From Lampropedia cohaerens (lineage in GTDB: Bacteria > Pseudomonadota > Gammaproteobacteria > Burkholderiales > Burkholderiaceae_C), in the NCBI RefSeq assembly GCF_001005215.1, contig NZ_LBNQ01000021.1, positions 1-52,183 of the forward strand: a stretch of 52,183 nucleotides of DNA, in the 5' to 3' direction. Of the stretch, positions 1-52,183 are shown one piece after another; the stretch's first letter is position 1; each line of letters starts with the position of its first letter. The notes beneath the pieces were generated by a model, which was not told where the DNA came from, made no database searches, and saw only the letters and a program-made list of their open reading frames with translations. The translations under genes and the position numbers were made by a program.

Positions 1-1
1 T

Positions 2-29
2 TGACCTGCCCCCTCCAGCCATACCAATC
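2..29. repeat. Left terminal inverted repeat of the IS3-family element
   Basis: It starts TGACCTGCCCCCTC and ends TACCAATC. It pairs with 1218-1246 with one base of length difference and one mismatch. The orfB stop codon lies at its inner edge (28-30). Confidence 0.88.
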
Positions 30-879
30 AGTTGGAGAGAGGTCCAAGGGTATGTAGGTTAACTGATCCTGCCTCGGTGGTTGATGGGTTGGGATTGCGG
101 TGTTTGGCGGCGAACTCAGCCGGAGAAATCCGGCCAATCGTTCCGTGCGGTCGGACCTCGTTGTAGTCCTGGCGCCAGATGGCGATGACCTCGCGGGCTT
201 GGGCCAGGGATTCGAACCAGTTCTCATTGAGGCATTCATCCCTGAACTTGCCGTTGAAGCTCTCGATGTAGGCGTTTTGAGTTGGCTTGCCTGGCTGAAT
301 CAGGATGTGCTGTATGCCTCGTGTCTGCATCCAGGCTATGAATGCTCGGCATGTGAACTCTGGGCCGTTGTCGGTCCTGATGGCCTCTGGGTAGCCCCTG
401 AATCTTGCAGCCCGCTCGAGGATGCGAGCGACGTATGCCCCAGGCATGGAAAGGTCCACAGCGATGTCGACGCACTCATGGGTGAAGTCATCGGCGATAG
501 TCAGGCATTTGATGCGGCGCCCGTTGGACAGCGAGTCGCTGACAAAGTCCAGGCTCCAGGTTTGATTGACCCGGGCAGCGGCCACCAAAGGCGTGCGCTC
601 ACCACGGTACTTCTTGCCCTTGTTGCGCTTACGAACGGCCAAGCCTTGCTCGCGATACAGGCGAAACACCTTCTTGTGATTGGTGCCTGGAAACTCTTTG
701 CGCAGCATGTCGTGCACACGACGATACCCAAAGCGCCGGCGCTCCATGGCCACTGCATGAATGCGTTCGTTCAGACGCATCGTGTGCTCATCGAGCTGCG
801 GTGGATGGCGCCAGGCGTCGCGCGACAGCCCCACAAGACGGCAAGCCCTGCGCTCGGAGATCTGGGTCTGCTCCAGCAT
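28..879 (-). CDS. IS3-family transposase OrfB (integrase core)
   Basis: The catalytic half of the transposase, carrying an rve-type DDE domain. Visible motifs are WSLDFVSD (first Asp), RTDNGPEF (second Asp) and, after QPGKPTQNAYIESFNGKFRDE, the catalytic Glu. An N-terminal HTH_21-like segment precedes the core. The first Met is at 879, but the frame stays open upstream through the orfA stop codon (912-914). The functional product is therefore probably an OrfAB fusion made by programmed -1 frameshifting. No classical A-AAA-AAG slippery run is visible at the overlap, only GGGGTAAAGC. The core looks intact, so the element may be active. Confidence 0.9.
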   Translation of the reverse strand: MLEQTQISERRACRLVGLSRDAWRHPPQLDEHTMRLNERIHAVAMERRRFGYRRVHDMLRKEFPGTNHKKVFRLYREQGLAVRKRNKGKKYRGERTPLVAAARVNQTWSLDFVSDSLSNGRRIKCLTIADDFTHECVDIAVDLSMPGAYVARILERAARFRGYPEAIRTDNGPEFTCRAFIAWMQTRGIQHILIQPGKPTQNAYIESFNGKFRDECLNENWFESLAQAREVIAIWRQDYNEVRPHGTIGRISPAEFAAKHRNPNPSTTEAGSVNLHTLGPLSN

Positions 880-911
880 CCTGGCGATGACCTTGCGCTT
901 GTCTTGCGGGG

Positions 912-1187
912 CTAGCGCTTTACCCCGAAGCCGACCTTGAGCGCCTCAAGGTCGAGATGAGCTTCTGCCAGCAACTTCTTGAGCCTGGAGTTCTCGACCT
1001 CCAGGTCCTTCAGGCGCCGGGCCTCATCGGCTTCCATGCCGCCGTACTTGCTTCGCCACTTGTAGAACGTGGGCTCGCTGAACCCACCTTGACGGCAGAC
1101 CTCCTTGACCGGCAGGCCTGACTCGGCCTGCTTCAAGAACCCAATGATCTGCTGCTCGGTAAATCGACTCTTCCTCATGTCCGTCAT
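912..1187 (-). CDS. IS3-family transposase OrfA (HTH_Tnp_1)
   Basis: A 91-residue DNA-binding partner of OrfB. It starts with the typical RFTEQQIIGFLKQAESG helix-turn-helix region, which recognises the element ends. A C-terminal leucine-rich stretch (LKDLEVENSRLKKLLAEAHLD) is the usual coiled-coil multimerisation segment. Its 3' end overlaps the open upstream part of the orfB frame, as expected for this family. Length and motifs match OrfA proteins of the IS407 type. Confidence 0.9.
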   Translation of the reverse strand: MTDMRKSRFTEQQIIGFLKQAESGLPVKEVCRQGGFSEPTFYKWRSKYGGMEADEARRLKDLEVENSRLKKLLAEAHLDLEALKVGFGVKR

Positions 1188-1217
1188 TCTCCAAGTTGAC
1201 GGACCTCACTTCCATTC

Positions 1218-1246
1218 GATTGGTACGGCTGTGAGGGGGCAGGTCA
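1218..1246. repeat. Right terminal inverted repeat of the IS3-family element
   Basis: Read on the minus strand it starts TGACCTGCCCCCTC and ends GTACCAATC, matching the left repeat. The orfA start lies about 30 bp inside it. Confidence 0.88.
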
Positions 1247-1407
1247 ATGTCTCAAAAGCTTGCAACCCCGCGGCTGGCCTCCCTTGCAGACGCTAGACAG
1301 ACCATGCCGGGAATACTGTGCAGGCCTAGCGAACAGATGCAGCGCAATTAACCACCCAACTCGTCCGCGCAACGCTCAAGATGGACTAGAATAGCCGCCT
1401 GCTCAAG

Positions 1408-1484
1408 CGGGGTGTAGCTTAGCCAGGTAGAGCGCTACGTTCGGGACGTAGAGGCCGGAGGTTCGAATCCTCTCACCCCGACCA
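1408..1484 (+). tRNA. tRNA-Pro (anticodon CGG)
   Basis: A 77-nt cloverleaf. The acceptor stem CGGGGTG pairs with CACCCCG, followed by a discriminator A and an encoded CCA. The anticodon stem CTACG/CGTAG closes the loop TTCGGGA, giving anticodon CGG, which reads CCG. The T-arm contains GGTTCGAATCC. A TAGAAT hexamer at 1387-1392 is a plausible -10 element. A terminator follows directly. No repeat of the 3' end of the tRNA was seen elsewhere in the window, so there is no sign of a flanking integrative element. Confidence 0.96.
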
Positions 1485-1494
1485 GGAAATCATG

Positions 1495-1531
1495 AAAAAA
1501 GCCCGGGTAGTTGATCTGCCTGGGCTTTTCT
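1495..1531 (+). terminator. Rho-independent terminator of tRNA-Pro
   Basis: The inverted repeat AAAAGCCCGGG...CCTGGGCTTTT has an 11-nt loop and ends in a T-rich run about 10 bp after the tRNA CCA end. The flanking A and T runs could make it bidirectional, but the gene to the right (TetR) stops 130 bp away. Confidence 0.8.
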
Positions 1532-1660
1532 CTTGATGCGTCGCTATCAATCTAGGGGATGAGTGGGGCAGCGTCCGAATCACACGCCAGCCTTTACTGC
1601 ATGCGAAGAATTGGCCCTGAGGTCGTGCCGAAATTGACGCCCAGATCTGCCCGCTGCGAT

Positions 1661-2383
1661 TCAATTTGCCTCGGCAGCCTCGTTAGAGGGTCCGCACGTC
1701 CGACGCATTGCGTCTGCAGCAGCCGGGTCCAACACCACCAGCAACATATGCCTGTGCGCAGCTTTGATCTGCGCTAGTTTCGCAGCGGCAGTATCGCCTC
1801 CCAGCGTCATGCATGTCACCAATGCCAGCAAGGCTGGAGCAGCAACTACCGTGAAATCGCGGGATACCGGGTTATCTGCAATCAGTCCCCGGTCAATCCC
1901 TTCATTGAGTTCTTCCTGGCGAATCCTGGCATGGCTGGCGATGAAGCCCTGATGCCATCGCAAAATGAGGTCGGGCACACGAGCACTCTCGGCGATCAAC
2001 AGCCGAAAAATGGCTTGCATGCGGGCATCGTGGACCAATGCATACACACGTTCCAAGAACCTGTCTACTGCTTCTTCGAGGCTGTCGGCTTCTTGCCAGC
2101 GCCAGGAATCCTGTTGCATCGGATGAAACAGGAAGCTCCGCACCAGTGTCTCAAAGATTTCATCTTTGCCTGCAAAATGCGCGTACAGCCCCGCCTTCGT
2201 CAGGCCCACGCGCTGGGCAATGCCCTCCATCGTCGCTCCAGCCACGCCAAACACACTGAATTGCTCCAGTGCGGCATCAAGGATTTGCTGACGGCGCAGT
2301 TGCGGCGCCATACGCACCCGCACACGCCTTGGCGCATCCATAGGCGTTGCTGTGGGTGAGTCGAGTGATGAGGATGAACGCAT
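1661..2383 (-). CDS. TetR/AcrR-family transcriptional regulator
   Basis: A 240-residue one-component repressor. The helix-turn-helix lies at about residues 30-76 (RRQQILDAALEQF, then TMEGIAQRVGLTKAGLYAHF, then KDEIFETLV), the standard TetR_N pattern. A divergent helical ligand-binding domain fills the rest. I chose the ATG at 2383 because the frame upstream of it shows no protein-like sequence; no strong ribosome-binding site is visible, and MAPQL at about residue 25 is an alternative. It lies near a four-gene drug-efflux operon whose promoter carries a TetR-type palindrome, so repression of that operon is a reasonable inference. The ligand is unknown. Confidence 0.85.
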   Translation of the reverse strand: MRSSSSLDSPTATPMDAPRRVRVRMAPQLRRQQILDAALEQFSVFGVAGATMEGIAQRVGLTKAGLYAHFAGKDEIFETLVRSFLFHPMQQDSWRWQEADSLEEAVDRFLERVYALVHDARMQAIFRLLIAESARVPDLILRWHQGFIASHARIRQEELNEGIDRGLIADNPVSRDFTVVAAPALLALVTCMTLGGDTAAAKLAQIKAAHRHMLLVVLDPAAADAMRRTCGPSNEAAEAN

Positions 2384-3009
2384 GGTGATTGCGCGCCGCA
2401 GGTAACGGCGCATGGCGCAATGCCGAAAAGGCTGCGCAGTATAGAGACAGTGTCTGCGCGGCGCTCTCGGGGCCATAAAAAACCCGAACACAATCCGTCC
2501 AAGCAGAAAGTCATTCGAAACGGTATCAGAAGGCTGTTCTGCAGCTCTCGCGCAGAACAGTACGCCACACAGCAGGTTGTACGATAAGTCGCGTGCGGAT
2601 GTCCACTTGTAGGGCAACGGCGCATAGCCACAGCCCTCCCCGAATGGCCTGCCCGTCCGCATCAACTGTCACTTCTATAAGTGCTCCGGCATTCTGCGCA
2701 ATCGCAACGCATCGTGCGCGGCGTGACGACAAACCCACACTACAGGCTGGTCGATTCCAGAAGGCAGCAATGGCCACATCCGGCCAATGCACGCCAGCGC
2801 ACTTTGCGGGTTCGTTGCCCGTTCAGTCCTGATGAATGGACATATGAGGCGCCCTATCGTGCTTCTGGAGCCGACTCTAATACTCGAAGATCGTGTACGC
2901 TATGTCCTGATCTTGAGGGCTGGCTATTTCCACAGCGGCGATGGTGCCGACGGATCTCGTATCCGCGAACACCTTTGATTCCAATCTGGGCCAATGGAGG
3001 TTCACACGC
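2384..3009. other. Intergenic region between tetR and hdeD-like gene
   Basis: About 626 bp with no recognisable gene. Short frames exist on both strands but none resembles a known protein. It must hold the divergent promoters of the TetR gene and the HdeD-like gene. I saw no copy here of the GACC-type palindrome found at 10249 and 10864. Confidence 0.5.
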
Positions 3010-3582
3010 ATGCACGACAAGACGTCAATGTTTCCCTCCGGCTACCTCAGTAAAGCTTTGGCGCACGGCTGGTGGCTTTTACTTCTGCGCGGTATTGCAG
3101 CCTTGCTATTCGGCGTGTTGACTCTGGCTCAGCCAGGCGCTTCGGCAACCGTGCTGCTACTGTTATTTGCCATCTACGCAATGGCCGACGGGGTCATCGG
3201 CATCTGGTCAGCCGTTGTCAACCGGCGAGCTAACACGCGCTGGTGGTCATTAGTACTGTGGGGAATAGCCAGCATTTTGGCTGGCCTGGTTGCGCTGTTT
3301 GCACCATCGCTTGTCCTGGCGTTCGCGATTGCCTACATCGCTTTCTGGGCCATTGCCACCGGCGTATTGCAAATTGCCGCCGCCATTCGCTTGCGCAAGG
3401 AGATTGCGGGCGAATGGCTACTGATCGCAGCGGGAGCGCTGTCCGTGCTCTTTGGCCTATTACTGATAGTGAACCCGCTTGCCGGGCTGATCTCCATCAT
3501 GGGGTTGATCGCATTCTACGCAGTCGTCTTCGGTACGCTGCTAACGGTCTTAGCCTTCAGGGTGCGTCGGCTCAGGTCGTGA
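3010..3582 (+). CDS. HdeD/DUF308-family integral membrane protein
   Basis: A 190-residue protein with about six hydrophobic helices arranged as three repeated hairpins. Typical segments are WWLLLLRGIAALLFGVL, WWSLVLWGIASILAGLVAL and EWLLIAAGALSVLFGLLL, the WWLLLLRGI-type repeat of HdeD/DUF308 proteins. E. coli HdeD is linked to acid resistance; the role here is unknown. The ATG at 3010 is chosen because GGAGG (2996-3000) sits 9 bp upstream. It converges on the efflux operon, ending 16 bp before the YhhJ-like stop, so the two are not co-transcribed. Confidence 0.85.
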   Translation: MHDKTSMFPSGYLSKALAHGWWLLLLRGIAALLFGVLTLAQPGASATVLLLLFAIYAMADGVIGIWSAVVNRRANTRWWSLVLWGIASILAGLVALFAPSLVLAFAIAYIAFWAIATGVLQIAAAIRLRKEIAGEWLLIAAGALSVLFGLLLIVNPLAGLISIMGLIAFYAVVFGTLLTVLAFRVRRLRS

Positions 3583-3598
3583 CGCCGACAGCCGCCGA

Positions 3599-4729
3599 TC
3601 AGGCCATCTGGGTGATTGTGCTGCGAAACCGCATGAATGATCCGACAAACAGCGCCATGCCGATGATGATCAAGGCGGCAAACTGCGGCCAGACGACATC
3701 AATGCCTGCGCCGCGAAACAAGATGGCACTGCCCAGCTTAACGAAGTGCGTGGTGGGTGCTGCCTGCATCACGAACTGAACCGGCTCGGGCATGCTCTCG
3801 AACGGCGTGCTGCCGCCAGAGAGCATCTGCAGCGGCATCATGACCAGCACCATCAACATGCCGAACTGCGGCATGTTGCGGGCCATTGTCGCCATGAAGA
3901 TGCCTAGCGAAGTGGTGGCAAACAGCACCAGCGCTGCGCCTGTAAAGAACAGCCACAGTGAGCCGGCGACGGGCACCTGCAATGCCCAGCGCACAATCAA
4001 GTTCAGCGACAGCGCTGAAGCCAGCAGGACGACCAACCCCGTCGACCAGATCTTCGAGAGCATGATCTCTCCGGGCGTGACGGGCATCACAAGCAGGTGT
4101 TCGATCGTGCCATGCTCGCGTTCGCGGATCAGCGCCGCACCGGCAAGAATGATTGACAGCATGGCGATCTGGTTGATGATCTGGCTCAGCGCACCAAACC
4201 AGCTTTTGTCGAGGGTCGGATTGAAGCGCGCGCGCATCTCCAGTTCCACTGGCGAGGCGGCGGTGCCGCGGTAGCCCTGCACGAATGCATTGATCTCTCC
4301 CAGCACGACTTGCTGGATGAATCCGCTGCCGGTAAACGCCTGTGTCATGCGCGTTGCATCGGTATTGAGCTGGATCTCCGCGCGCCGCCCGGCCAGTACG
4401 TCGCGCTGAAAACCAGCGGGGATGATCAGCGCAAAGGTGTATTCGCCAGCATCCATGCCCGGATCGACCTGCGACTGATCGATCATGATTGGCGGCAGAA
4501 ATTCAGGCGGATAGAACGCGGCCACGATGCGCTGCGAAAGCTGGGAGTTATCCTCGTCAACGATCGCCAGCGGTGCGTTGTGAAGCGTCTCCGGCATGGA
4601 TGTAGCCGAGGAATACACGGAGAACGTGAACACAAAGAGGATCAGCCCGAGCATGATCGGATCGCGCCACAGACTCCATAGCTCCTTGACCCCAAGCCGG
4701 TAGATATTGCTGATTTTTCTGCGCAACAT
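3599..4729 (-). CDS. yhhJ: YhhJ-like ABC-2 type permease
   Basis: The last gene of the efflux operon. It is an inner-membrane ABC-2 permease of 376 residues. An N-terminal membrane helix (IMLGLILFVFTFSVYS) precedes a large extracytoplasmic domain, and a C-terminal group of helices includes the conserved REREHGTIEHLLVMPVTPGEIMLSK segment of ABC-2 permeases. It should pair with the permease half of the RbbA-like protein to form the channel. Start 4729 (MLRRKIS) lies 2 bp after the RbbA-like stop codon, which suggests translational coupling; a longer frame to 4771 would overlap that gene and adds no family sequence. Gene order matches yhiI-rbbA-yhhJ of E. coli. Confidence 0.88.
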   Translation of the reverse strand: MLRRKISNIYRLGVKELWSLWRDPIMLGLILFVFTFSVYSSATSMPETLHNAPLAIVDEDNSQLSQRIVAAFYPPEFLPPIMIDQSQVDPGMDAGEYTFALIIPAGFQRDVLAGRRAEIQLNTDATRMTQAFTGSGFIQQVVLGEINAFVQGYRGTAASPVELEMRARFNPTLDKSWFGALSQIINQIAMLSIILAGAALIREREHGTIEHLLVMPVTPGEIMLSKIWSTGLVVLLASALSLNLIVRWALQVPVAGSLWLFFTGAALVLFATTSLGIFMATMARNMPQFGMLMVLVMMPLQMLSGGSTPFESMPEPVQFVMQAAPTTHFVKLGSAILFRGAGIDVVWPQFAALIIIGMALFVGSFMRFRSTITQMA

Positions 4730-4731
4730 CC

Positions 4732-7497
4732 TCAGCGCTCCTGTTTCTTCAGCAGTGCAATGGCCGCGCACAGGATCACCGGCACGGCGATCACCAGCGG
4801 CAGGAACGATGCCGAAAGATCACTGAAATCCAGTGCCTTGTTGAACACGCCGCGACTGATGGTGAACATATGGCTGACGGGATAGACCTCGCCAATGAAA
4901 CGGCCACTGCCCTGCAGCGATGAGACTGGATTGATCATGCCGCCATATTGCATGGTCGGAATCAGGGTTCCGACCATGGCAAAGAACATGGCGGCAATCT
5001 GACTTTTTGTCACGGCCGAGGCCAGCAAGCCCATGCCAGTTGCAATGAAGCAGAACAGCAGTGATGCAACCGCCAGCGTCCAGAAGCTGCCGGTGATGGG
5101 CACGTTGAAGACAGTGATCGCCATTAGCACCATCAGCAGGAAATTCAACATGGCCAGCGCCACGTAAGGCAATTGCTTGCCCAGCAGAAACTCGCTGCGC
5201 GTCACCGGCGTTACGTAAAGGTTGAGGATGGAACCCATCTCCTTCTCACGCACCACCGCCAATGCCGTCAGCATCGCCGGCAGCATGAGCAGCAACATGG
5301 GTATCACGGCCGGCAGCATTGCAGGCAGGCTTTTGACATCCGGGTTGTAGCGGAACCGGTTTTCGACGGCAATGTTGCCAACTTGCGTCCCGCCCGTCCG
5401 ATGCGCCATCTGCTCGGTCAGCCAATGCTGGTGCATGCCCTGCAGATACGCCTGCACCGTCTCGGCGCGCTGGGGCATGGAACCGTCAAACCACGCGCCG
5501 ATGGCCACCGGCTGACCGCGCAAAACACTGCGGCCAAACCCCGGCGGAATTTCCAGTGCCACCGCCAACTCACCGCTGCGCATGCGGCGATCCAGGTCAT
5601 CGTAGCCGGCAAGCGGTGGCTGTTCCTGAAAATACGTCGAGCCCGCCAGATCCAGCTGGTAGCTCTGCGACAGTGAGGACTGATCGTGGTCCAGCACCGC
5701 ATAACGCAGGTCATTCACATCGGTGCCAATGCCAAAGCCCAGCACCAGCATCAGGATCAGCGAGCCCACCAGTGCCAACGCAGCGCGCACCGGATCGCGC
5801 TGCAGCTCCAGCGCCTCGCGCCAGGCATAACTGAATAACCTTTGCAAGCTGAAATATCTGCGCCTGACGCGACCTTGTACGCTCGGCACGGGCGCATCCC
5901 CGGCCACGGGCAGCGGCTCGGCCTGCGCCGGGGCCACTGGTGCGCTGCCACCCCCGGCATCCAACAGATAGCCGATGAACGCCTCCTCCAGCGTGCTGGC
6001 GCCACGCTTTTGCACCAGTTTCTCAGGGGTGTCACTGTCGAGCACCTTGCCAGCATGCATCATCGACATGCGGTCACAGCGCTGCGCCTCGTTCATGAAG
6101 TGCGTGGAAATGAAGATCGTGACCTTGTCGCGGCGCGACAGCTCAATCAGCAGCTGCCAGAACGCATCCCGTGCGACCGGATCCACCCCCGATGTCGGCT
6201 CATCGAGAATCAGCAGCTCCGGCTTGTGCACCATCGCCACCGCCAGCGACAGGCGCTGGCGCATGCCCAATGGCATGCTCTCAGGCAATGCGTGTACCAC
6301 ATCTTGCAGGCCAAAGCGCCGCTCCATCTCCTGCACGCGAGCGCCAACAGCGTCCTCAGGTACATCGAACAGGCGCGCATGCAGCATCAGGTTCTGCCGC
6401 ACCGTCAGTTCGCTATAGAGCGAAAATGCCTGCGACATATAGCCCACCCGCCGGCGCGTATCCAGATCGTGCGGATCGACCAGGTTGCCAAACAGCCACG
6501 CCTGCCCTTCGCTGGCGGGCAGCAGCCCTGTGAGCATTTTCATCGTGGTGGACTTGCCGCAGCCGTTGGAGCCCAGAAAGCCGAAGATCTCGCCACGGCG
6601 GATGCGGAAGCTGACGTTATCCACCGCAACGAAGTCTCCGAAACGCATGGTGAGGTTCCTGGCCTCGATAGCAATGTCATCCTCATCGACCTGCAGCGGT
6701 GGGATGACGACTTGCGTATGGTTGCGTTTCTTTTCTTCCGGAAGCAGTGCGATGAACGCTGTTTCCAGCGAATCACTATGGGTGCGTGCCAGCAACTGCT
6801 CGGGCGAGCCTGTGGCCAGCACCTGGCCATCGTCCATCGCCACAAGCCAATCGAATCGCTGCGCCTCGTCCATATACGCGGTGGCGACGATCACGCTCAT
6901 GCCGCGTCGGTCTCGACGGATGTTACCGATCAAATCCCAGAACTGCGCGCGGGCCAATGGATCGACACCAGTAGTCGGTTCATCGAGGATGAGCAGGTCC
7001 GGATCGTGTATCAGCGCACAGCACAGACCAAGCTTTTGCTTCATTCCCCCTGACAACTTGCCAGCTGGCCGATCCAGAAAAGGATGTAGCCCCGTAGCAC
7101 GCGTGAGATCGTCGATGCGCCGCCGCCGTTCGGCCGGCGCGTGCCCGAACAGGCGCGCAAAGAACTGCAGGTTCTCCTCGACCGACAGCGTCGGGTACAG
7201 ATTCTTTCCCAGCCCCTGCGGCATATAGGCGATGCGCGGACACACGGCATTGCGATGCTTGCGGCTGCGCATGTCGCCATCAAGCACGATTACCTTGCCT
7301 TGCTGTACTGCACGAGCTCCGGCAATCAGCGATAGAAGGCTAGATTTACCGACCCCGTCAGGGCCGATCAACCCCACCATGCACCCAGCGGGAATGTCCA
7401 GGGTAATGCCAGCCAGCGCCTGCGTCTTGCCGTAATGAAGTACGACCTGCTGGAGCCGCACCACATGCCCAGACGCATCCTGAGGAAGGGACGGCAT
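4732..7497 (-). CDS. rbbA: RbbA-like fused ABC transporter (two ATPases plus permease)
   Basis: A 921-residue multidomain transporter. The first ATPase has Walker [10 protein letters not shown] (residues 45-53), signature LSGGMKQ and Walker [14 protein letters not shown]. The second has [10 protein letters not shown], an atypical signature [11 protein letters not shown], and [13 protein letters not shown]. From about residue 565 an ABC-2 permease domain follows, with [25 protein letters not shown]. This ATPase-ATPase-permease order is diagnostic of RbbA/YhiH proteins; E. coli RbbA is similar in length and was first described as a ribosome-bound ATPase. With HlyD and NodT-type partners next to it, a tripartite efflux role is more likely here. 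It starts 5 bp after the HlyD stop. Confidence 0.92.
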
Positions 7498-7502
7498 ACC
7501 GC

Positions 7503-8573
7503 TTACTGCCCTGGTGGCAACGCCAAATCAGCCGGCCAAGAACGGGACGGATCCAGCCTCACCCAGGCCACCCCCGGCAAACCGGTCTTGACGTATTCCA
7601 GGTGCTCGCGCAGCAGCTCGCGATCGATTTGCGCGCGCACGCGAAACATCAGTTTCTGCCGCTCATCGGCGGTTTCCACCGTTTTTGGTGTGAATTGCGC
7701 ACTACTGGCTACATACGATACCTGTGCTGGAATCGGGTACTGGGGAGCCGCATCGAGCACGATGCGAACTTCAGCGCCGATCGCCACGCGTCCCGCGGCT
7801 TCGGTCGGCAGAAAGAACGTCATGTAGACGTCGGAGAGATCGATCATGTTGAGCACCCGGCCACCGGCACCCAGCACCTCTCCAGGCTGCGCGACGCGAA
7901 ACTGCACGCGTCCGTCACGCGGCGCTCTGAGCTGGCTGTCGTCAATCTCGGCCTGGATGCGTTCGAGCGTTGCATCCACCGCATCAACCTGCGAGCGGGC
8001 ACTGACTACCTGCGCGCGGGCAGCGACGATCGCCGCATCGGCCGACGCCACCTGCGCCTTGACTGCAGCCAGCGCAGCCTCGGCGCTGCTGGCGCGAGCG
8101 CGGTCATCATCCAGCGTCTGCATGGACGCCGCGCCCTCGCGCGCCAAGGTTTCCGAGCGCGCGAGACGACGTCTTGCCGCATCGAGCTCGCTCTCAGCCT
8201 GCCGCACCTGCGCCAGCAATGCGGACTTATCGGCCTCGCGCATGGCTGCCTGTGCCTCCGCGGTTGCCACCGCATTGAGCGCCTGCCGGCGTTGCGCCTG
8301 CGCTTCGCGCAACTGGGCCTCCAGTGTCTGGACCTGCATGGTGGCCACCACTTGCCCGGAACTGACGAAATCCCCCTCATCGACCAGGATGTCCGCGACG
8401 CGCCCGGCCAGTTTGGTGGCAACGTCGACCTCGGTGGCCTCAATGCGGCCATTGCTGCGCACGAACCCCTCTTCCTCCGCTCCTGTCTGCTGGTGCTGCC
8501 AAACGTACCAGCCAGCGGCCACTGCGATGACCACCAGCAGGATGGGAATGAATTTGCGTTTGAGAAGGTCCAT
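7503..8573 (-). CDS. yhiI: HlyD-family periplasmic adaptor (YhiI-like)
   Basis: A 356-residue membrane-fusion protein. It has an N-terminal anchor ([18 protein letters not shown]), a split lipoyl/barrel domain ([26 protein letters not shown], later [22 protein letters not shown]) and between them a long Ala/Gln/Arg-rich coiled-coil hairpin. It links the inner-membrane ABC transporter to the outer-membrane channel. Its place between the NodT-type lipoprotein (15 bp gap) and the RbbA-like gene (5 bp gap) shows one operon. The family is certain; the transported compound cannot be inferred. Confidence 0.92.
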
Positions 8574-8588
8574 GGCAATTTCGTCAGG

Positions 8589-10091
8589 TCAGAAAACATG
8601 CATATCGGAAGAGACCGGCCGGCTCGCCGCCGGGCCCTGCACTGCAACCTGCCCGCCATCTGGCGGTGGTGCGCCGCCGCCAAGTGCTGCATACAACGCC
8701 ACTCGGCTGGCCAGCAGCGCCCTGCGCGTCTGCGCCAGCTGCTGTTCGGCGGCAATGAGATCCCGCTCGGCGTCCAGCACTTCCAGAAAACTCGAGGCGC
8801 CACTGTCATAGCTCAGCCGCGACAGCCGCGCGCGTTCTTGCTGCACCTGCAGATCGCGCTGGCGCACATCCGCTTGCTGCACCAGCCAATGCTGCGCAGA
8901 CAGGGCATCCGCCACGTCGCGGAAGGCGTTCTGGATGGTCTGCTCATAATCCACGACGGCCATTTCGGTGCGGACCTCGGCCAGATCCAGATTGGCGCGA
9001 TTGCGTCCACCATCAAAAATCGGCAACGACAGGTTCGGCACAAAACTCCACGCCCGGTTGGCACCATGAAACAGGCCATCCAATTCGTTGCTGGCCGTTC
9101 CCCCAAATGCGGTGAGACTTATGCGCGGAAAAAACGCTGCACGGGCTGCCTCGATATTGGCCTGCGCTGCGCGCAACTGATGTTCTGCCGCCACGATATC
9201 GGGACGCCGCTGCAGCAGATCGGACGGCAGACCTGGCTGCACCAACGGCAACAGCGCGACGTCATCGGCAAGCGAACCCGCCGGGGGTAAATTAGCCGGA
9301 TCGACGCTGCCACCAAGCAAAATTCCCAGCGCCAGTCTCTGCGCATCCCGCTGCTGCTGCAGCTGCAACACCAGCGATTGCGCCTGCGCCATCAACGTCT
9401 GCATCTGCGTGAGCTCCAGGCGGGATATGGCGCCCACCTCGAACCGGCGCGTGAAGATGCGCAACGATTCGCGCTGGTTGCGTTCATTGGCATGCGCCAG
9501 ATCCAAGCGCTCCTGCAACTCACGCAGCCCGAAATATGCATCGGCCACCTGTGCGATCAACGCAACGGTGGCAGCGCGCCGCGCTGCATCAGTGGCCAGA
9601 AAGCTCTGTAGTGCCACTTCGTTCAGACTGGCGATACGCCCCCAGAAATCGATTTCCCAGCTACTGATGCCCACGCCAAGTTGGTACTGACTGGCAGTGG
9701 TGGCGCTGCCCAATGGCGACAGATCCCCGGGCGTGCGAGCGCGACTGGCCTCACCGCTAGCACCGAGGGTAGGCCATTGCGCACTACGTTGCACGCCATA
9801 GCTGGCACGCGCTTGCTGAACACGCAGAACGGCCGTGCGCAGATCCCGATTGTGAGCCAATGCTATTTCGATCAGCTGCTGCAAGCGCGGATCCGAGAAA
9901 TAGGCGCGCCAGTGCGCGTCAGCCACTGCCGCGCCGAAGCTGCCATTGCTGCTGTCCGTATAAGGATAGGAGGCAGGCATTTGCACAGCGGCATCGATCG
10001 CGCGGCGATCCGGCAATGCACAGCCCGCAATCACAGCGCAAAGCAATGCAACCGCACTGCGCAGCAGGAAGGAATGGTCAGGGCTTTGCAT
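8589..10091 (-). CDS. NodT-family outer-membrane efflux lipoprotein
   Basis: A 500-residue TolC-like outer-membrane factor. The lipoprotein signal peptide ends in the lipobox VIAGC, so the mature protein is probably acylated. Two OEP repeats follow, with typical segments NRDLRTAVLRVQQARASYGVQRSAQ-like, LPSDLLQRRPDIVAAEHQLRAAQANI-like and ARLSYDSGASSFLEVLDAER-like. It is the first gene of the four-gene efflux operon. The region just upstream contains a TATACT hexamer (minus strand, 10282-10287) and the TetR-type palindrome at 10249-10270. E. coli yhiI-rbbA-yhhJ has no linked outer-membrane gene, so this operon is a self-contained tripartite pump. Confidence 0.92.
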   Translation of the reverse strand: MQSPDHSFLLRSAVALLCAVIAGCALPDRRAIDAAVQMPASYPYTDSSNGSFGAAVADAHWRAYFSDPRLQQLIEIALAHNRDLRTAVLRVQQARASYGVQRSAQWPTLGASGEASRARTPGDLSPLGSATTASQYQLGVGISSWEIDFWGRIASLNEVALQSFLATDAARRAATVALIAQVADAYFGLRELQERLDLAHANERNQRESLRIFTRRFEVGAISRLELTQMQTLMAQAQSLVLQLQQQRDAQRLALGILLGGSVDPANLPPAGSLADDVALLPLVQPGLPSDLLQRRPDIVAAEHQLRAAQANIEAARAAFFPRISLTAFGGTASNELDGLFHGANRAWSFVPNLSLPIFDGGRNRANLDLAEVRTEMAVVDYEQTIQNAFRDVADALSAQHWLVQQADVRQRDLQVQQERARLSRLSYDSGASSFLEVLDAERDLIAAEQQLAQTRRALLASRVALYAALGGGAPPPDGGQVAVQGPAASRPVSSDMHVF

Positions 10092-10248
10092 GGTTGCAGG
10101 ACAAGATCAAAGTGAAAAGGTTGAGAGCATTCTCGGGTGGCGTTGAGAAAAATGCACCACCTGCCTTCATGGCGGATATCCTGCACGACAGCGACACACC
10201 AGCGGGAAAAAAGCGAACGCAACCGTCCTGTACGCATCGCAATCACCG

Positions 10249-10270
10249 CTAACGACCAAGCGGTCAATAG
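10249..10270. promoter_or_regulatory. TetR-type operator in the efflux-operon promoter
   Basis: An interrupted palindrome of form CTA-N2-GACC-N4-GGTC-N2-TAG, symmetric at 14 of 22 positions. It lies about 160 bp upstream of the NodT-type gene and just downstream of a minus-strand -10-like TATACT (10282-10287), where a bound repressor would block transcription. GACC...GGTC arms are common in TetR operators. The nearby TetR gene at 1661-2383 is the obvious candidate binder, by inference only. Confidence 0.5.
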
Positions 10271-10863
10271 GTACCGTGGCGAGTATAGCTGTGCCAGCAA
10301 GCCTATTAGCAGCAAGTCACACATGCCGCAATGCCACAGCTGCAGCGCTACGCAGGTCTGCGACTCCGCTCGTGCAACAGTTTTCCGATTTCCCGAAACG
10401 TTCTCCCTCTCCAGCGCATGCGTCAGATGGCGTGGCACGCGCCTGAACGACCTTGAATTGAAGGCGCGTCGCGACATATGCTTCCCGGCAATGCCGGGGG
10501 GACCAATTGGCAACACGCTGATGCCGCGCAATGGATGACTGCGCCGCTACAGCATCCGGCGCGTGCGGCGACAACGAGGCCATGACCTCGCTCCCGACAG
10601 AACCGGCATCAAGCCACGCCCCGCCGTGAAAGCGTCGATTGGAACGCCCGTGGATGGACTGCCGCTCCGTTCTGACAACAGGGCGCCTTGCAAGTTGTCA
10701 GCCGACCCATTCGCGGGCTTCTCGCAGATCTCTGATCGAACAGGTGCAGTCACATCCAAGGCGTCGCGCGGTGCTCCGGCGCCAGCAGTTCGTCCCATAC
10801 CACGCATGCCCCACCAAGTCGGTGCGAAAAGTCGGGAAAACATTTTTTGACAGGTATCATGCA

Positions 10864-10885
10864 TTAACGACCAAATAGTCGTTAA
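10864..10885. promoter_or_regulatory. Perfect TetR-like palindrome without an assigned gene
   Basis: Arms TTAACGAC and GTCGTTAA match perfectly across the 6-bp spacer CAAATA. The left half resembles the efflux-promoter site at 10249 (TAACGACCAA in both). A TTGACA hexamer ends 12 bp to its left, but no good -10 lies at the usual distance. The nearest downstream gene on the plus strand starts 366 bp away (phasin-like). Confidence 0.5.
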
Positions 10886-11251
10886 CTACGTCACTTCGAT
10901 CACCTCGTTGATCCAGCACCGATCTTCACTCTGTTGGCGCGGGGCGGCTTCAGCGCAACTGGGCAACTCGCGGGGATGCATCAGGTACGGCCTATGAAAG
11001 AAGTCCACTTTTGTCTGGGAGGAGCAATAGACACATGCAGCTAAACGCCCGTTCGCCCGAAAACACAACCTTGAACGCGTCATTACGTACGCGTCATCGC
11101 AAATCACCACATCGTTGATGCGCTGCAGCGCCTGCCGATGGGCTGCGAACCAGCGCATGGCTGGAATGGCGCTGCTTCCATTTCTGAGGCAGCAACCCGC
11201 CAACGGCACGCCATCTCCCTGCCCCTTCCTCTTTCCCGAAAGGTACCTGCC

Positions 11252-11725
11252 ATGACCGACTCCACGCAATCGTCCCTGGACATGCATAAAGCCAATCTAC
11301 AACTCGCCACCCGCATAGTGAAGCTGCTGGAACAGCAGAGCCAACAGTCGCTGGAACTGGCCATTCGCCTGATGGACGAGCGCATCAACGCCTGTGACGC
11401 CACCATCGAGGCACTGCAAAAAACGGGCGACTGGCAGACGCTGGCCGCACTGCCCTCCGAGGCCTTCTGGCGTCAACTGCATCAGCTCACTGGCGACAGC
11501 CAGGCCTTATCACAAGCAGCATTGCGCCTCCAGACGCACGTGGCTGCCAGCCTCCAGGAAGCTATCCAGGAGTGGCAGCGGCAAGCGTTGCTGGCATTCA
11601 AGAACAGCATGCCCGGTGCCGGAGGCACTATCCCCGCATTCAGCGAGTCTGCATGGACCGAACTGCTCAGGCCGTGGAATCCATGGTTTGGCGCCACCGC
11701 CCCTGACGCCAAGGAGTCGAAATGA
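11252..11725 (+). CDS. Phasin-like PHA granule protein
   Basis: A 157-residue, largely helical, Gln- and Leu-rich protein without a signal peptide. The amphipathic N-terminal helices (MHKANLQLATRIVKLLEQ then SLELAIRLMDERI) and the DWQTLAALPSEAFWRQLHQ segment resemble phasin-family proteins that coat polyhydroxyalkanoate granules. Context strongly supports this: its stop overlaps the phaB start (ATGA at 11722-11725), so they are translationally coupled. Start 11252 has GAAAGG a few bases upstream; an upstream Met at 11138 lacks support. It could instead be another PHA-accessory protein; assignment is by pattern and neighbourhood. Confidence 0.65.
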   Translation: MTDSTQSSLDMHKANLQLATRIVKLLEQQSQQSLELAIRLMDERINACDATIEALQKTGDWQTLAALPSEAFWRQLHQLTGDSQALSQAALRLQTHVAASLQEAIQEWQRQALLAFKNSMPGAGGTIPAFSESAWTELLRPWNPWFGATAPDAKESK

Positions 11726-12477
11726 CCGACAACACCGCAACACGACGCACAGCCCTCGTCACCGGCGGCATGGGCGGCCTGGGTGAGGCGACCGCACGCG
11801 CCCTGCATGATGCCGGCCACACCGTGCTGGTCACCCATTCTCGCAACGATGAGGACGCGGCCACCTGGCTGGCCAAGGAGGCTGCCGCCGGTTACGCGTT
11901 CCACTCCTACGATGTGGACGTGGCGGACTGGGACTCCTGCCAGCGCATGGCAGAGCGCATCGTCGCCGATGGACACGCCATCGACATCCTGGTCAACAAT
12001 GCTGGCATCACCCGCGACGCCACCTTCCGCAAGCTCAGCAAGGAGAACTGGGATGCGGTGCTGCGCGTCAATCTGGACTCGATGTTCAACGTCACCAAGC
12101 TGTTCATCGACGGCATGCTCGAACGCGGTTGGGGCCGCATCATCAACATCTCCTCGGTCAATGGCAGCAAGGGGCAGTTCGGGCAGACCAACTATTCGGC
12201 CGCCAAGGCCGGCATCCACGGCTTTACCAAGGCGCTGGCACTGGAAGTGGCAAAAAAGGGGGTGACCGTCAACACGGTCTCGCCGGGCTATCTCGCCACA
12301 CAGATGGTCATGGCGGTCCCCGAAGAAGTGCGCAACCAGATCATTGCCGGCATTCCCGTCGGACGCCTGGGCAGGCCCGAGGAGATTGCCGCGTTGATTG
12401 CCTTCATCGCCAGCGACGCCGCCGCCTTCATGACCGGCAGTAACGTGGCAATGAATGGCGGCCAGCACATGTATTGA
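11722..12477 (+). CDS. phaB: Acetoacetyl-CoA reductase
   Basis: A 251-residue short-chain dehydrogenase that reduces acetoacetyl-CoA to (R)-3-hydroxybutyryl-CoA with NADPH, the monomer-forming step of PHB synthesis. It shows the cofactor motif TGGMGGLG, the NNAG motif (NNAGITRD) and the catalytic Ser-Tyr-Lys in ISSVNGSKGQFGQTNYSAAKAG. The QFGQTNYSAAKAG block and the C-terminal NGGQHMY are typical of PhaB/PhbB. The length is close to the usual 246. It overlaps the phasin-like gene by 4 nt and lies 33 bp before the DUF3141 gene. No phaA thiolase is present in the window. Confidence 0.93.
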   Translation: MTDNTATRRTALVTGGMGGLGEATARALHDAGHTVLVTHSRNDEDAATWLAKEAAAGYAFHSYDVDVADWDSCQRMAERIVADGHAIDILVNNAGITRDATFRKLSKENWDAVLRVNLDSMFNVTKLFIDGMLERGWGRIINISSVNGSKGQFGQTNYSAAKAGIHGFTKALALEVAKKGVTVNTVSPGYLATQMVMAVPEEVRNQIIAGIPVGRLGRPEEIAALIAFIASDAAAFMTGSNVAMNGGQHMY

Positions 12478-12510
12478 CCAGAGCGCGCATCGCGCACAAG
12501 GAGTCCGACC

Positions 12511-14724
12511 ATGACCAGGCCCCGCACTCCGCCTGCATCCGAGACACCGGCCACGCCGCTGCAGTGGACGGCTGCCGCCACCGATTACCTGATCGATGCC
12601 TGGCAGCGCAGTGTGCTGTACGCCGACATCCGCCGTCAGCGCGGCAACCAGTACCGTGCGCACCTGCAGGAAAAAGTGCCAAACGTGCTGCAGTTCGAGG
12701 CCGAACTGGTGATGTCCGGGCAGGATCTGCCGCACCCGGTCAACTATGGTCTGGTACGCATCATCCCCGGCGATGACGTCAAAATTGACCCGACCAAACG
12801 CCCATTCATCGTGGTCGATCCCCGCGCCGGGCACGGCCCCGGCATCGGCGGTTTCAAGCCCGACAGCGAGATCGGCGCCGCGCTCAAGGCCGGACACCCG
12901 TGCTACTTCGTCGGCTTTCTGCCCGACCCGGTGCCCGGGCAGACGGTCGAGGACGTGATGCGCGCCGAGGCCGAATTCGTGCGCAAGGTCGCGCAGCTGC
13001 ATCCCGACAGCCTTGGCAAACCGGCGGTGATCGGCAACTGCCAGGCGGGCTGGCAGGTGTTGATGACCGCCGCGGTCTGGCCTGAGCTGTTCGGCCCGAT
13101 CATCTTGGCCGGCGCCCCGCTGTCGTACTGGGCGGGCAAGAATCCGATGCGCTACGCCGGCGGCCTGCTCGGCGGCAGCTGGCTGACGGCCATGACCAGC
13201 GACCTGGGCGCGGGGCGCTTCGACGGCGCCTGGCTGGTGCAGAACTTCGAGAACCTGGATCCGGCCAACACGCTGTGGACCAAGCAGTACAACCTCTACG
13301 CCAAGGTCGACACCGAGGGGCCGCGCTATCTGGGCTTCGAAAAGTACTGGGGCGGCCACGTGTTCCTGGACGGCGGCGAGATGCAGTACATCGTCGACAA
13401 CCTGTTCATCGGCAACAAGCTGGCCACCGCCGAGCTGGTCACCTCCGACGGCGTGCGCATCGATCTGCGCAACGTGCGCTCGCCGATCGTGGTGTTCTGC
13501 TCCTACGGCGACAACATCACCCCGCCACCGCAGGCGCTGGGCTGGATCACCGACCTGTACCGCAACGATGCCGACGTGGCCGGCCACGACCAGACCATCG
13601 TCTTCGCCACCCATGACAGCATCGGCCACCTGGGCATCTTCGTCTCCGGCAGCGTCGGGCGCAGGGAACACCGCGAATTCGCCGCCAACATCGACCTGAT
13701 CGACCTGCTGCCGGCCGGCATCTACCGTGCCGAAGTCGAGGACCGCGAGGGCAACCCGGCCGACGACCCCTACCTGCTGAAGATCCGCCGCAGCGGCGTG
13801 GACGAGATTCGCGCAATCGTGCAGCCTGACCCGGCCAGCGAACGGCGCTTTGCCGCCGCCGCGCGGGTATCCGAGATCAATCTCGCGCTCTACCGCAACT
13901 TCGCCCAGCCCTGGGTGCGTGCGCTGTCCACGCCACTGTCGGCGCGGTGGCTGCAGGCGCTGCATCCGCTGCGTATCGGCTACGAGTGGTGGTCTGACCT
14001 GCACCCGCTGGCACCCGCTGTGGCCGACTTGGCTGAACAGGTTCGCGCGCAACGACAAGCGGTGGACGAGGAAAACCCCTTTTGGCAGCTTCAGCAGCGT
14101 GCAGCCACGGCCATCGAATACATGCTCGACCGATACCGTGACCACCGCGACGCAATCTACGCCCTGACCTTCGACACGCTATATGGCTCTCCCGCGCTGC
14201 AGGCGTTGGCCGGTCAGAGCATCCACGACCAGAATCCGCCACGCCAGCATCCGGGCGATACGCCGGAACATCGTGCCTACATCGCCAGCGAACAGGCCCG
14301 GTTACAGGCCGAATTGGTACAGGGTGGGCTGGCCGAAGCGCTGGTGCGGGGCCTGATTCACGTACTGGAAGCGCGCGGCGAGACTGACGAGCGGATCTTT
14401 CACTGCACCTGGCAGCTGGCGCGCCCTCACCTGGAGCAAGCCGGCAACGCCGGTGCGATCATGGCCGCCTTCCGCGCCCTGATACGCCGCCAGGCGCGAC
14501 TGGTTCAGCACGCGCCGGATGCAGCGATTGCTGCGATCGCGCAGCTGGTGGTCGACATCCCTGAGCAGACGCGTCAGGACGCGGCGGAGTTCCTGGACAC
14601 ACTGGTGCGGCAGACCGGTGCGCCTTCGCCGCAAGAGGCACGTCGCCTGAAGCACGTATTGGCGCTATTACAGCCAACGCCTGGGCGCTCGCGTGGTCGG
14701 CGGCCCAACAAAGCGCGCGATTGA
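12511..14724 (+). CDS. DUF3141 protein, PHA-synthase-like alpha/beta hydrolase
   Basis: A 737-residue cytoplasmic protein of the DUF3141 family, often labelled poly(3-hydroxyalkanoate) synthetase. A PhaC-like hydrolase core is visible: the nucleophile elbow GNCQAG places a Cys at residue 177, like the GYCLGG box of PhaC. A later SYGDNITPP (Asp) and HDSIGHLGIFVSG (His) could complete a Cys-Asp-His triad. The C-terminal third, past about residue 480, is helical and charged with no known motif. It lies between phaB and phaC on the same strand, with AAGGAG before the ATG. It may be a second synthase, a depolymerase or an accessory factor; the biochemical activity is not established. Confidence 0.8.
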   Translation: MTRPRTPPASETPATPLQWTAAATDYLIDAWQRSVLYADIRRQRGNQYRAHLQEKVPNVLQFEAELVMSGQDLPHPVNYGLVRIIPGDDVKIDPTKRPFIVVDPRAGHGPGIGGFKPDSEIGAALKAGHPCYFVGFLPDPVPGQTVEDVMRAEAEFVRKVAQLHPDSLGKPAVIGNCQAGWQVLMTAAVWPELFGPIILAGAPLSYWAGKNPMRYAGGLLGGSWLTAMTSDLGAGRFDGAWLVQNFENLDPANTLWTKQYNLYAKVDTEGPRYLGFEKYWGGHVFLDGGEMQYIVDNLFIGNKLATAELVTSDGVRIDLRNVRSPIVVFCSYGDNITPPPQALGWITDLYRNDADVAGHDQTIVFATHDSIGHLGIFVSGSVGRREHREFAANIDLIDLLPAGIYRAEVEDREGNPADDPYLLKIRRSGVDEIRAIVQPDPASERRFAAAARVSEINLALYRNFAQPWVRALSTPLSARWLQALHPLRIGYEWWSDLHPLAPAVADLAEQVRAQRQAVDEENPFWQLQQRAATAIEYMLDRYRDHRDAIYALTFDTLYGSPALQALAGQSIHDQNPPRQHPGDTPEHRAYIASEQARLQAELVQGGLAEALVRGLIHVLEARGETDERIFHCTWQLARPHLEQAGNAGAIMAAFRALIRRQARLVQHAPDAAIAAIAQLVVDIPEQTRQDAAEFLDTLVRQTGAPSPQEARRLKHVLALLQPTPGRSRGRRPNKARD

Positions 14725-14855
14725 TGGCAATTATTTACCCGCCAGCCGTCGCGCCATGCGCAGTAAACCCAGACTGAGCCCCGCCGCCATGCTGTGCCGC
14801 AACATGCGTTTGCATGGCGTGTCTCGCCCTTTCAGCCACTATTTCAGGATTCCCC

Positions 14856-16589
14856 ATGGCCGCAGATTCCCCCGAGCTGCAGACGCTGGACATGCTCGCG
14901 CGCGCGCAGCTCGCCAGCCTCACCGCATCCATCTCTCCGCAATCGCTGCTGCTCGCATGGATCGACTGGTGCTCGCATCTGGCCATCTCTCCCGGCAAAC
15001 AGGCCGAATTGGTATTGCGGGCACTGGAGCAGGCAACCGCGCTGGCAAGGTACCAGTTCGACAGCATTGCGCATGCAGAGACTGACAGCGGCAGGTCGCC
15101 TCCTGTGCCACCAGCGCAGGACCGGCGCTTTGCTGCCGAACCCTGGCAGCAGTGGCCATTCAACGTCCTGCACCAGTCCTTTCTGCTGCAACAGCGCTGG
15201 TGGGAGCTGGCAACACAGGGCATCCTGGGCGTCGAGCGGCGCCACGAAGCCATCGTCACTTTCGCGGCGCGGCAATGGCTGGATCTGTGCTCCCCGGGCA
15301 ATCAGCTGCTGACCAACCCCGTGGTGCTGCAGCGCACGCTGCAGGAAAACGGCGCCAACCTGCTGCGCGGTCTGCATTACCTGATCGACGATGTCACGCG
15401 CACGCTTACCGGCCAGCCTCCGGCCGGCGTGGAAAACTTCGTGGTCGGCCGGGACGTGGCCGTCACGCCCGGCAAGGTGGTGCTGCGCAATCGCCTGATC
15501 GAACTGATTCAGTACGCGCCCACAACCGACACGGTGCACCCCGAACCCGTTGTGATCGTGCCGGCCTGGATCATGAAGTACTACATTCTGGATCTGTCGC
15601 CGCACAACTCGCTGGTCAAGTACCTCGTCGATCAGGGCTACACGGTGTTCTGCGTGTCCTGGAAAAATCCCGACGCCGACGACCGCGACCTCGGCATGGA
15701 CGACTATCTGGAACTGGGCGTAGCCGCCGCGCTGGAGGCCATAGGCGCCATCGTTGGCGCGGCCAAGGTGCACGCTACCGGCTACTGTCTGGGCGGGACA
15801 CTGCTGGCCATTGCTGCGGCTGCCATGGCCCGTGACGGCGATGCGCGCCTGGCATCGCTGAGCCTGTTCACCGCGCAGACCGACTTCAGCGAACCGGGTG
15901 AGCTGGCACTGTTCATCAATGAAAGCCAGGTCGCCTTGCTGGAGGCACAGATGCAGCGCAATGGCTACCTGCGCGCCGACCAGATGGCCGGCGCGTTCCA
16001 GATGCTGCGCTCCTACGACCTGCTGTGGTCGAGAATGGTCAACGAGTACCTGCTGGGCGAGCGCAGGCCCATCAACGACCTGATGGCGTGGAATGCCGAT
16101 GCCACCCGCATGCCGGCCCGGATGCACGCGCAATACCTGCGCCGGCTCTACCTCGGCAACGACCTCAGTGCTGGCCGCTACCCCGTCGCCGGTCGGCCGG
16201 TCTCGCTGGGCGACATCGCGCTGTCGATATTCTGCGTGTGCACCGTCTCCGACCACGTTGCCCCCTGGCGCTCCGTCTACAAGCTCCATCGCTTCACGCC
16301 TGCGGAAATCACCTTCGTGCTCACCAGCGGCGGCCACAATGCCGGCATCGTCAGCCCGCCGGGCCACCCTCGGCGCCAGTACCAGCTGCGCGTGCGCCCC
16401 GCGCACGGCGGCACCCTGCCGCCAGACGAATGGCTGGCAGCCGCGCCGTCGCAAGGCGGCTCGTGGTGGCCCGCCTGGCTCGACTGGCTGCGCCAGCGCT
16501 CAGGCGCTCCCGCAGCGCCACCTCGCACGGGCGCCGAGAACTTTCCCGCCATCGTCGATGCGCCGGGACACTACGTGCGGCTGCGGTAA
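14856..16589 (+). CDS. phaC: Class I poly(3-hydroxybutyrate) synthase
   Basis: A 577-residue PHA synthase that polymerises hydroxyacyl-CoA onto growing polyester at granule surfaces. The PhaC box GYCLGG gives catalytic Cys311; the other triad members lie in SDHVAPWRSVYKLH (Asp) and SGGHNAGIVSPPG (His). The N-terminal PhaC_N region contains HQSFLLQQRWWE and NPVVLQRTLQENGANLLRGL, and PAWIMKYYILDLSPHNS precedes the hydrolase core. Length fits class I enzymes, which need no PhaE or PhaR subunit. I chose ATG 14856 because CAGGA lies 8-12 bp upstream and the next in-frame Met upstream (14814) adds no family sequence. It is the last gene of the PHB cluster. Confidence 0.93.
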   Translation: MAADSPELQTLDMLARAQLASLTASISPQSLLLAWIDWCSHLAISPGKQAELVLRALEQATALARYQFDSIAHAETDSGRSPPVPPAQDRRFAAEPWQQWPFNVLHQSFLLQQRWWELATQGILGVERRHEAIVTFAARQWLDLCSPGNQLLTNPVVLQRTLQENGANLLRGLHYLIDDVTRTLTGQPPAGVENFVVGRDVAVTPGKVVLRNRLIELIQYAPTTDTVHPEPVVIVPAWIMKYYILDLSPHNSLVKYLVDQGYTVFCVSWKNPDADDRDLGMDDYLELGVAAALEAIGAIVGAAKVHATGYCLGGTLLAIAAAAMARDGDARLASLSLFTAQTDFSEPGELALFINESQVALLEAQMQRNGYLRADQMAGAFQMLRSYDLLWSRMVNEYLLGERRPINDLMAWNADATRMPARMHAQYLRRLYLGNDLSAGRYPVAGRPVSLGDIALSIFCVCTVSDHVAPWRSVYKLHRFTPAEITFVLTSGGHNAGIVSPPGHPRRQYQLRVRPAHGGTLPPDEWLAAAPSQGGSWWPAWLDWLRQRSGAPAAPPRTGAENFPAIVDAPGHYVRLR

Positions 16590-16937
16590 AACGGCGCCGG
16601 GCTGGCCCCCACACGCCGGGATGGCTTGGCCCCACTGCAGCCCACCTTCAGTGGCCTGGCGCCTCAGGCATTGCTCAGTCATTGCAAGCGACACAGGCAC
16701 CACGGCCATCTCTGCACAGCGACCTGCCGCAAGCGGAGATGGCTCCAGTGACTAAACAGCAGTGACCACCAAAGCGCCTATCAGCCCACCATTGCCATGG
16801 CGTGACAGCGTGCGAGAGACCCCTCGAAACTCCCAACAACTAATGAAATCGCTTTATCATTTATGATCGAAAGGCACCGCCCTGTCAGGGGCGGCATCCG
16901 TTCTCATGCATCCGCTTTTCATTGAGTGACTATCGCC
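16590..16937. other. Intergenic region upstream of zrgA
   Basis: About 350 bp between phaC and the zinc-uptake genes. No gene is supported. The only clear signal is the AT-rich Zur/Fur-like palindrome at 16842-16861, about 75 bp before the zrgA start. Confidence 0.5.
16842..16861. promoter_or_regulatory. Candidate Zur (Fur-family) box
   Basis: An AT-rich imperfect palindrome with arms AATGAAAT and TTATCATT around CGCT; six of eight arm positions match. It lies in a GC-rich intergenic region just upstream of a zinc-binding DUF2796 gene, where a Zur operator is expected. The match to a Zur consensus is judged by eye only. Confidence 0.45.
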
Positions 16938-17600
16938 ATGTCCCCATCTTGCTTTCTCTCTCGCCTGCTTGCCACCCGTTCTCGCCACGGGGCGCACAGC
17001 GTCGCTCTCGCGCTGTCGGCCCTGCTGGCCGCTCCCGTCTTCGCTCACGCCGACGGTCACGATCATGATGACCATGGACACAACGAGGCCGCCCATGTGC
17101 ACGGGGTCGTCAGCGTGGACATTGCCGCGGACGGTCAGGACCTGCTGATCACACTGACTGCGCCGCAGGCCGACATCACAGGATTCGAACACGCCCCGCA
17201 CGACGAAGCCGAACACAAGGCCGTTGCCGACGCCATCGCCACCCTGCAAGGCTCCGGCCTGTTCGTGCCCAGTGCGGCTGCCGCATGCCAGCAGACAGCG
17301 GTCGCGCTGGATGGACTGCATTCAGGCGATGCGCACAAAGACGATCACAGTCATGAAAATGACGCAAAGGCCGAGCATGATGGCGACGACCATGATGGTC
17401 ACGACCATGAACATGGTGGCCATGCCGACGTGGTGGCCAACTACCAGTTCCGTTGCACGCAGCCGCAAGCCCTGGAATCCATCGACGTGCTGCTGACCAA
17501 GGCATTTCCGACCATCCACACCATCAACATACAACTGGCGCTGCCGACCGGTCAGGCAAGCCGCACGCTCAAGACGGGGGAGACGACGCTGACTTGGTAA
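16938..17600 (+). CDS. zrgA: ZrgA-family (DUF2796) periplasmic zinc-binding protein
   Basis: A 220-residue exported protein. The N-terminal signal peptide ends near LLAAPVFAHA. Two His/Asp-rich tracts follow, one right after the signal (HADGHDHDDHGHNEAAHVHG) and one near the middle (HDGDDHDGHDHEHGGHADV); these are typical metal-chelating segments. The DUF2796 domain lies around and after them (VSVDIAADGQDLLITLTAP, YQFRCTQP). Members such as ZrgA of Vibrio cholerae serve zinc acquisition. The ATG at 16938 is preferred over a GTG 12 bp upstream because signal peptide length is better. It heads a cluster with an ABC ATPase, a permease and a DUF3299 gene, behind a Zur-like box. Confidence 0.82.
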   Translation: MSPSCFLSRLLATRSRHGAHSVALALSALLAAPVFAHADGHDHDDHGHNEAAHVHGVVSVDIAADGQDLLITLTAPQADITGFEHAPHDEAEHKAVADAIATLQGSGLFVPSAAAACQQTAVALDGLHSGDAHKDDHSHENDAKAEHDGDDHDGHDHEHGGHADVVANYQFRCTQPQALESIDVLLTKAFPTIHTINIQLALPTGQASRTLKTGETTLTW

Positions 17601-17611
17601 GCCCCCGTCTT
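17571..17611 (+). terminator. Strong hairpin across the zrgA stop codon
   Basis: A perfect 10-bp stem, AAGACGGGGG with CCCCCGTCTT, encloses 21 nt that include the zrgA TAA (17598-17600). No T-run follows. It could be a partial attenuator or an mRNA-stabilising structure separating the binding protein from the transporter genes. Confidence 0.45.
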
Positions 17612-17671
17612 AGAACCTGTTCAGGTTCTCAGCCGTTATCCTCTGCAGTCTGGCCTCGCACCTGCGAGGCC
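17612..17671. repeat. Two further perfect hairpins in the zrgA-ABC gap
   Basis: AGAACCTG-TT-CAGGTTCT at 17612-17629 abuts the previous hairpin. GGCCTCGC-ACCT-GCGAGGCC at 17652-17671 has an 8-bp stem and a 4-nt loop. Neither is followed by a T-run. Three perfect stems within 101 bp are more than expected by chance. Confidence 0.55.
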
Positions 17672-17729
17672 GCTGCGCTTGTAGTGGATCCGACTTCCCG
17701 GCCCACCGTACCCATTTCCTTTCGTTGCC

Positions 17730-18440
17730 ATGATTCTCCAAGTGCGTGACGTCGTATTCCGCTGGCCAGGACAGGCCAGCCCTTGCCTGCTGATCGATGC
17801 ATTCTCGGTTGCGGCTGGCGAGAGCGTGTTTCTGCACGGCCCGAGCGGCAGCGGCAAGAGCACCCTGCTGTCGCTGCTGGCTGGCGTGTTTCTGCCGCAG
17901 CAGGGCGAAGTCCTTCTGGCCGGCAAGCGCTGGTCCGCCATGGGCAGCGCCGCACGCGACCGGCACCGTGCCGACCAGCTTGGCTATATCTTCCAGCAGT
18001 TCAATCTGCTGCCCTATCTCAGCGTGCTCGACAACGTGCTGCTGCCGTGCCGGTTCTCCACGCGGCGCGCCCAGGCCGCCCGGCAGGCGCACGGCACTCT
18101 CGTGGCCAGCGCCCGCCACTGGCTGGCGGCCATGGGCCTGCCCGAAGCCAGCTGGCAGCGCCCGGCACGCGCCCTCTCGGTCGGCCAGCAGCAGCGCGTG
18201 GCCGCAGCGCGAGCGCTGATCGGCGCGCCGCCGGTCGTCATCGCCGACGAGCCGACTTCGGCACTGGACGAAGATCGCCGCGATCGCTTCATGGATCTGC
18301 TGTTTCAGGCCTGCGGGCAGGCCGGCAGCACGCTGGTGTTCGTCAGCCACGACCAGCGGCTGGCCGCGCGCTTTGCGCGCCAGGTCAGCCTGCCGGCCAT
18401 CAACCGCGCAGCCCAGCCGCAGGAAGTCACGGAGGCCTGA
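17730..18440 (+). CDS. ABC transporter ATPase of the zinc cluster (LolD/MacB type)
   Basis: A 236-residue nucleotide-binding protein. Walker A is GPSGSGKST (about residues 36-44), the Q-loop FQQFNLLPYLSVLDN, the signature LSVGQQQRVAAARAL (a VGQQQ variant of LSGGQ) and Walker B VVIADEPTSALDE, with the switch His in FVSHD. The sequence class is that of LolD/MacB ATPases, which pair with FtsX-type permeases and power extracytoplasmic work rather than substrate import through a channel. It starts 129 bp after zrgA, across a run of hairpins, and ends 3 bp before the permease gene, so those two are coupled. Confidence 0.85.
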   Translation: MILQVRDVVFRWPGQASPCLLIDAFSVAAGESVFLHGPSGSGKSTLLSLLAGVFLPQQGEVLLAGKRWSAMGSAARDRHRADQLGYIFQQFNLLPYLSVLDNVLLPCRFSTRRAQAARQAHGTLVASARHWLAAMGLPEASWQRPARALSVGQQQRVAAARALIGAPPVVIADEPTSALDEDRRDRFMDLLFQACGQAGSTLVFVSHDQRLAARFARQVSLPAINRAAQPQEVTEA

Positions 18441-18443
18441 CCA

Positions 18444-19709
18444 ATGCGCGCCCTGCTTCGCCTGGCCTGGCAAAGTGCCATGAACCGCCGCTTCACGCTG
18501 GGGCTGACGGTGTTTTCGATCGCGCTGTCGACCTTCATGCTGCTGGGGGTCGAGCGCCTGCGCGCCGACGTGCGCGAGAGCTTCACCTCGGCGGTCTCCG
18601 GCACCGACCTCGTCGTCGGCGCCCGCACCGGCTCGGTGCAGTTGCTGCTGTATTCCGTGTTCCGCGTGGGCGCAGCGACCAACAACATCCGCTGGCACAG
18701 CGTGCAGGACATTGCTGGCATGCGCGGCGTGGCCTGGACGATTCCGCTATCTTTGGGCGATTCCCACCGCGGCTATCCGGTGCTGGGCACCTCCAGCGCG
18801 TATTTCCAACACTTTCGCTATGGCAGTGCGCAGCCGCTGCGCCTGCGTGAAGGCAAGCCGTTCGAGGACTTGTTCGACGCCGTGCTTGGCGCCGATGTGG
18901 CGCGGCAGCTGGGCTACAAGCTGGGCGACCGCATCACCCTCACGCACGGCGCGGGCGGACCCATCAACGCCACCGAGCACGACGACAAGCCGTTTGTCGT
19001 CAGCGGCATCCTCGCGCCCACCGGCACGCCGGTAGACCGCACGGTGCACATCAGCCTGGAGGCGATGGAGGCGCTGCACGTCGACTGGAAGGCCGGCATG
19101 CGCATTCCCGGCCAGAATGTCGATGCCCAGGCGGTGCGCGAGATGGACCTGCGCCCGCGCAACGTCACCGCCTTGCTGGTGGGCCTGCAGTCGCGCGCGC
19201 AGGTGTTTTCCGTGCAGCGCCAGATCAATAACTACCGCGGCGAGCCGCTGATGGCCGTGCTGCCCGGTGTGGCCATGGATGAGCTGTGGCGCGTCATCGG
19301 CACCGGCGAGAAATCACTGCTGCTGATGTCCGGCTTGGTGGCCTTCGTCAGCCTGCTGGGCATGGTCGCCGTGGTACTGGCCGGACTCAACGAGCGCCGC
19401 CGCGAGCTGGCCGTGTTGCGCGCAGTCGGCGCCAGGCCCTGGCATGTCGTTGGCCTGCTGGCACTCGAAGGCGCGCTGACGACCGTACTTGGCGTCATCA
19501 TCGGCGTCATCGCGCTGGTGGCCAGCGCGCTGCTTGCCGGCCCGTGGCTGTTGAACCAATTTGGGCTGGTGCTGTCCATAGGCAACATCACGACCATGCA
19601 GTGGTGGATACTGGCGGGCCTGCTGGCTACCGGGTTCATCGCCAGCCTTCTGCCGGGCTGGCGCGCCTACCGGCTCTCGCTGGTCGATGGCCTCTCGCCG
19701 CCTGTCTGA
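18444..19709 (+). CDS. FtsX/MacB-type ABC permease of the zinc cluster
   Basis: A 421-residue inner-membrane protein with FtsX topology. One N-terminal helix (FTLGLTVFSIALSTFMLLGV) is followed by a periplasmic domain of about 240 residues. Three C-terminal helices surround LLMSGLVAFVSLLGMVAVVLAGLNERRRELAVLRAVGARPWHVVGLLALEGAL, where the ERRRELAVLRAVGA motif contacts the ATPase. GGAGG lies 8 bp before the ATG. Next to a ZrgA-like protein and a DUF3299 protein it fits the Zrg zinc-acquisition system described in Vibrio cholerae; that functional link is an inference from gene order. Confidence 0.85.
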   Translation: MRALLRLAWQSAMNRRFTLGLTVFSIALSTFMLLGVERLRADVRESFTSAVSGTDLVVGARTGSVQLLLYSVFRVGAATNNIRWHSVQDIAGMRGVAWTIPLSLGDSHRGYPVLGTSSAYFQHFRYGSAQPLRLREGKPFEDLFDAVLGADVARQLGYKLGDRITLTHGAGGPINATEHDDKPFVVSGILAPTGTPVDRTVHISLEAMEALHVDWKAGMRIPGQNVDAQAVREMDLRPRNVTALLVGLQSRAQVFSVQRQINNYRGEPLMAVLPGVAMDELWRVIGTGEKSLLLMSGLVAFVSLLGMVAVVLAGLNERRRELAVLRAVGARPWHVVGLLALEGALTTVLGVIIGVIALVASALLAGPWLLNQFGLVLSIGNITTMQWWILAGLLATGFIASLLPGWRAYRLSLVDGLSPPV

Positions 19710-19745
19710 CCCTCTCCCATTCCTGCCCTTGTTACCTGAGAAGCC

Positions 19746-20297
19746 ATGAAACGACGTACAACCCTTCGCCTGGCAACGTGCTGCATCGCTGCAACCTTGG
19801 CCCTGCAGACAGGCGGCGTACTGGCCGCAGCCAACGCTCCCGCTGCCATCAGCTGGGACGAGCTGGTGCCCGCCGACTGGGACCCCAGCGCGGAATTCAC
19901 CGACCTGTTCGAAGCTGGCGCCGACGCGTGGGAGGACACCGATCCGCGCGCGCAGCAGCTCTACGACCGCATGCGCCAGGTCTGGGATGCCGCACCTACC
20001 GTGCCCGACATGAACGGCAAGACCGTGCGCCTGCCCGGCTATGTGGTGGCGCTGGAAGAAGGCCGCGACGGGCTGACCGAGCTGCTGCTGGTGCCCAACT
20101 TCGGCGCCTGCATCCATACGCCCCCGCCGCCTGCCAACCAGATCATCCACATCAAGCTGGATGCCCCCGTCAAGGGCATCCATTCGCTCGACGCCGTCTG
20201 GGCCAGCGGCGAGATGGTTGTCACCCGCAATGATTCGGAAATGGGCGTGAGCGGCTACAGTCTCAAGTCAGCGCAGATCGAGCCCTACGAGCCCTGA
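19746..20297 (+). CDS. DUF3299 exported protein of the zinc cluster
   Basis: A 183-residue protein with a signal peptide (CCIAATLALQTGGVLAAA). It has the DUF3299 core: WDELVPADW near the mature N-terminus, NGKTVRLPGYVVALE, then the Cys-containing LLVPNFGACIHTPPPPANQIIH and the SGYSL ending. The domain recurs beside DUF2796 and ABC genes in Zrg-type loci; its biochemical role is not known to me. It is 36 bp downstream of the permease gene. Its 3' end overlaps the end of the convergent xdhC gene by 30 bp. Confidence 0.85.
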   Translation: MKRRTTLRLATCCIAATLALQTGGVLAAANAPAAISWDELVPADWDPSAEFTDLFEAGADAWEDTDPRAQQLYDRMRQVWDAAPTVPDMNGKTVRLPGYVVALEEGRDGLTELLLVPNFGACIHTPPPPANQIIHIKLDAPVKGIHSLDAVWASGEMVVTRNDSEMGVSGYSLKSAQIEPYEP

Positions 20298-21641
20298 CGG
20301 CGCAGCGTCCAGCGTTGCTCCTGACGCTGGTGTCTTCGCGAGCGCTCGTGGCCGCATGGCCTTGGCCAGGAAGATATGGTGCACGCCAGCGGCGTTCGCG
20401 TAATACTCGGTCACGGTATGGCCGGTCTGGGCCGCGAACGCATGAAAATCCTGCGCCGCGCGATCGTCAGTGGCGAGTACCAGTAGTCGCTCGCCCGCAC
20501 GTAGGTCGTTGAGGGCGCGCTTGGCACGCAGGATGGGAACCGGACAGGCTGTGCCTCGCGCATCGATCACCGTATAGGTGCCGTCGATCGCACTTTCTCT
20601 CGCTGGTTGCGATGGGGCCTGTGCGGCCAAGACCGCCGGCAACTGGACCTGCTGCGGCCGTTCTGGTTGAGGCGGGCGGTCGAGCCGACTGCGCACGGCA
20701 AGCACTTCCGCAACGATGGCCACGGCGATCTCCGCTGGCGTCTTGCTGCCGATTGGCAGACCGATCGGGCTGTGCAAGTGTTCCAGCATGCGGGGGGCCA
20801 CCCCCAACTGCTCAATCATGCGCTGGCGCCGACGCGCTGCATTGCGCCTGGAACCGATGGCTCCCACGTAGAAGGCATCACTGCGCAGTGCCTCCAGCAG
20901 CGCCAGGTCATCCAGTTTCGGATCGTGCGCCAACGCGACCACCGCCGTGCGCCCATCCGGTCGGAACTGCAGCACCGCATCGTCGGGCATGGCAGTGGTG
21001 CAGGCCACCCCGGTAGCCGCCATCGTGTGCAACCTGCCCGGACGGGGATCGCAGGCGGTGATGTGGAACCCATTGATCTGCGCCATTGCGGCAACGTAGG
21101 CGGCAATGTCTCCCGCCCCGATCAGCAGCATGCGCCAGGCCGGCCCCAGCGGCATGCGCAGCTGCTCGCCATCAAAATGCAGCGCCCCGGGCCGCGGCAC
21201 CTGCCGCACCTGCACATCCGCGCCGGACAGCGGCACCAATCGCTCGATCAGGTGCCCTTGCTGCAGATGCCCGACAACCTGGGCGAGCAGGCGTGGCTCC
21301 GGATCCGGTTCGAGCAGCAATTGCAACGTACCGCCGCAGGGCAGGCCGATGTGGTGGGCCTGCGCGGCATCCAAGCCATAGGTCAGCAGGCGCGGCGCGG
21401 GCAGCTGACCCCACGCACAGCTTCCGTTTGTAAACAGCTGTGCGCGCAGCAAGTCCTCCTCCACGCACCCCCCGGAGACCGACCCTACCACCACACCGTC
21501 TTCGTCAAAGGCCAGCAATGCACCGGGCGGCCTCGGTGAGGATCCCCAGGTATGCACCACCGTCACCAGCGCGGCGTGCCTGCCGGCACTGCGCCATTGC
21601 AGCAGCTGGCGAAAAACGGTCAGTTCACTGGTTTCTGCCAT
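20268..21641 (-). CDS. xdhC: XdhC-TusA fusion, Moco-sulfuration chaperone
   Basis: A 457-residue two-part protein. Residues 1 to about 340 are XdhC: GSSPRPPG, the Cys loop GSVSGGCVEEDL, a Rossmann-like IGAGDIAAYVAAMA, VALAHDPKLDDLAL, GAIGSRRNAARRR and the terminal block PIGLPIGSKTPAEIAVAIVAEVLAVR. A linker leads into a TusA/SirA-like domain (about 352-430) with the sulfur-carrying Cys366 in ARGTACPVPILRAKRAL. XdhC proteins bind molybdenum cofactor, protect its terminal sulfido ligand and load it into hydroxylases; TusA proteins carry persulfide sulfur. The fusion could place sulfur delivery and insertion in one chain. It is 15 bp downstream of the cytochrome gene of the nicotinate dehydrogenase, its probable client. 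Confidence 0.88.
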   Translation of the reverse strand: MAETSELTVFRQLLQWRSAGRHAALVTVVHTWGSSPRPPGALLAFDEDGVVVGSVSGGCVEEDLLRAQLFTNGSCAWGQLPAPRLLTYGLDAAQAHHIGLPCGGTLQLLLEPDPEPRLLAQVVGHLQQGHLIERLVPLSGADVQVRQVPRPGALHFDGEQLRMPLGPAWRMLLIGAGDIAAYVAAMAQINGFHITACDPRPGRLHTMAATGVACTTAMPDDAVLQFRPDGRTAVVALAHDPKLDDLALLEALRSDAFYVGAIGSRRNAARRRQRMIEQLGVAPRMLEHLHSPIGLPIGSKTPAEIAVAIVAEVLAVRSRLDRPPQPERPQQVQLPAVLAAQAPSQPARESAIDGTYTVIDARGTACPVPILRAKRALNDLRAGERLLVLATDDRAAQDFHAFAAQTGHTVTEYYANAAGVHHIFLAKAMRPRALAKTPASGATLDAAPSGLVGLDLR

Positions 21642-21656
21642 GGTGGTTCGTGCAGG

Positions 21657-24656
21657 TCATGGGGCCGCGCCCAAGGCATTGCGCGTGGGCGCCGCACCAT
21701 GGCTGTCAGGCTGCTGGCGGATACGACTGATGGACTGCAATGCCGCATCGCTCCATGGCGGCTGGTCAGCGGCATATTCGGCCCGCAGATAGCGCACCAG
21801 ATGCTCGACCTGTTGCTCGCTCAGGTGTTCCTTGAAACCGGGCATGTAGCCCAGCGCTGGATCAGCGGGATTCTGGATACCGTGCAGGATCACCTGAATC
21901 AGGTTGTCGGGGGTGCCCGCGTGGATGTTGGTGTTGGTCTGCATCAACGGCCTGGCTCCGAAAAGCGTTGGCCCGCCATCTGCCGCATGACAGGCCGCAC
22001 AGGCGTTCTGGAACACCCGCTCCCCCTCGACATACCACGCCAGCTCGCGCAATGCCACACGCTCCTGCACCTGGACAGGCGCACTGGCGACCGCCTCCTG
22101 CGGCACGCCGGGCGCTGCCACGTTCGGCACGGCAGCGTTGCTGCCCGGCAGATCCATCAGGTAGGTCACGATGGCGCTGACATCGCTCTCGGCCAGTTCG
22201 GCAAGCCCGTGGATGACGGGCGCCATCGGACCTGCGGCCACCCCGTGGCGCGCCGAGTAGCCCGTGCGCAGGTACTGGTAGAGCTCCTCGGCAGTCCATG
22301 GCACCGGCGCCTCGGCCAGGCGATTGAGCGCCGGCGCGTCCCAGCCTTCTGCCTCGCCGCCAGCCAGGTAATGGGCGAACCCTGACTTCTCCGCCCCCAG
22401 GGCGTTGCGCGGCGAGTGGCAGGCGGCGCAGTGGCCCGCACCTTCCACCAAATAGGCGCCGCGATTCCAAGCCAGGCTCTTGTCCGGCACGGGCTGATAA
22501 ACCTTGTCGTCATGGAACAACCAGTTCCAGCCCGCCAGGGTAAAGCGCAGGTTGAAAGGAAACGGCAGCCGGGTCTGCGGCGGCTGGTAGCGCACCGGCT
22601 CCTGCGACATCAGGTAGCCGTACAGCGCCTGGATGTCGGCATCGGTCATCTTGGCAAAGGCGGTGTACGGAAAGGCCGGGTACAGCTGCCGGCCATCCTG
22701 GTGCACGCCCTGGCGCATGGCACGCTCGAAAGCCGTGTAGGACCAGCGGCCAATGCCGGTTTCCTTGTCGGGAGTGATGTTGGTGCTGTAGATCACGCCA
22801 AACGGCGTCTCCAGCGCCAATCCGCCCGCATTGGACGGACCGCCGGGAGCCGTATGGCAGACGATGCAGTCGCCCGCGGCGGCCACCAGCCGCCCCCGCT
22901 CGATGGCCTCGGCAGAAAACACGGAGAGGTCAACCGCGTCGACCGGTGCGATGGGCGGTTTCGCCGGCCACAGCACGGCGGCGGCGCTGGCCACGGCGGC
23001 GCAGCTTCCCGCCAGCCAGGCAAGGCCGCGCTTGCGCACCGACGTTTTGGCCGCTGGCGCTCTTTCTGCGAGGCCCAGCGCATCGCGCAGTTCCCGCGGA
23101 TCAAACGGCGCAGTGCGCAGCCGCACGCCACAGGCGTCGTAGATGGCGTTGCCAATGGCTGCCGCAGCTGGCCAGGCCAGTACAGGGCTGGTGGCCAGCG
23201 GTGCCGCTGGCGCGTCCCCATGCGCCGGCACTCCCGCATCAGACATGGCTTCCAGCGCACGCGGCGCTGCATCTGACACGGCGGGCAGCGGGCCAGCGGC
23301 AGGCCAGTCGTCGAACTGCCTGGGTGGCGGCACCATCGCCTGGGCCAGGGCCAGATGCTGCGCCTCGTCCGTGGCAATCGCAGGGACAGGCTGCGCCAGC
23401 TGTCCTGCGTCATGTCCAACCACCACCCGCGCCACATCCACCTGGCCGGAGACCGGATCGACGTGCACATCCACCACCCACGCTGCCCATTCCTCGCGCC
23501 CGCCCGGGTGCTGCAGCCCCGCCGCGGCAAAGCCCCGGCCATGCAGCAATCCATCTGCAAGCGGCGACATCACGGGCGACAACGCGGTGTCGTCCTGATG
23601 CGGTTGCAGCCAGCCGCTGCGCCGCGCCGTCTGCTCCATCAGCACACGGCCCGGCCCATCGGGTGTCAGGGCCAGACGCCAGGTCAGGGGATCCTGACCC
23701 TGGGCGCACGCCTGTGCATGCGCACGGCTTTCCTGCGCGAAGACCAGCGCCGCATTGAGCACATCTGCGCTCGCATGGCTCAATGGCGCGCCCCCGCCCC
23801 GGTACTGAGGGCCTCCATAAAGCAGCTGCACCGCCGTGTGCGCAACGGCGAACGCGCGCTCTGGCTCGGCGCACAGGCGCGCCAGGCTCGGCCTGACTGC
23901 CCAGACCGTGCCGGCCTGCCAGCCGCTCCCCCAACCCTGACCGGGCGGCGGACCATCTTCTGCCAGTGCCGTCGCCGCTGCGGCGGCGTCTACCGGGGCC
24001 GGCGATTCGTCGGCATGCGCGAGCACCAGCGGTGCGCCGCGGCCCGATGGCGCAATGGGCATGCACACCGGCCGATGGACGGCGGCAGAGAGCAAGGCGG
24101 CATCGGCCACCGTATCGACAAGCGCCAAGCCATCTGGTGCGACCTGCGGGCTGACGCCCCCTGGCAGGCACTGCACACGGATGCGCGCGTGCGGCACGTG
24201 CAGCAATGCCGCGAGTTCGTCGATCACCATCGAAGTGGCGCCTGCCCCCTGCGGCAGCCAGACCACGACATCCGCTGCGGTACACCACACCACCACCTCG
24301 CCAGCGCCCTGTGCGCGCTCGGGGGATGACCAACAATACGACGCCTCGCCCGGCGCAAGCGCTGCCGTGCGCTGCGCGCCGGACATCGGCTGCCATTGCA
24401 GCGTCAGTGCCTCGGCGGCCTGCCGCGCATGCACGGCAGACACTGCCACCACCCCGACAAAGTGCCGACGCTGCACGGTCGCCACTACGCCCGCGCCACC
24501 AGCCAGCGTCTCAGTGCGCACCGCACGCAGCGTTGCGCCAAGGTACCGATGGCCGTCCCACGCCATGGCAGGCGGACGCACCACCGCACCATGCAGAACG
24601 TCCTCCGGCAGTCCCGTGACCGCCTGCGACGCGGGCGGCAACAATTGCGACGGCAT
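21657..24656 (-). CDS. Triheme cytochrome c with a Moco-domain remnant (NicB-type)
   Basis: A 999-residue protein. Residues 1 to about 530 follow the layout of the XDH Moco domain: an a/b hammerhead start (VLHGAVVRPP, RHFVGVVAVSAVHARQAAEAL) and an end resembling NicB (AAAIGNAIYDACGVRLRTAPFDPREL). The GxGE loop with the catalytic Glu is missing, so this half is probably not catalytic. A membrane helix (about 548-565) precedes three cytochrome c domains with CIVCH at 597, CAACH at 743 and CAACH at 886. In P. putida NicB one chain holds an active Moco domain and the cytochromes. Here the cytochrome part probably passes electrons from the dehydrogenase to the respiratory chain. The start overlaps the nicA stop by one base (TAATG). 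Confidence 0.85.
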   Translation of the reverse strand: MPSQLLPPASQAVTGLPEDVLHGAVVRPPAMAWDGHRYLGATLRAVRTETLAGGAGVVATVQRRHFVGVVAVSAVHARQAAEALTLQWQPMSGAQRTAALAPGEASYCWSSPERAQGAGEVVVWCTAADVVVWLPQGAGATSMVIDELAALLHVPHARIRVQCLPGGVSPQVAPDGLALVDTVADAALLSAAVHRPVCMPIAPSGRGAPLVLAHADESPAPVDAAAAATALAEDGPPPGQGWGSGWQAGTVWAVRPSLARLCAEPERAFAVAHTAVQLLYGGPQYRGGGAPLSHASADVLNAALVFAQESRAHAQACAQGQDPLTWRLALTPDGPGRVLMEQTARRSGWLQPHQDDTALSPVMSPLADGLLHGRGFAAAGLQHPGGREEWAAWVVDVHVDPVSGQVDVARVVVGHDAGQLAQPVPAIATDEAQHLALAQAMVPPPRQFDDWPAAGPLPAVSDAAPRALEAMSDAGVPAHGDAPAAPLATSPVLAWPAAAAIGNAIYDACGVRLRTAPFDPRELRDALGLAERAPAAKTSVRKRGLAWLAGSCAAVASAAAVLWPAKPPIAPVDAVDLSVFSAEAIERGRLVAAAGDCIVCHTAPGGPSNAGGLALETPFGVIYSTNITPDKETGIGRWSYTAFERAMRQGVHQDGRQLYPAFPYTAFAKMTDADIQALYGYLMSQEPVRYQPPQTRLPFPFNLRFTLAGWNWLFHDDKVYQPVPDKSLAWNRGAYLVEGAGHCAACHSPRNALGAEKSGFAHYLAGGEAEGWDAPALNRLAEAPVPWTAEELYQYLRTGYSARHGVAAGPMAPVIHGLAELAESDVSAIVTYLMDLPGSNAAVPNVAAPGVPQEAVASAPVQVQERVALRELAWYVEGERVFQNACAACHAADGGPTLFGARPLMQTNTNIHAGTPDNLIQVILHGIQNPADPALGYMPGFKEHLSEQQVEHLVRYLRAEYAADQPPWSDAALQSISRIRQQPDSHGAAPTRNALGAAP

Positions 24657-25189
24657 TACTGGGCCTCCCCGGCTGCCGCCGCGCGCCGCTGCCGATGCAG
24701 AGCCACAGCCCGCCGCGCCGCCTGCAGGATCTCAACATGGGTACCGCAGCGGCACAGGTTATGCCGCAACTCGCGGCGAATCTCCGCCTCCGTGGGATCG
24801 GGGTTGCGCCGCAGCAGCGCCTCGACCGTCATGATCATACCGTTGAGGCAGTAGCCGCACTGGGCCGCCTCGCAATCGATGAAGGCCTGTTGGGTCGGCC
24901 CGGGCGCCTGCGCAGTGCCCAGGCCCTCCAGCGTGGTGATGCGGCGGCCCTGCGCTGCAGCGGCCGGCAACACGCAGGACCTGGCAGCAACGCCATCGAC
25001 CAGTACGGTGCAGGCACCACATTCGCCAAGGCCACACCCGTACTTCGGGCCGTTGAGACAGCAGTCGTTGCGCAGCGCCTGCAGCAGCGTCTGCCCGGGC
25101 GACTGCGGCAGGCGCCGGGACTGCCCATTGACCTGCAGCACCACGACGCCGGCATGCGCGTGCGAATTGTTCATTGCTTTCTTGTCCAT
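24656..25189 (-). CDS. nicA: Nicotinate dehydrogenase, 2Fe-2S subunit
   Basis: A 177-residue small subunit of a molybdenum hydroxylase. The plant-type [2Fe-2S] cluster motif CGLGECGACTVLVDG lies near residue 55; the second cluster uses QCGYC and CRCG in the C-terminal four-helix domain (AAQCGYCLNGMIMTVEALL, HNLCRCGTHVEIL). It passes electrons from Moco to the cytochrome subunit during hydroxylation of nicotinate to 6-hydroxynicotinate. An alternative start (MNNS, 25174) has AAGAAAG upstream and cannot be ruled out. It is the first gene of a leftward operon with the cytochrome and XdhC-TusA genes, divergent from the catalytic subunit. Confidence 0.9.
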   Translation of the reverse strand: MDKKAMNNSHAHAGVVVLQVNGQSRRLPQSPGQTLLQALRNDCCLNGPKYGCGLGECGACTVLVDGVAARSCVLPAAAAQGRRITTLEGLGTAQAPGPTQQAFIDCEAAQCGYCLNGMIMTVEALLRRNPDPTEAEIRRELRHNLCRCGTHVEILQAARRAVALHRQRRAAAAGEAQ

Positions 25190-25565
25190 TCAACCAGCGG
25201 CACCCGCGTGTTTTCTTGCGCGTGGCAACGCGGCGCGACGCAATGCCACTGCGCAAGCACAAACCGTTCCCGTTTTTCAATGCATACACTCCAAATCCCG
25301 CAGATGCGCCAGCATCCTCGGCACGCTTAATGCATACACCAGCGTGCACCGGAGAGCGTTCCCTGCTACCGTTGCCAGACCTTGTATTCCTCTGCAGCTA
25401 TTCCGAACCCATCGGATGTTCCGCGCGGATGCCTGGCGCAGCGCAGCAGACACGCCTGCCATCGAATCCACATGCATACACGCAACTTTCACGCCCAGCG
25501 CCGCACATTTCGCACCGCTTTTGTGCCGCCCTTCCCCATTCGTGTGCGCACGGCCACGCATCGCC
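25190..25565. promoter_or_regulatory. Divergent nic promoter region with three ATGCATACAC boxes
   Basis: A 376-bp region between nicA and the Moco-subunit gene. It contains three copies of ATGCATACAC in the same orientation, at 25280-25289, 25330-25339 and 25472-25481; the first two share AATGCATACAC. The second copy is flanked by GCACGC and GCGTGC, a 6-bp inverted repeat. The region drives both arms of the dehydrogenase locus and is the most likely target of the adjacent MarR-type regulator NicR. No gene is supported inside it. Confidence 0.6.
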
Positions 25566-27860
25566 ATGACGAACATCAACCCATCCGAGACTCCAGGCGC
25601 GCTGCGTGATGCCCTTCTGCACCGTGACGGTGCACTGCTGGTTGTGCGCAACCCCAGTGCGGTCGCGCAACCAGCGCCGGGTCAGCCGGGCTCCGCGTCG
25701 AATTACGTCCCGCATGAACCGGAGGTGTTCATTGCCGTGCTCGACGACGGCCGGGTTTATGCCTTCAATGGCCACGTGGATCTGGGCACCGGCATCCGCA
25801 CCGCCCTGGCACAGGTTGTTGCAGAGGAGCTGGAAACAGACTTCGATAGGCTGACCATGGTGCTGGGCCACACCGACAGCACGCCCAACCAAGGCCCTAC
25901 CATTGCCAGCGCGAGCATCCAGATTTCCGCCATGCCGCTGCGGCGCGCTGCCGCCCAGGCGCGCGAGCGGCTGATCGATCTCGCCGCCGCACGTTGGGGC
26001 TGTCCGCGCGATGCCCTCGTCGCGCAACAGGATTGCGTGCACGATCTGCAGGGCCACAGGCGCGTGCCTTATGCCGATCTGCTACACGGCCGCCGTGAGC
26101 GGCTGTATCTGGCACAGGACGTCAAACTCAAGCCCGCCAGCGCCTATCGCCTGGTCGGCCACCGGGCCGCCCGCGTGGACATTCCCGCCAAGGCCACCGG
26201 AGCACTGACCTTTGTGCATGACGTGCGTCTGCCAGGCATGCGCCACGGCCGCGTCATACGCCCGCCCTACCATGGACGCGACAGCGGCGCCTTCGTCGGC
26301 CACAGTCTGCTGGAAGTGGACGCCAGCTCGGTGGCCGACCTGCCCGGCAACATCCAGGTAGTCGTGCACGGTGACTTCATCGGCGTCGTCGCTGATCGCG
26401 AAGAGCAGGCCGAAGCCGCCATGCGCGCCCTGCGGGTGCGATGGCAACCGCCACCAGCCGCGCCGGATCTCAGCGACCTCAAGCAGGCCCTGCGCAGCAA
26501 TCCTTCCACGCTGCGGCCACTGCGCAGCGATGGCAACGTCGCAGCCGCCATGGCGCAGGCCGCCACGGTGCTGCGCAACGACTATGTCTGGCCCTACCAG
26601 ATGCATGGCTCCATCGGCCCATCCTGCGCCGTGGCCAGCTGGCAGGGCGATCGACTCACCGTCTGGGCCGGCACGCAGAATCCGCACATGCTGCGCACCG
26701 ACCTTGACCGTCTGCTGCACATCGGCGAGCAGCACATCGAGATCGTGCGCTTGGAAGCTTCCGGCTGCTACGGGCGCAACTGCGCCGACGATGTCTGCGC
26801 GGACGCTGCGCTGCTCGCGCGCGCCGCTGGCGCCCCCGTGCGCGTGCAGCTCACGCGGGCGCAGGAGCACCTCTGGGACCCCAAGGGCACCGCCCAGCTG
26901 ATGGAGGTCTGCGCTGCCATCGACCACCAGGGCAATCTGCTGGCCTACGACATGGCCATCCGCTACCCGTCGAACGACGCGCCACTGCTGGCACTGCTGC
27001 TGACGCGCCAGCTGCCAGCCGAGCCCCGGACCCTGGAGATGGGCGACCGCACCGCCATTCCACCCTATCGCTACCCGCACCTGCAGGCGGTATGCCACGA
27101 TGGGCCGCCGATCGTGCGCGCGTCCTGGCTGCGCGGCGTGTCCGCCCTGCCGAACTCCTTTGCGCACGACTGCATGCTCGACGAGCTCTGCGAGGCCGCC
27201 GGTGCGGACCGCCTGGAATTCCGGCTGCGCCACCTCGACGACACCCGCGCCCGCGAGTTGCTGCAGGCCACCGCGCAACGCGCGCGCTGGTGCGCCCATG
27301 CCCACGGCAGCCGCGGCGCGCCCGAGCGCGATGGCATGCTGCGTGGCCGCGGCATTGCCTACGCGCGCTACGTCCACAGCAAGTTCCCGGGCTTTGGCGC
27401 CGCCTGGGGCGCCTGGGTGGTGGACCTGTGTGTCAACCCCGCAACGGGCCGCATCCGCGTGGAGCGAGTCACCTACGGGCAAGACACCGGCATGATCGTC
27501 AACCCGGACGGCGTGCGCCACCAGATCCACGGCAACATCATCCAGTCCCTCAGCCGCGTGCTGATGGAGCGCGTGGCCTTCGATGCGGCAGGCGCTGCCA
27601 GCAGGGAATGGGGCACCTACCCGATCATCGGGTTTGCCGACCTGCCGGACATCGACGTAGTGCTCATGGACCGTCAGGACGAGCCCCCCATGGGCTCGGG
27701 CGAGTCGGCCTCCGTGCCCTCTGCTGCCGCCGTGGCCAACGCCTTGTTCGATGCGACCGGACTGCGATTTCGCGCGCCGCCGTTCACGCCCGATGTCGTC
27801 CTGAAGGCGTTACACAGCGCATGCGCGCCGGCGCAGGCGACCGCAGCTGCCTCGCTCTAG
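25566..27860 (+). CDS. nicB: Nicotinate dehydrogenase, catalytic Moco subunit
   Basis: A 764-residue XDH-family molybdopterin-binding subunit. NicB/isoquinoline-oxidoreductase features are EVFIAVLDDGRVYAFNGHVDLGTGIRTALAQVVAEEL, GPTIASASIQ, EASGCYGRNCADDV (in place of the usual GGGFG loop) and MGSGESASVPSAAAVANALFDATG, where Glu713 should be the catalytic base. It should hydroxylate C6 of nicotinate. Unlike P. putida NicB it has no cytochrome extension; that part is in the divergent gene at 21657-24656. ATG 25566 is chosen as the start of family homology. nicR follows 72 bp later. The catalytic assignment is firm; the exact substrate is inferred from the complete downstream pathway. Confidence 0.85.
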   Translation: MTNINPSETPGALRDALLHRDGALLVVRNPSAVAQPAPGQPGSASNYVPHEPEVFIAVLDDGRVYAFNGHVDLGTGIRTALAQVVAEELETDFDRLTMVLGHTDSTPNQGPTIASASIQISAMPLRRAAAQARERLIDLAAARWGCPRDALVAQQDCVHDLQGHRRVPYADLLHGRRERLYLAQDVKLKPASAYRLVGHRAARVDIPAKATGALTFVHDVRLPGMRHGRVIRPPYHGRDSGAFVGHSLLEVDASSVADLPGNIQVVVHGDFIGVVADREEQAEAAMRALRVRWQPPPAAPDLSDLKQALRSNPSTLRPLRSDGNVAAAMAQAATVLRNDYVWPYQMHGSIGPSCAVASWQGDRLTVWAGTQNPHMLRTDLDRLLHIGEQHIEIVRLEASGCYGRNCADDVCADAALLARAAGAPVRVQLTRAQEHLWDPKGTAQLMEVCAAIDHQGNLLAYDMAIRYPSNDAPLLALLLTRQLPAEPRTLEMGDRTAIPPYRYPHLQAVCHDGPPIVRASWLRGVSALPNSFAHDCMLDELCEAAGADRLEFRLRHLDDTRARELLQATAQRARWCAHAHGSRGAPERDGMLRGRGIAYARYVHSKFPGFGAAWGAWVVDLCVNPATGRIRVERVTYGQDTGMIVNPDGVRHQIHGNIIQSLSRVLMERVAFDAAGAASREWGTYPIIGFADLPDIDVVLMDRQDEPPMGSGESASVPSAAAVANALFDATGLRFRAPPFTPDVVLKALHSACAPAQATAAASL

Positions 27861-27932
27861 AATCATTCCGTTACCGCGCGCACCATTTCCGGGGTGCGCC
27901 GGTCCTGTCGGTCTTGCCCTCACGCGCCCTCT

Positions 27933-28385
27933 ATGACCAGCCACGCAACAGCACCCTATGACTTCAGCACCCAGGTCGGGCACCTGCTGCGGCGCGCCTA
28001 CCAGCGCCACACCATGGTGTTTCAACAATACATCCCGGACTCGCAGCTGACTGCCGCCCAGTTCGTGGTGCTGTGCGCCCTGAAGGACCACGGCGGCAGT
28101 TCCATTGCCGACATCGTCAAGGCGACCGTGATCGACCAGGCCACCGTACGCGGCGTCATCGAGCGCCTGCGCGCCCGGGACCTGGTGGCCGTGGAGCATG
28201 ACCCGACCGACCGGCGCAAGGTCGTGGTGCAGCTGACAGCCGAAGGCGCACAAATGGTGCAGCAGATGGTGCCGTTTGGGCACACCATCACCGAAAAGAC
28301 GTTTGGCGACCTCAATCCCGCAGAGCGCGTGGCGCTGCTGTACCTGCTGACCAAGATGTGCGCCAGCAACGGCGAACACGCCTAG
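27933..28385 (+). CDS. nicR: MarR-family regulator, NicR-like
   Basis: A 150-residue winged-helix regulator. The MarR core shows QLTAAQFVVLCALKDHGGSSIADIVKATVIDQATVRGVIERLRARDLVAVEHDPTDRRKVVVQLT, that is the recognition helix followed by the DxRxxxV wing. NicR of P. putida represses nic genes and is released by 6-hydroxynicotinate. Its place right after the dehydrogenase subunit gene and before the transporter and nicC operon supports that role. The ATG at 27933 gives the usual family length; a GTG at 27894 would add a non-conserved leader. A small hairpin (GCGCACC...GGTGCGC, 27878-27899) lies just upstream. The repeated ATGCATACAC motif nearby is the candidate operator. Confidence 0.85.
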   Translation: MTSHATAPYDFSTQVGHLLRRAYQRHTMVFQQYIPDSQLTAAQFVVLCALKDHGGSSIADIVKATVIDQATVRGVIERLRARDLVAVEHDPTDRRKVVVQLTAEGAQMVQQMVPFGHTITEKTFGDLNPAERVALLYLLTKMCASNGEHA

Positions 28386-28568
28386 ACACGTCCCTGCAAG
28401 GTGCGCCGACGCCAGCCGCTGCGGCACTGGCCGCACGCGCGATCGCCATCGTACCCCCGCATGCCAGATGCCTGGCCTCAGCCCATGGCCCCGTTTCAAT
28501 GCGCCGCGCCCCGCCAAATTCCGCCACAACAAAGCGTAGACACTCAAACCATTTTGCAAATTGCAATA

Positions 28569-28593
28569 AATAGCCAGCAAATCATTGGCTATT
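28569..28593. repeat. Perfect inverted repeat upstream of the esterase-like gene
   Basis: AATAGCCA and TGGCTATT are separated by 9 bp. No T-run follows on either strand, and the region is AT-rich, so an operator is more likely than a terminator. A third TAGCCA lies at 28596. Confidence 0.5.
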
Positions 28594-28628
28594 GATAGCC
28601 ATGGCATGGTTGTTGCAGAAATCAATGC

Positions 28629-28638
28629 ATGCATACAC
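28629..28638 (+). promoter_or_regulatory. Candidate NicR box upstream of the esterase-like gene
   Basis: ATGCATACAC, identical to the three copies between nicA and nicB. Followed by CTTAAATGCA, it also forms an inverted repeat TGCAT...ATGCA. Confidence 0.45.
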
Positions 28639-28822
28639 CTTAAATGCACTTCACTGGAGGTGGCACCAATCCTGTTCAGGCTGTTGTGGCAAGCCGCAGC
28701 GCAGTGGCGTCCTGCCCATGCCCGGCATGGGGACGCAGCAGCCCGTCGGCTCCCGCCAGTTACGGGACGCGCACCTCTCTTCCCATCCCGGCAAGGCGAC
28801 TTGCCATCCTCCCGACGCAATC

Positions 28823-30490
28823 ATGCCAACGCGCACTCACCCATTGCCCCCTGTCGCGGGCAATCCGTTGTTGTATTTACTCGCAGCCGCTGCTCTACCC
28901 GCCTGTGGCGGGGGGAGGGGACGCATCTTCGGACGATCGCTCCGATCCTCGAGCCTTTGCGAATCGTTGCGAGGCGCTGCCGGGCGCCACGGTTGCAGGC
29001 GGCGCAGTGACGCAGGCGACCTTCGAGCGCGCCAGCGCTGGCGCGATCACCGCTACCTCCTGGCCCGACCATTGCCTGGTGCGAGGCGCCATGAACCAGC
29101 GCACCGGCATCGACGGCAAGCCCTATGCACTACAGTTCGAGTTGCGCCTGCCGATGGCATGGAACCAACGTTTTTATTACCAGGGAGGCTCAGGCGTCGA
29201 CGGGCAACTCTTTACCGCCCTGGGCAACTACAGCGGCGGCGGCAATACCCGCAACGCCTTGCTGGACGGCTTCGCCGTGGTCACCACCGACTCGGGACAC
29301 ATTGCCGAGGCAGGCATGGAAAACGGCAGTTACCTGTTCGGCGCAGACCCGCAGGCGCGCGATGAGTATGGCGACATGCAACTGCCGCAGGTGACTGCGG
29401 CAGCCAAGACGCTTATCACCGGTTTCTATGGCGAGAGCCCGCAAAAGTCCTACTTCGTCGGCTGCTCCAACGGCGGCAGGCAAGCCATGATTGCGGCGCA
29501 ACGCTATCCAGAGCTCTTTGACGGCATCGTGGCCGCGGCACCAGGCTTTCGCCTCGCACAGGCCTCAATCGAGGCAGGCATCCACCAGGTCCAGCGTGCC
29601 GCCCAGGTGGCACCCAGGGGTGCAGATGGCAAGCCGGATCTGAGCCAAGCGATGTCGCCTGCGGAAACGCAGATCGTCAAAGATCGCATCCTGCAGGCTT
29701 GCGACGCGGCAGACGGTGCGGTTGATGGCATCGTGAGCAAAATGGGCGCCTGCCAGCCCGACCCCTTGGAGTGGGTCTGCAAGCCAGGAGACAACGGCAA
29801 CTGCCTGAGCGCCGAGAAAGCGCAATTCGTCAAGGACATGTTCGCAGGTGGCCAGCTGGCTTCCGGCGAGCTGATTTATGCCCGCTGGCCGTATGACCCG
29901 GAAATGGTCGGGATGTTCGGTGTGCCGTTTCGCAGCATCTTTGCGGGCGAAGCCTCACACATCTACACCACGCCCCCACGCTGGGCATGGATCTGATGGA
30001 CTACTCGCTCACGGCCGACGTCGACACCGAATATGCCAAGCTGTTTGCCACGCAGACACCCTTCACGCGCAGCGGCGTGGAGTTCACCAATGGCGACTCG
30101 GAGAATCTGGACGCCTTCCGACAGCGTGGCGGCAAGCTGATCATCTTCCATGGCGCGGCCGACCTGGCCTTCTCCATTCACGACGTTGCGGCGTACTACG
30201 ACCGGCTGCGCGCTCGCTACGGAGATGCACAGACTGCCGATACCGCACGCGCCTTTTTCGTGCCAGGCATGGCGCACTGCGCGGGCGGCAATGCGACCGA
30301 CCAGTTCGATGCCGTCGGCGCTGTCATCGGCTGGGTGGAGGCAGGCCGCGCTCCGGACGTGTTGATCGCGACGGCGGGCGCGGGCACGGACTGGCCAGGC
30401 CGCACTCGCCCGCTCTGCCCCTACCCGCAGGAAGCTGTCTACAAAGGCTCGGGAAGCCTGGAAGACGCAGAAAACTTTGCGTGTCGATGA
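28823..30490 (+). pseudogene. Tannase/feruloyl-esterase-like lipoprotein with two frameshifts
   Basis: The frame starts at ATG 28823 with a lipoprotein signal peptide ending LPAC (Cys in a GGG-rich site). It shifts at the G6 run 28910-28915, where one G too many breaks it, and continues through most of the hydrolase. It shifts again at the C5 run 29973-29977, where one C too few breaks it. The last part runs 29987-30490. With both indels repaired the product is one tannase-family hydrolase of about 555 residues: nucleophile GCSNGGRQA, Asp in GAADLAFSIHD, His in GMAHCAGG. These enzymes cleave ester bonds of aromatic acids outside the cytoplasm. Whether the indels are real or sequencing errors cannot be told from sequence alone. 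Confidence 0.75.
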
Positions 30491-30757
30491 AGATATTTTA
30501 AGTGTATACATCATAACATTGGCATAAGAGAAGGCGTTTTATCACCCCCTAGGATAGGCACCAACAAGATGCACAAACCCCTGAAACAGGTAAAAAATAG
30601 CTGAAATGACAGTCTATTAGCATTCTTTTGGTGCATCCCCTGCCTGCTCTCGCGTAGGCCGACCTGGAACGGTTATTGCTTCCTTATTTCGAGCGCATGC
30701 ATTCTATGTCGCTTGAATCGCGCTACCGCGCAGCCTCAACCGCTTCCAGGAGAGACC
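30491..30757. promoter_or_regulatory. Promoter region of the transporter-nicC operon
   Basis: A 267-bp AT-richer gap upstream of the substrate-binding protein gene. At 30502-30511 it has GTGTATACAT, on the minus strand ATGTATACAC, a one-base variant of the ATGCATACAC box followed by TTAAA as at 28629. AGGAGAGACC just before 30758 is a good ribosome-binding site. No gene is supported here. Confidence 0.5.
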
Positions 30758-31987
30758 ATGAACCTACCCCTTCTTCCCCAGTGCCTGCAGACGGTGCGCT
30801 GGGCCACCGCCATCGGTGCCGCCACCCTTGCCATGGCCGCATCGGCACAGGACACCATCAAGATCGGTGAGATCAACAGCTACAAGGCGCAGCCTGTTTT
30901 CCTGGAAGCCTACAAGCAGGGCATGGCCCTGGCGCTGGAGGAAGCGAATGCGGCGGGTGGCGTCAACGGCAAGCAGTTCGAGCTGATCATCCGCGATGAC
31001 AACGCCAACCCGGGCGAAGCAGTGCGTCAGGCCGAGGAACTGCTCTCGCGCGAAAAAGTCGACATCCTGGCAGGCACTTTCCTCTCGCACGTAGGGCTGG
31101 CCATGGCTGATTACGCGCGGCAAAAGCAGGTGTTCTTCCTGGCCAGTGAGGCGCTGACCGATAAGATCACCTGGGACAGTGGCAGCCCCTACACATTCCG
31201 CCTTCGCACCTCGACCTACATGCTGGCAGCGTCGCTGGTGCCGGAGGCCGTCAAGCTGAACAAGAAGCGCTGGGCCATCATCTACCCGAACTATGAATAC
31301 GGGCAGTCCGCCGCGGAGACCTTCAAGACGCTTCTGAAGCAAGCGCAGCCGGATGTCGAGTTCGTGATCGAGCAGGCTCCGCCGCTGGGCAAGGTGGATG
31401 CCGGCAGCGTGGTACAGGCCGTGGCCGATGCCAAGCCGGATGCCGTGTTCAACGCGCTGTTCGGGCCGGATCTGGCCAAGCTGGTGCGGGAAAGCACTAC
31501 GCGCGGTGCCTTTGCGGGCATTCCGGTGGTCAGTGTGCTGACGGGCGAGCCCGAATACCTGGAACCGTTGCGCGACGAGGCGCCAGTGGGGTGGATCGTC
31601 ACCGGCTACCCCTGGTACGCGATCGACACGCCTGAGCACAAGGCGTTCGTGCAGGCCTATCAAGCCAAGTTCGGAGATGGCAACCTGCGGTTGGGTTCGG
31701 TGGTGGGTTACTCCACCATCAAGTCCATCGTCGAAGGTGTCAAGCGTGCCGGCGGCAAGACCGACACGGAATCGATGATCAAGGCCTTTTCCGGCCTGAA
31801 GGTGCCAACGCCCGACGGTGTCATCGAGTACCGCGCGATCGACCACCAATCGACCATGGGCACCTATGTGGGTCGCATCGCGCTCAAGGACGGTGAAGGC
31901 GTCATGGAGGACTTCTACTACGTCCCCGGCGAGCAGCTGCTGCCACCTGACGAGGAAGTCGCCAAGCTGCGCCCCGCCACGCCTTAA
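30758..31987 (+). CDS. ABC transporter substrate-binding protein (LivK type)
   Basis: A 409-residue periplasmic type I binding protein. The signal peptide ends near LAMAASAQ. The mature part has IKIGEINSYKAQPVFLEAYKQGMALALEEANAAGG, RDDNANPGEAVRQAEELL and VDILAGTFLSHVGLAMADYA, the branched-chain-amino-acid/amide receptor pattern. Strong AGGAG before ATG 30758 fixes the start. It heads a four-gene Liv-type ABC system leading directly into the nicotinate pathway genes, so nicotinate or a related N-heterocycle or amide is the likely ligand. Known nic loci use an MFS permease (NicT) instead. Family is firm, ligand inferred. Confidence 0.85.
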   Translation: MNLPLLPQCLQTVRWATAIGAATLAMAASAQDTIKIGEINSYKAQPVFLEAYKQGMALALEEANAAGGVNGKQFELIIRDDNANPGEAVRQAEELLSREKVDILAGTFLSHVGLAMADYARQKQVFFLASEALTDKITWDSGSPYTFRLRTSTYMLAASLVPEAVKLNKKRWAIIYPNYEYGQSAAETFKTLLKQAQPDVEFVIEQAPPLGKVDAGSVVQAVADAKPDAVFNALFGPDLAKLVRESTTRGAFAGIPVVSVLTGEPEYLEPLRDEAPVGWIVTGYPWYAIDTPEHKAFVQAYQAKFGDGNLRLGSVVGYSTIKSIVEGVKRAGGKTDTESMIKAFSGLKVPTPDGVIEYRAIDHQSTMGTYVGRIALKDGEGVMEDFYYVPGEQLLPPDEEVAKLRPATP

Positions 31988-32094
31988 GCCTGAACGGCGG
32001 CGAGAACCTGCCCCGTCCTGCACTGGACGTGGGCAGCAGCCGCCCTCTTTTTGACCATTCGACACGCCAAGCGCATCTAGGAATAGAGATTCCC

Positions 32095-34032
32095 ATGGAT
32101 TTAACTGGCTTTCTGGCACAGCTGCTTAACGGGCTGGCCGAAGCGTCCTCGCTTTTTCTTGTGGCTGCCGGCCTCTCACTGATATTCGGCGTCACCCGCA
32201 TCGTGAACTTCGCGCACGGCTCGTTCTACATGCTGGGCATCTACATTGCCTATTCGCTGGTCGAGCGGCTGGGCATCGGCGCCACCGCCGGCATCGGCTT
32301 CTGGGGCAGCCTGGTACTGGCATCACTGCTTGTCGGTGCCATCGGCGCACTGGTGGAAGTGGTGGTGCTACGGCGCATCTATAAATCGACGGAGCTGTTT
32401 CAGCTGCTCGCAACCTTTGCGCTGGTGCTGATCATCAACGATTTCGTGCTCTGGCTGTGGGGCCCCGAGGAGCTGCTGGGACGTCGTGCCCCGGGCTTGA
32501 CCGGCTCCATCGATCTGCTCGGGCGCCCCTACCCGACCTACAACCTGTTTCTGATCGTGGTCGGTCCGGCAGTGCTGGCACTGATGTGGCTGCTGCTCAC
32601 GCGCACCCGCTGGGGCGTGCTGGTGCGTGCCGCTACGCAGGATCGCGAGATGCTTGGCGCACTGGGAGTCAACCAGGCCTGGCTGTTCACCGGCGTGTTC
32701 GCACTGGGGGCAATGCTAGCCGGGCTGGGCGGTGCCATCCAGCTGCCGCGCGAGCCGGCCAGCCTGGTGCTCGACCTCAAGGCCATCGGCGAGGCCTTCA
32801 TCATCGTCGTGGTCGGTGGCATGGGCTCCATTCCGGGCGCCTACGTGGCCGCGCTACTGATTGCAGAGATCAAGGCCATTTGCATCGGCCTTGGCAATAT
32901 GCACATACTCGGCGTGGAGGTTTCGTTCTCGAAACTGACACTGGTGGTGGAGTTTCTCGTCATGGCGCTGGTGCTGGTGTTTCGGCCCTGGGGCCTGATG
33001 GGCCGCCCGCAGGCCGCCAGCCGCAACATGGCCCCCGCCGAAGCGCCGCTGCGCCCGAGCTCGCCACAGTTCAAGCTGCTGATGATGGGGGTGGTGGCGA
33101 TTCTGGCCAGTCTGCCCGTGCTGACGGACTGGTTCCCGTATGCGCCCGTGCTGGCGCAGGACGTGCTCATTGCCGTGCTGTTTGCCACCAGCCTGCACTT
33201 CATCATGGGGCCGGGCGGCATGCACTCCTTCGGGCATTCTGCCTACTACGGTCTGGGCGCGTACGGCGCAGCCATCCTCTTCAAGGCCGTGATGATGCCC
33301 ATGCCACTGGCGCTGGCACTGGCGCCGATCGTCGCCGGCATTGGCGCCCTGCTCTTCGGCTGGTTCTGCGTGCGCCTCTCGGGCGTGTACCTGACCATGC
33401 TGACCCTAGCGTTCTCGCAGATCGTCTGGTCCATCGTCTTCCAGTGGGACAGCTTCACCGGCGGCTCCAACGGGCTGATCGGCGTATGGCCCAGCAGCTG
33501 GCTGTCGGGCTCGGCCTACTTCTATCTGACGCTGGCAGTGGTGGTGCTGTCGATTCTGCTGCTGCGCCGCATCCTTTTTGCGCCATTTGGCGTTGCGCTG
33601 CGCGCCGGAAGGGACTCCACGCTGCGCGCCGACGCCATCGGCATTGACGTCAAGCGCGTGCAATGGATAGCCTTCGTCATTGCCGGCATCTTCGGCGGCC
33701 TGGCTGGCGCGCTGTATGTGTTCTCCAAGGGCAGCATCTCCCCGGACGCCCTGTCGGTGAACAAGTCGGTCGACGGGCTGGTGATGGTGCTGCTCGGTGG
33801 GGTGCAGACGCTGATGGGCCCGATCGTCGGCGCAGCCACGTTCAACGTGCTGCAGGACTACATCATGCGGGCCACCGAGTACTGGCGGGCGCTCTTTGGC
33901 GGCGTGATATTGCTGCTGGTAATGGTGTTCCCACAGGGCATTGCGGGCTTTGCAAGGCAGGCGGGCGACTGGTGGGCGCACCGGCAAACGGCCAGGATGG
34001 CCCTTCGCAGCGAGAAGGAGAAGCAGGCATGA
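32095..34032 (+). CDS. Fused Liv-type ABC permease (LivH-LivM in one chain)
   Basis: A 645-residue inner-membrane protein. The N-terminal half is LivH-like (GLSLIFGVTRIVNFAHGSFYMLGIYIAYSLVE, then FIIVVVGGMGSIPGAYVAALLIAEIKA). The C-terminal half is LivM-like (GPGGMHSFGHSAYYGLGAYGAAIL, then LRAGRDSTLRADAIGIDVKRVQW and LVMVLLGGVQTLMGPIVGAA). Each half has about eight membrane helices. Fusion of the two permeases occurs in other proteobacterial Liv-type systems. Start 32095 follows AGGAATAGAG. The stop overlaps the ATPase start (ATGA, 34029-34032). It forms the channel for the adjacent binding protein. Confidence 0.88.
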   Translation: MDLTGFLAQLLNGLAEASSLFLVAAGLSLIFGVTRIVNFAHGSFYMLGIYIAYSLVERLGIGATAGIGFWGSLVLASLLVGAIGALVEVVVLRRIYKSTELFQLLATFALVLIINDFVLWLWGPEELLGRRAPGLTGSIDLLGRPYPTYNLFLIVVGPAVLALMWLLLTRTRWGVLVRAATQDREMLGALGVNQAWLFTGVFALGAMLAGLGGAIQLPREPASLVLDLKAIGEAFIIVVVGGMGSIPGAYVAALLIAEIKAICIGLGNMHILGVEVSFSKLTLVVEFLVMALVLVFRPWGLMGRPQAASRNMAPAEAPLRPSSPQFKLLMMGVVAILASLPVLTDWFPYAPVLAQDVLIAVLFATSLHFIMGPGGMHSFGHSAYYGLGAYGAAILFKAVMMPMPLALALAPIVAGIGALLFGWFCVRLSGVYLTMLTLAFSQIVWSIVFQWDSFTGGSNGLIGVWPSSWLSGSAYFYLTLAVVVLSILLLRRILFAPFGVALRAGRDSTLRADAIGIDVKRVQWIAFVIAGIFGGLAGALYVFSKGSISPDALSVNKSVDGLVMVLLGGVQTLMGPIVGAATFNVLQDYIMRATEYWRALFGGVILLLVMVFPQGIAGFARQAGDWWAHRQTARMALRSEKEKQA

Positions 34033-34820
34033 CTGCACCACTTTTGCAGGTAACAGGGCTGTGCAAGTCGTTCGGCGGCGTCCGGGCGGTGGACGGCATC
34101 CACTTCGACCTCTACCCGGGCGAGCTGCTCGCCCTCATCGGCCCCAACGGGGCGGGCAAGTCCACCACCTTCAACATGGTCGGAGGCCAGCTTGTCGCTA
34201 CGGCCGGCTCGGTCAAGCTCGCAGGGCACGAGCTGGTCGGCATGAAGCCACGTGACATCTGGCGCCTCGGCGTCGGGCGCACCTTCCAGATTGCCGCAAC
34301 ATTCAGCTCCCTGACGGTGGTCGAGAACGTGCAGATGGCGCTGCTGTCGCACCAGTCGCGCATCTACACCTTCTGGCGCAGCGCGGCGTCGCAGTACCGC
34401 AGTGAAGCGCTGGAGCTGCTCGATCAGGTCGGCATGCGCGCACAGGCCAACCGGCCCTGCAGCGAGCTGGCCTATGGCGACGTCAAGCGCGTCGAGCTGG
34501 CAATGGGGCTGGCCAACGACCCCAAGCTGCTGCTGATGGACGAGCCGACCGCCGGCATGGCTCCCAAGGAGCGCAACGCGCTGATGGCATTGACCAAGCA
34601 GCTGGTGGTGAACCGCAACATGGCCGTGCTGTTCACCGAGCACAGCATGGACGTGGTGTTTGCCTATGCCGACCGGATGATCGTGCTCGCACGGGGCCGG
34701 CTGATTGCGGAAGGCTCGGCAGAGCAGATCCGCAACGACCCCAAGGTGCAGGAAGTGTATTTCGGCAGCGGCAAGACTTTCGAGAAACCATCCCAGGCGC
34801 CGCAGGAGGAGACGGCATGA
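34029..34820 (+). CDS. Liv-type ABC ATPase (LivG-like)
   Basis: A 263-residue nucleotide-binding subunit. Walker A is GPNGAGKST, the Q-loop region GVGRTFQIAATFSSLTVVENV, Walker B LLLMDEPTAGMAP and the switch His in FTEHSMDVVF. The LSGGQ-equivalent is a weak ELAYGDVKRVELAMGLA, as in other LivG proteins. It overlaps both neighbours by four bases (ATGA at each end), indicating tight translational coupling with the permease and the second ATPase. Confidence 0.88.
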   Translation: MTAPLLQVTGLCKSFGGVRAVDGIHFDLYPGELLALIGPNGAGKSTTFNMVGGQLVATAGSVKLAGHELVGMKPRDIWRLGVGRTFQIAATFSSLTVVENVQMALLSHQSRIYTFWRSAASQYRSEALELLDQVGMRAQANRPCSELAYGDVKRVELAMGLANDPKLLLMDEPTAGMAPKERNALMALTKQLVVNRNMAVLFTEHSMDVVFAYADRMIVLARGRLIAEGSAEQIRNDPKVQEVYFGSGKTFEKPSQAPQEETA

Positions 34821-35614
34821 CCATGGCTATTGCATCAACGACGGCGCAGGCTGATGCCTTCACGCCAATCGGACCTGCCACACCCGGCACGCAGACGCTG
34901 CTGGAGGTCGCGCAGCTCAACGCCTGGTATGGCGCGGCGCACATCCTCTTTGACATCGGCCTGCAGGTGCGCCGCGGCGAGGTGGTGGCACTCATGGGCC
35001 GCAACGGCGCGGGTAAGTCCACCACGCTCAAGGCCATCATGGGTCTGCTGAGCCGGCGCAGCGGCCGCGTCAGTTTTCTCGGGCAGGACATTTCGAACAA
35101 GGCGTCCTTCGAAATCGCTCGCATGGGGCTGGGCTTCGTGCCCGAGGATCGACGTGTGTTCACCGATCTGACCGTGACGGAGAACCTGGAAGTGGGCCGC
35201 CAGCCCGCGCGCCTGTGGCCCGACGGCAGCGAAGCCGTGACCTGGACACCCGAGGCGCTGTACCAGCTGTTCCCCAACCTGGGCGCCATGCAGGATCGCC
35301 CCGGCGGACAGATGAGTGGCGGCGAGCAGCAGATGCTCACCGTCGCGCGCACCCTGATGGGCAACCCTTTCCTGGTGCTGCTCGACGAGCCCTCCGAAGG
35401 CGTGGCGCCAGTCATCGTAGAGCAGATGGCCCACATGATTCTGGCGCTCAAGGCCAGGGGCACGAGCATCCTGCTGTCCGAGCAGAACGTGCACTTTGCC
35501 GAGCTGGTCTCCGACCGCGCCTATGTCCTGGAGAAGGGCCAGCTCAAGTACGAAGGAACCATGGCCGAGCTGGCCGCCAACGAGGAAGTACGCAGAACCT
35601 ATCTGACGGTCTAG
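34817..35614 (+). CDS. Liv-type ABC ATPase (LivF-like)
   Basis: A 265-residue ATPase partner of the LivG-like subunit. It has about 25 extra N-terminal residues before the family core, then AWYGAAHILFDIGLQVRRGEVVALMGRNGAGKSTTLKAIMG (Walker A), MGLGFVPEDRRVFTDLTVTENL, the signature MSGGEQQMLTVARTL, Walker B LVLLDEPSEGVAP and LSEQNVHFA in the switch region. Start ATG 34817 overlaps the previous stop. A 258-bp gap separates it from nicC; no promoter or terminator is evident there, so read-through into the nic pathway genes is likely. Confidence 0.88.
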   Translation: MTMAIASTTAQADAFTPIGPATPGTQTLLEVAQLNAWYGAAHILFDIGLQVRRGEVVALMGRNGAGKSTTLKAIMGLLSRRSGRVSFLGQDISNKASFEIARMGLGFVPEDRRVFTDLTVTENLEVGRQPARLWPDGSEAVTWTPEALYQLFPNLGAMQDRPGGQMSGGEQQMLTVARTLMGNPFLVLLDEPSEGVAPVIVEQMAHMILALKARGTSILLSEQNVHFAELVSDRAYVLEKGQLKYEGTMAELAANEEVRRTYLTV

Positions 35615-35686
35615 CGCTGACCGGCGCGGGCGGCAATGCCATGCCGGCATGACGCCACCTGCCCCCTTCCTGCGCACTGACGATAA

Positions 35687-37024
<1,338 letters not shown>

Positions 37025-37116
37025 TCACCCCACATCGCGCAGGCCTTGTGCCTTTTCACGTAATTGGAAAGCAGGCGTCCTCGGCTGCTTTCCCTGCCAG
37101 CACCAGAAGGTGTTTC

Positions 37117-37872
37117 ATGACCACCAAACCCTACCGAATAGGCCAGATTGTGCCGAGCTCCAACATCACGATGGAGACGGAGATACCCGCAATGTTGCGC
37201 GCACGCGAGCTGATTGCGCCCGAGCGCTTTACCTTTCACTCCTCGCGCATGCGCATGAAGCATGTGACCAAGGAAGAACTCTCCAGGATGGATGCCGACA
37301 GCGACCGCTGTGCGCTCGAGCTCTCGGATGCCAAGGTCGACGTCATGGGCTACGCCTGCCTGGTGGCCATCATGTCCATGGGCCTGGGCTACCACTGTGC
37401 TTCGAAGGACCGCCTGACGCAGGTGGTGCGCGGCAACGACAGCGATGCGACGGTGATCAACTCCGCCGGTGCGCTGGTCGATGCGCTGCACGCCATGAAG
37501 GCCAGGAAGATCGCCATCGTCGCGCCCTACATGAAGCCGCTGGCGCAGATGGTCTTTGACTACATCGCCCACGAGGGCTTCGACGTGGTCGACAGCCGCG
37601 CGCTAGAGATTCAGGACAACCTGGCCGTGGCCGCCCATGACCCGATGAACCTGCCCGACATCGTGCAGACCATGGATTACCAGGATGCCGACGTCATTGT
37701 GCTCTCGGCCTGCGTGCAGATGCCCTCGCTGCCTGCCATCCAGACCGTGGAAGCCTTGACCGGCAAGCCGGTGGTCACCGCCGCAGTAGCCACCACCTGG
37801 GCCATGCTGCGTGCGCTGCAGCTGTCCACCCGCGTGCCCGGCGGCGGCGCGCTGCTCTCTGGCGCTTATTGA
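37117..37872 (+). CDS. nicE: Maleate cis-trans isomerase
   Basis: A 251-residue Asp/Glu-racemase-superfamily enzyme that converts maleate to fumarate, the last step of the pathway. The two catalytic cysteines are in GYACLVA (Cys81) and LSACVQMPS (Cys199), close to Cys82 and Cys200 of characterised maleate isomerases. The N-terminal IGQIVPSSNITMETEIPAML segment is typical. AGAAGG lies 6 bp before ATG 37117. Gap to nicC is 92 bp and to nicD 25 bp, in one operon. Confidence 0.92.
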   Translation: MTTKPYRIGQIVPSSNITMETEIPAMLRARELIAPERFTFHSSRMRMKHVTKEELSRMDADSDRCALELSDAKVDVMGYACLVAIMSMGLGYHCASKDRLTQVVRGNDSDATVINSAGALVDALHAMKARKIAIVAPYMKPLAQMVFDYIAHEGFDVVDSRALEIQDNLAVAAHDPMNLPDIVQTMDYQDADVIVLSACVQMPSLPAIQTVEALTGKPVVTAAVATTWAMLRALQLSTRVPGGGALLSGAY

Positions 37873-37897
37873 ATCGACAGTCGAAAGGAAATCCCTC

Positions 37898-38671
37898 ATG
37901 CGAGGCTATCACCTGCACGCAAACGGCATTCGCCAGCATTTGATCCACTATCCGGGCAATGGCCCCACGCTGTTGCTGATTCCGGGCATCACCTCTCCAG
38001 CCATTACCTGGGGCTTTGTCGGCGAGCGTCTGGCCGACAACTTTGACGTGCACGTGCTCGATGTGCGCGGGCGCGGCCTGAGCGAGGCGGGCGATCTGGA
38101 CTACACGCTGGATGCCATGGCCGATGACGCGGTGGCGCTGGGCGAGCAACTGGGCCAGCCCATTGTGCTGGGCCATTCCATGGGCGCACGCACGGCCATC
38201 CGTGCTGCGCGCAAGAATGCCGATGCGTTCTCGGGCTTGATCCTGGTCGATCCTCCCATGTCCGGTCCGGGCCGACGCCCCTACCCGGCCAAGTGGGCCT
38301 GGTACAGCGATTCCATCCGCATGGCGCAAAAGGGCTGCAGCGCCGAGGACATGCGCACCTTCTGCCCTTCGTGGAGCGAGGAACAACTGGCGCTGCGCGC
38401 GCAGTGGCTGCATACCTGCCAGTGGGGCGCTATCCGCCAGGCCTGGGATGGCTTTGCCACCGATGACATCCACGCCGATCTGCCGCACATCAAGCTGCCC
38501 GCTCGCCTGGTGATTGCCGGTGGCGCCACCGTGGTGCTGCCTGAAGACCAAGCCGAAGTGCAAAGCCTGATGCCGCAATTGGAAGTGCGCAAGGTCGAGG
38601 GTGCGGGCCACATGATTCCCTGGGATGACCTGGAAGGTTTTCTGGCGGCCGTTTCGGACTTTCGTGTGTAA
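37898..38671 (+). CDS. nicD: N-formylmaleamate deformylase
   Basis: A 257-residue alpha/beta hydrolase that removes formate from N-formylmaleamate to give maleamate. The nucleophile elbow GHSMGA gives Ser94; Asp118 (ILVDPPMSG) and His238 (EGAGHMIPW) complete the triad, each offset by seven from Ser101, Asp125 and His245 as I recall them for P. putida NicD. The oxyanion-hole region LLLIPGITSPAITW is present. ATG 37898 follows AAAGGAA. Lies between nicE and nicX. Confidence 0.92.
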   Translation: MRGYHLHANGIRQHLIHYPGNGPTLLLIPGITSPAITWGFVGERLADNFDVHVLDVRGRGLSEAGDLDYTLDAMADDAVALGEQLGQPIVLGHSMGARTAIRAARKNADAFSGLILVDPPMSGPGRRPYPAKWAWYSDSIRMAQKGCSAEDMRTFCPSWSEEQLALRAQWLHTCQWGAIRQAWDGFATDDIHADLPHIKLPARLVIAGGATVVLPEDQAEVQSLMPQLEVRKVEGAGHMIPWDDLEGFLAAVSDFRV

Positions 38672-38710
38672 GAACCACCTGTTCCAGGTAGCAAAGCAAG
38701 GAGATTGACC

Positions 38711-39742
38711 ATGGACCACGCCAGCTTTACCGAGATTTGCCTGCATCAGCTCAAGATGTCAGGCGTGCGCAAGGATGAGCGCCTGATCGTATTGACCCAA
38801 GGCAATGACCGGCTGGACTATGCCGATGCCTTCATGGCCGCGGGCCAGCGCCTGGGCGCCAACATGTACCACATGCGCTTGCCCGCCCCCCTGCCCTCCG
38901 ATGGCTGGTCAGTGGGCGTCACAGGGCTGGCGGCCATGCCCGATGCGGTCGAGGCGCTCAAGCAGTGCGACATGCTCATCGACTGCATCTTCCTGCTGTT
39001 TTCCAAGGAGCAGTTCGCCATTCAGGCCGCCGGCACGCGCATTCTCACTGCAGTCGAGCCGCCCGCACTGCTGGCGCGCCTGCTGCCCTATCCGGAGCTG
39101 CGCGAGAAGGTGGAGATTGCCGCCAAGATCCTGGAAGAAGCCAAGGTCATGCGCATCACCTCCCCGCACGGCACGGATGTGACCTACCGGCTGAACACCT
39201 ATCCGACCATAGCCGAGTACGCCTGTACCGATACGCCCGGCCGCTGGGATCATTGGCCCTCGGGCTTTGTCTTTACCGGCGGGGACGATGACGGCGTCGA
39301 TGGCACGATCGTGGTGGCGCCCGGCGACATTCTGCTGCCGCAGAACCTGATGGTGCGCGAGCCCATTACCTACACGATCGAGAAGGGCTGGATCACCGAT
39401 ATCCGCGGCGGGCTGGAAGCGCAGATCGTCAAGGCCTACATGGAGAGCTTTGGCGACAAGCGCGGCTATGGCATGAGCCATGTGGGCTGGGGCATGAACC
39501 CGCAGGCCAAGTGGCACAACTTCGTGCCCGGCGAGTTCCCCGGCGGCATGGGCATGGAGCCGCGCAGCTTCTACGGCAATGTGATGTTCTCCACCGGCCC
39601 CAACAATGAGCTGGGCGGGCCCAACGATACGGCCTGCCATCTGGATATTCCGATGCGCGGCTGCTCGCTGTTTCTCGACGATGCGCCGGTGGTGATCGAT
39701 GGCGACATCGTCGTCAAGGATATTCAGATGACACGCGGCTAG
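38711..39742 (+). CDS. nicX: 2,5-Dihydroxypyridine 5,6-dioxygenase
   Basis: A 343-residue Fe(II) ring-cleaving dioxygenase that opens 2,5-dihydroxypyridine to N-formylmaleamate. It is unrelated to classical extradiol enzymes and belongs to an aminopeptidase-like metalloprotein family. His257 (GMSHVGWG), His310 and Asp312 (ACHLDIPM) are each offset by eight from His265, His318 and Asp320, the iron ligands I recall for P. putida NicX. ATG 38711 is preferred over a TTG two codons upstream; GGAG lies about 8 bp before. Ring cleavage by NicX is diagnostic of the nicotinate pathway. Confidence 0.92.
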   Translation: MDHASFTEICLHQLKMSGVRKDERLIVLTQGNDRLDYADAFMAAGQRLGANMYHMRLPAPLPSDGWSVGVTGLAAMPDAVEALKQCDMLIDCIFLLFSKEQFAIQAAGTRILTAVEPPALLARLLPYPELREKVEIAAKILEEAKVMRITSPHGTDVTYRLNTYPTIAEYACTDTPGRWDHWPSGFVFTGGDDDGVDGTIVVAPGDILLPQNLMVREPITYTIEKGWITDIRGGLEAQIVKAYMESFGDKRGYGMSHVGWGMNPQAKWHNFVPGEFPGGMGMEPRSFYGNVMFSTGPNNELGGPNDTACHLDIPMRGCSLFLDDAPVVIDGDIVVKDIQMTRG

Positions 39743-39786
39743 GCCCCTCGTACTGGCTGCGAACCCCTCAAAAGACGAAAGTATCC

Positions 39787-40407
39787 ATGTCTCAGGAACA
39801 GATTTATTCGGCGGCCGGATTCGGCCACCCCGTGCCGCGCGGCACGCGCCCGGCCATCATCGTGGTGGACTTCTCCTACGGCTTTACGGATTTGCAGTAT
39901 CCGACCGCTTCGGATGCCTCGGCCCAGATGGCCGCCACCAGGCGCATTTGCGACAAGCTGCGCAGCCAGGGCTTTCCGGTGGTGTTCTCCACGATTGCCT
40001 ACCACCCTGGTGAGATCGCCCAGCTGGCCTGGCTTCGCAAGGCCAAGGGCATGGCGGATCTGCTCGAAGGCACCCGTCTGGTCGAGATCGATGCGGCCAC
40101 CGGTATCCAGCCGGAGGACGTTGTGATCACCAAGAAAGGCGCTTCCTCCTTCTTTGGCTCCAACCTCGCTGCACTGCTTACCGCCGCGGGCACCGATACC
40201 CTGATCGTCGCTGGCGCCACCACTTCGGGCTGCGTGCGCGCTACTGTCGTCGATGCCGTGCAGGCGGGCTTCAATGTCCTCGTGCCCCGCGATTGCTGCG
40301 CCGATCGCGCCCAGGCGCCCCATGAGGCCAGCCTCTATGACATGCAGCAAAAATATGCCGATGTCACTTCCTCCTCTGACATCCTAGAATGGCTGCAGTC
40401 CTTGTAA
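39787..40407 (+). CDS. nicF: Maleamate amidohydrolase
   Basis: A 206-residue isochorismatase-like cysteine hydrolase that releases ammonia from maleamate to give maleate. The triad is visible: Asp28 (IIVVDFSYGF), Lys117 (ITKKGASSFFG) and Cys149 (ATTSGCVRATVVDA). Length matches characterised NicF. It lies 44 bp after nicX and 39 bp before the flavin-reductase-like gene, in the same operon. Confidence 0.92.
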   Translation: MSQEQIYSAAGFGHPVPRGTRPAIIVVDFSYGFTDLQYPTASDASAQMAATRRICDKLRSQGFPVVFSTIAYHPGEIAQLAWLRKAKGMADLLEGTRLVEIDAATGIQPEDVVITKKGASSFFGSNLAALLTAAGTDTLIVAGATTSGCVRATVVDAVQAGFNVLVPRDCCADRAQAPHEASLYDMQQKYADVTSSSDILEWLQSL

Positions 40408-40446
40408 CGACCACCCCCTGACTGCGCTGCAGAGTCAACGCTCGCC

Positions 40447-41067
40447 ATGCATTACCGTACCGATGCGCCACTGCCACTGGCGAGAAATCCTTTCTCGGCC
40501 ATCGTCTCGCCGCGCCCGATCGCATGGATCAGCACACGAGGCAGGGACGGCCAGGAAAACCTGGCCCCCTACTCCTTCTTCAGCGCAGTCGCCTACGAAC
40601 CACCGCAGATCGTGGTGGCATCCATTGGCCAAAAACCCGATCGCGCGCAGGGCAAGGACACCCTGACACTGGCGCGTGAATCGGGCGTCTTTTGCGTCAA
40701 CATCGCCGGCTACGATGATCGCGAGGCGCTCAACCAGTCATCCGCCCCGTATCCCGGCGTCGTCAACGAGGCGGCACTGCTGGGCCTGGCTACGGTGCCC
40801 TGCGAGTCCATCGACTGCCCACGCCTGGCCAATGCGCCCGCCGCGCTGGAATGCCGTCTGCTCAACACCATCACGCTGCAGGGCGCGGACAATTTCCTCA
40901 TGGTGGCACGCGTGGATGTGGTGCATCTGCGCGACGACTGCCTGACGGCCGAGGGTCGCTTCGACGTGTGCCGATTCAGGCTGCTGACACGCCTTGGCTA
41001 CCAGGACTTTGCCACCATTGATGAAATCTTCACCATGCCCCGGCCGAAGGCCTCAGATGGCAGCTAA
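40447..41067 (+). CDS. Flavin-reductase-like (FMN-binding split-barrel) protein
   Basis: A 206-residue protein of the DIM6/NTAB flavin-reductase family. NPFSAIVSPRPIAWISTRGRDGQENLAPYSFFSAVAYEPP is the flavin-binding core, and FCVNIAGYDDREALNQSSAPYP follows as usual. Such proteins reduce free FMN/FAD for two-component oxygenases or act as esterase-like or oxidoreductase relatives. NicC carries its own NADH-dependent flavin chemistry, so this gene has no defined step in the known pathway. It is the last gene of the nic operon, only 39 bp after nicF. Function here is unknown. Confidence 0.82.
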   Translation: MHYRTDAPLPLARNPFSAIVSPRPIAWISTRGRDGQENLAPYSFFSAVAYEPPQIVVASIGQKPDRAQGKDTLTLARESGVFCVNIAGYDDREALNQSSAPYPGVVNEAALLGLATVPCESIDCPRLANAPAALECRLLNTITLQGADNFLMVARVDVVHLRDDCLTAEGRFDVCRFRLLTRLGYQDFATIDEIFTMPRPKASDGS

Positions 41068-41112
41068 CCATGGCGCACAGCAATCGGACAGCGGACGGCG
41101 CGCGTAGCGCCC

Positions 41113-41850
41113 CTAATCCAGCAAATCGGAGTAGTCACCCGGCCTGAGTTCCGCCAGCTGGGTCCATGGCAGTACCTGCGGCGGCGCGACTTCCTCGGCG
41201 GTCATCAGATAGTAGGTCATGTCGTGCGGACCACGGCGCAGCACGCGGATGGGATACTGCCTGTCGATATCCCAGACAACCTCCGTCATGCTTTCATCTT
41301 CGAAACGGCGATAGATCTGCACGCCGTCGCGCGGCTTGCCAACAGGCTGCAGTCCTGCCAGTGATGCCGGCGGGATCACCCAGTAGCTGGCATCCCAGGA
41401 GCCGTTGTAGCCGACGTTGCCCTGGTGGCCGCGCTCCACATCGATCAGCAGATCCAGTTGCCGCAGTACCACCTGCACCAGCACCTGCCCATCATCCTGG
41501 CGGGTCACCATCAACGGCGCATCCTGTGCCAGCGTATGAGCATGGCCGGCATGCGTGCCGCCGCGCTGCGCCACCGCATGGCCGTGCGCGGCGCTGTCAA
41601 GCAGGGCCTTGGGCTGCGTTTTCTCGATCCAGATGCGATTGCCCTGCCGGTACATCAGCTTCTGATAGCTCGCCTCGCGCTGCACGCCGTCCGCACCGAT
41701 GTTGATGGTGTGGTAGCTCAGCTGCAGGTATACGTCGGGCGCAGGCATGGTTACCGCTGGCTGGTTTTTTGCCTGTACGCCAGCGGTCGCGAGAACCAGC
41801 AGTGCCATACAGCGCACCAGTATGCTGCGCAGTACTTGGGAAGATGTCAT
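41113..41850 (-). CDS. Exported protein of unknown function next to alkaline phosphatases
   Basis: A 245-residue protein with an N-terminal signal peptide (LVRCMALLVLATAGVQA). I do not recognise the family. The mature part begins with beta-rich QLSYHTINIGADGVQREASYQKLMYRQGNRIWIEK. A His-rich loop follows (HGHAVAQRGGTHAGHAH, about residues 89-105). The rest has beta/turn-rich segments such as WDASYWVIPPASL and EVVWDIDRQYPIRVLRRGPHDMTYY. The His-rich loop could bind metal, perhaps serving the metal-dependent phosphatases encoded just upstream on the same strand. A strong hairpin lies in the 132-bp gap between them. Confidence 0.75.
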   Translation of the reverse strand: MTSSQVLRSILVRCMALLVLATAGVQAKNQPAVTMPAPDVYLQLSYHTINIGADGVQREASYQKLMYRQGNRIWIEKTQPKALLDSAAHGHAVAQRGGTHAGHAHTLAQDAPLMVTRQDDGQVLVQVVLRQLDLLIDVERGHQGNVGYNGSWDASYWVIPPASLAGLQPVGKPRDGVQIYRRFEDESMTEVVWDIDRQYPIRVLRRGPHDMTYYLMTAEEVAPPQVLPWTQLAELRPGDYSDLLD

Positions 41851-41890
41851 CGTCAGATATCCATTTATTCAATCGATCAGGCAGCTGCGG

Positions 41891-41937
41891 CAACGCCCAG
41901 GGCCCGGCGCAATCTGGCGTCAGGCCCTGGGCGGTTG
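41891..41937. terminator. Long GC-rich hairpin between phosphatase and exported-protein genes
   Basis: CAACGCCCAGGGCC pairs with GGCCCTGGGCGGTTG (one bulged G) across an 18-nt loop that itself contains CGGCGC. It lies 46 bp after the phosphatase stop. No T-run follows on either strand, so it may be a pausing, processing or mRNA-stability element rather than an intrinsic terminator. Confidence 0.5.
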
Positions 41938-41982
41938 CAGTGGCGTGCCGAACACACGCCCCTCAGCCTGGTGCAGACTTCG

Positions 41983-43494
41983 TCACAGCCCGGCAGCTGC
42001 ACGCACCTTCTCGAACACCTTGGTGTTGTCATAGGTACCGCGGAAGTGGCGTGCGCCCGCACCACCGGCATAGAGCATCACGTCGCCACCGCCGTGGGTT
42101 TCAGCACCGGGAGTCCCAAGCGGTACGCCCACTTCCTGCAGGAAGTTATCGGCCGTAGTATCGGCATTGCTCAGATCCTGCCGCTCAGCGCTGCGTGATG
42201 GCGAAATGAACGCATCGCCATCTTCCGGGTTAACCGCGCCTTCTGGGGCGCGCCCACCGTTACCGAACACCAGGGTGGTGTAGGGCTTGCCATCAGCTGC
42301 CTTGACAACCTCGCCTGTCGTGTAATCGTGTACCAGTCCGAGGATGGGATTGCCGATTTTGGTATAGCCGTTGAACGCGATGGCGTGGTCATGGTCGGCA
42401 GTCACCACAACGAGGGTATTCGCCAGTCCAGGGTCACGTTCCTCCATGAACGCCACAGCCTTTTCGATTGCCGCATCCAGTGCCAGCGTATCCTCCAGGG
42501 CACGCTTGGCGTTGGTGCCATGCAGGGCATGGTCGATACGGCCGCCTTCAACCATCAAAAAGAAGCCTTTGTCGTTCTTGGTGAGTACTTCCAGCGCCTT
42601 TTGCGTCATGTCGGCCAAACTGGGCTGGTCCAGGCCAAGCTTGACGCGGTCCAGCTCGTATGCCATTTCGCTGTTGGAAAACAGACCCAGAAGCTTGTTC
42701 GTATTGGCCGCATCCAGTGTCATCAATGCGGAGCCGGAGTCCACATAGGTGTACCCCTGGGCCGTCAGATCGGCCACGAGGTTGCGATCGTCAGTACGAC
42801 GGCTCTGCGGGTAGGCCGACTTGGGCAGATAGTTGCGCCAACCACCGCCCAGCATCACGTCTATGCCCGAACCCAGTTTCGGGTTGAATTCCGGGTAGCC
42901 TGGCACGGACTGCTCGGCGATGGTGTTGTAGGCGTTGCGGTTGCACACGTGCGCATAGGTTGTTGCTGGCGTGGCGTGCCCCAGACGGGTGTTGGAGACC
43001 ACCCCTGTGGCGCGGCCTTGTTCGATGGCCAGCTCAAGCAAGGTGGTCACCGGCTGGCCATTGCCTTGCGGGCAGGTCGTATCTTCGCCGTTGATGTATT
43101 GGGTGCCATCCGGCGCATAAGCCTGCGTTTCCGTGCTCATGGAGATGACCTCGTTGTTCATCTTCACGCCGGTCATATACGCGGCCATGGAAGGCGCGCT
43201 GTCGGTCGTCTGGCCATCGTTGGAGAAGGTCTTGATACGCCCAGCGTAGCCGAGCTTTTGCATCACCAGTTCGGCGCGCTCGGAGGTCTCCAGGTCCGCA
43301 CCGGCGGCAATTTCCTTCTCACCCTTGTAGATACGCGCCGCGGTGACCGTCACCGGCCCCATGCCGTCGCCCAGGAAGAAGATCACGTTCTTGGCGGTCT
43401 GGCTGGCCTGCTGAGCCCAGGAAGGCGCCGCGCCGGCCATCAGTGCTGCGCCAAGCGCCAGCACGATCGAGGATTTGCGGATAGTACATGTCAT
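41983..43494 (-). CDS. Alkaline phosphatase, PhoA family (exported)
   Basis: A 503-residue periplasmic phosphomonoesterase. The signal peptide ends near GAAPSWAQ. PhoA-type motifs: FFLGDGMG (metal Asp), TTDSAPSMAAYMTG (nucleophile Ser), MVEGGRIDHALHG and VTADHDH (zinc ligands), THGGGDV (His). It releases phosphate from organic esters. Start 43494 is preferred because ATGAGGAAAACC just upstream forms its ribosome-binding site; a Met at 43509 lies inside that site. It is 29 bp downstream of a paralogue and forms a tandem pair, probably under the same Pho-box-like promoter. Confidence 0.9.
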   Translation of the reverse strand: MTCTIRKSSIVLALGAALMAGAAPSWAQQASQTAKNVIFFLGDGMGPVTVTAARIYKGEKEIAAGADLETSERAELVMQKLGYAGRIKTFSNDGQTTDSAPSMAAYMTGVKMNNEVISMSTETQAYAPDGTQYINGEDTTCPQGNGQPVTTLLELAIEQGRATGVVSNTRLGHATPATTYAHVCNRNAYNTIAEQSVPGYPEFNPKLGSGIDVMLGGGWRNYLPKSAYPQSRRTDDRNLVADLTAQGYTYVDSGSALMTLDAANTNKLLGLFSNSEMAYELDRVKLGLDQPSLADMTQKALEVLTKNDKGFFLMVEGGRIDHALHGTNAKRALEDTLALDAAIEKAVAFMEERDPGLANTLVVVTADHDHAIAFNGYTKIGNPILGLVHDYTTGEVVKAADGKPYTTLVFGNGGRAPEGAVNPEDGDAFISPSRSAERQDLSNADTTADNFLQEVGVPLGTPGAETHGGGDVMLYAGGAGARHFRGTYDNTKVFEKVRAAAGL

Positions 43495-43523
43495 GATGGT
43501 TTTCCTCATCGGTGGGACGCGGC

Positions 43524-44960
43524 TTACAGGCCTACGGCCTCTTTAATCAAGTCAAAGACTTCGGTGTTGACCATCGTGCCCTTGAAACGCTCGGCACCCA
43601 TGCCCTTGGCGCCCAGGAACACATCGCCACCACCATGGGTTTCGACGGCGAGGGGAACCACAGCTTCCTGCAGATAGTCGGGATCTGCCACCTGTGCCTC
43701 GGTCAGAGGGCTGCGCGTAGCTGGACGGTTCGGGCCATTACCAAATCCGAGGATGGTGTAGCTGTTGCCATCCACGTCCGTTGAGGGCTGACCATTGACG
43801 TAGTTGTTAACCAAGCCGAGCACCCCAGGGTTGGTCGGTGTGGTCGGGCCGGTACGAGCCGCGTAGCCATTCATTTGCAGCGTGTGGTCATGGTCGGCTG
43901 TTACGACAATGAGGGTGTTCTGCAGACCAGGGTCGATCGCTTCGAGCTTCTCGATGGCGGTTGCGATCGCCTGGTCAAATGCCACCGTGTCATCCAATGC
44001 TCTGCGGGCGTTCGTCGCATGCAGAGCATGGTCGATGCGGCCGCCTTCGACCATGAGGAAGAAGCCGCGATTTTGCGCAGCCAGCGCATCGATGGCCTTT
44101 TCGGTCATCTCGGCAATGCTGGGCTCCTTTGCAGGGTCGCGGTCGAACTCGTAGCTCATGTCACTGGGAGTCAGCAAAGCAGCAATCTTGCTGCCGTCGG
44201 TGGGCAGTGCATCGAACTGTGCGCGATTGGCCGCAAAGTGGTAGTTGGCGGCCTGCAGTTCGGCCACCAGGTTGCGCTCATCATTGCGACGGCTGCCTTG
44301 CGTGCCAGCAGGCAGGAAATTGCGGATGCCGCCGCCGATGATCACGTCAAGCCCATCCCCCAGGCGTGCGTTGTACCCCTCGCCGCCCGGCACCAGCGCC
44401 GCAGCAATGGTGTTGTAGGCATCACGATGGCACACGTGCGCATAGGTAGTCGCGGGCGTGGCATGCGTCACCCGCGTGGTGGTCACGATACCGGTGCCAT
44501 ACCCTGCTTGCTTCATCAATTCCAGCAGCGTGGGCACCGGCTCACCATTGCCAGCCGGGCAGGTCGAATCCTCGTTGACGGCATAGGCCTTGCCCTGCGC
44601 ATCTACGGCACTGGTTTCGGCGGACATGGAGATGACCTCATTATTCATCTTCACGCCGGTCATGTAGGCGGCCATGGAGGGCGCGCTATCGGTTACTTGG
44701 CCGTCGCGCGAATAGGTATGGATGAATGCGGTTTCGGGCAATTCATCAATGGTCAGCGCACCGTCCTCGCCTTTTGAGTAAATGCGCGCGGCAGTCAAGG
44801 TGGTGATGCCCATGCCATCGCCGAGAAAGAACACGACATTTTTCTTGGGTGCGTTTTCGGGGGGGACCACAGGGCTGGGGCCGTTGTCATCACTGCCTCC
44901 GCATGCCGCGAGCAGCATTGCAGCAGCCAGCATGACCGGAGTCAATTTCTGGTATGTCAT
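43524..44960 (-). CDS. Alkaline phosphatase, PhoA family (lipoprotein)
   Basis: A 478-residue paralogue of the next gene. The signal peptide ends in the lipobox LLAAC, followed by GGSDDNGPSP, so it should be anchored by lipid while its twin is soluble. The same motifs are present: FFLGDGMG, VTDSAPSMAAYMTG, MVEGGRIDHALHATN, VTADHDH, THGGGDV. AAGGA precedes ATG 44960. It is the first gene of the pair and lies about 50 bp downstream of a -10 element with Pho-box-like repeats. Confidence 0.9.
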   Translation of the reverse strand: MTYQKLTPVMLAAAMLLAACGGSDDNGPSPVVPPENAPKKNVVFFLGDGMGITTLTAARIYSKGEDGALTIDELPETAFIHTYSRDGQVTDSAPSMAAYMTGVKMNNEVISMSAETSAVDAQGKAYAVNEDSTCPAGNGEPVPTLLELMKQAGYGTGIVTTTRVTHATPATTYAHVCHRDAYNTIAAALVPGGEGYNARLGDGLDVIIGGGIRNFLPAGTQGSRRNDERNLVAELQAANYHFAANRAQFDALPTDGSKIAALLTPSDMSYEFDRDPAKEPSIAEMTEKAIDALAAQNRGFFLMVEGGRIDHALHATNARRALDDTVAFDQAIATAIEKLEAIDPGLQNTLIVVTADHDHTLQMNGYAARTGPTTPTNPGVLGLVNNYVNGQPSTDVDGNSYTILGFGNGPNRPATRSPLTEAQVADPDYLQEAVVPLAVETHGGGDVFLGAKGMGAERFKGTMVNTEVFDLIKEAVGL

Positions 44961-45012
44961 GAAAAGTCCTTGTGTGAAGCCGCAGCATCCATCACGCCGC
45001 TAAGCGTGCCGG

Positions 45013-45057
45013 ACTATAGAAAGCGCAGATGACGGCTCCGTGTCACAAGCATGAACA
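45013..45057 (-). promoter_or_regulatory. Pho-box-like promoter of the tandem phosphatases
   Basis: On the minus strand, TGTTCAT, GTGACAC and CCGTCAT occur 11 bp apart, resembling the 7+4 Pho-box repeats (consensus CTGTCAT). The last is followed 10 bp later by TATAGT (45013-45018), the expected position of a -10 element in PhoB-activated promoters. CCGTCAT matches 6 of 7 positions; the other two are weaker. Confidence 0.45.
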
Positions 45058-45228
45058 TTGCGAATAACTGCACTTAAACATATCAAGTCGATAATCAATT
45101 ATCAACTTTGCCGGAATCCAACGTTGGCACCGGTCACCGCCACGGAAGAAGCGGCAGCGCCATCCGCGCGCTAGTTCGCCACACTCAAAGAAAGCAGATA
45201 CGAAAGCCGCGGGCGCACATCTGCAAGG

Positions 45229-46239
45229 TCAGGGCAATCGCAGCCCGAGGGCGTCGCAAATGGTCTGCAGATCGGCTGGTGCGTCACTGAGGACCTCTAT
45301 CGGATCCCCCGTGATCGGGTGCCGAAATGCCAGTTTCCAGGCGTGCAGGGCCTGCCGTGCCAGACCGGGATACGCGGCGCCCCCATAGACAGCATCGCCG
45401 ACCAGCGGAAAACCCAGCTGCCTGGCGTGCACCCGGATCTGATGGGTTCGGCCGGTATGCAGCGCGCAATGCAGCAATACCCAGTCCTCCTGTCGCGCCA
45501 AAAGAGTGATGGTAGTGCGCGCCAGCTTGGCCCCCGGGGCGGTGTCAGCCAGCACCGCCATGCGCAGACGATTGTGCGGATCTCGGCCGATGGCGGCATC
45601 CACGTCAATACTGCTTCCTTCCTGCGCCCACGGCCATGCGGCGCGTGGTGCGCGCCTTGCAATGGCCAGGTAACGGCGTGAAACCTCGCGGCTGGCGATC
45701 TGCTCGACGAGATTTTTTATTGCTGGCAGACTCTTGCCGACTACCATCAATCCGCTGGTGTCCTTATCCAGGCGGTGAACGATGCCTGCACGTGGCAGCG
45801 TCGCAAATACGGGCGACCGCGCCAGTAGCCCATTGAGCAAGGTACCGCTCCAGTTGCCTGCGGCAGGATGCACTACCAGCCCTGCCGGCTTGTTGACAAC
45901 CAGCACATCCTCATCCTCATACCGCACGTCCAGCGCCATTGGCTGCGGGAGGAACGCCTGGCTTTGCGCGCTCGGCTGCAGCCCAACAGCCAGCAGCTGG
46001 CCTGCCGAGACCTTGTACGCAGGCTTGATGACGACCTGGTCGTCCAGGCGCACCAGCCCGCGCCGGATCAGGCCCTGCAGGTAACTGCGTGAGAACTCGG
46101 GGGCAAGGTCATGCACCGCCTTGTCCAGCCGCTCACCGTGCAAGTGCTCGCCAATTGGGCCATGCCGTTGTTCGGCAACGGCTTCCAGCTCCTCAGTGGA
46201 GTCGTCCAATGCACTTGAGAGGGAAGACAGGTCAGGCAT
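45229..46239 (-). CDS. rluD: Ribosomal large-subunit pseudouridine synthase (RluD)
   Basis: A 336-residue RNA modification enzyme of the RluA/RluD family. An S4-like RNA-binding segment (DKAVHDLAPEFSRSYLQGLIRRGLVRLDDQVV) is followed by the catalytic core with HRLDKDTSGLMVVGKS, where the Asp is the nucleophile, and the HTGRTHQIRVHARQLGFPLVGDAVYGG block. RluD modifies U1911, U1915 and U1917 of helix 69 in 23S rRNA. Start 46239 (MPDLSS) is used; codons further upstream run through the terminator of nlpD. It lies where rpoS is often found in related genomes. Confidence 0.9.
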   Translation of the reverse strand: MPDLSSLSSALDDSTEELEAVAEQRHGPIGEHLHGERLDKAVHDLAPEFSRSYLQGLIRRGLVRLDDQVVIKPAYKVSAGQLLAVGLQPSAQSQAFLPQPMALDVRYEDEDVLVVNKPAGLVVHPAAGNWSGTLLNGLLARSPVFATLPRAGIVHRLDKDTSGLMVVGKSLPAIKNLVEQIASREVSRRYLAIARRAPRAAWPWAQEGSSIDVDAAIGRDPHNRLRMAVLADTAPGAKLARTTITLLARQEDWVLLHCALHTGRTHQIRVHARQLGFPLVGDAVYGGAAYPGLARQALHAWKLAFRHPITGDPIEVLSDAPADLQTICDALGLRLP

Positions 46240-46248
46240 GCAGCAGAA

Positions 46249-46283
46249 ATAAAAAAGATCGGCGGTCGCACAACCACCGATCC
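46249..46283 (-). terminator. Rho-independent terminator after nlpD
   Basis: Read on the minus strand, GATCGGTGGT pairs with ACCGCCGATC (one mismatch) and is followed by TTTTTTAT. It ends 10 bp before the rluD start, so rluD either needs its own promoter downstream of the stem or depends on read-through. Confidence 0.78.
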
Positions 46284-46361
46284 TCATGCAAGGCAGTGCA
46301 GGCCACCCTCACGCAATGCAATGGCCCGCGCGTCCATCGCAGCGCAAAGCGGCCAGGCCGC

Positions 46362-47162
46362 TCAGCGCTTGGGCAGGTAATTGGCCGGATTGACCGGTTT
46401 GCCCTGACGACGCACCTCGAAATGGAGCTTGACCCGGTCCGCATCGGTATCGCCCATTTCGGCGATCTTCTGCCCGCGCTCGACGCGCTGGTCTTCCTTG
46501 ACCAGCAAGCTGCGATTGTGCGCGTAGGCGGTCAAGTAATCATCGTTGTGCTTGATGATGATCAGGTTGCCATAACCACGCAGGCCTGCGCCGGCATAGA
46601 CCACATGGCCATTGGCGGCGGCAAATACGGGGTCACCGGCATTGCCGCCGATGTCATAGCCCTTGTTGGTCGACTCATTGAATCCTGCCAGCAAGGGGCC
46701 GTTGGCCGGCCACATCAGCTGCAAGCCGGACGGGTTGGCCGCGCCCGGTGAGACGGTCACTGGCGTGACCGCACGACCAGCAGCGGCAGCCGGCGTACCA
46801 GAACTGCCCGGCGTACTGACTGGCCGCACCTGCACCCCGGATGCTGGCGCAGGTGAAGCGCCTCCTTCCGGCGGCACGACACGCAGCACCTGGCCTACTT
46901 CGATAACATCGGCATTGGCGATCTGGTTCCACGCCGCAATGTCGCGCCAGCTCTGCCCCGTCTCCAGGCCGATACGAATCAGCGTATCGCCAGGCTTGAC
47001 GATGTAGTGTCCGGCAGGCGCTGACTGTGGCGGCATCACACTGCCTGCCGCAGTGCGGTCCTCAACCGGCGCCTGGTTCAGGCCCACACCCGAGCAGCCT
47101 GCAACCAGCAGACACGCCACCAACAAACTGCCCGCGTTGAACCAACGATTCTGATGAAGCAT
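46362..47162 (-). CDS. nlpD: NlpD-like LysM/M23 lipoprotein
   Basis: A 266-residue cell-envelope lipoprotein. The lipobox is LLVAGC. A LysM domain (YIVKPGDTLIRIGLETGQSWRDIAAWNQI) binds peptidoglycan. A C-terminal M23/LytM domain (VYAGAGLRGYGNLIIIKHNDDYLTAYAHN, LHFEVRRQGKPVNPANYL) lacks the usual zinc-binding His in NKGYDIGG and the HLHFE His, so it should act as an amidase activator rather than an enzyme, as in E. coli NlpD. Start 47162 has AAAGGAAAGG upstream. Gene order surE-pcm-nlpD is the conserved one. Confidence 0.9.
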   Translation of the reverse strand: MLHQNRWFNAGSLLVACLLVAGCSGVGLNQAPVEDRTAAGSVMPPQSAPAGHYIVKPGDTLIRIGLETGQSWRDIAAWNQIANADVIEVGQVLRVVPPEGGASPAPASGVQVRPVSTPGSSGTPAAAAGRAVTPVTVSPGAANPSGLQLMWPANGPLLAGFNESTNKGYDIGGNAGDPVFAAANGHVVYAGAGLRGYGNLIIIKHNDDYLTAYAHNRSLLVKEDQRVERGQKIAEMGDTDADRVKLHFEVRRQGKPVNPANYLPKR

Positions 47163-47175
47163 TGTCGCCTTTCCT

Positions 47176-48036
47176 TTAATCAACTCCCGATTTTAACGGA
47201 ACAAAATGCACGCCCTCCAGCGTCTGCTGGCGAACGCCAGTGGGGGTCTTGTCCACCACCACCAGCACCTGGTGGCCTTGTGCGGTAGCCGTCGGGGCCA
47301 CGATGCGGCCGCCGACGGCAAGCTGCTCCACCCAAGCCTGCGGAATGGCATCGCCCCCCGCCGCGGAAACAATAGCCGCATAGGGGGCGCCACGCGCATA
47401 ACCGGCCATGCCATCACCAAACAGCAGGTGCAGATTGGCCACCCGCATGGGTCGCAGGTTTGCGCGCGCGCGATCGTGCAGCCCCCTCAGCCGTTCGATG
47501 GAGTAGACCTCGTCAGCCAGACGGCTCATCACCATGGCCTGATAGCCGCAGCCGGTACCAATCTCCAGCACCCTGCCTGTAATACGCTCGGCGTGAGCGG
47601 ATCCCACCGTCTCCATGATCAGTGACAGCATACGTGCCACCACCGCGGGCTTGGAAATCGTCTGGCCAAAGCCTATCGGCAGGCTGTTTTCTTCATAGGC
47701 CTTGCCCACCAGTGCCGAATCGACGAACAAATGGCGCGGCACATCGCGCATGGCGGCAATGACCGCTGGATGCAGCCCTTGCAGCCCCCGCAGCCGCTGC
47801 ACCATCCGCTCGCGGGCTCCCTGCTGCCCAGTCACATCGACCAGTCTGCCTCCCGCCAAGGTGGGTAACGCACCGACAGCCGTCGCCGTCGGCGCCGACG
47901 CTTGCGCGAGTCCGGCTGGCACCATGACAGAGGCCGCCGCCGAACTAACTGGACCACGCATGCCTGCCCGCGCCGGCGCAGCCGGTTGCGGCAACACCTG
48001 CGCGGGAAAACGTGGGCGCCTGGGTGCCGTGCTCAC
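47176..48036 (-). CDS. pcm: Protein-L-isoaspartate O-methyltransferase
   Basis: A 286-residue SAM-dependent repair enzyme that methylates isoaspartyl residues in aged proteins. SAM motif I is [11 protein letters not shown], and the typical VPRHLFVD and [18 protein letters not shown] segments are present. An N-terminal extension of about 75 residues rich in Ala and Pro is absent from E. coli Pcm (208 residues). It overlaps the surE stop by 4 bases and ends 13 bp before nlpD. Confidence 0.92.
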
Positions 48037-48845
48037 TCCAGGCCCCTTTCGGTTCGGTCTTGCGCCGATGCCAACGCATCCGGGCAGTCATCGCTAAACC
48101 GCTTGTCCCAATGCTCCAACGCGCGGTAATCGGTCAAGTCCGCATGTAGCGGCGTCACCGCGACGTGGCCTTGCGCCACCGCATGAAAATCCGTGCCCGG
48201 ACTCGTGTCGGCTGCGGCGCCAGAAGCGCCGATCCAGTACATGATCTCGCCGCGGGGATTCTTCTGGCAAATCACCCGTTCGGCAGCATGCCGTCGTCCC
48301 AGACGGCACCATTTCACAGGCTTGAGCAAGGTCAGCGGCAGGTTGGGGATATTGACATTGAGTAGCCAGCGCTGCCCGGCAATGTGTGACTGCGCCTGCA
48401 GCTGCGCAACAAACAGGGCCGCACGGCGCGCTGCCGCGTCGAGATGCGCCCAGTCTCGCTCGACCAGCGAGAAGGCCAGCGACGGAATGCCAAACAGAAA
48501 ACCCTCCATCGCAGCGCCGACGGTACCGGAGTAAATCGTGTCGTCGCCCATGTTGGCGCCATTGTTGATGCCCGAGACCACAAGGTCAGGACGGTCGTCA
48601 AGCAAGCCTGTCAGCGCAATATGCACACAGTCGGCCGGAGTGCCGTTGACATAGCGAAAGCCGTTGTGCGCCTCGCGCACATACAGGGGCGCGTGCAATG
48701 TGAGCGCGTTGGACTTGGCACTGTTATTGTGCTCCGGCGCCACCACCAGCACGTGCACGTCCGGCAGCTCGCTCAACGCTTCGTGCAGGGCGACGATCCC
48801 CGGAGCCAGGTAGCCATCGTCATTGCACAGCAGTATTCTCAGCAT
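48033..48845 (-). CDS. surE: 5'/3'-nucleotidase SurE
   Basis: A 270-residue metal-dependent nucleotidase/polyphosphatase. The N-terminal [12 protein letters not shown] supplies the metal-binding Asp pair, and [15 protein letters not shown] (Ser/Asn) and [26 protein letters not shown] complete the SurE signature. It heads the surE-pcm-nlpD block of stress-survival genes, with stop/start overlap to pcm. Confidence 0.94.
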
Positions 48846-48921
48846 GTCTCAAGTTCCATCGCCGCATGCACGCGTCAGGCGCGGCCGCAGCGGCGCCATT
48901 GCAGCCGCGTACAGATCCCTA

Positions 48922-49476
48922 TCACTTGACGACCCGCAAGGCGGGGCGCTTGGCGGCACCGGGGCCTGGGGGAGTTGGCGGCTGTGGCTTGTCATCGTCA
49001 CTGCTGCTCGCCACCGCAGTCGGCCGGCTCTTCTTGCGGGGCGACGGCAGCGGCGTGGGCTGGCTGGCATGATCGTCCGCAGCAGGCTGCGCTGCTTCAG
49101 ACACGGGCGCCGCAGCGCCCTGCCCGGCCTGCGTCTGCAATGCTTCCCCACCGGTATCCGTGACCGTGAATGCCATGCCCTGACCATTCTCGCGCGCATA
49201 GATCGCCATCACGCGATGGACGGGCACCACGATCTGCCGCGGCACGCCGCCAAAACGCGCCTGGAACTCGATGAAGTCGTTCCCGAGCTGGAGCTTGGCC
49301 GTGGCATCGTAGCTGACGTTGAGAACAATCTCGCCGTTGCGCACGAACTCCGGGGGCACCTGCACCGAACCATCGACCTTGACGGCAAGGTACGGCGTCA
49401 GGCCATTGTCGGTACACCACTCGTGCAGGGCGCGCAGCAGATAGGGCTGTGTGGAGGGCAAGGTGGGTTCGCTCAT
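48922..49476 (-). CDS. sspB: ClpXP specificity-enhancing factor SspB
   Basis: A 184-residue adaptor that delivers ssrA-tagged proteins to ClpXP. The folded N-terminal domain (PYLLRALHEWCTDNGLTPYLAVKVDG, VPPEFVRNGEIVLNVSYDATAKLQLGNDFIEFQARFGG) is followed by a long flexible, Pro/Ser/Asp-rich tail ending in the ClpX-binding-like RPALRVVK. It is downstream of sspA, separated from it by a terminator. Confidence 0.93.
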   Translation of the reverse strand: MSEPTLPSTQPYLLRALHEWCTDNGLTPYLAVKVDGSVQVPPEFVRNGEIVLNVSYDATAKLQLGNDFIEFQARFGGVPRQIVVPVHRVMAIYARENGQGMAFTVTDTGGEALQTQAGQGAAAPVSEAAQPAADDHASQPTPLPSPRKKSRPTAVASSSDDDKPQPPTPPGPGAAKRPALRVVK

Positions 49477-49603
49477 GATGGCTTGACTATGGGATCAACG
49501 AAGATGCGATGATGGCACGTCCTGAGCCAATGGCACCACAAAAGATGCATACCCTACACCAAAGTTCGGCGCACGAGCATGCAAAACGCGCCGCACGCGC
49601 ATG

Positions 49604-49628
49604 AAAACGGCCTGTCAAGACAGGCCGC
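49604..49628 (-). terminator. Rho-independent terminator after sspA
   Basis: A perfect 9-bp stem CGGCCTGTC-AA-GACAGGCCG (49608-49627); on the minus strand it is followed by TTTTC. It lies 43 bp after the sspA stop and 128 bp before the sspB start, so sspB probably also has its own promoter. Confidence 0.78.
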
Positions 49629-49670
49629 TGGAAGGCACATCCCGGCAGGACGGCGCGCGGCACAGGCGCG

Positions 49671-50270
49671 TTACCGGCGCATGACCTTCTCGGAAGGCGT
49701 CAATGCCTCGATATACGCGGGCCTGGAAAACAGCCGCTCGGCGTACTTGAGCAGCGGCGCTGCATTGCGGCTGAGTTCAATGCCGTAGTGCTCCAGACGC
49801 CACAGCAGCGGCGCGATCGCCACGTCGAGCATGGAAAAATTCTCCCCCAGCATGTATTTGTTCTTGATGAAGTTGGGTGCCAGCTGGGTGAGGCGATCAC
49901 GGATGTGGGCACGCGCCTTGTCCTTGAGTTTTTCCTCCGCCGACTCTAGGGTGGAGACGTGCACGAACAGCTCCTTCTCGAAGTTGAGCAGGAACAGGCG
50001 CACCCGCGCACGATCGACCGGATCGCCCGGCATCAGCTGCGGATGCGGAAAGCGCTCGTCGATGTATTCGTTGATGATGTTCGACTCGTAGAGGATGAGA
50101 TCGCGCTCCACCAGAATGGGCACCTGGCCATATGGGTTCATGACGTTGATGTCGTCAGGCTTGTTGAACAGGTCCACATCACGAATCTCGAAATCCATGC
50201 CTTTTTCGAACAGAACGAAACGGCAGCGGTGGGAGAACGGGCAGGTCGTGCCCGAGTAAAGGACCATCAT
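49671..50270 (-). CDS. sspA: Stringent starvation protein A (GST fold)
   Basis: A 199-residue RNA-polymerase-associated regulator with a GST fold. The N-terminal thioredoxin-like domain starts MVLYSGTTCPFSHRCRFVLFEKGMDFEI and has the cis-Pro segment YGQVPILVE and ESNIINEYIDERFPHPQLMP. The helical C-terminal domain includes AHIRDRLTQLAP and MLDVAIAPLLWRLEHYGIEL. Two adjacent Mets (50270, 50267) are both possible starts; AGGAAACACC lies upstream. A good promoter is at 50411-50440. In many betaproteobacteria petABC precedes sspA; here it is a Bug-type receptor gene. Confidence 0.93.
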   Translation of the reverse strand: MMVLYSGTTCPFSHRCRFVLFEKGMDFEIRDVDLFNKPDDINVMNPYGQVPILVERDLILYESNIINEYIDERFPHPQLMPGDPVDRARVRLFLLNFEKELFVHVSTLESAEEKLKDKARAHIRDRLTQLAPNFIKNKYMLGENFSMLDVAIAPLLWRLEHYGIELSRNAAPLLKYAERLFSRPAYIEALTPSEKVMRR

Positions 50271-50410
50271 GGTGGGTGTTTCCTCACAAAAAAGAAAAGT
50301 GGCGCAAAATCGCAGCCACTGTTGAAGACGCCGCCGCGCGCTGCAGTCTGCCTGTCGTGAAGCGGCAGTGCTGCTGCACAGGTTGTGCACGGCGCAGTCT
50401 CGCACAGGCA

Positions 50411-50440
50411 ATCATACAAAAAGCGGCCAGCGAATTTCAA
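50411..50440 (-). promoter_or_regulatory. Sigma70-type promoter of sspA
   Basis: On the minus strand, TTGAAA (50435-50440) and TATGAT (50411-50416) are separated by 18 bp. It lies about 140 bp upstream of sspA. The rest of the 361-bp gap between the Bug-type gene and sspA shows no supported gene. Confidence 0.6.
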
Positions 50441-50631
50441 GGGGGTGCGATCTCACCAACCGTTGACCGGGCTGCGCCGAAATCCTGTCCACGAACTTGT
50501 CATGCGTACCGCGGCCACGACCGCACGCTCTGGCACGACAGGCGAAGCCGCTCGCAGCGCAATAACCGGGCCGCCACTGGGGCGCATCGCCCGCAGTGCG
50601 TTGCGGCGCAACGCAGTCACATGTTCACGGA

Positions 50632-51615
50632 TCAATCGGCAAACTGGCCAGCCGCCCGGATCACCTGCCCCCACTTGTCGATCTCGGCGGCGACGAACGC
50701 CTTGTGCTCAGCCGGGCTGGTGCGTGCATCGGTCGCCACCACTGCCCCCAGATCGGTCTGGCGACGCACGAACTCCGGATCGCGCAGGGCCTGCTTCAAC
50801 GCATTGTTGAGCGTCCTGAGCACCTCCTGCGGCGTACCAGTGGGCGCATACAGGCCGTGCCAGATCGTGACGTTAAAGTCCGTCAACCCCAGCTCCTCCA
50901 GCGTTGGCACATCCTTGTAGATGGCGGAGTGCAGCCGCTGCGGCGTGGTCACGGCATAGGTCTTGACCTTGCCCGCTGCCACGTGCGCGGTGGTATTGGT
51001 CGTCTGGTCACACAGCAGGTCAATCTGACCGCCCAGCAGGTCGGAGATCGCAGGCGCCGTCCCGCTGTAAGGGATGGTGACCATCTCCAGCCGGGTAGCG
51101 CTCTGCAGCATCAACCCACACAGGTGTGACGCCGAACCCAGGCCCGCATTGCCCAGATTCACCCCCTCCGGTTGCGCCTTGGCCCATTCGATGAGCGCCG
51201 GAAATGAATCCGCTTCCAGTGTGGGGCGACCAATCAACGTCATCGGCACGTCATTGATGATGCCCAGGTACGCGAAATCCTCCTGCACATCAAAGGGCAG
51301 CCTGCGGTACAACGACGGAGCCGTCGCCATGCCGATATGCGTCAGCAGCAATGTGTAGCCGTCCGGGGCACTACGGGCCGCCTTGGCAATGCCGATGGTG
51401 CTGCCTGCACCGGGCGCGTTGTCGATGACGACGGAGACATTACCCAGGCTCTTGCGAAACGCTTCGGCAAAATCACGGGCCACCTTGTCGGTCGGCCCTC
51501 CCGCGGTGAACGGGACAATGATGGTGATCGGCTTGCTGCCCGGGTAGCTCTGCGCCGCAGCAGGCAAAGCCAGCACCATCGCGACCACGGAGATGAGTAA
51601 AGAACGACGTGCCAT
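50632..51615 (-). CDS. Bug-family (TctC-like) solute-binding protein
   Basis: A 327-residue periplasmic receptor of tripartite tricarboxylate transporters. The signal peptide ends near ALPAAAQ. Bug motifs: YPGSKPITIIVPFTAGGPTDKVARDFAEAF, VVIDNAPGAGSTIGIAKAARSAPDGYTLL and GLYAPTGTPQEVL. Ligands are usually carboxylates; none can be assigned here. No TctA/TctB permease gene is in the window, which is common for these abundant orphan receptors in Burkholderiales. GGGGAGG lies upstream of ATG 51615. An IS end lies about 85 bp upstream and may affect its expression. Confidence 0.9.
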   Translation of the reverse strand: MARRSLLISVVAMVLALPAAAQSYPGSKPITIIVPFTAGGPTDKVARDFAEAFRKSLGNVSVVIDNAPGAGSTIGIAKAARSAPDGYTLLLTHIGMATAPSLYRRLPFDVQEDFAYLGIINDVPMTLIGRPTLEADSFPALIEWAKAQPEGVNLGNAGLGSASHLCGLMLQSATRLEMVTIPYSGTAPAISDLLGGQIDLLCDQTTNTTAHVAAGKVKTYAVTTPQRLHSAIYKDVPTLEELGLTDFNVTIWHGLYAPTGTPQEVLRTLNNALKQALRDPEFVRRQTDLGAVVATDARTSPAEHKAFVAAEIDKWGQVIRAAGQFAD

Positions 51616-51700
51616 CGATGCGCCTCCCCAACGATTTTGGAAACAACGCCGACAGCGTAAGTGCGCCTACGCTAACGGGATATTGTGGTTTACACGCATG

Positions 51701-52183
51701 GGCGCTGTTGCGCAATTGCCCCACTGAGCGCAGCTACCCCTTTCCCCAGTCTGCTCAGGACACACGTATCGTGTGTGGCGTGCCCAAGCGCGTGAACTGG
51801 TTCAGGATCGCCGCGCGCACCTGAAGCTGCGTCACCTGGCGGTCGAAATCTCGGGCCATGACCCGCTCGCCCAGCAACTTGAAGCAACCCATCTTGGTTT
51901 CCACCAGGCTGCGCCGGTGGTAACCACTCCATTTCTTCCAGATCGTCCGGCCCAGGTGCCGGGTTGATCGCAAGGTTTCGTTGCGAGCCTCGACGCCCGC
52001 GCTGCTGCCTTTCCAGGTCTGCGCATTCTTGCGGGTCGGGATCACGGCGGCGGCTCCGCGTGCCGCAATCGCGGCATGACAGGCCTTGGTGTCATAGGCA
52101 CCATCGCCGCTCACCGTCGCCACGGCTTCAGTCGCCGGGATCTGCGTCAGCAGCTCAGGCAGCATCGGCGCGTCGCCGATGCG
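51701..52183 (-). mobile_element. IS5-family insertion sequence, cut by the window end
   Basis: The transposase 3' end and a probable terminal repeat starting GGCGCTGTTGCGCAA at 51701 define one end of the element. The rest continues beyond 52183, so its other terminus and the target duplication are not visible. It sits directly upstream of the Bug-type gene. Confidence 0.7.
51755..52183 (-). CDS. IS5-family transposase (3' part)
   Basis: The C-terminal 142 residues of a DDE transposase; the frame is open to the window edge, so the N-terminus with the first Asp is missing. SGDGAYDTKACH holds the second catalytic Asp. YHRRSLVETKMGCFK is the Y-2-R-3-E-6-K signature with the catalytic Glu, diagnostic of IS4/IS5-type transposases. 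RVMARDFDRQVTQLQVRAAILNQFTRLG is the usual C-terminus of the IS5 group. No internal stop is seen. Confidence 0.88.
   Translation of the reverse strand, partial: RIGDAPMLPELLTQIPATEAVATVSGDGAYDTKACHAAIAARGAAAVIPTRKNAQTWKGSSAGVEARNETLRSTRHLGRTIWKKWSGYHRRSLVETKMGCFKLLGERVMARDFDRQVTQLQVRAAILNQFTRLGTPHTIRVS

Follow-up and report, generated by a model that had tools for sequence, protein, structure and literature searches.

A degenerate Moco domain joined to the cytochrome subunit of a likely nicotinate dehydrogenase of Lampropedia cohaerens: a candidate docking platform

Why should the cytochrome subunit of a molybdenum hydroxylase carry, in front of its haems, a degenerate copy of the catalytic domain that is encoded intact by the neighbouring gene? 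This question is raised by a locus of Lampropedia cohaerens within the window analysed here, a stretch of 52,183 nucleotides. The genes and protein parts concerned are listed below; for the three-gene set, coordinates and lengths in the ORF check agree with those given in a preliminary description of this DNA.

20268..21641, - strand: Moco maturation factor of the XdhC type with a fused TusA sulfurtransferase domain (XdhC_CoxI, XdhC_C, TusA)
21657..24656, - strand: 999-aa cytochrome subunit, NicB2-like, bearing the Moco relic (ORF coordinates, domain and profile matches)
21732..22934, - strand: cytochrome c region, tri-haem, with CxxCH motifs at residues 597, 743 and 886 (8gy3_A, Cytochrom_C, motif positions)
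22971..23027, - strand: predicted membrane helix, residues 544-562 (hydropathy scan)
23070..24602, - strand: Moco relic spanning residues 19-529, from the hammerhead through the C-terminal helix, without active-site loops (hhalign, loop table, Foldseek)
24656..25189, - strand: NicA-like [2Fe-2S] subunit, 177 aa (Fer2 and Fer2_2)
25566..27860, + strand: NicB1-like catalytic Moco subunit, 764 aa, Tat motif not found (MoCoBD_1/MoCoBD_2, 8gy3_C match, active-site loops)

The stop of the NicA-like gene overlaps the start of the 999-aa gene by one base on the same strand, and the 764-aa gene is divergent from both; its start was taken as the ATG at 25566, a longer ORF of 993 aa beginning upstream. 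A Pfam domain search of the 764-aa protein identified MoCoBD_1 and MoCoBD_2, its best PDB match is 8gy3_C (E 6.8e-50), and the GxGE loop is intact (MGSGESA). Judged by these features, the product is an intact Mo subunit of the xanthine dehydrogenase family, as had been proposed for a catalytic domain residing in a gene of its own. The 177-aa protein contains two [2Fe-2S] domains. The 999-aa protein contains three CxxCH motifs, a Cytochrom_C domain in the tri-haem region (E 9.9e-25) and a match of residues 554-976 to the PDB cytochrome subunit 8gy3_A (E 3.5e-93), which mark it as a three-haem cytochrome c subunit and uphold the earlier view that this partner bears the cytochromes. PDB entry 8gy3, the membrane aldehyde dehydrogenase of Gluconobacter oxydans, is the best solved match to the catalytic and cytochrome parts alike, but its cytochrome chain of 444 aa is devoid of a relic and matches the relic protein only from residue 554.

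The surroundings of the enzyme genes point to the substrate, as a set of nic-type genes follows on the + strand:

27894..28385, + strand: MarR regulator, NicR/BpsR-like (61% to a BpsR-annotated protein of a Paraburkholderia nic locus)
35690..37021, homology from 35960, + strand: nicC-like FAD monooxygenase (60% to an Azospirillum nic-locus monooxygenase)
37123..37869 (match extent), + strand: nicE-like maleate isomerase (70% to an annotated maleate isomerase)
37889..38668, + strand: nicD-like alpha/beta hydrolase (54%)
38705..39739, + strand: nicX-like 2,5-dihydroxypyridine dioxygenase (44% to an annotated 2,5-dihydroxypyridine 5,6-dioxygenase)
39787..40404, + strand: nicF-like amidohydrolase (42%)

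Because of this nearby cluster, nicotinate is the likely substrate, and the enzyme, assumed in the preliminary description to be a nicotinate dehydrogenase, would represent a membrane-associated one, NicA-NicB1-NicB2. This assignment is drawn from gene context; given that the nicC, nicE, nicD, nicX, nicF and BpsR-like homologues all lie within 13 kb of the enzyme genes and that nic-type gene sets also surround those of the relatives, we consider another substrate highly improbable.

We take NicB of Pseudomonas putida KT2440 to combine catalysis and cytochromes on one chain; compared by description, the window enzyme differs in having two chains and a relic. The relatives in our comparison that have Moco and cytochrome parts fused share 55-60% identity with NicB1. 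In the available text of PMC10269826, KT2440 NicAB is a two-component nicotinate hydroxylase. A tripartite nicotinate hydroxylase, NicA/NicB1/NicB2, encoded in a nic locus like that of the window, is described for Bordetella, Burkholderia gladioli NGJ1 and Delftia acidovorans Cs1-4 (PMC10269826 and PMC4572682, available portions), the likeness being one of description. The three-gene split itself is thus not new, having been published under these names. The portions of both articles at hand do not mention a relic for these proteins, which the primary Bordetella papers may describe. Likewise, a relic description was not found in the accessible parts of PMC10331938 and PMC6837509, nor did the literature matches listed (titles and abstract openings) describe a nicotinate dehydrogenase with a degenerate Moco domain.

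The relic became apparent by profile-profile comparison with hhalign, in which residues 19-529 aligned with residues 224-751 of the catalytic subunit (99.9%, E 7.2e-36, without an unrelated-profile control). Within the same genome, the DNA coding for the front half of the 999-aa protein also matched the 764-aa product (33%, E 8.7e-16, and 34%, E 5.3e-6). A plain cytochrome subunit was ruled out by the hhalign alignment, and chance similarity by this alignment together with the own-genome matches. For the 999-aa protein, Pfam and NCBIfam were silent on a Moco domain but for an NCBIfam match to XdhA (31 residues, below the cut-off); in view of the matches at DNA and profile level, this silence was not counted as absence. 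Judged by alignment, the protein opens with ~530 residues that form a degenerate copy of the NicB1 Moco fold. The preliminary description had called this copy full-length but degenerate, of which only the second part holds: in this permuted Moco subfamily the N-terminal half of MoCoBD_2 is placed first, and since the relic begins at the hammerhead and lacks these ~220 N-terminal residues of the catalytic fold, it is not full-length. Structure prediction, which had been suggested as a check, yielded no usable model when the alignment held relic rows only (mean pLDDT 41.3, pTM 0.29). Once seven short relics had been added, together with two rows of the catalytic type, these values rose to 66.7 and 0.60, and the 50 Foldseek matches listed for this model all belong to the Mo-hydroxylase (XDH) family at query TM-scores of just 0.22-0.27; as the catalytic rows may steer the prediction, the model is support and not proof.

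The residues expected at the active site have largely disappeared from the relic (P0002 numbering throughout). Gln371, Trp521, Arg523 and Glu713 are present in 28/28 catalytic rows. Among the relic rows, Gln371 occurs in none of the seven that reach this position and Trp521 in 0/9, Arg523 falls within a deletion in 14/14, Glu713 is kept in three of 14, and Asn646, His655, Gly656 and Asn657 are missing from all 14. By this comparison, which bears out the reported loss of the GxGE loop, the Moco-binding and catalytic loops are gone, leaving a cytochrome chain without an active Moco domain, unlike fused NicB. The C-terminal helix, in turn, is nearly unchanged, with Asn725, Ala726, Gly732, Arg734, Pro739 and a Phe at 740 in every relic row (14/14), as would be expected for a kept contact surface. 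The relic might therefore form the dead half of a pseudo-dimer with NicB1, stabilising or regulating it, its membrane tether being incidental. However, hammerhead and most of MoCoBD_1 are missing from the short, Burkholderia-type relics. What they retain is little for a dimer partner, and at most the last ~250 residues can be essential; we regard the pseudo-dimer as unlikely.

A relic was found in 25/25 loci compared, in long form in 15 and shortened in 10, in a set that was retrieved with the relic protein (P0001) or its relic half and is thus selected for relics. The relatives retrieved include Achromobacter, Paraburkholderia and B. cenocepacia. A test not selected for relics drew on the 15 NicB1 matches at 52% or more from 399 genomes of the order. 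Seven of these matches are standalone subunits without Tat signal, and a relic cytochrome adjoins all seven; the remaining eight, six fused and two Tat-bearing split enzymes, have no adjoining relic (0/8). The order-wide scan gave matches in 92/399 genomes, with three candidates scored per genome, and as the inspection covered the fetched loci only, relics may be undercounted. A class-wide scan yielded matches in 5/369 genomes (the window's own, G108, G775, G421 and G532) and one further relic (L104, in G775), G421 and G532 being left out of the relic tally.

With regard to its origin, the relic probably derives from a duplication of fused NicB, as suggested by the Moco-helix-cytochrome junction, which is colinear between relic and fused proteins. 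The duplication with complementary loss put forward earlier is thereby partly sustained: relics form one clade in the Moco tree (support 98/99) and standalone catalytic subunits another (95/91). Less favourable are the support of 46/93 for the standalone clade in a shorter tree and an AU test that did not reject monophyly of fused NicB (p 0.127). The free tree did not unite the relic cytochromes in a single clade, nor was a constraint to one clade rejected (p 0.41). The second Moco copy could also have been acquired from another genome, with subsequent decay of the resident fused NicB, a scenario that concerns the origin only and is compatible with docking. The trees do not fix the joining point of the relic clade, a single clade of relics and standalone catalytic subunits giving an AU p of 0.41. 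Yet the two genes lie divergently on the same contig in 24/25 loci (the exception, L020, being a 7.7-kb contig) and each forms a single clade, the pattern that one founding event would give; acquisition therefore appears rather improbable.

The relic is under purifying selection, with dN/dS values of 0.177-0.299 across 10 pairs. These values exceed those of both the cytochrome part and the catalytic gene in 10/10 pairs, linker lengths vary widely and a shorter version exists, all of which would fit a decaying remnant whose sole role is that of a leader before the membrane helix. On the other hand, dN/dS is still only 0.18-0.30, the C-terminal blocks do not vary between long and short relics or between relics and catalytic rows, and frame decay is ruled out by the single open frame that relic and cytochromes share in 25/25 loci. 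We consider mere decay decidedly unlikely.

The position of the relic relative to the membrane was predicted by hydropathy and RR-motif search. KTSVRKR precedes the predicted helix, with a net charge of +4 across the preceding 15 residues, and in 25/25 relic proteins the hydropathy scan found a hydrophobic segment preceded by a net charge of +1 to +7. This would place the relic on the cytoplasmic side of the NicB2 helix. Catalytic subunits partnered with a relic have no Tat signal in the RR-motif search, and both relic-less split enzymes, L090 and L105, have one. The window enzyme is not of this Tat-exported type, which combines an RR signal on the catalytic subunit with a relic-less cytochrome. 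The 46-kD subunit of the Comamonas testosteroni JA1 enzyme is presumably its cytochrome subunit. The available part of the review PMC10331938 calls it a flavoprotein and gives three subunits, as in the window enzyme, NdhS, NdhL and NdhM of 21, 82 and 46 kD. A third subunit of only 46 kD leaves no room for a relic, and the JA1 enzyme may be of the L090/L105 type.

We therefore propose, with a probability of about 60%, a NicA-NicB1-NicB2 enzyme in which a pseudo-Moco relic from a duplicated NicB serves as a cytoplasmic docking platform for the NicA-NicB1 core. After duplication of fused NicB, one copy, NicB1, would have kept catalysis and lost the helix and cytochromes; the other, NicB2, would have kept these and lost catalysis. 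The relic would hold the Tat-less core against the inner side of the membrane and so tie it to the periplasmic cytochrome; nicotinate would be hydroxylated at the Moco site of NicB1, and electrons would pass via NicA to the three c-haems of NicB2. Such a docking role, raised already in the preliminary description, agrees with the predicted topology, the Tat pattern and purifying selection. Against it stand the rank of the relic as the fastest-evolving part, the reduced short relics and a transmembrane electron transfer, from an FeS donor in the cytoplasm to haems in the periplasm, that the model leaves unexplained.

The locus makes it possible to trace how an enzyme domain turns into a pseudo-domain that partners its own active copy, and intermediates still exist. 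It also poses a question of topology for the NicB kind overall, in which the Mo site lacks any export signal that can be recognised and the haems must be periplasmic, so that electrons would have to cross the membrane. More tentatively, with somewhat less than even confidence, we suggest that a cytoplasmic Mo hydroxylase indeed passes electrons to c-haems across the membrane by docking on its dead Moco domain. If so, the series from fused NicB over long to short relics would represent the stepwise whittling of an enzyme domain to a protein-protein adaptor.

The enzyme of the window, resembling a nicotinate dehydrogenase, is encoded by three genes for a cytochrome (NicB2-like), a [2Fe-2S] (NicA-like) and a catalytic molybdenum (NicB1-like) subunit:

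21657-24656, minus strand: cytochrome subunit with the relic, 999 aa, one base in common with the [2Fe-2S] gene
24656-25189, minus strand: [2Fe-2S] subunit, 177 aa, both [2Fe-2S] domains found
25566-27860, plus strand, divergent: Mo subunit, 764 aa, MoCoBD_1 and MoCoBD_2 found

MoCoBD_2 of the 764-aa protein lies in two pieces, one at each end, which is the permuted order of its subfamily. Such a three-gene enzyme is already known: parts of PMC10269826 describe a tripartite NicA, NicB1 and NicB2 enzyme for Burkholderia gladioli and Bordetella, and nicB1 and nicB2 are present in Delftia acidovorans Cs1-4 according to a portion of PMC4572682. Within the literature searched (titles and abstract openings, a coverage outside which the primary Bordetella papers lie), no description of the relic was found, and relative to that literature the relic, its graded reduction and the link to lost Tat export are new.

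The relic, a degenerate Moco domain in the N-terminal half of the 999-aa protein, had been spotted in raw sequence and proved to be real and conserved over 25 loci. Pfam recognises only cytochrome domains in this protein, and the 764-aa protein, compared with the window's own genome, matches the 999-aa gene at 33% (E 8.7e-16) and 34% (E 5.3e-6). Profiles of nine long relics and seven catalytic subunits aligned relic residues 19-529 with catalytic residues 224-751 (probability 99.9%, E 7.2e-36). The relic therefore starts at the hammerhead and is not the full-length copy initially described, the first approximately 220 residues of the catalytic subunit having no counterpart in it. Among solved structures, the 764-aa and 999-aa proteins both match best to chains of 8gy3, a membrane aldehyde dehydrogenase from Gluconobacter; nothing in its cytochrome chain corresponds to residues 1-553 of the 999-aa protein.

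The preliminary description of a separate catalytic gene was confirmed, and so, in 28 catalytic and 14 relic rows (numbering of the 764-aa protein), was that of a relic without the catalytic loop. Gln371, Trp521, Arg523 and Glu713 are each present in all 28 catalytic rows. Among the relics, Gln371 is found in none of the seven rows reaching it, Trp521 in none of nine and Glu713 in three of 14; the Arg523 position is deleted in all 14, and in every row the NPDGVRHQIHGN loop lacks Asn646, His655, Gly656 and Asn657. The C-terminal helix (AAIANAIxDATGVRxR..PF) is almost intact, with Asn725, Ala726, Gly732, Arg734 and Pro739 in 14/14. Seven relic rows (five from short relics, two from the long ones of the relatives' loci L091 and L095) were trimmed to 330 residues for the loop alignment, and their first-loop gaps therefore carry no evidential weight. 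Structure prediction, suggested earlier as a check, gave a poor AlphaFold2 model from relic rows alone (mean pLDDT 41.3). Once the alignment also included two catalytic rows and seven short relics, pLDDT was 66.7 and pTM 0.60, and Foldseek matched this model best to 8gy3_C (E 9.3e-13). All 50 matches shown were Mo-hydroxylase-family chains, with low query TM-scores (0.22-0.27); in the predicted model, local folds are recognised and the overall arrangement is unreliable.

A scan of GTDB genomes yielded 15 loci, from Corticibacter populi and seven Achromobacter (long relic) and seven Caballeronia or Paraburkholderia (short relic of approximately 250 homologous residues, matching the catalytic profile with a probability of 99.8%, E 4e-30). 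Two Burkholderiaceae plasmid records, seven genomes that came from scanning the order and the class, and the window bring these to the 25 loci, 15 with long and 10 with short relics, the intermediate L102 being placed with the short ones. A divergent catalytic gene lies on the same contig in 24/25 of these loci, all retrieved with the 999-aa protein or its relic half as query; the exception, L020, is a 7.7-kb contig, and a close catalytic match was not found in its genome. Of the relics compared, that of L104 (3445-6477), from a genome outside the window's order (G775), comes nearest to NicB1 (31.7% over 222-753, E 6e-57) and retains a GRHCGDD-like loop. On a plasmid of Pseudomonas sp. BYT-1 (L078, 7784-10992), a NicB fragment with cytochromes, without annotation in the table shown, begins at about catalytic residue 380 and abuts a gene annotated as IS6100 transposase; it looks as though the insertion had cut through the NicB gene.

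Nei-Gojobori dN/dS was calculated for 10 gene pairs from Achromobacter, Paraburkholderia or Caballeronia, the pairs sharing genomes. Purifying selection acts on the relic in all pairs (0.177-0.299, values being rough in the five with relic dS >0.9), and in all 10 it is less constrained than the cytochrome part (0.065-0.150) and the catalytic subunit (0.092-0.191).

Regarding origin, duplication of a NicB-like gene followed by complementary loss had been proposed. Relic and fused proteins (Moco and cytochromes on one chain) have a common junction of C-terminal helix, basic stretch, membrane helix, IAP-type motif and first haem, which is evidence independent of trees. A relic of such shape presupposes a fused ancestor. 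The tree of the Moco C-terminal part (219 columns) unites the relics in one clade (98/99), whose long branch lies among nicotinate-type and split (relic-less, separate) enzymes, and cytochromes of the relic and fused types stand jointly apart from split ones (100/100) in the cytochrome tree; the best cytochrome tree does not unite the relics, although their monophyly is not rejected (p 0.41). The catalytic tree, for which the program warned of a long outgroup branch, joins the standalone subunits in one clade (95/91, starred), with the fused row L100 nearest and the remaining fused rows outside; a tree in which the fused rows were all kept in one group was not rejected (AU p 0.127). In the 219-column tree, support for the standalone subunits is 46/93, and uniting them with the relics in a single clade comes at a cost of 0.04 log units (p 0.41). 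The relic is most simply explained by duplication in place, although the second copy could instead have come by gene acquisition.

In Achromobacter, Caballeronia and Paraburkholderia, nic-pathway-like genes were seen by eye in the stretch that separates the catalytic gene from the relic gene. The annotation of a Paraburkholderia locus places maleate isomerase and a MarR regulator named BpsR in this stretch, and fused relatives in Azospirillum and Pantoea adjoin a gene annotated as 2,5-dihydroxypyridine dioxygenase. Relatives' proteins, searched against the window by tblastn, gave matches of 42-71% identity to the best reference:

27918-28379: MarR regulator
35960-40389: nicC, nicE, nicD, nicX and nicF

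Nicotinate is therefore the likely substrate. Two ABC ATPases, of the same general type as the putative Bordetella nicotinate transporter, lie between the halves of this cluster, within branched-chain amino acid-type ABC genes (30713-35611, plus strand; ATPases by domain scan, binding protein and permease by sight) that may possibly serve nicotinate uptake, as parts of PMC10269826 propose for Bordetella. Between MarR and transporter genes (28644-30490, plus strand), adjacent frames of 450 and 167 aa look by eye like one tannase/feruloyl-esterase-like protein with a frame change; the sole NCBIfam match of the former is a weak one to a depolymerase. At 20268-21641 (minus strand), an XdhC-type Moco maturation factor is fused to a TusA sulfurtransferase domain, as in L016 (9824-11146); among 10 loci with an XdhC match, some partial, these two have TusA in frame, which suggests direct sulfur delivery for Moco sulfuration.

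All 25 relic proteins have a 19-residue hydrophobic segment between relic and first haem (mean Kyte-Doolittle 1.13-1.98); the net charge is +1 to +7 over the 15 residues that precede this segment and -2 to +2 on its other side. The helix survey leaves out L099 and L100, which the haem pattern had misplaced. Haem is attached covalently in the periplasm, and the relic is then predicted to be on the cytoplasmic side. No twin-arginine motif was found at the N-termini of 22/24 standalone catalytic subunits, the other two (L093, L095) matching upstream of the likely start, or in nine assessable fused proteins, six of which have an RR pair close to the start but no hydrophobic stretch behind it. The motif occurs in both split enzymes (TRRQLLK, TRRNLLK) and in 5/5 distinct outgroup proteins whose N-terminus could be read; eight outgroup rows were truncated, two of them representing the genes of L103 and L109.

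An unselected search with the catalytic subunit covered 399 genomes of the order, two candidates being scored per genome; matches of at least 52% identity were classed and those of 44% or less left unclassed. Among the 15 classed matches (7 standalone, 6 fused, 2 split), a relic cytochrome adjoins 7/7 standalone subunits versus 0/8 of the others, a small sample from a single order. One genome, G148, has both a split enzyme predicted to be Tat-exported (L105) and a relic-bearing locus without Tat signal (L094).

Relatives exported by Tat would encounter their cytochrome on the periplasmic side. The nicotinate-type enzyme no longer has the export signal, which fits the use of 6-hydroxynicotinate by NicC inside the cell; it would need a cytoplasmic hold on its cytochrome, and electrons would have to pass from the cytoplasmic cluster to periplasmic haems. 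In fused NicB this hold would be the covalent link; in the enzyme of the window it would be the relic, which would explain why, in the unselected sample, every Tat-less standalone subunit and no other type is paired with it.
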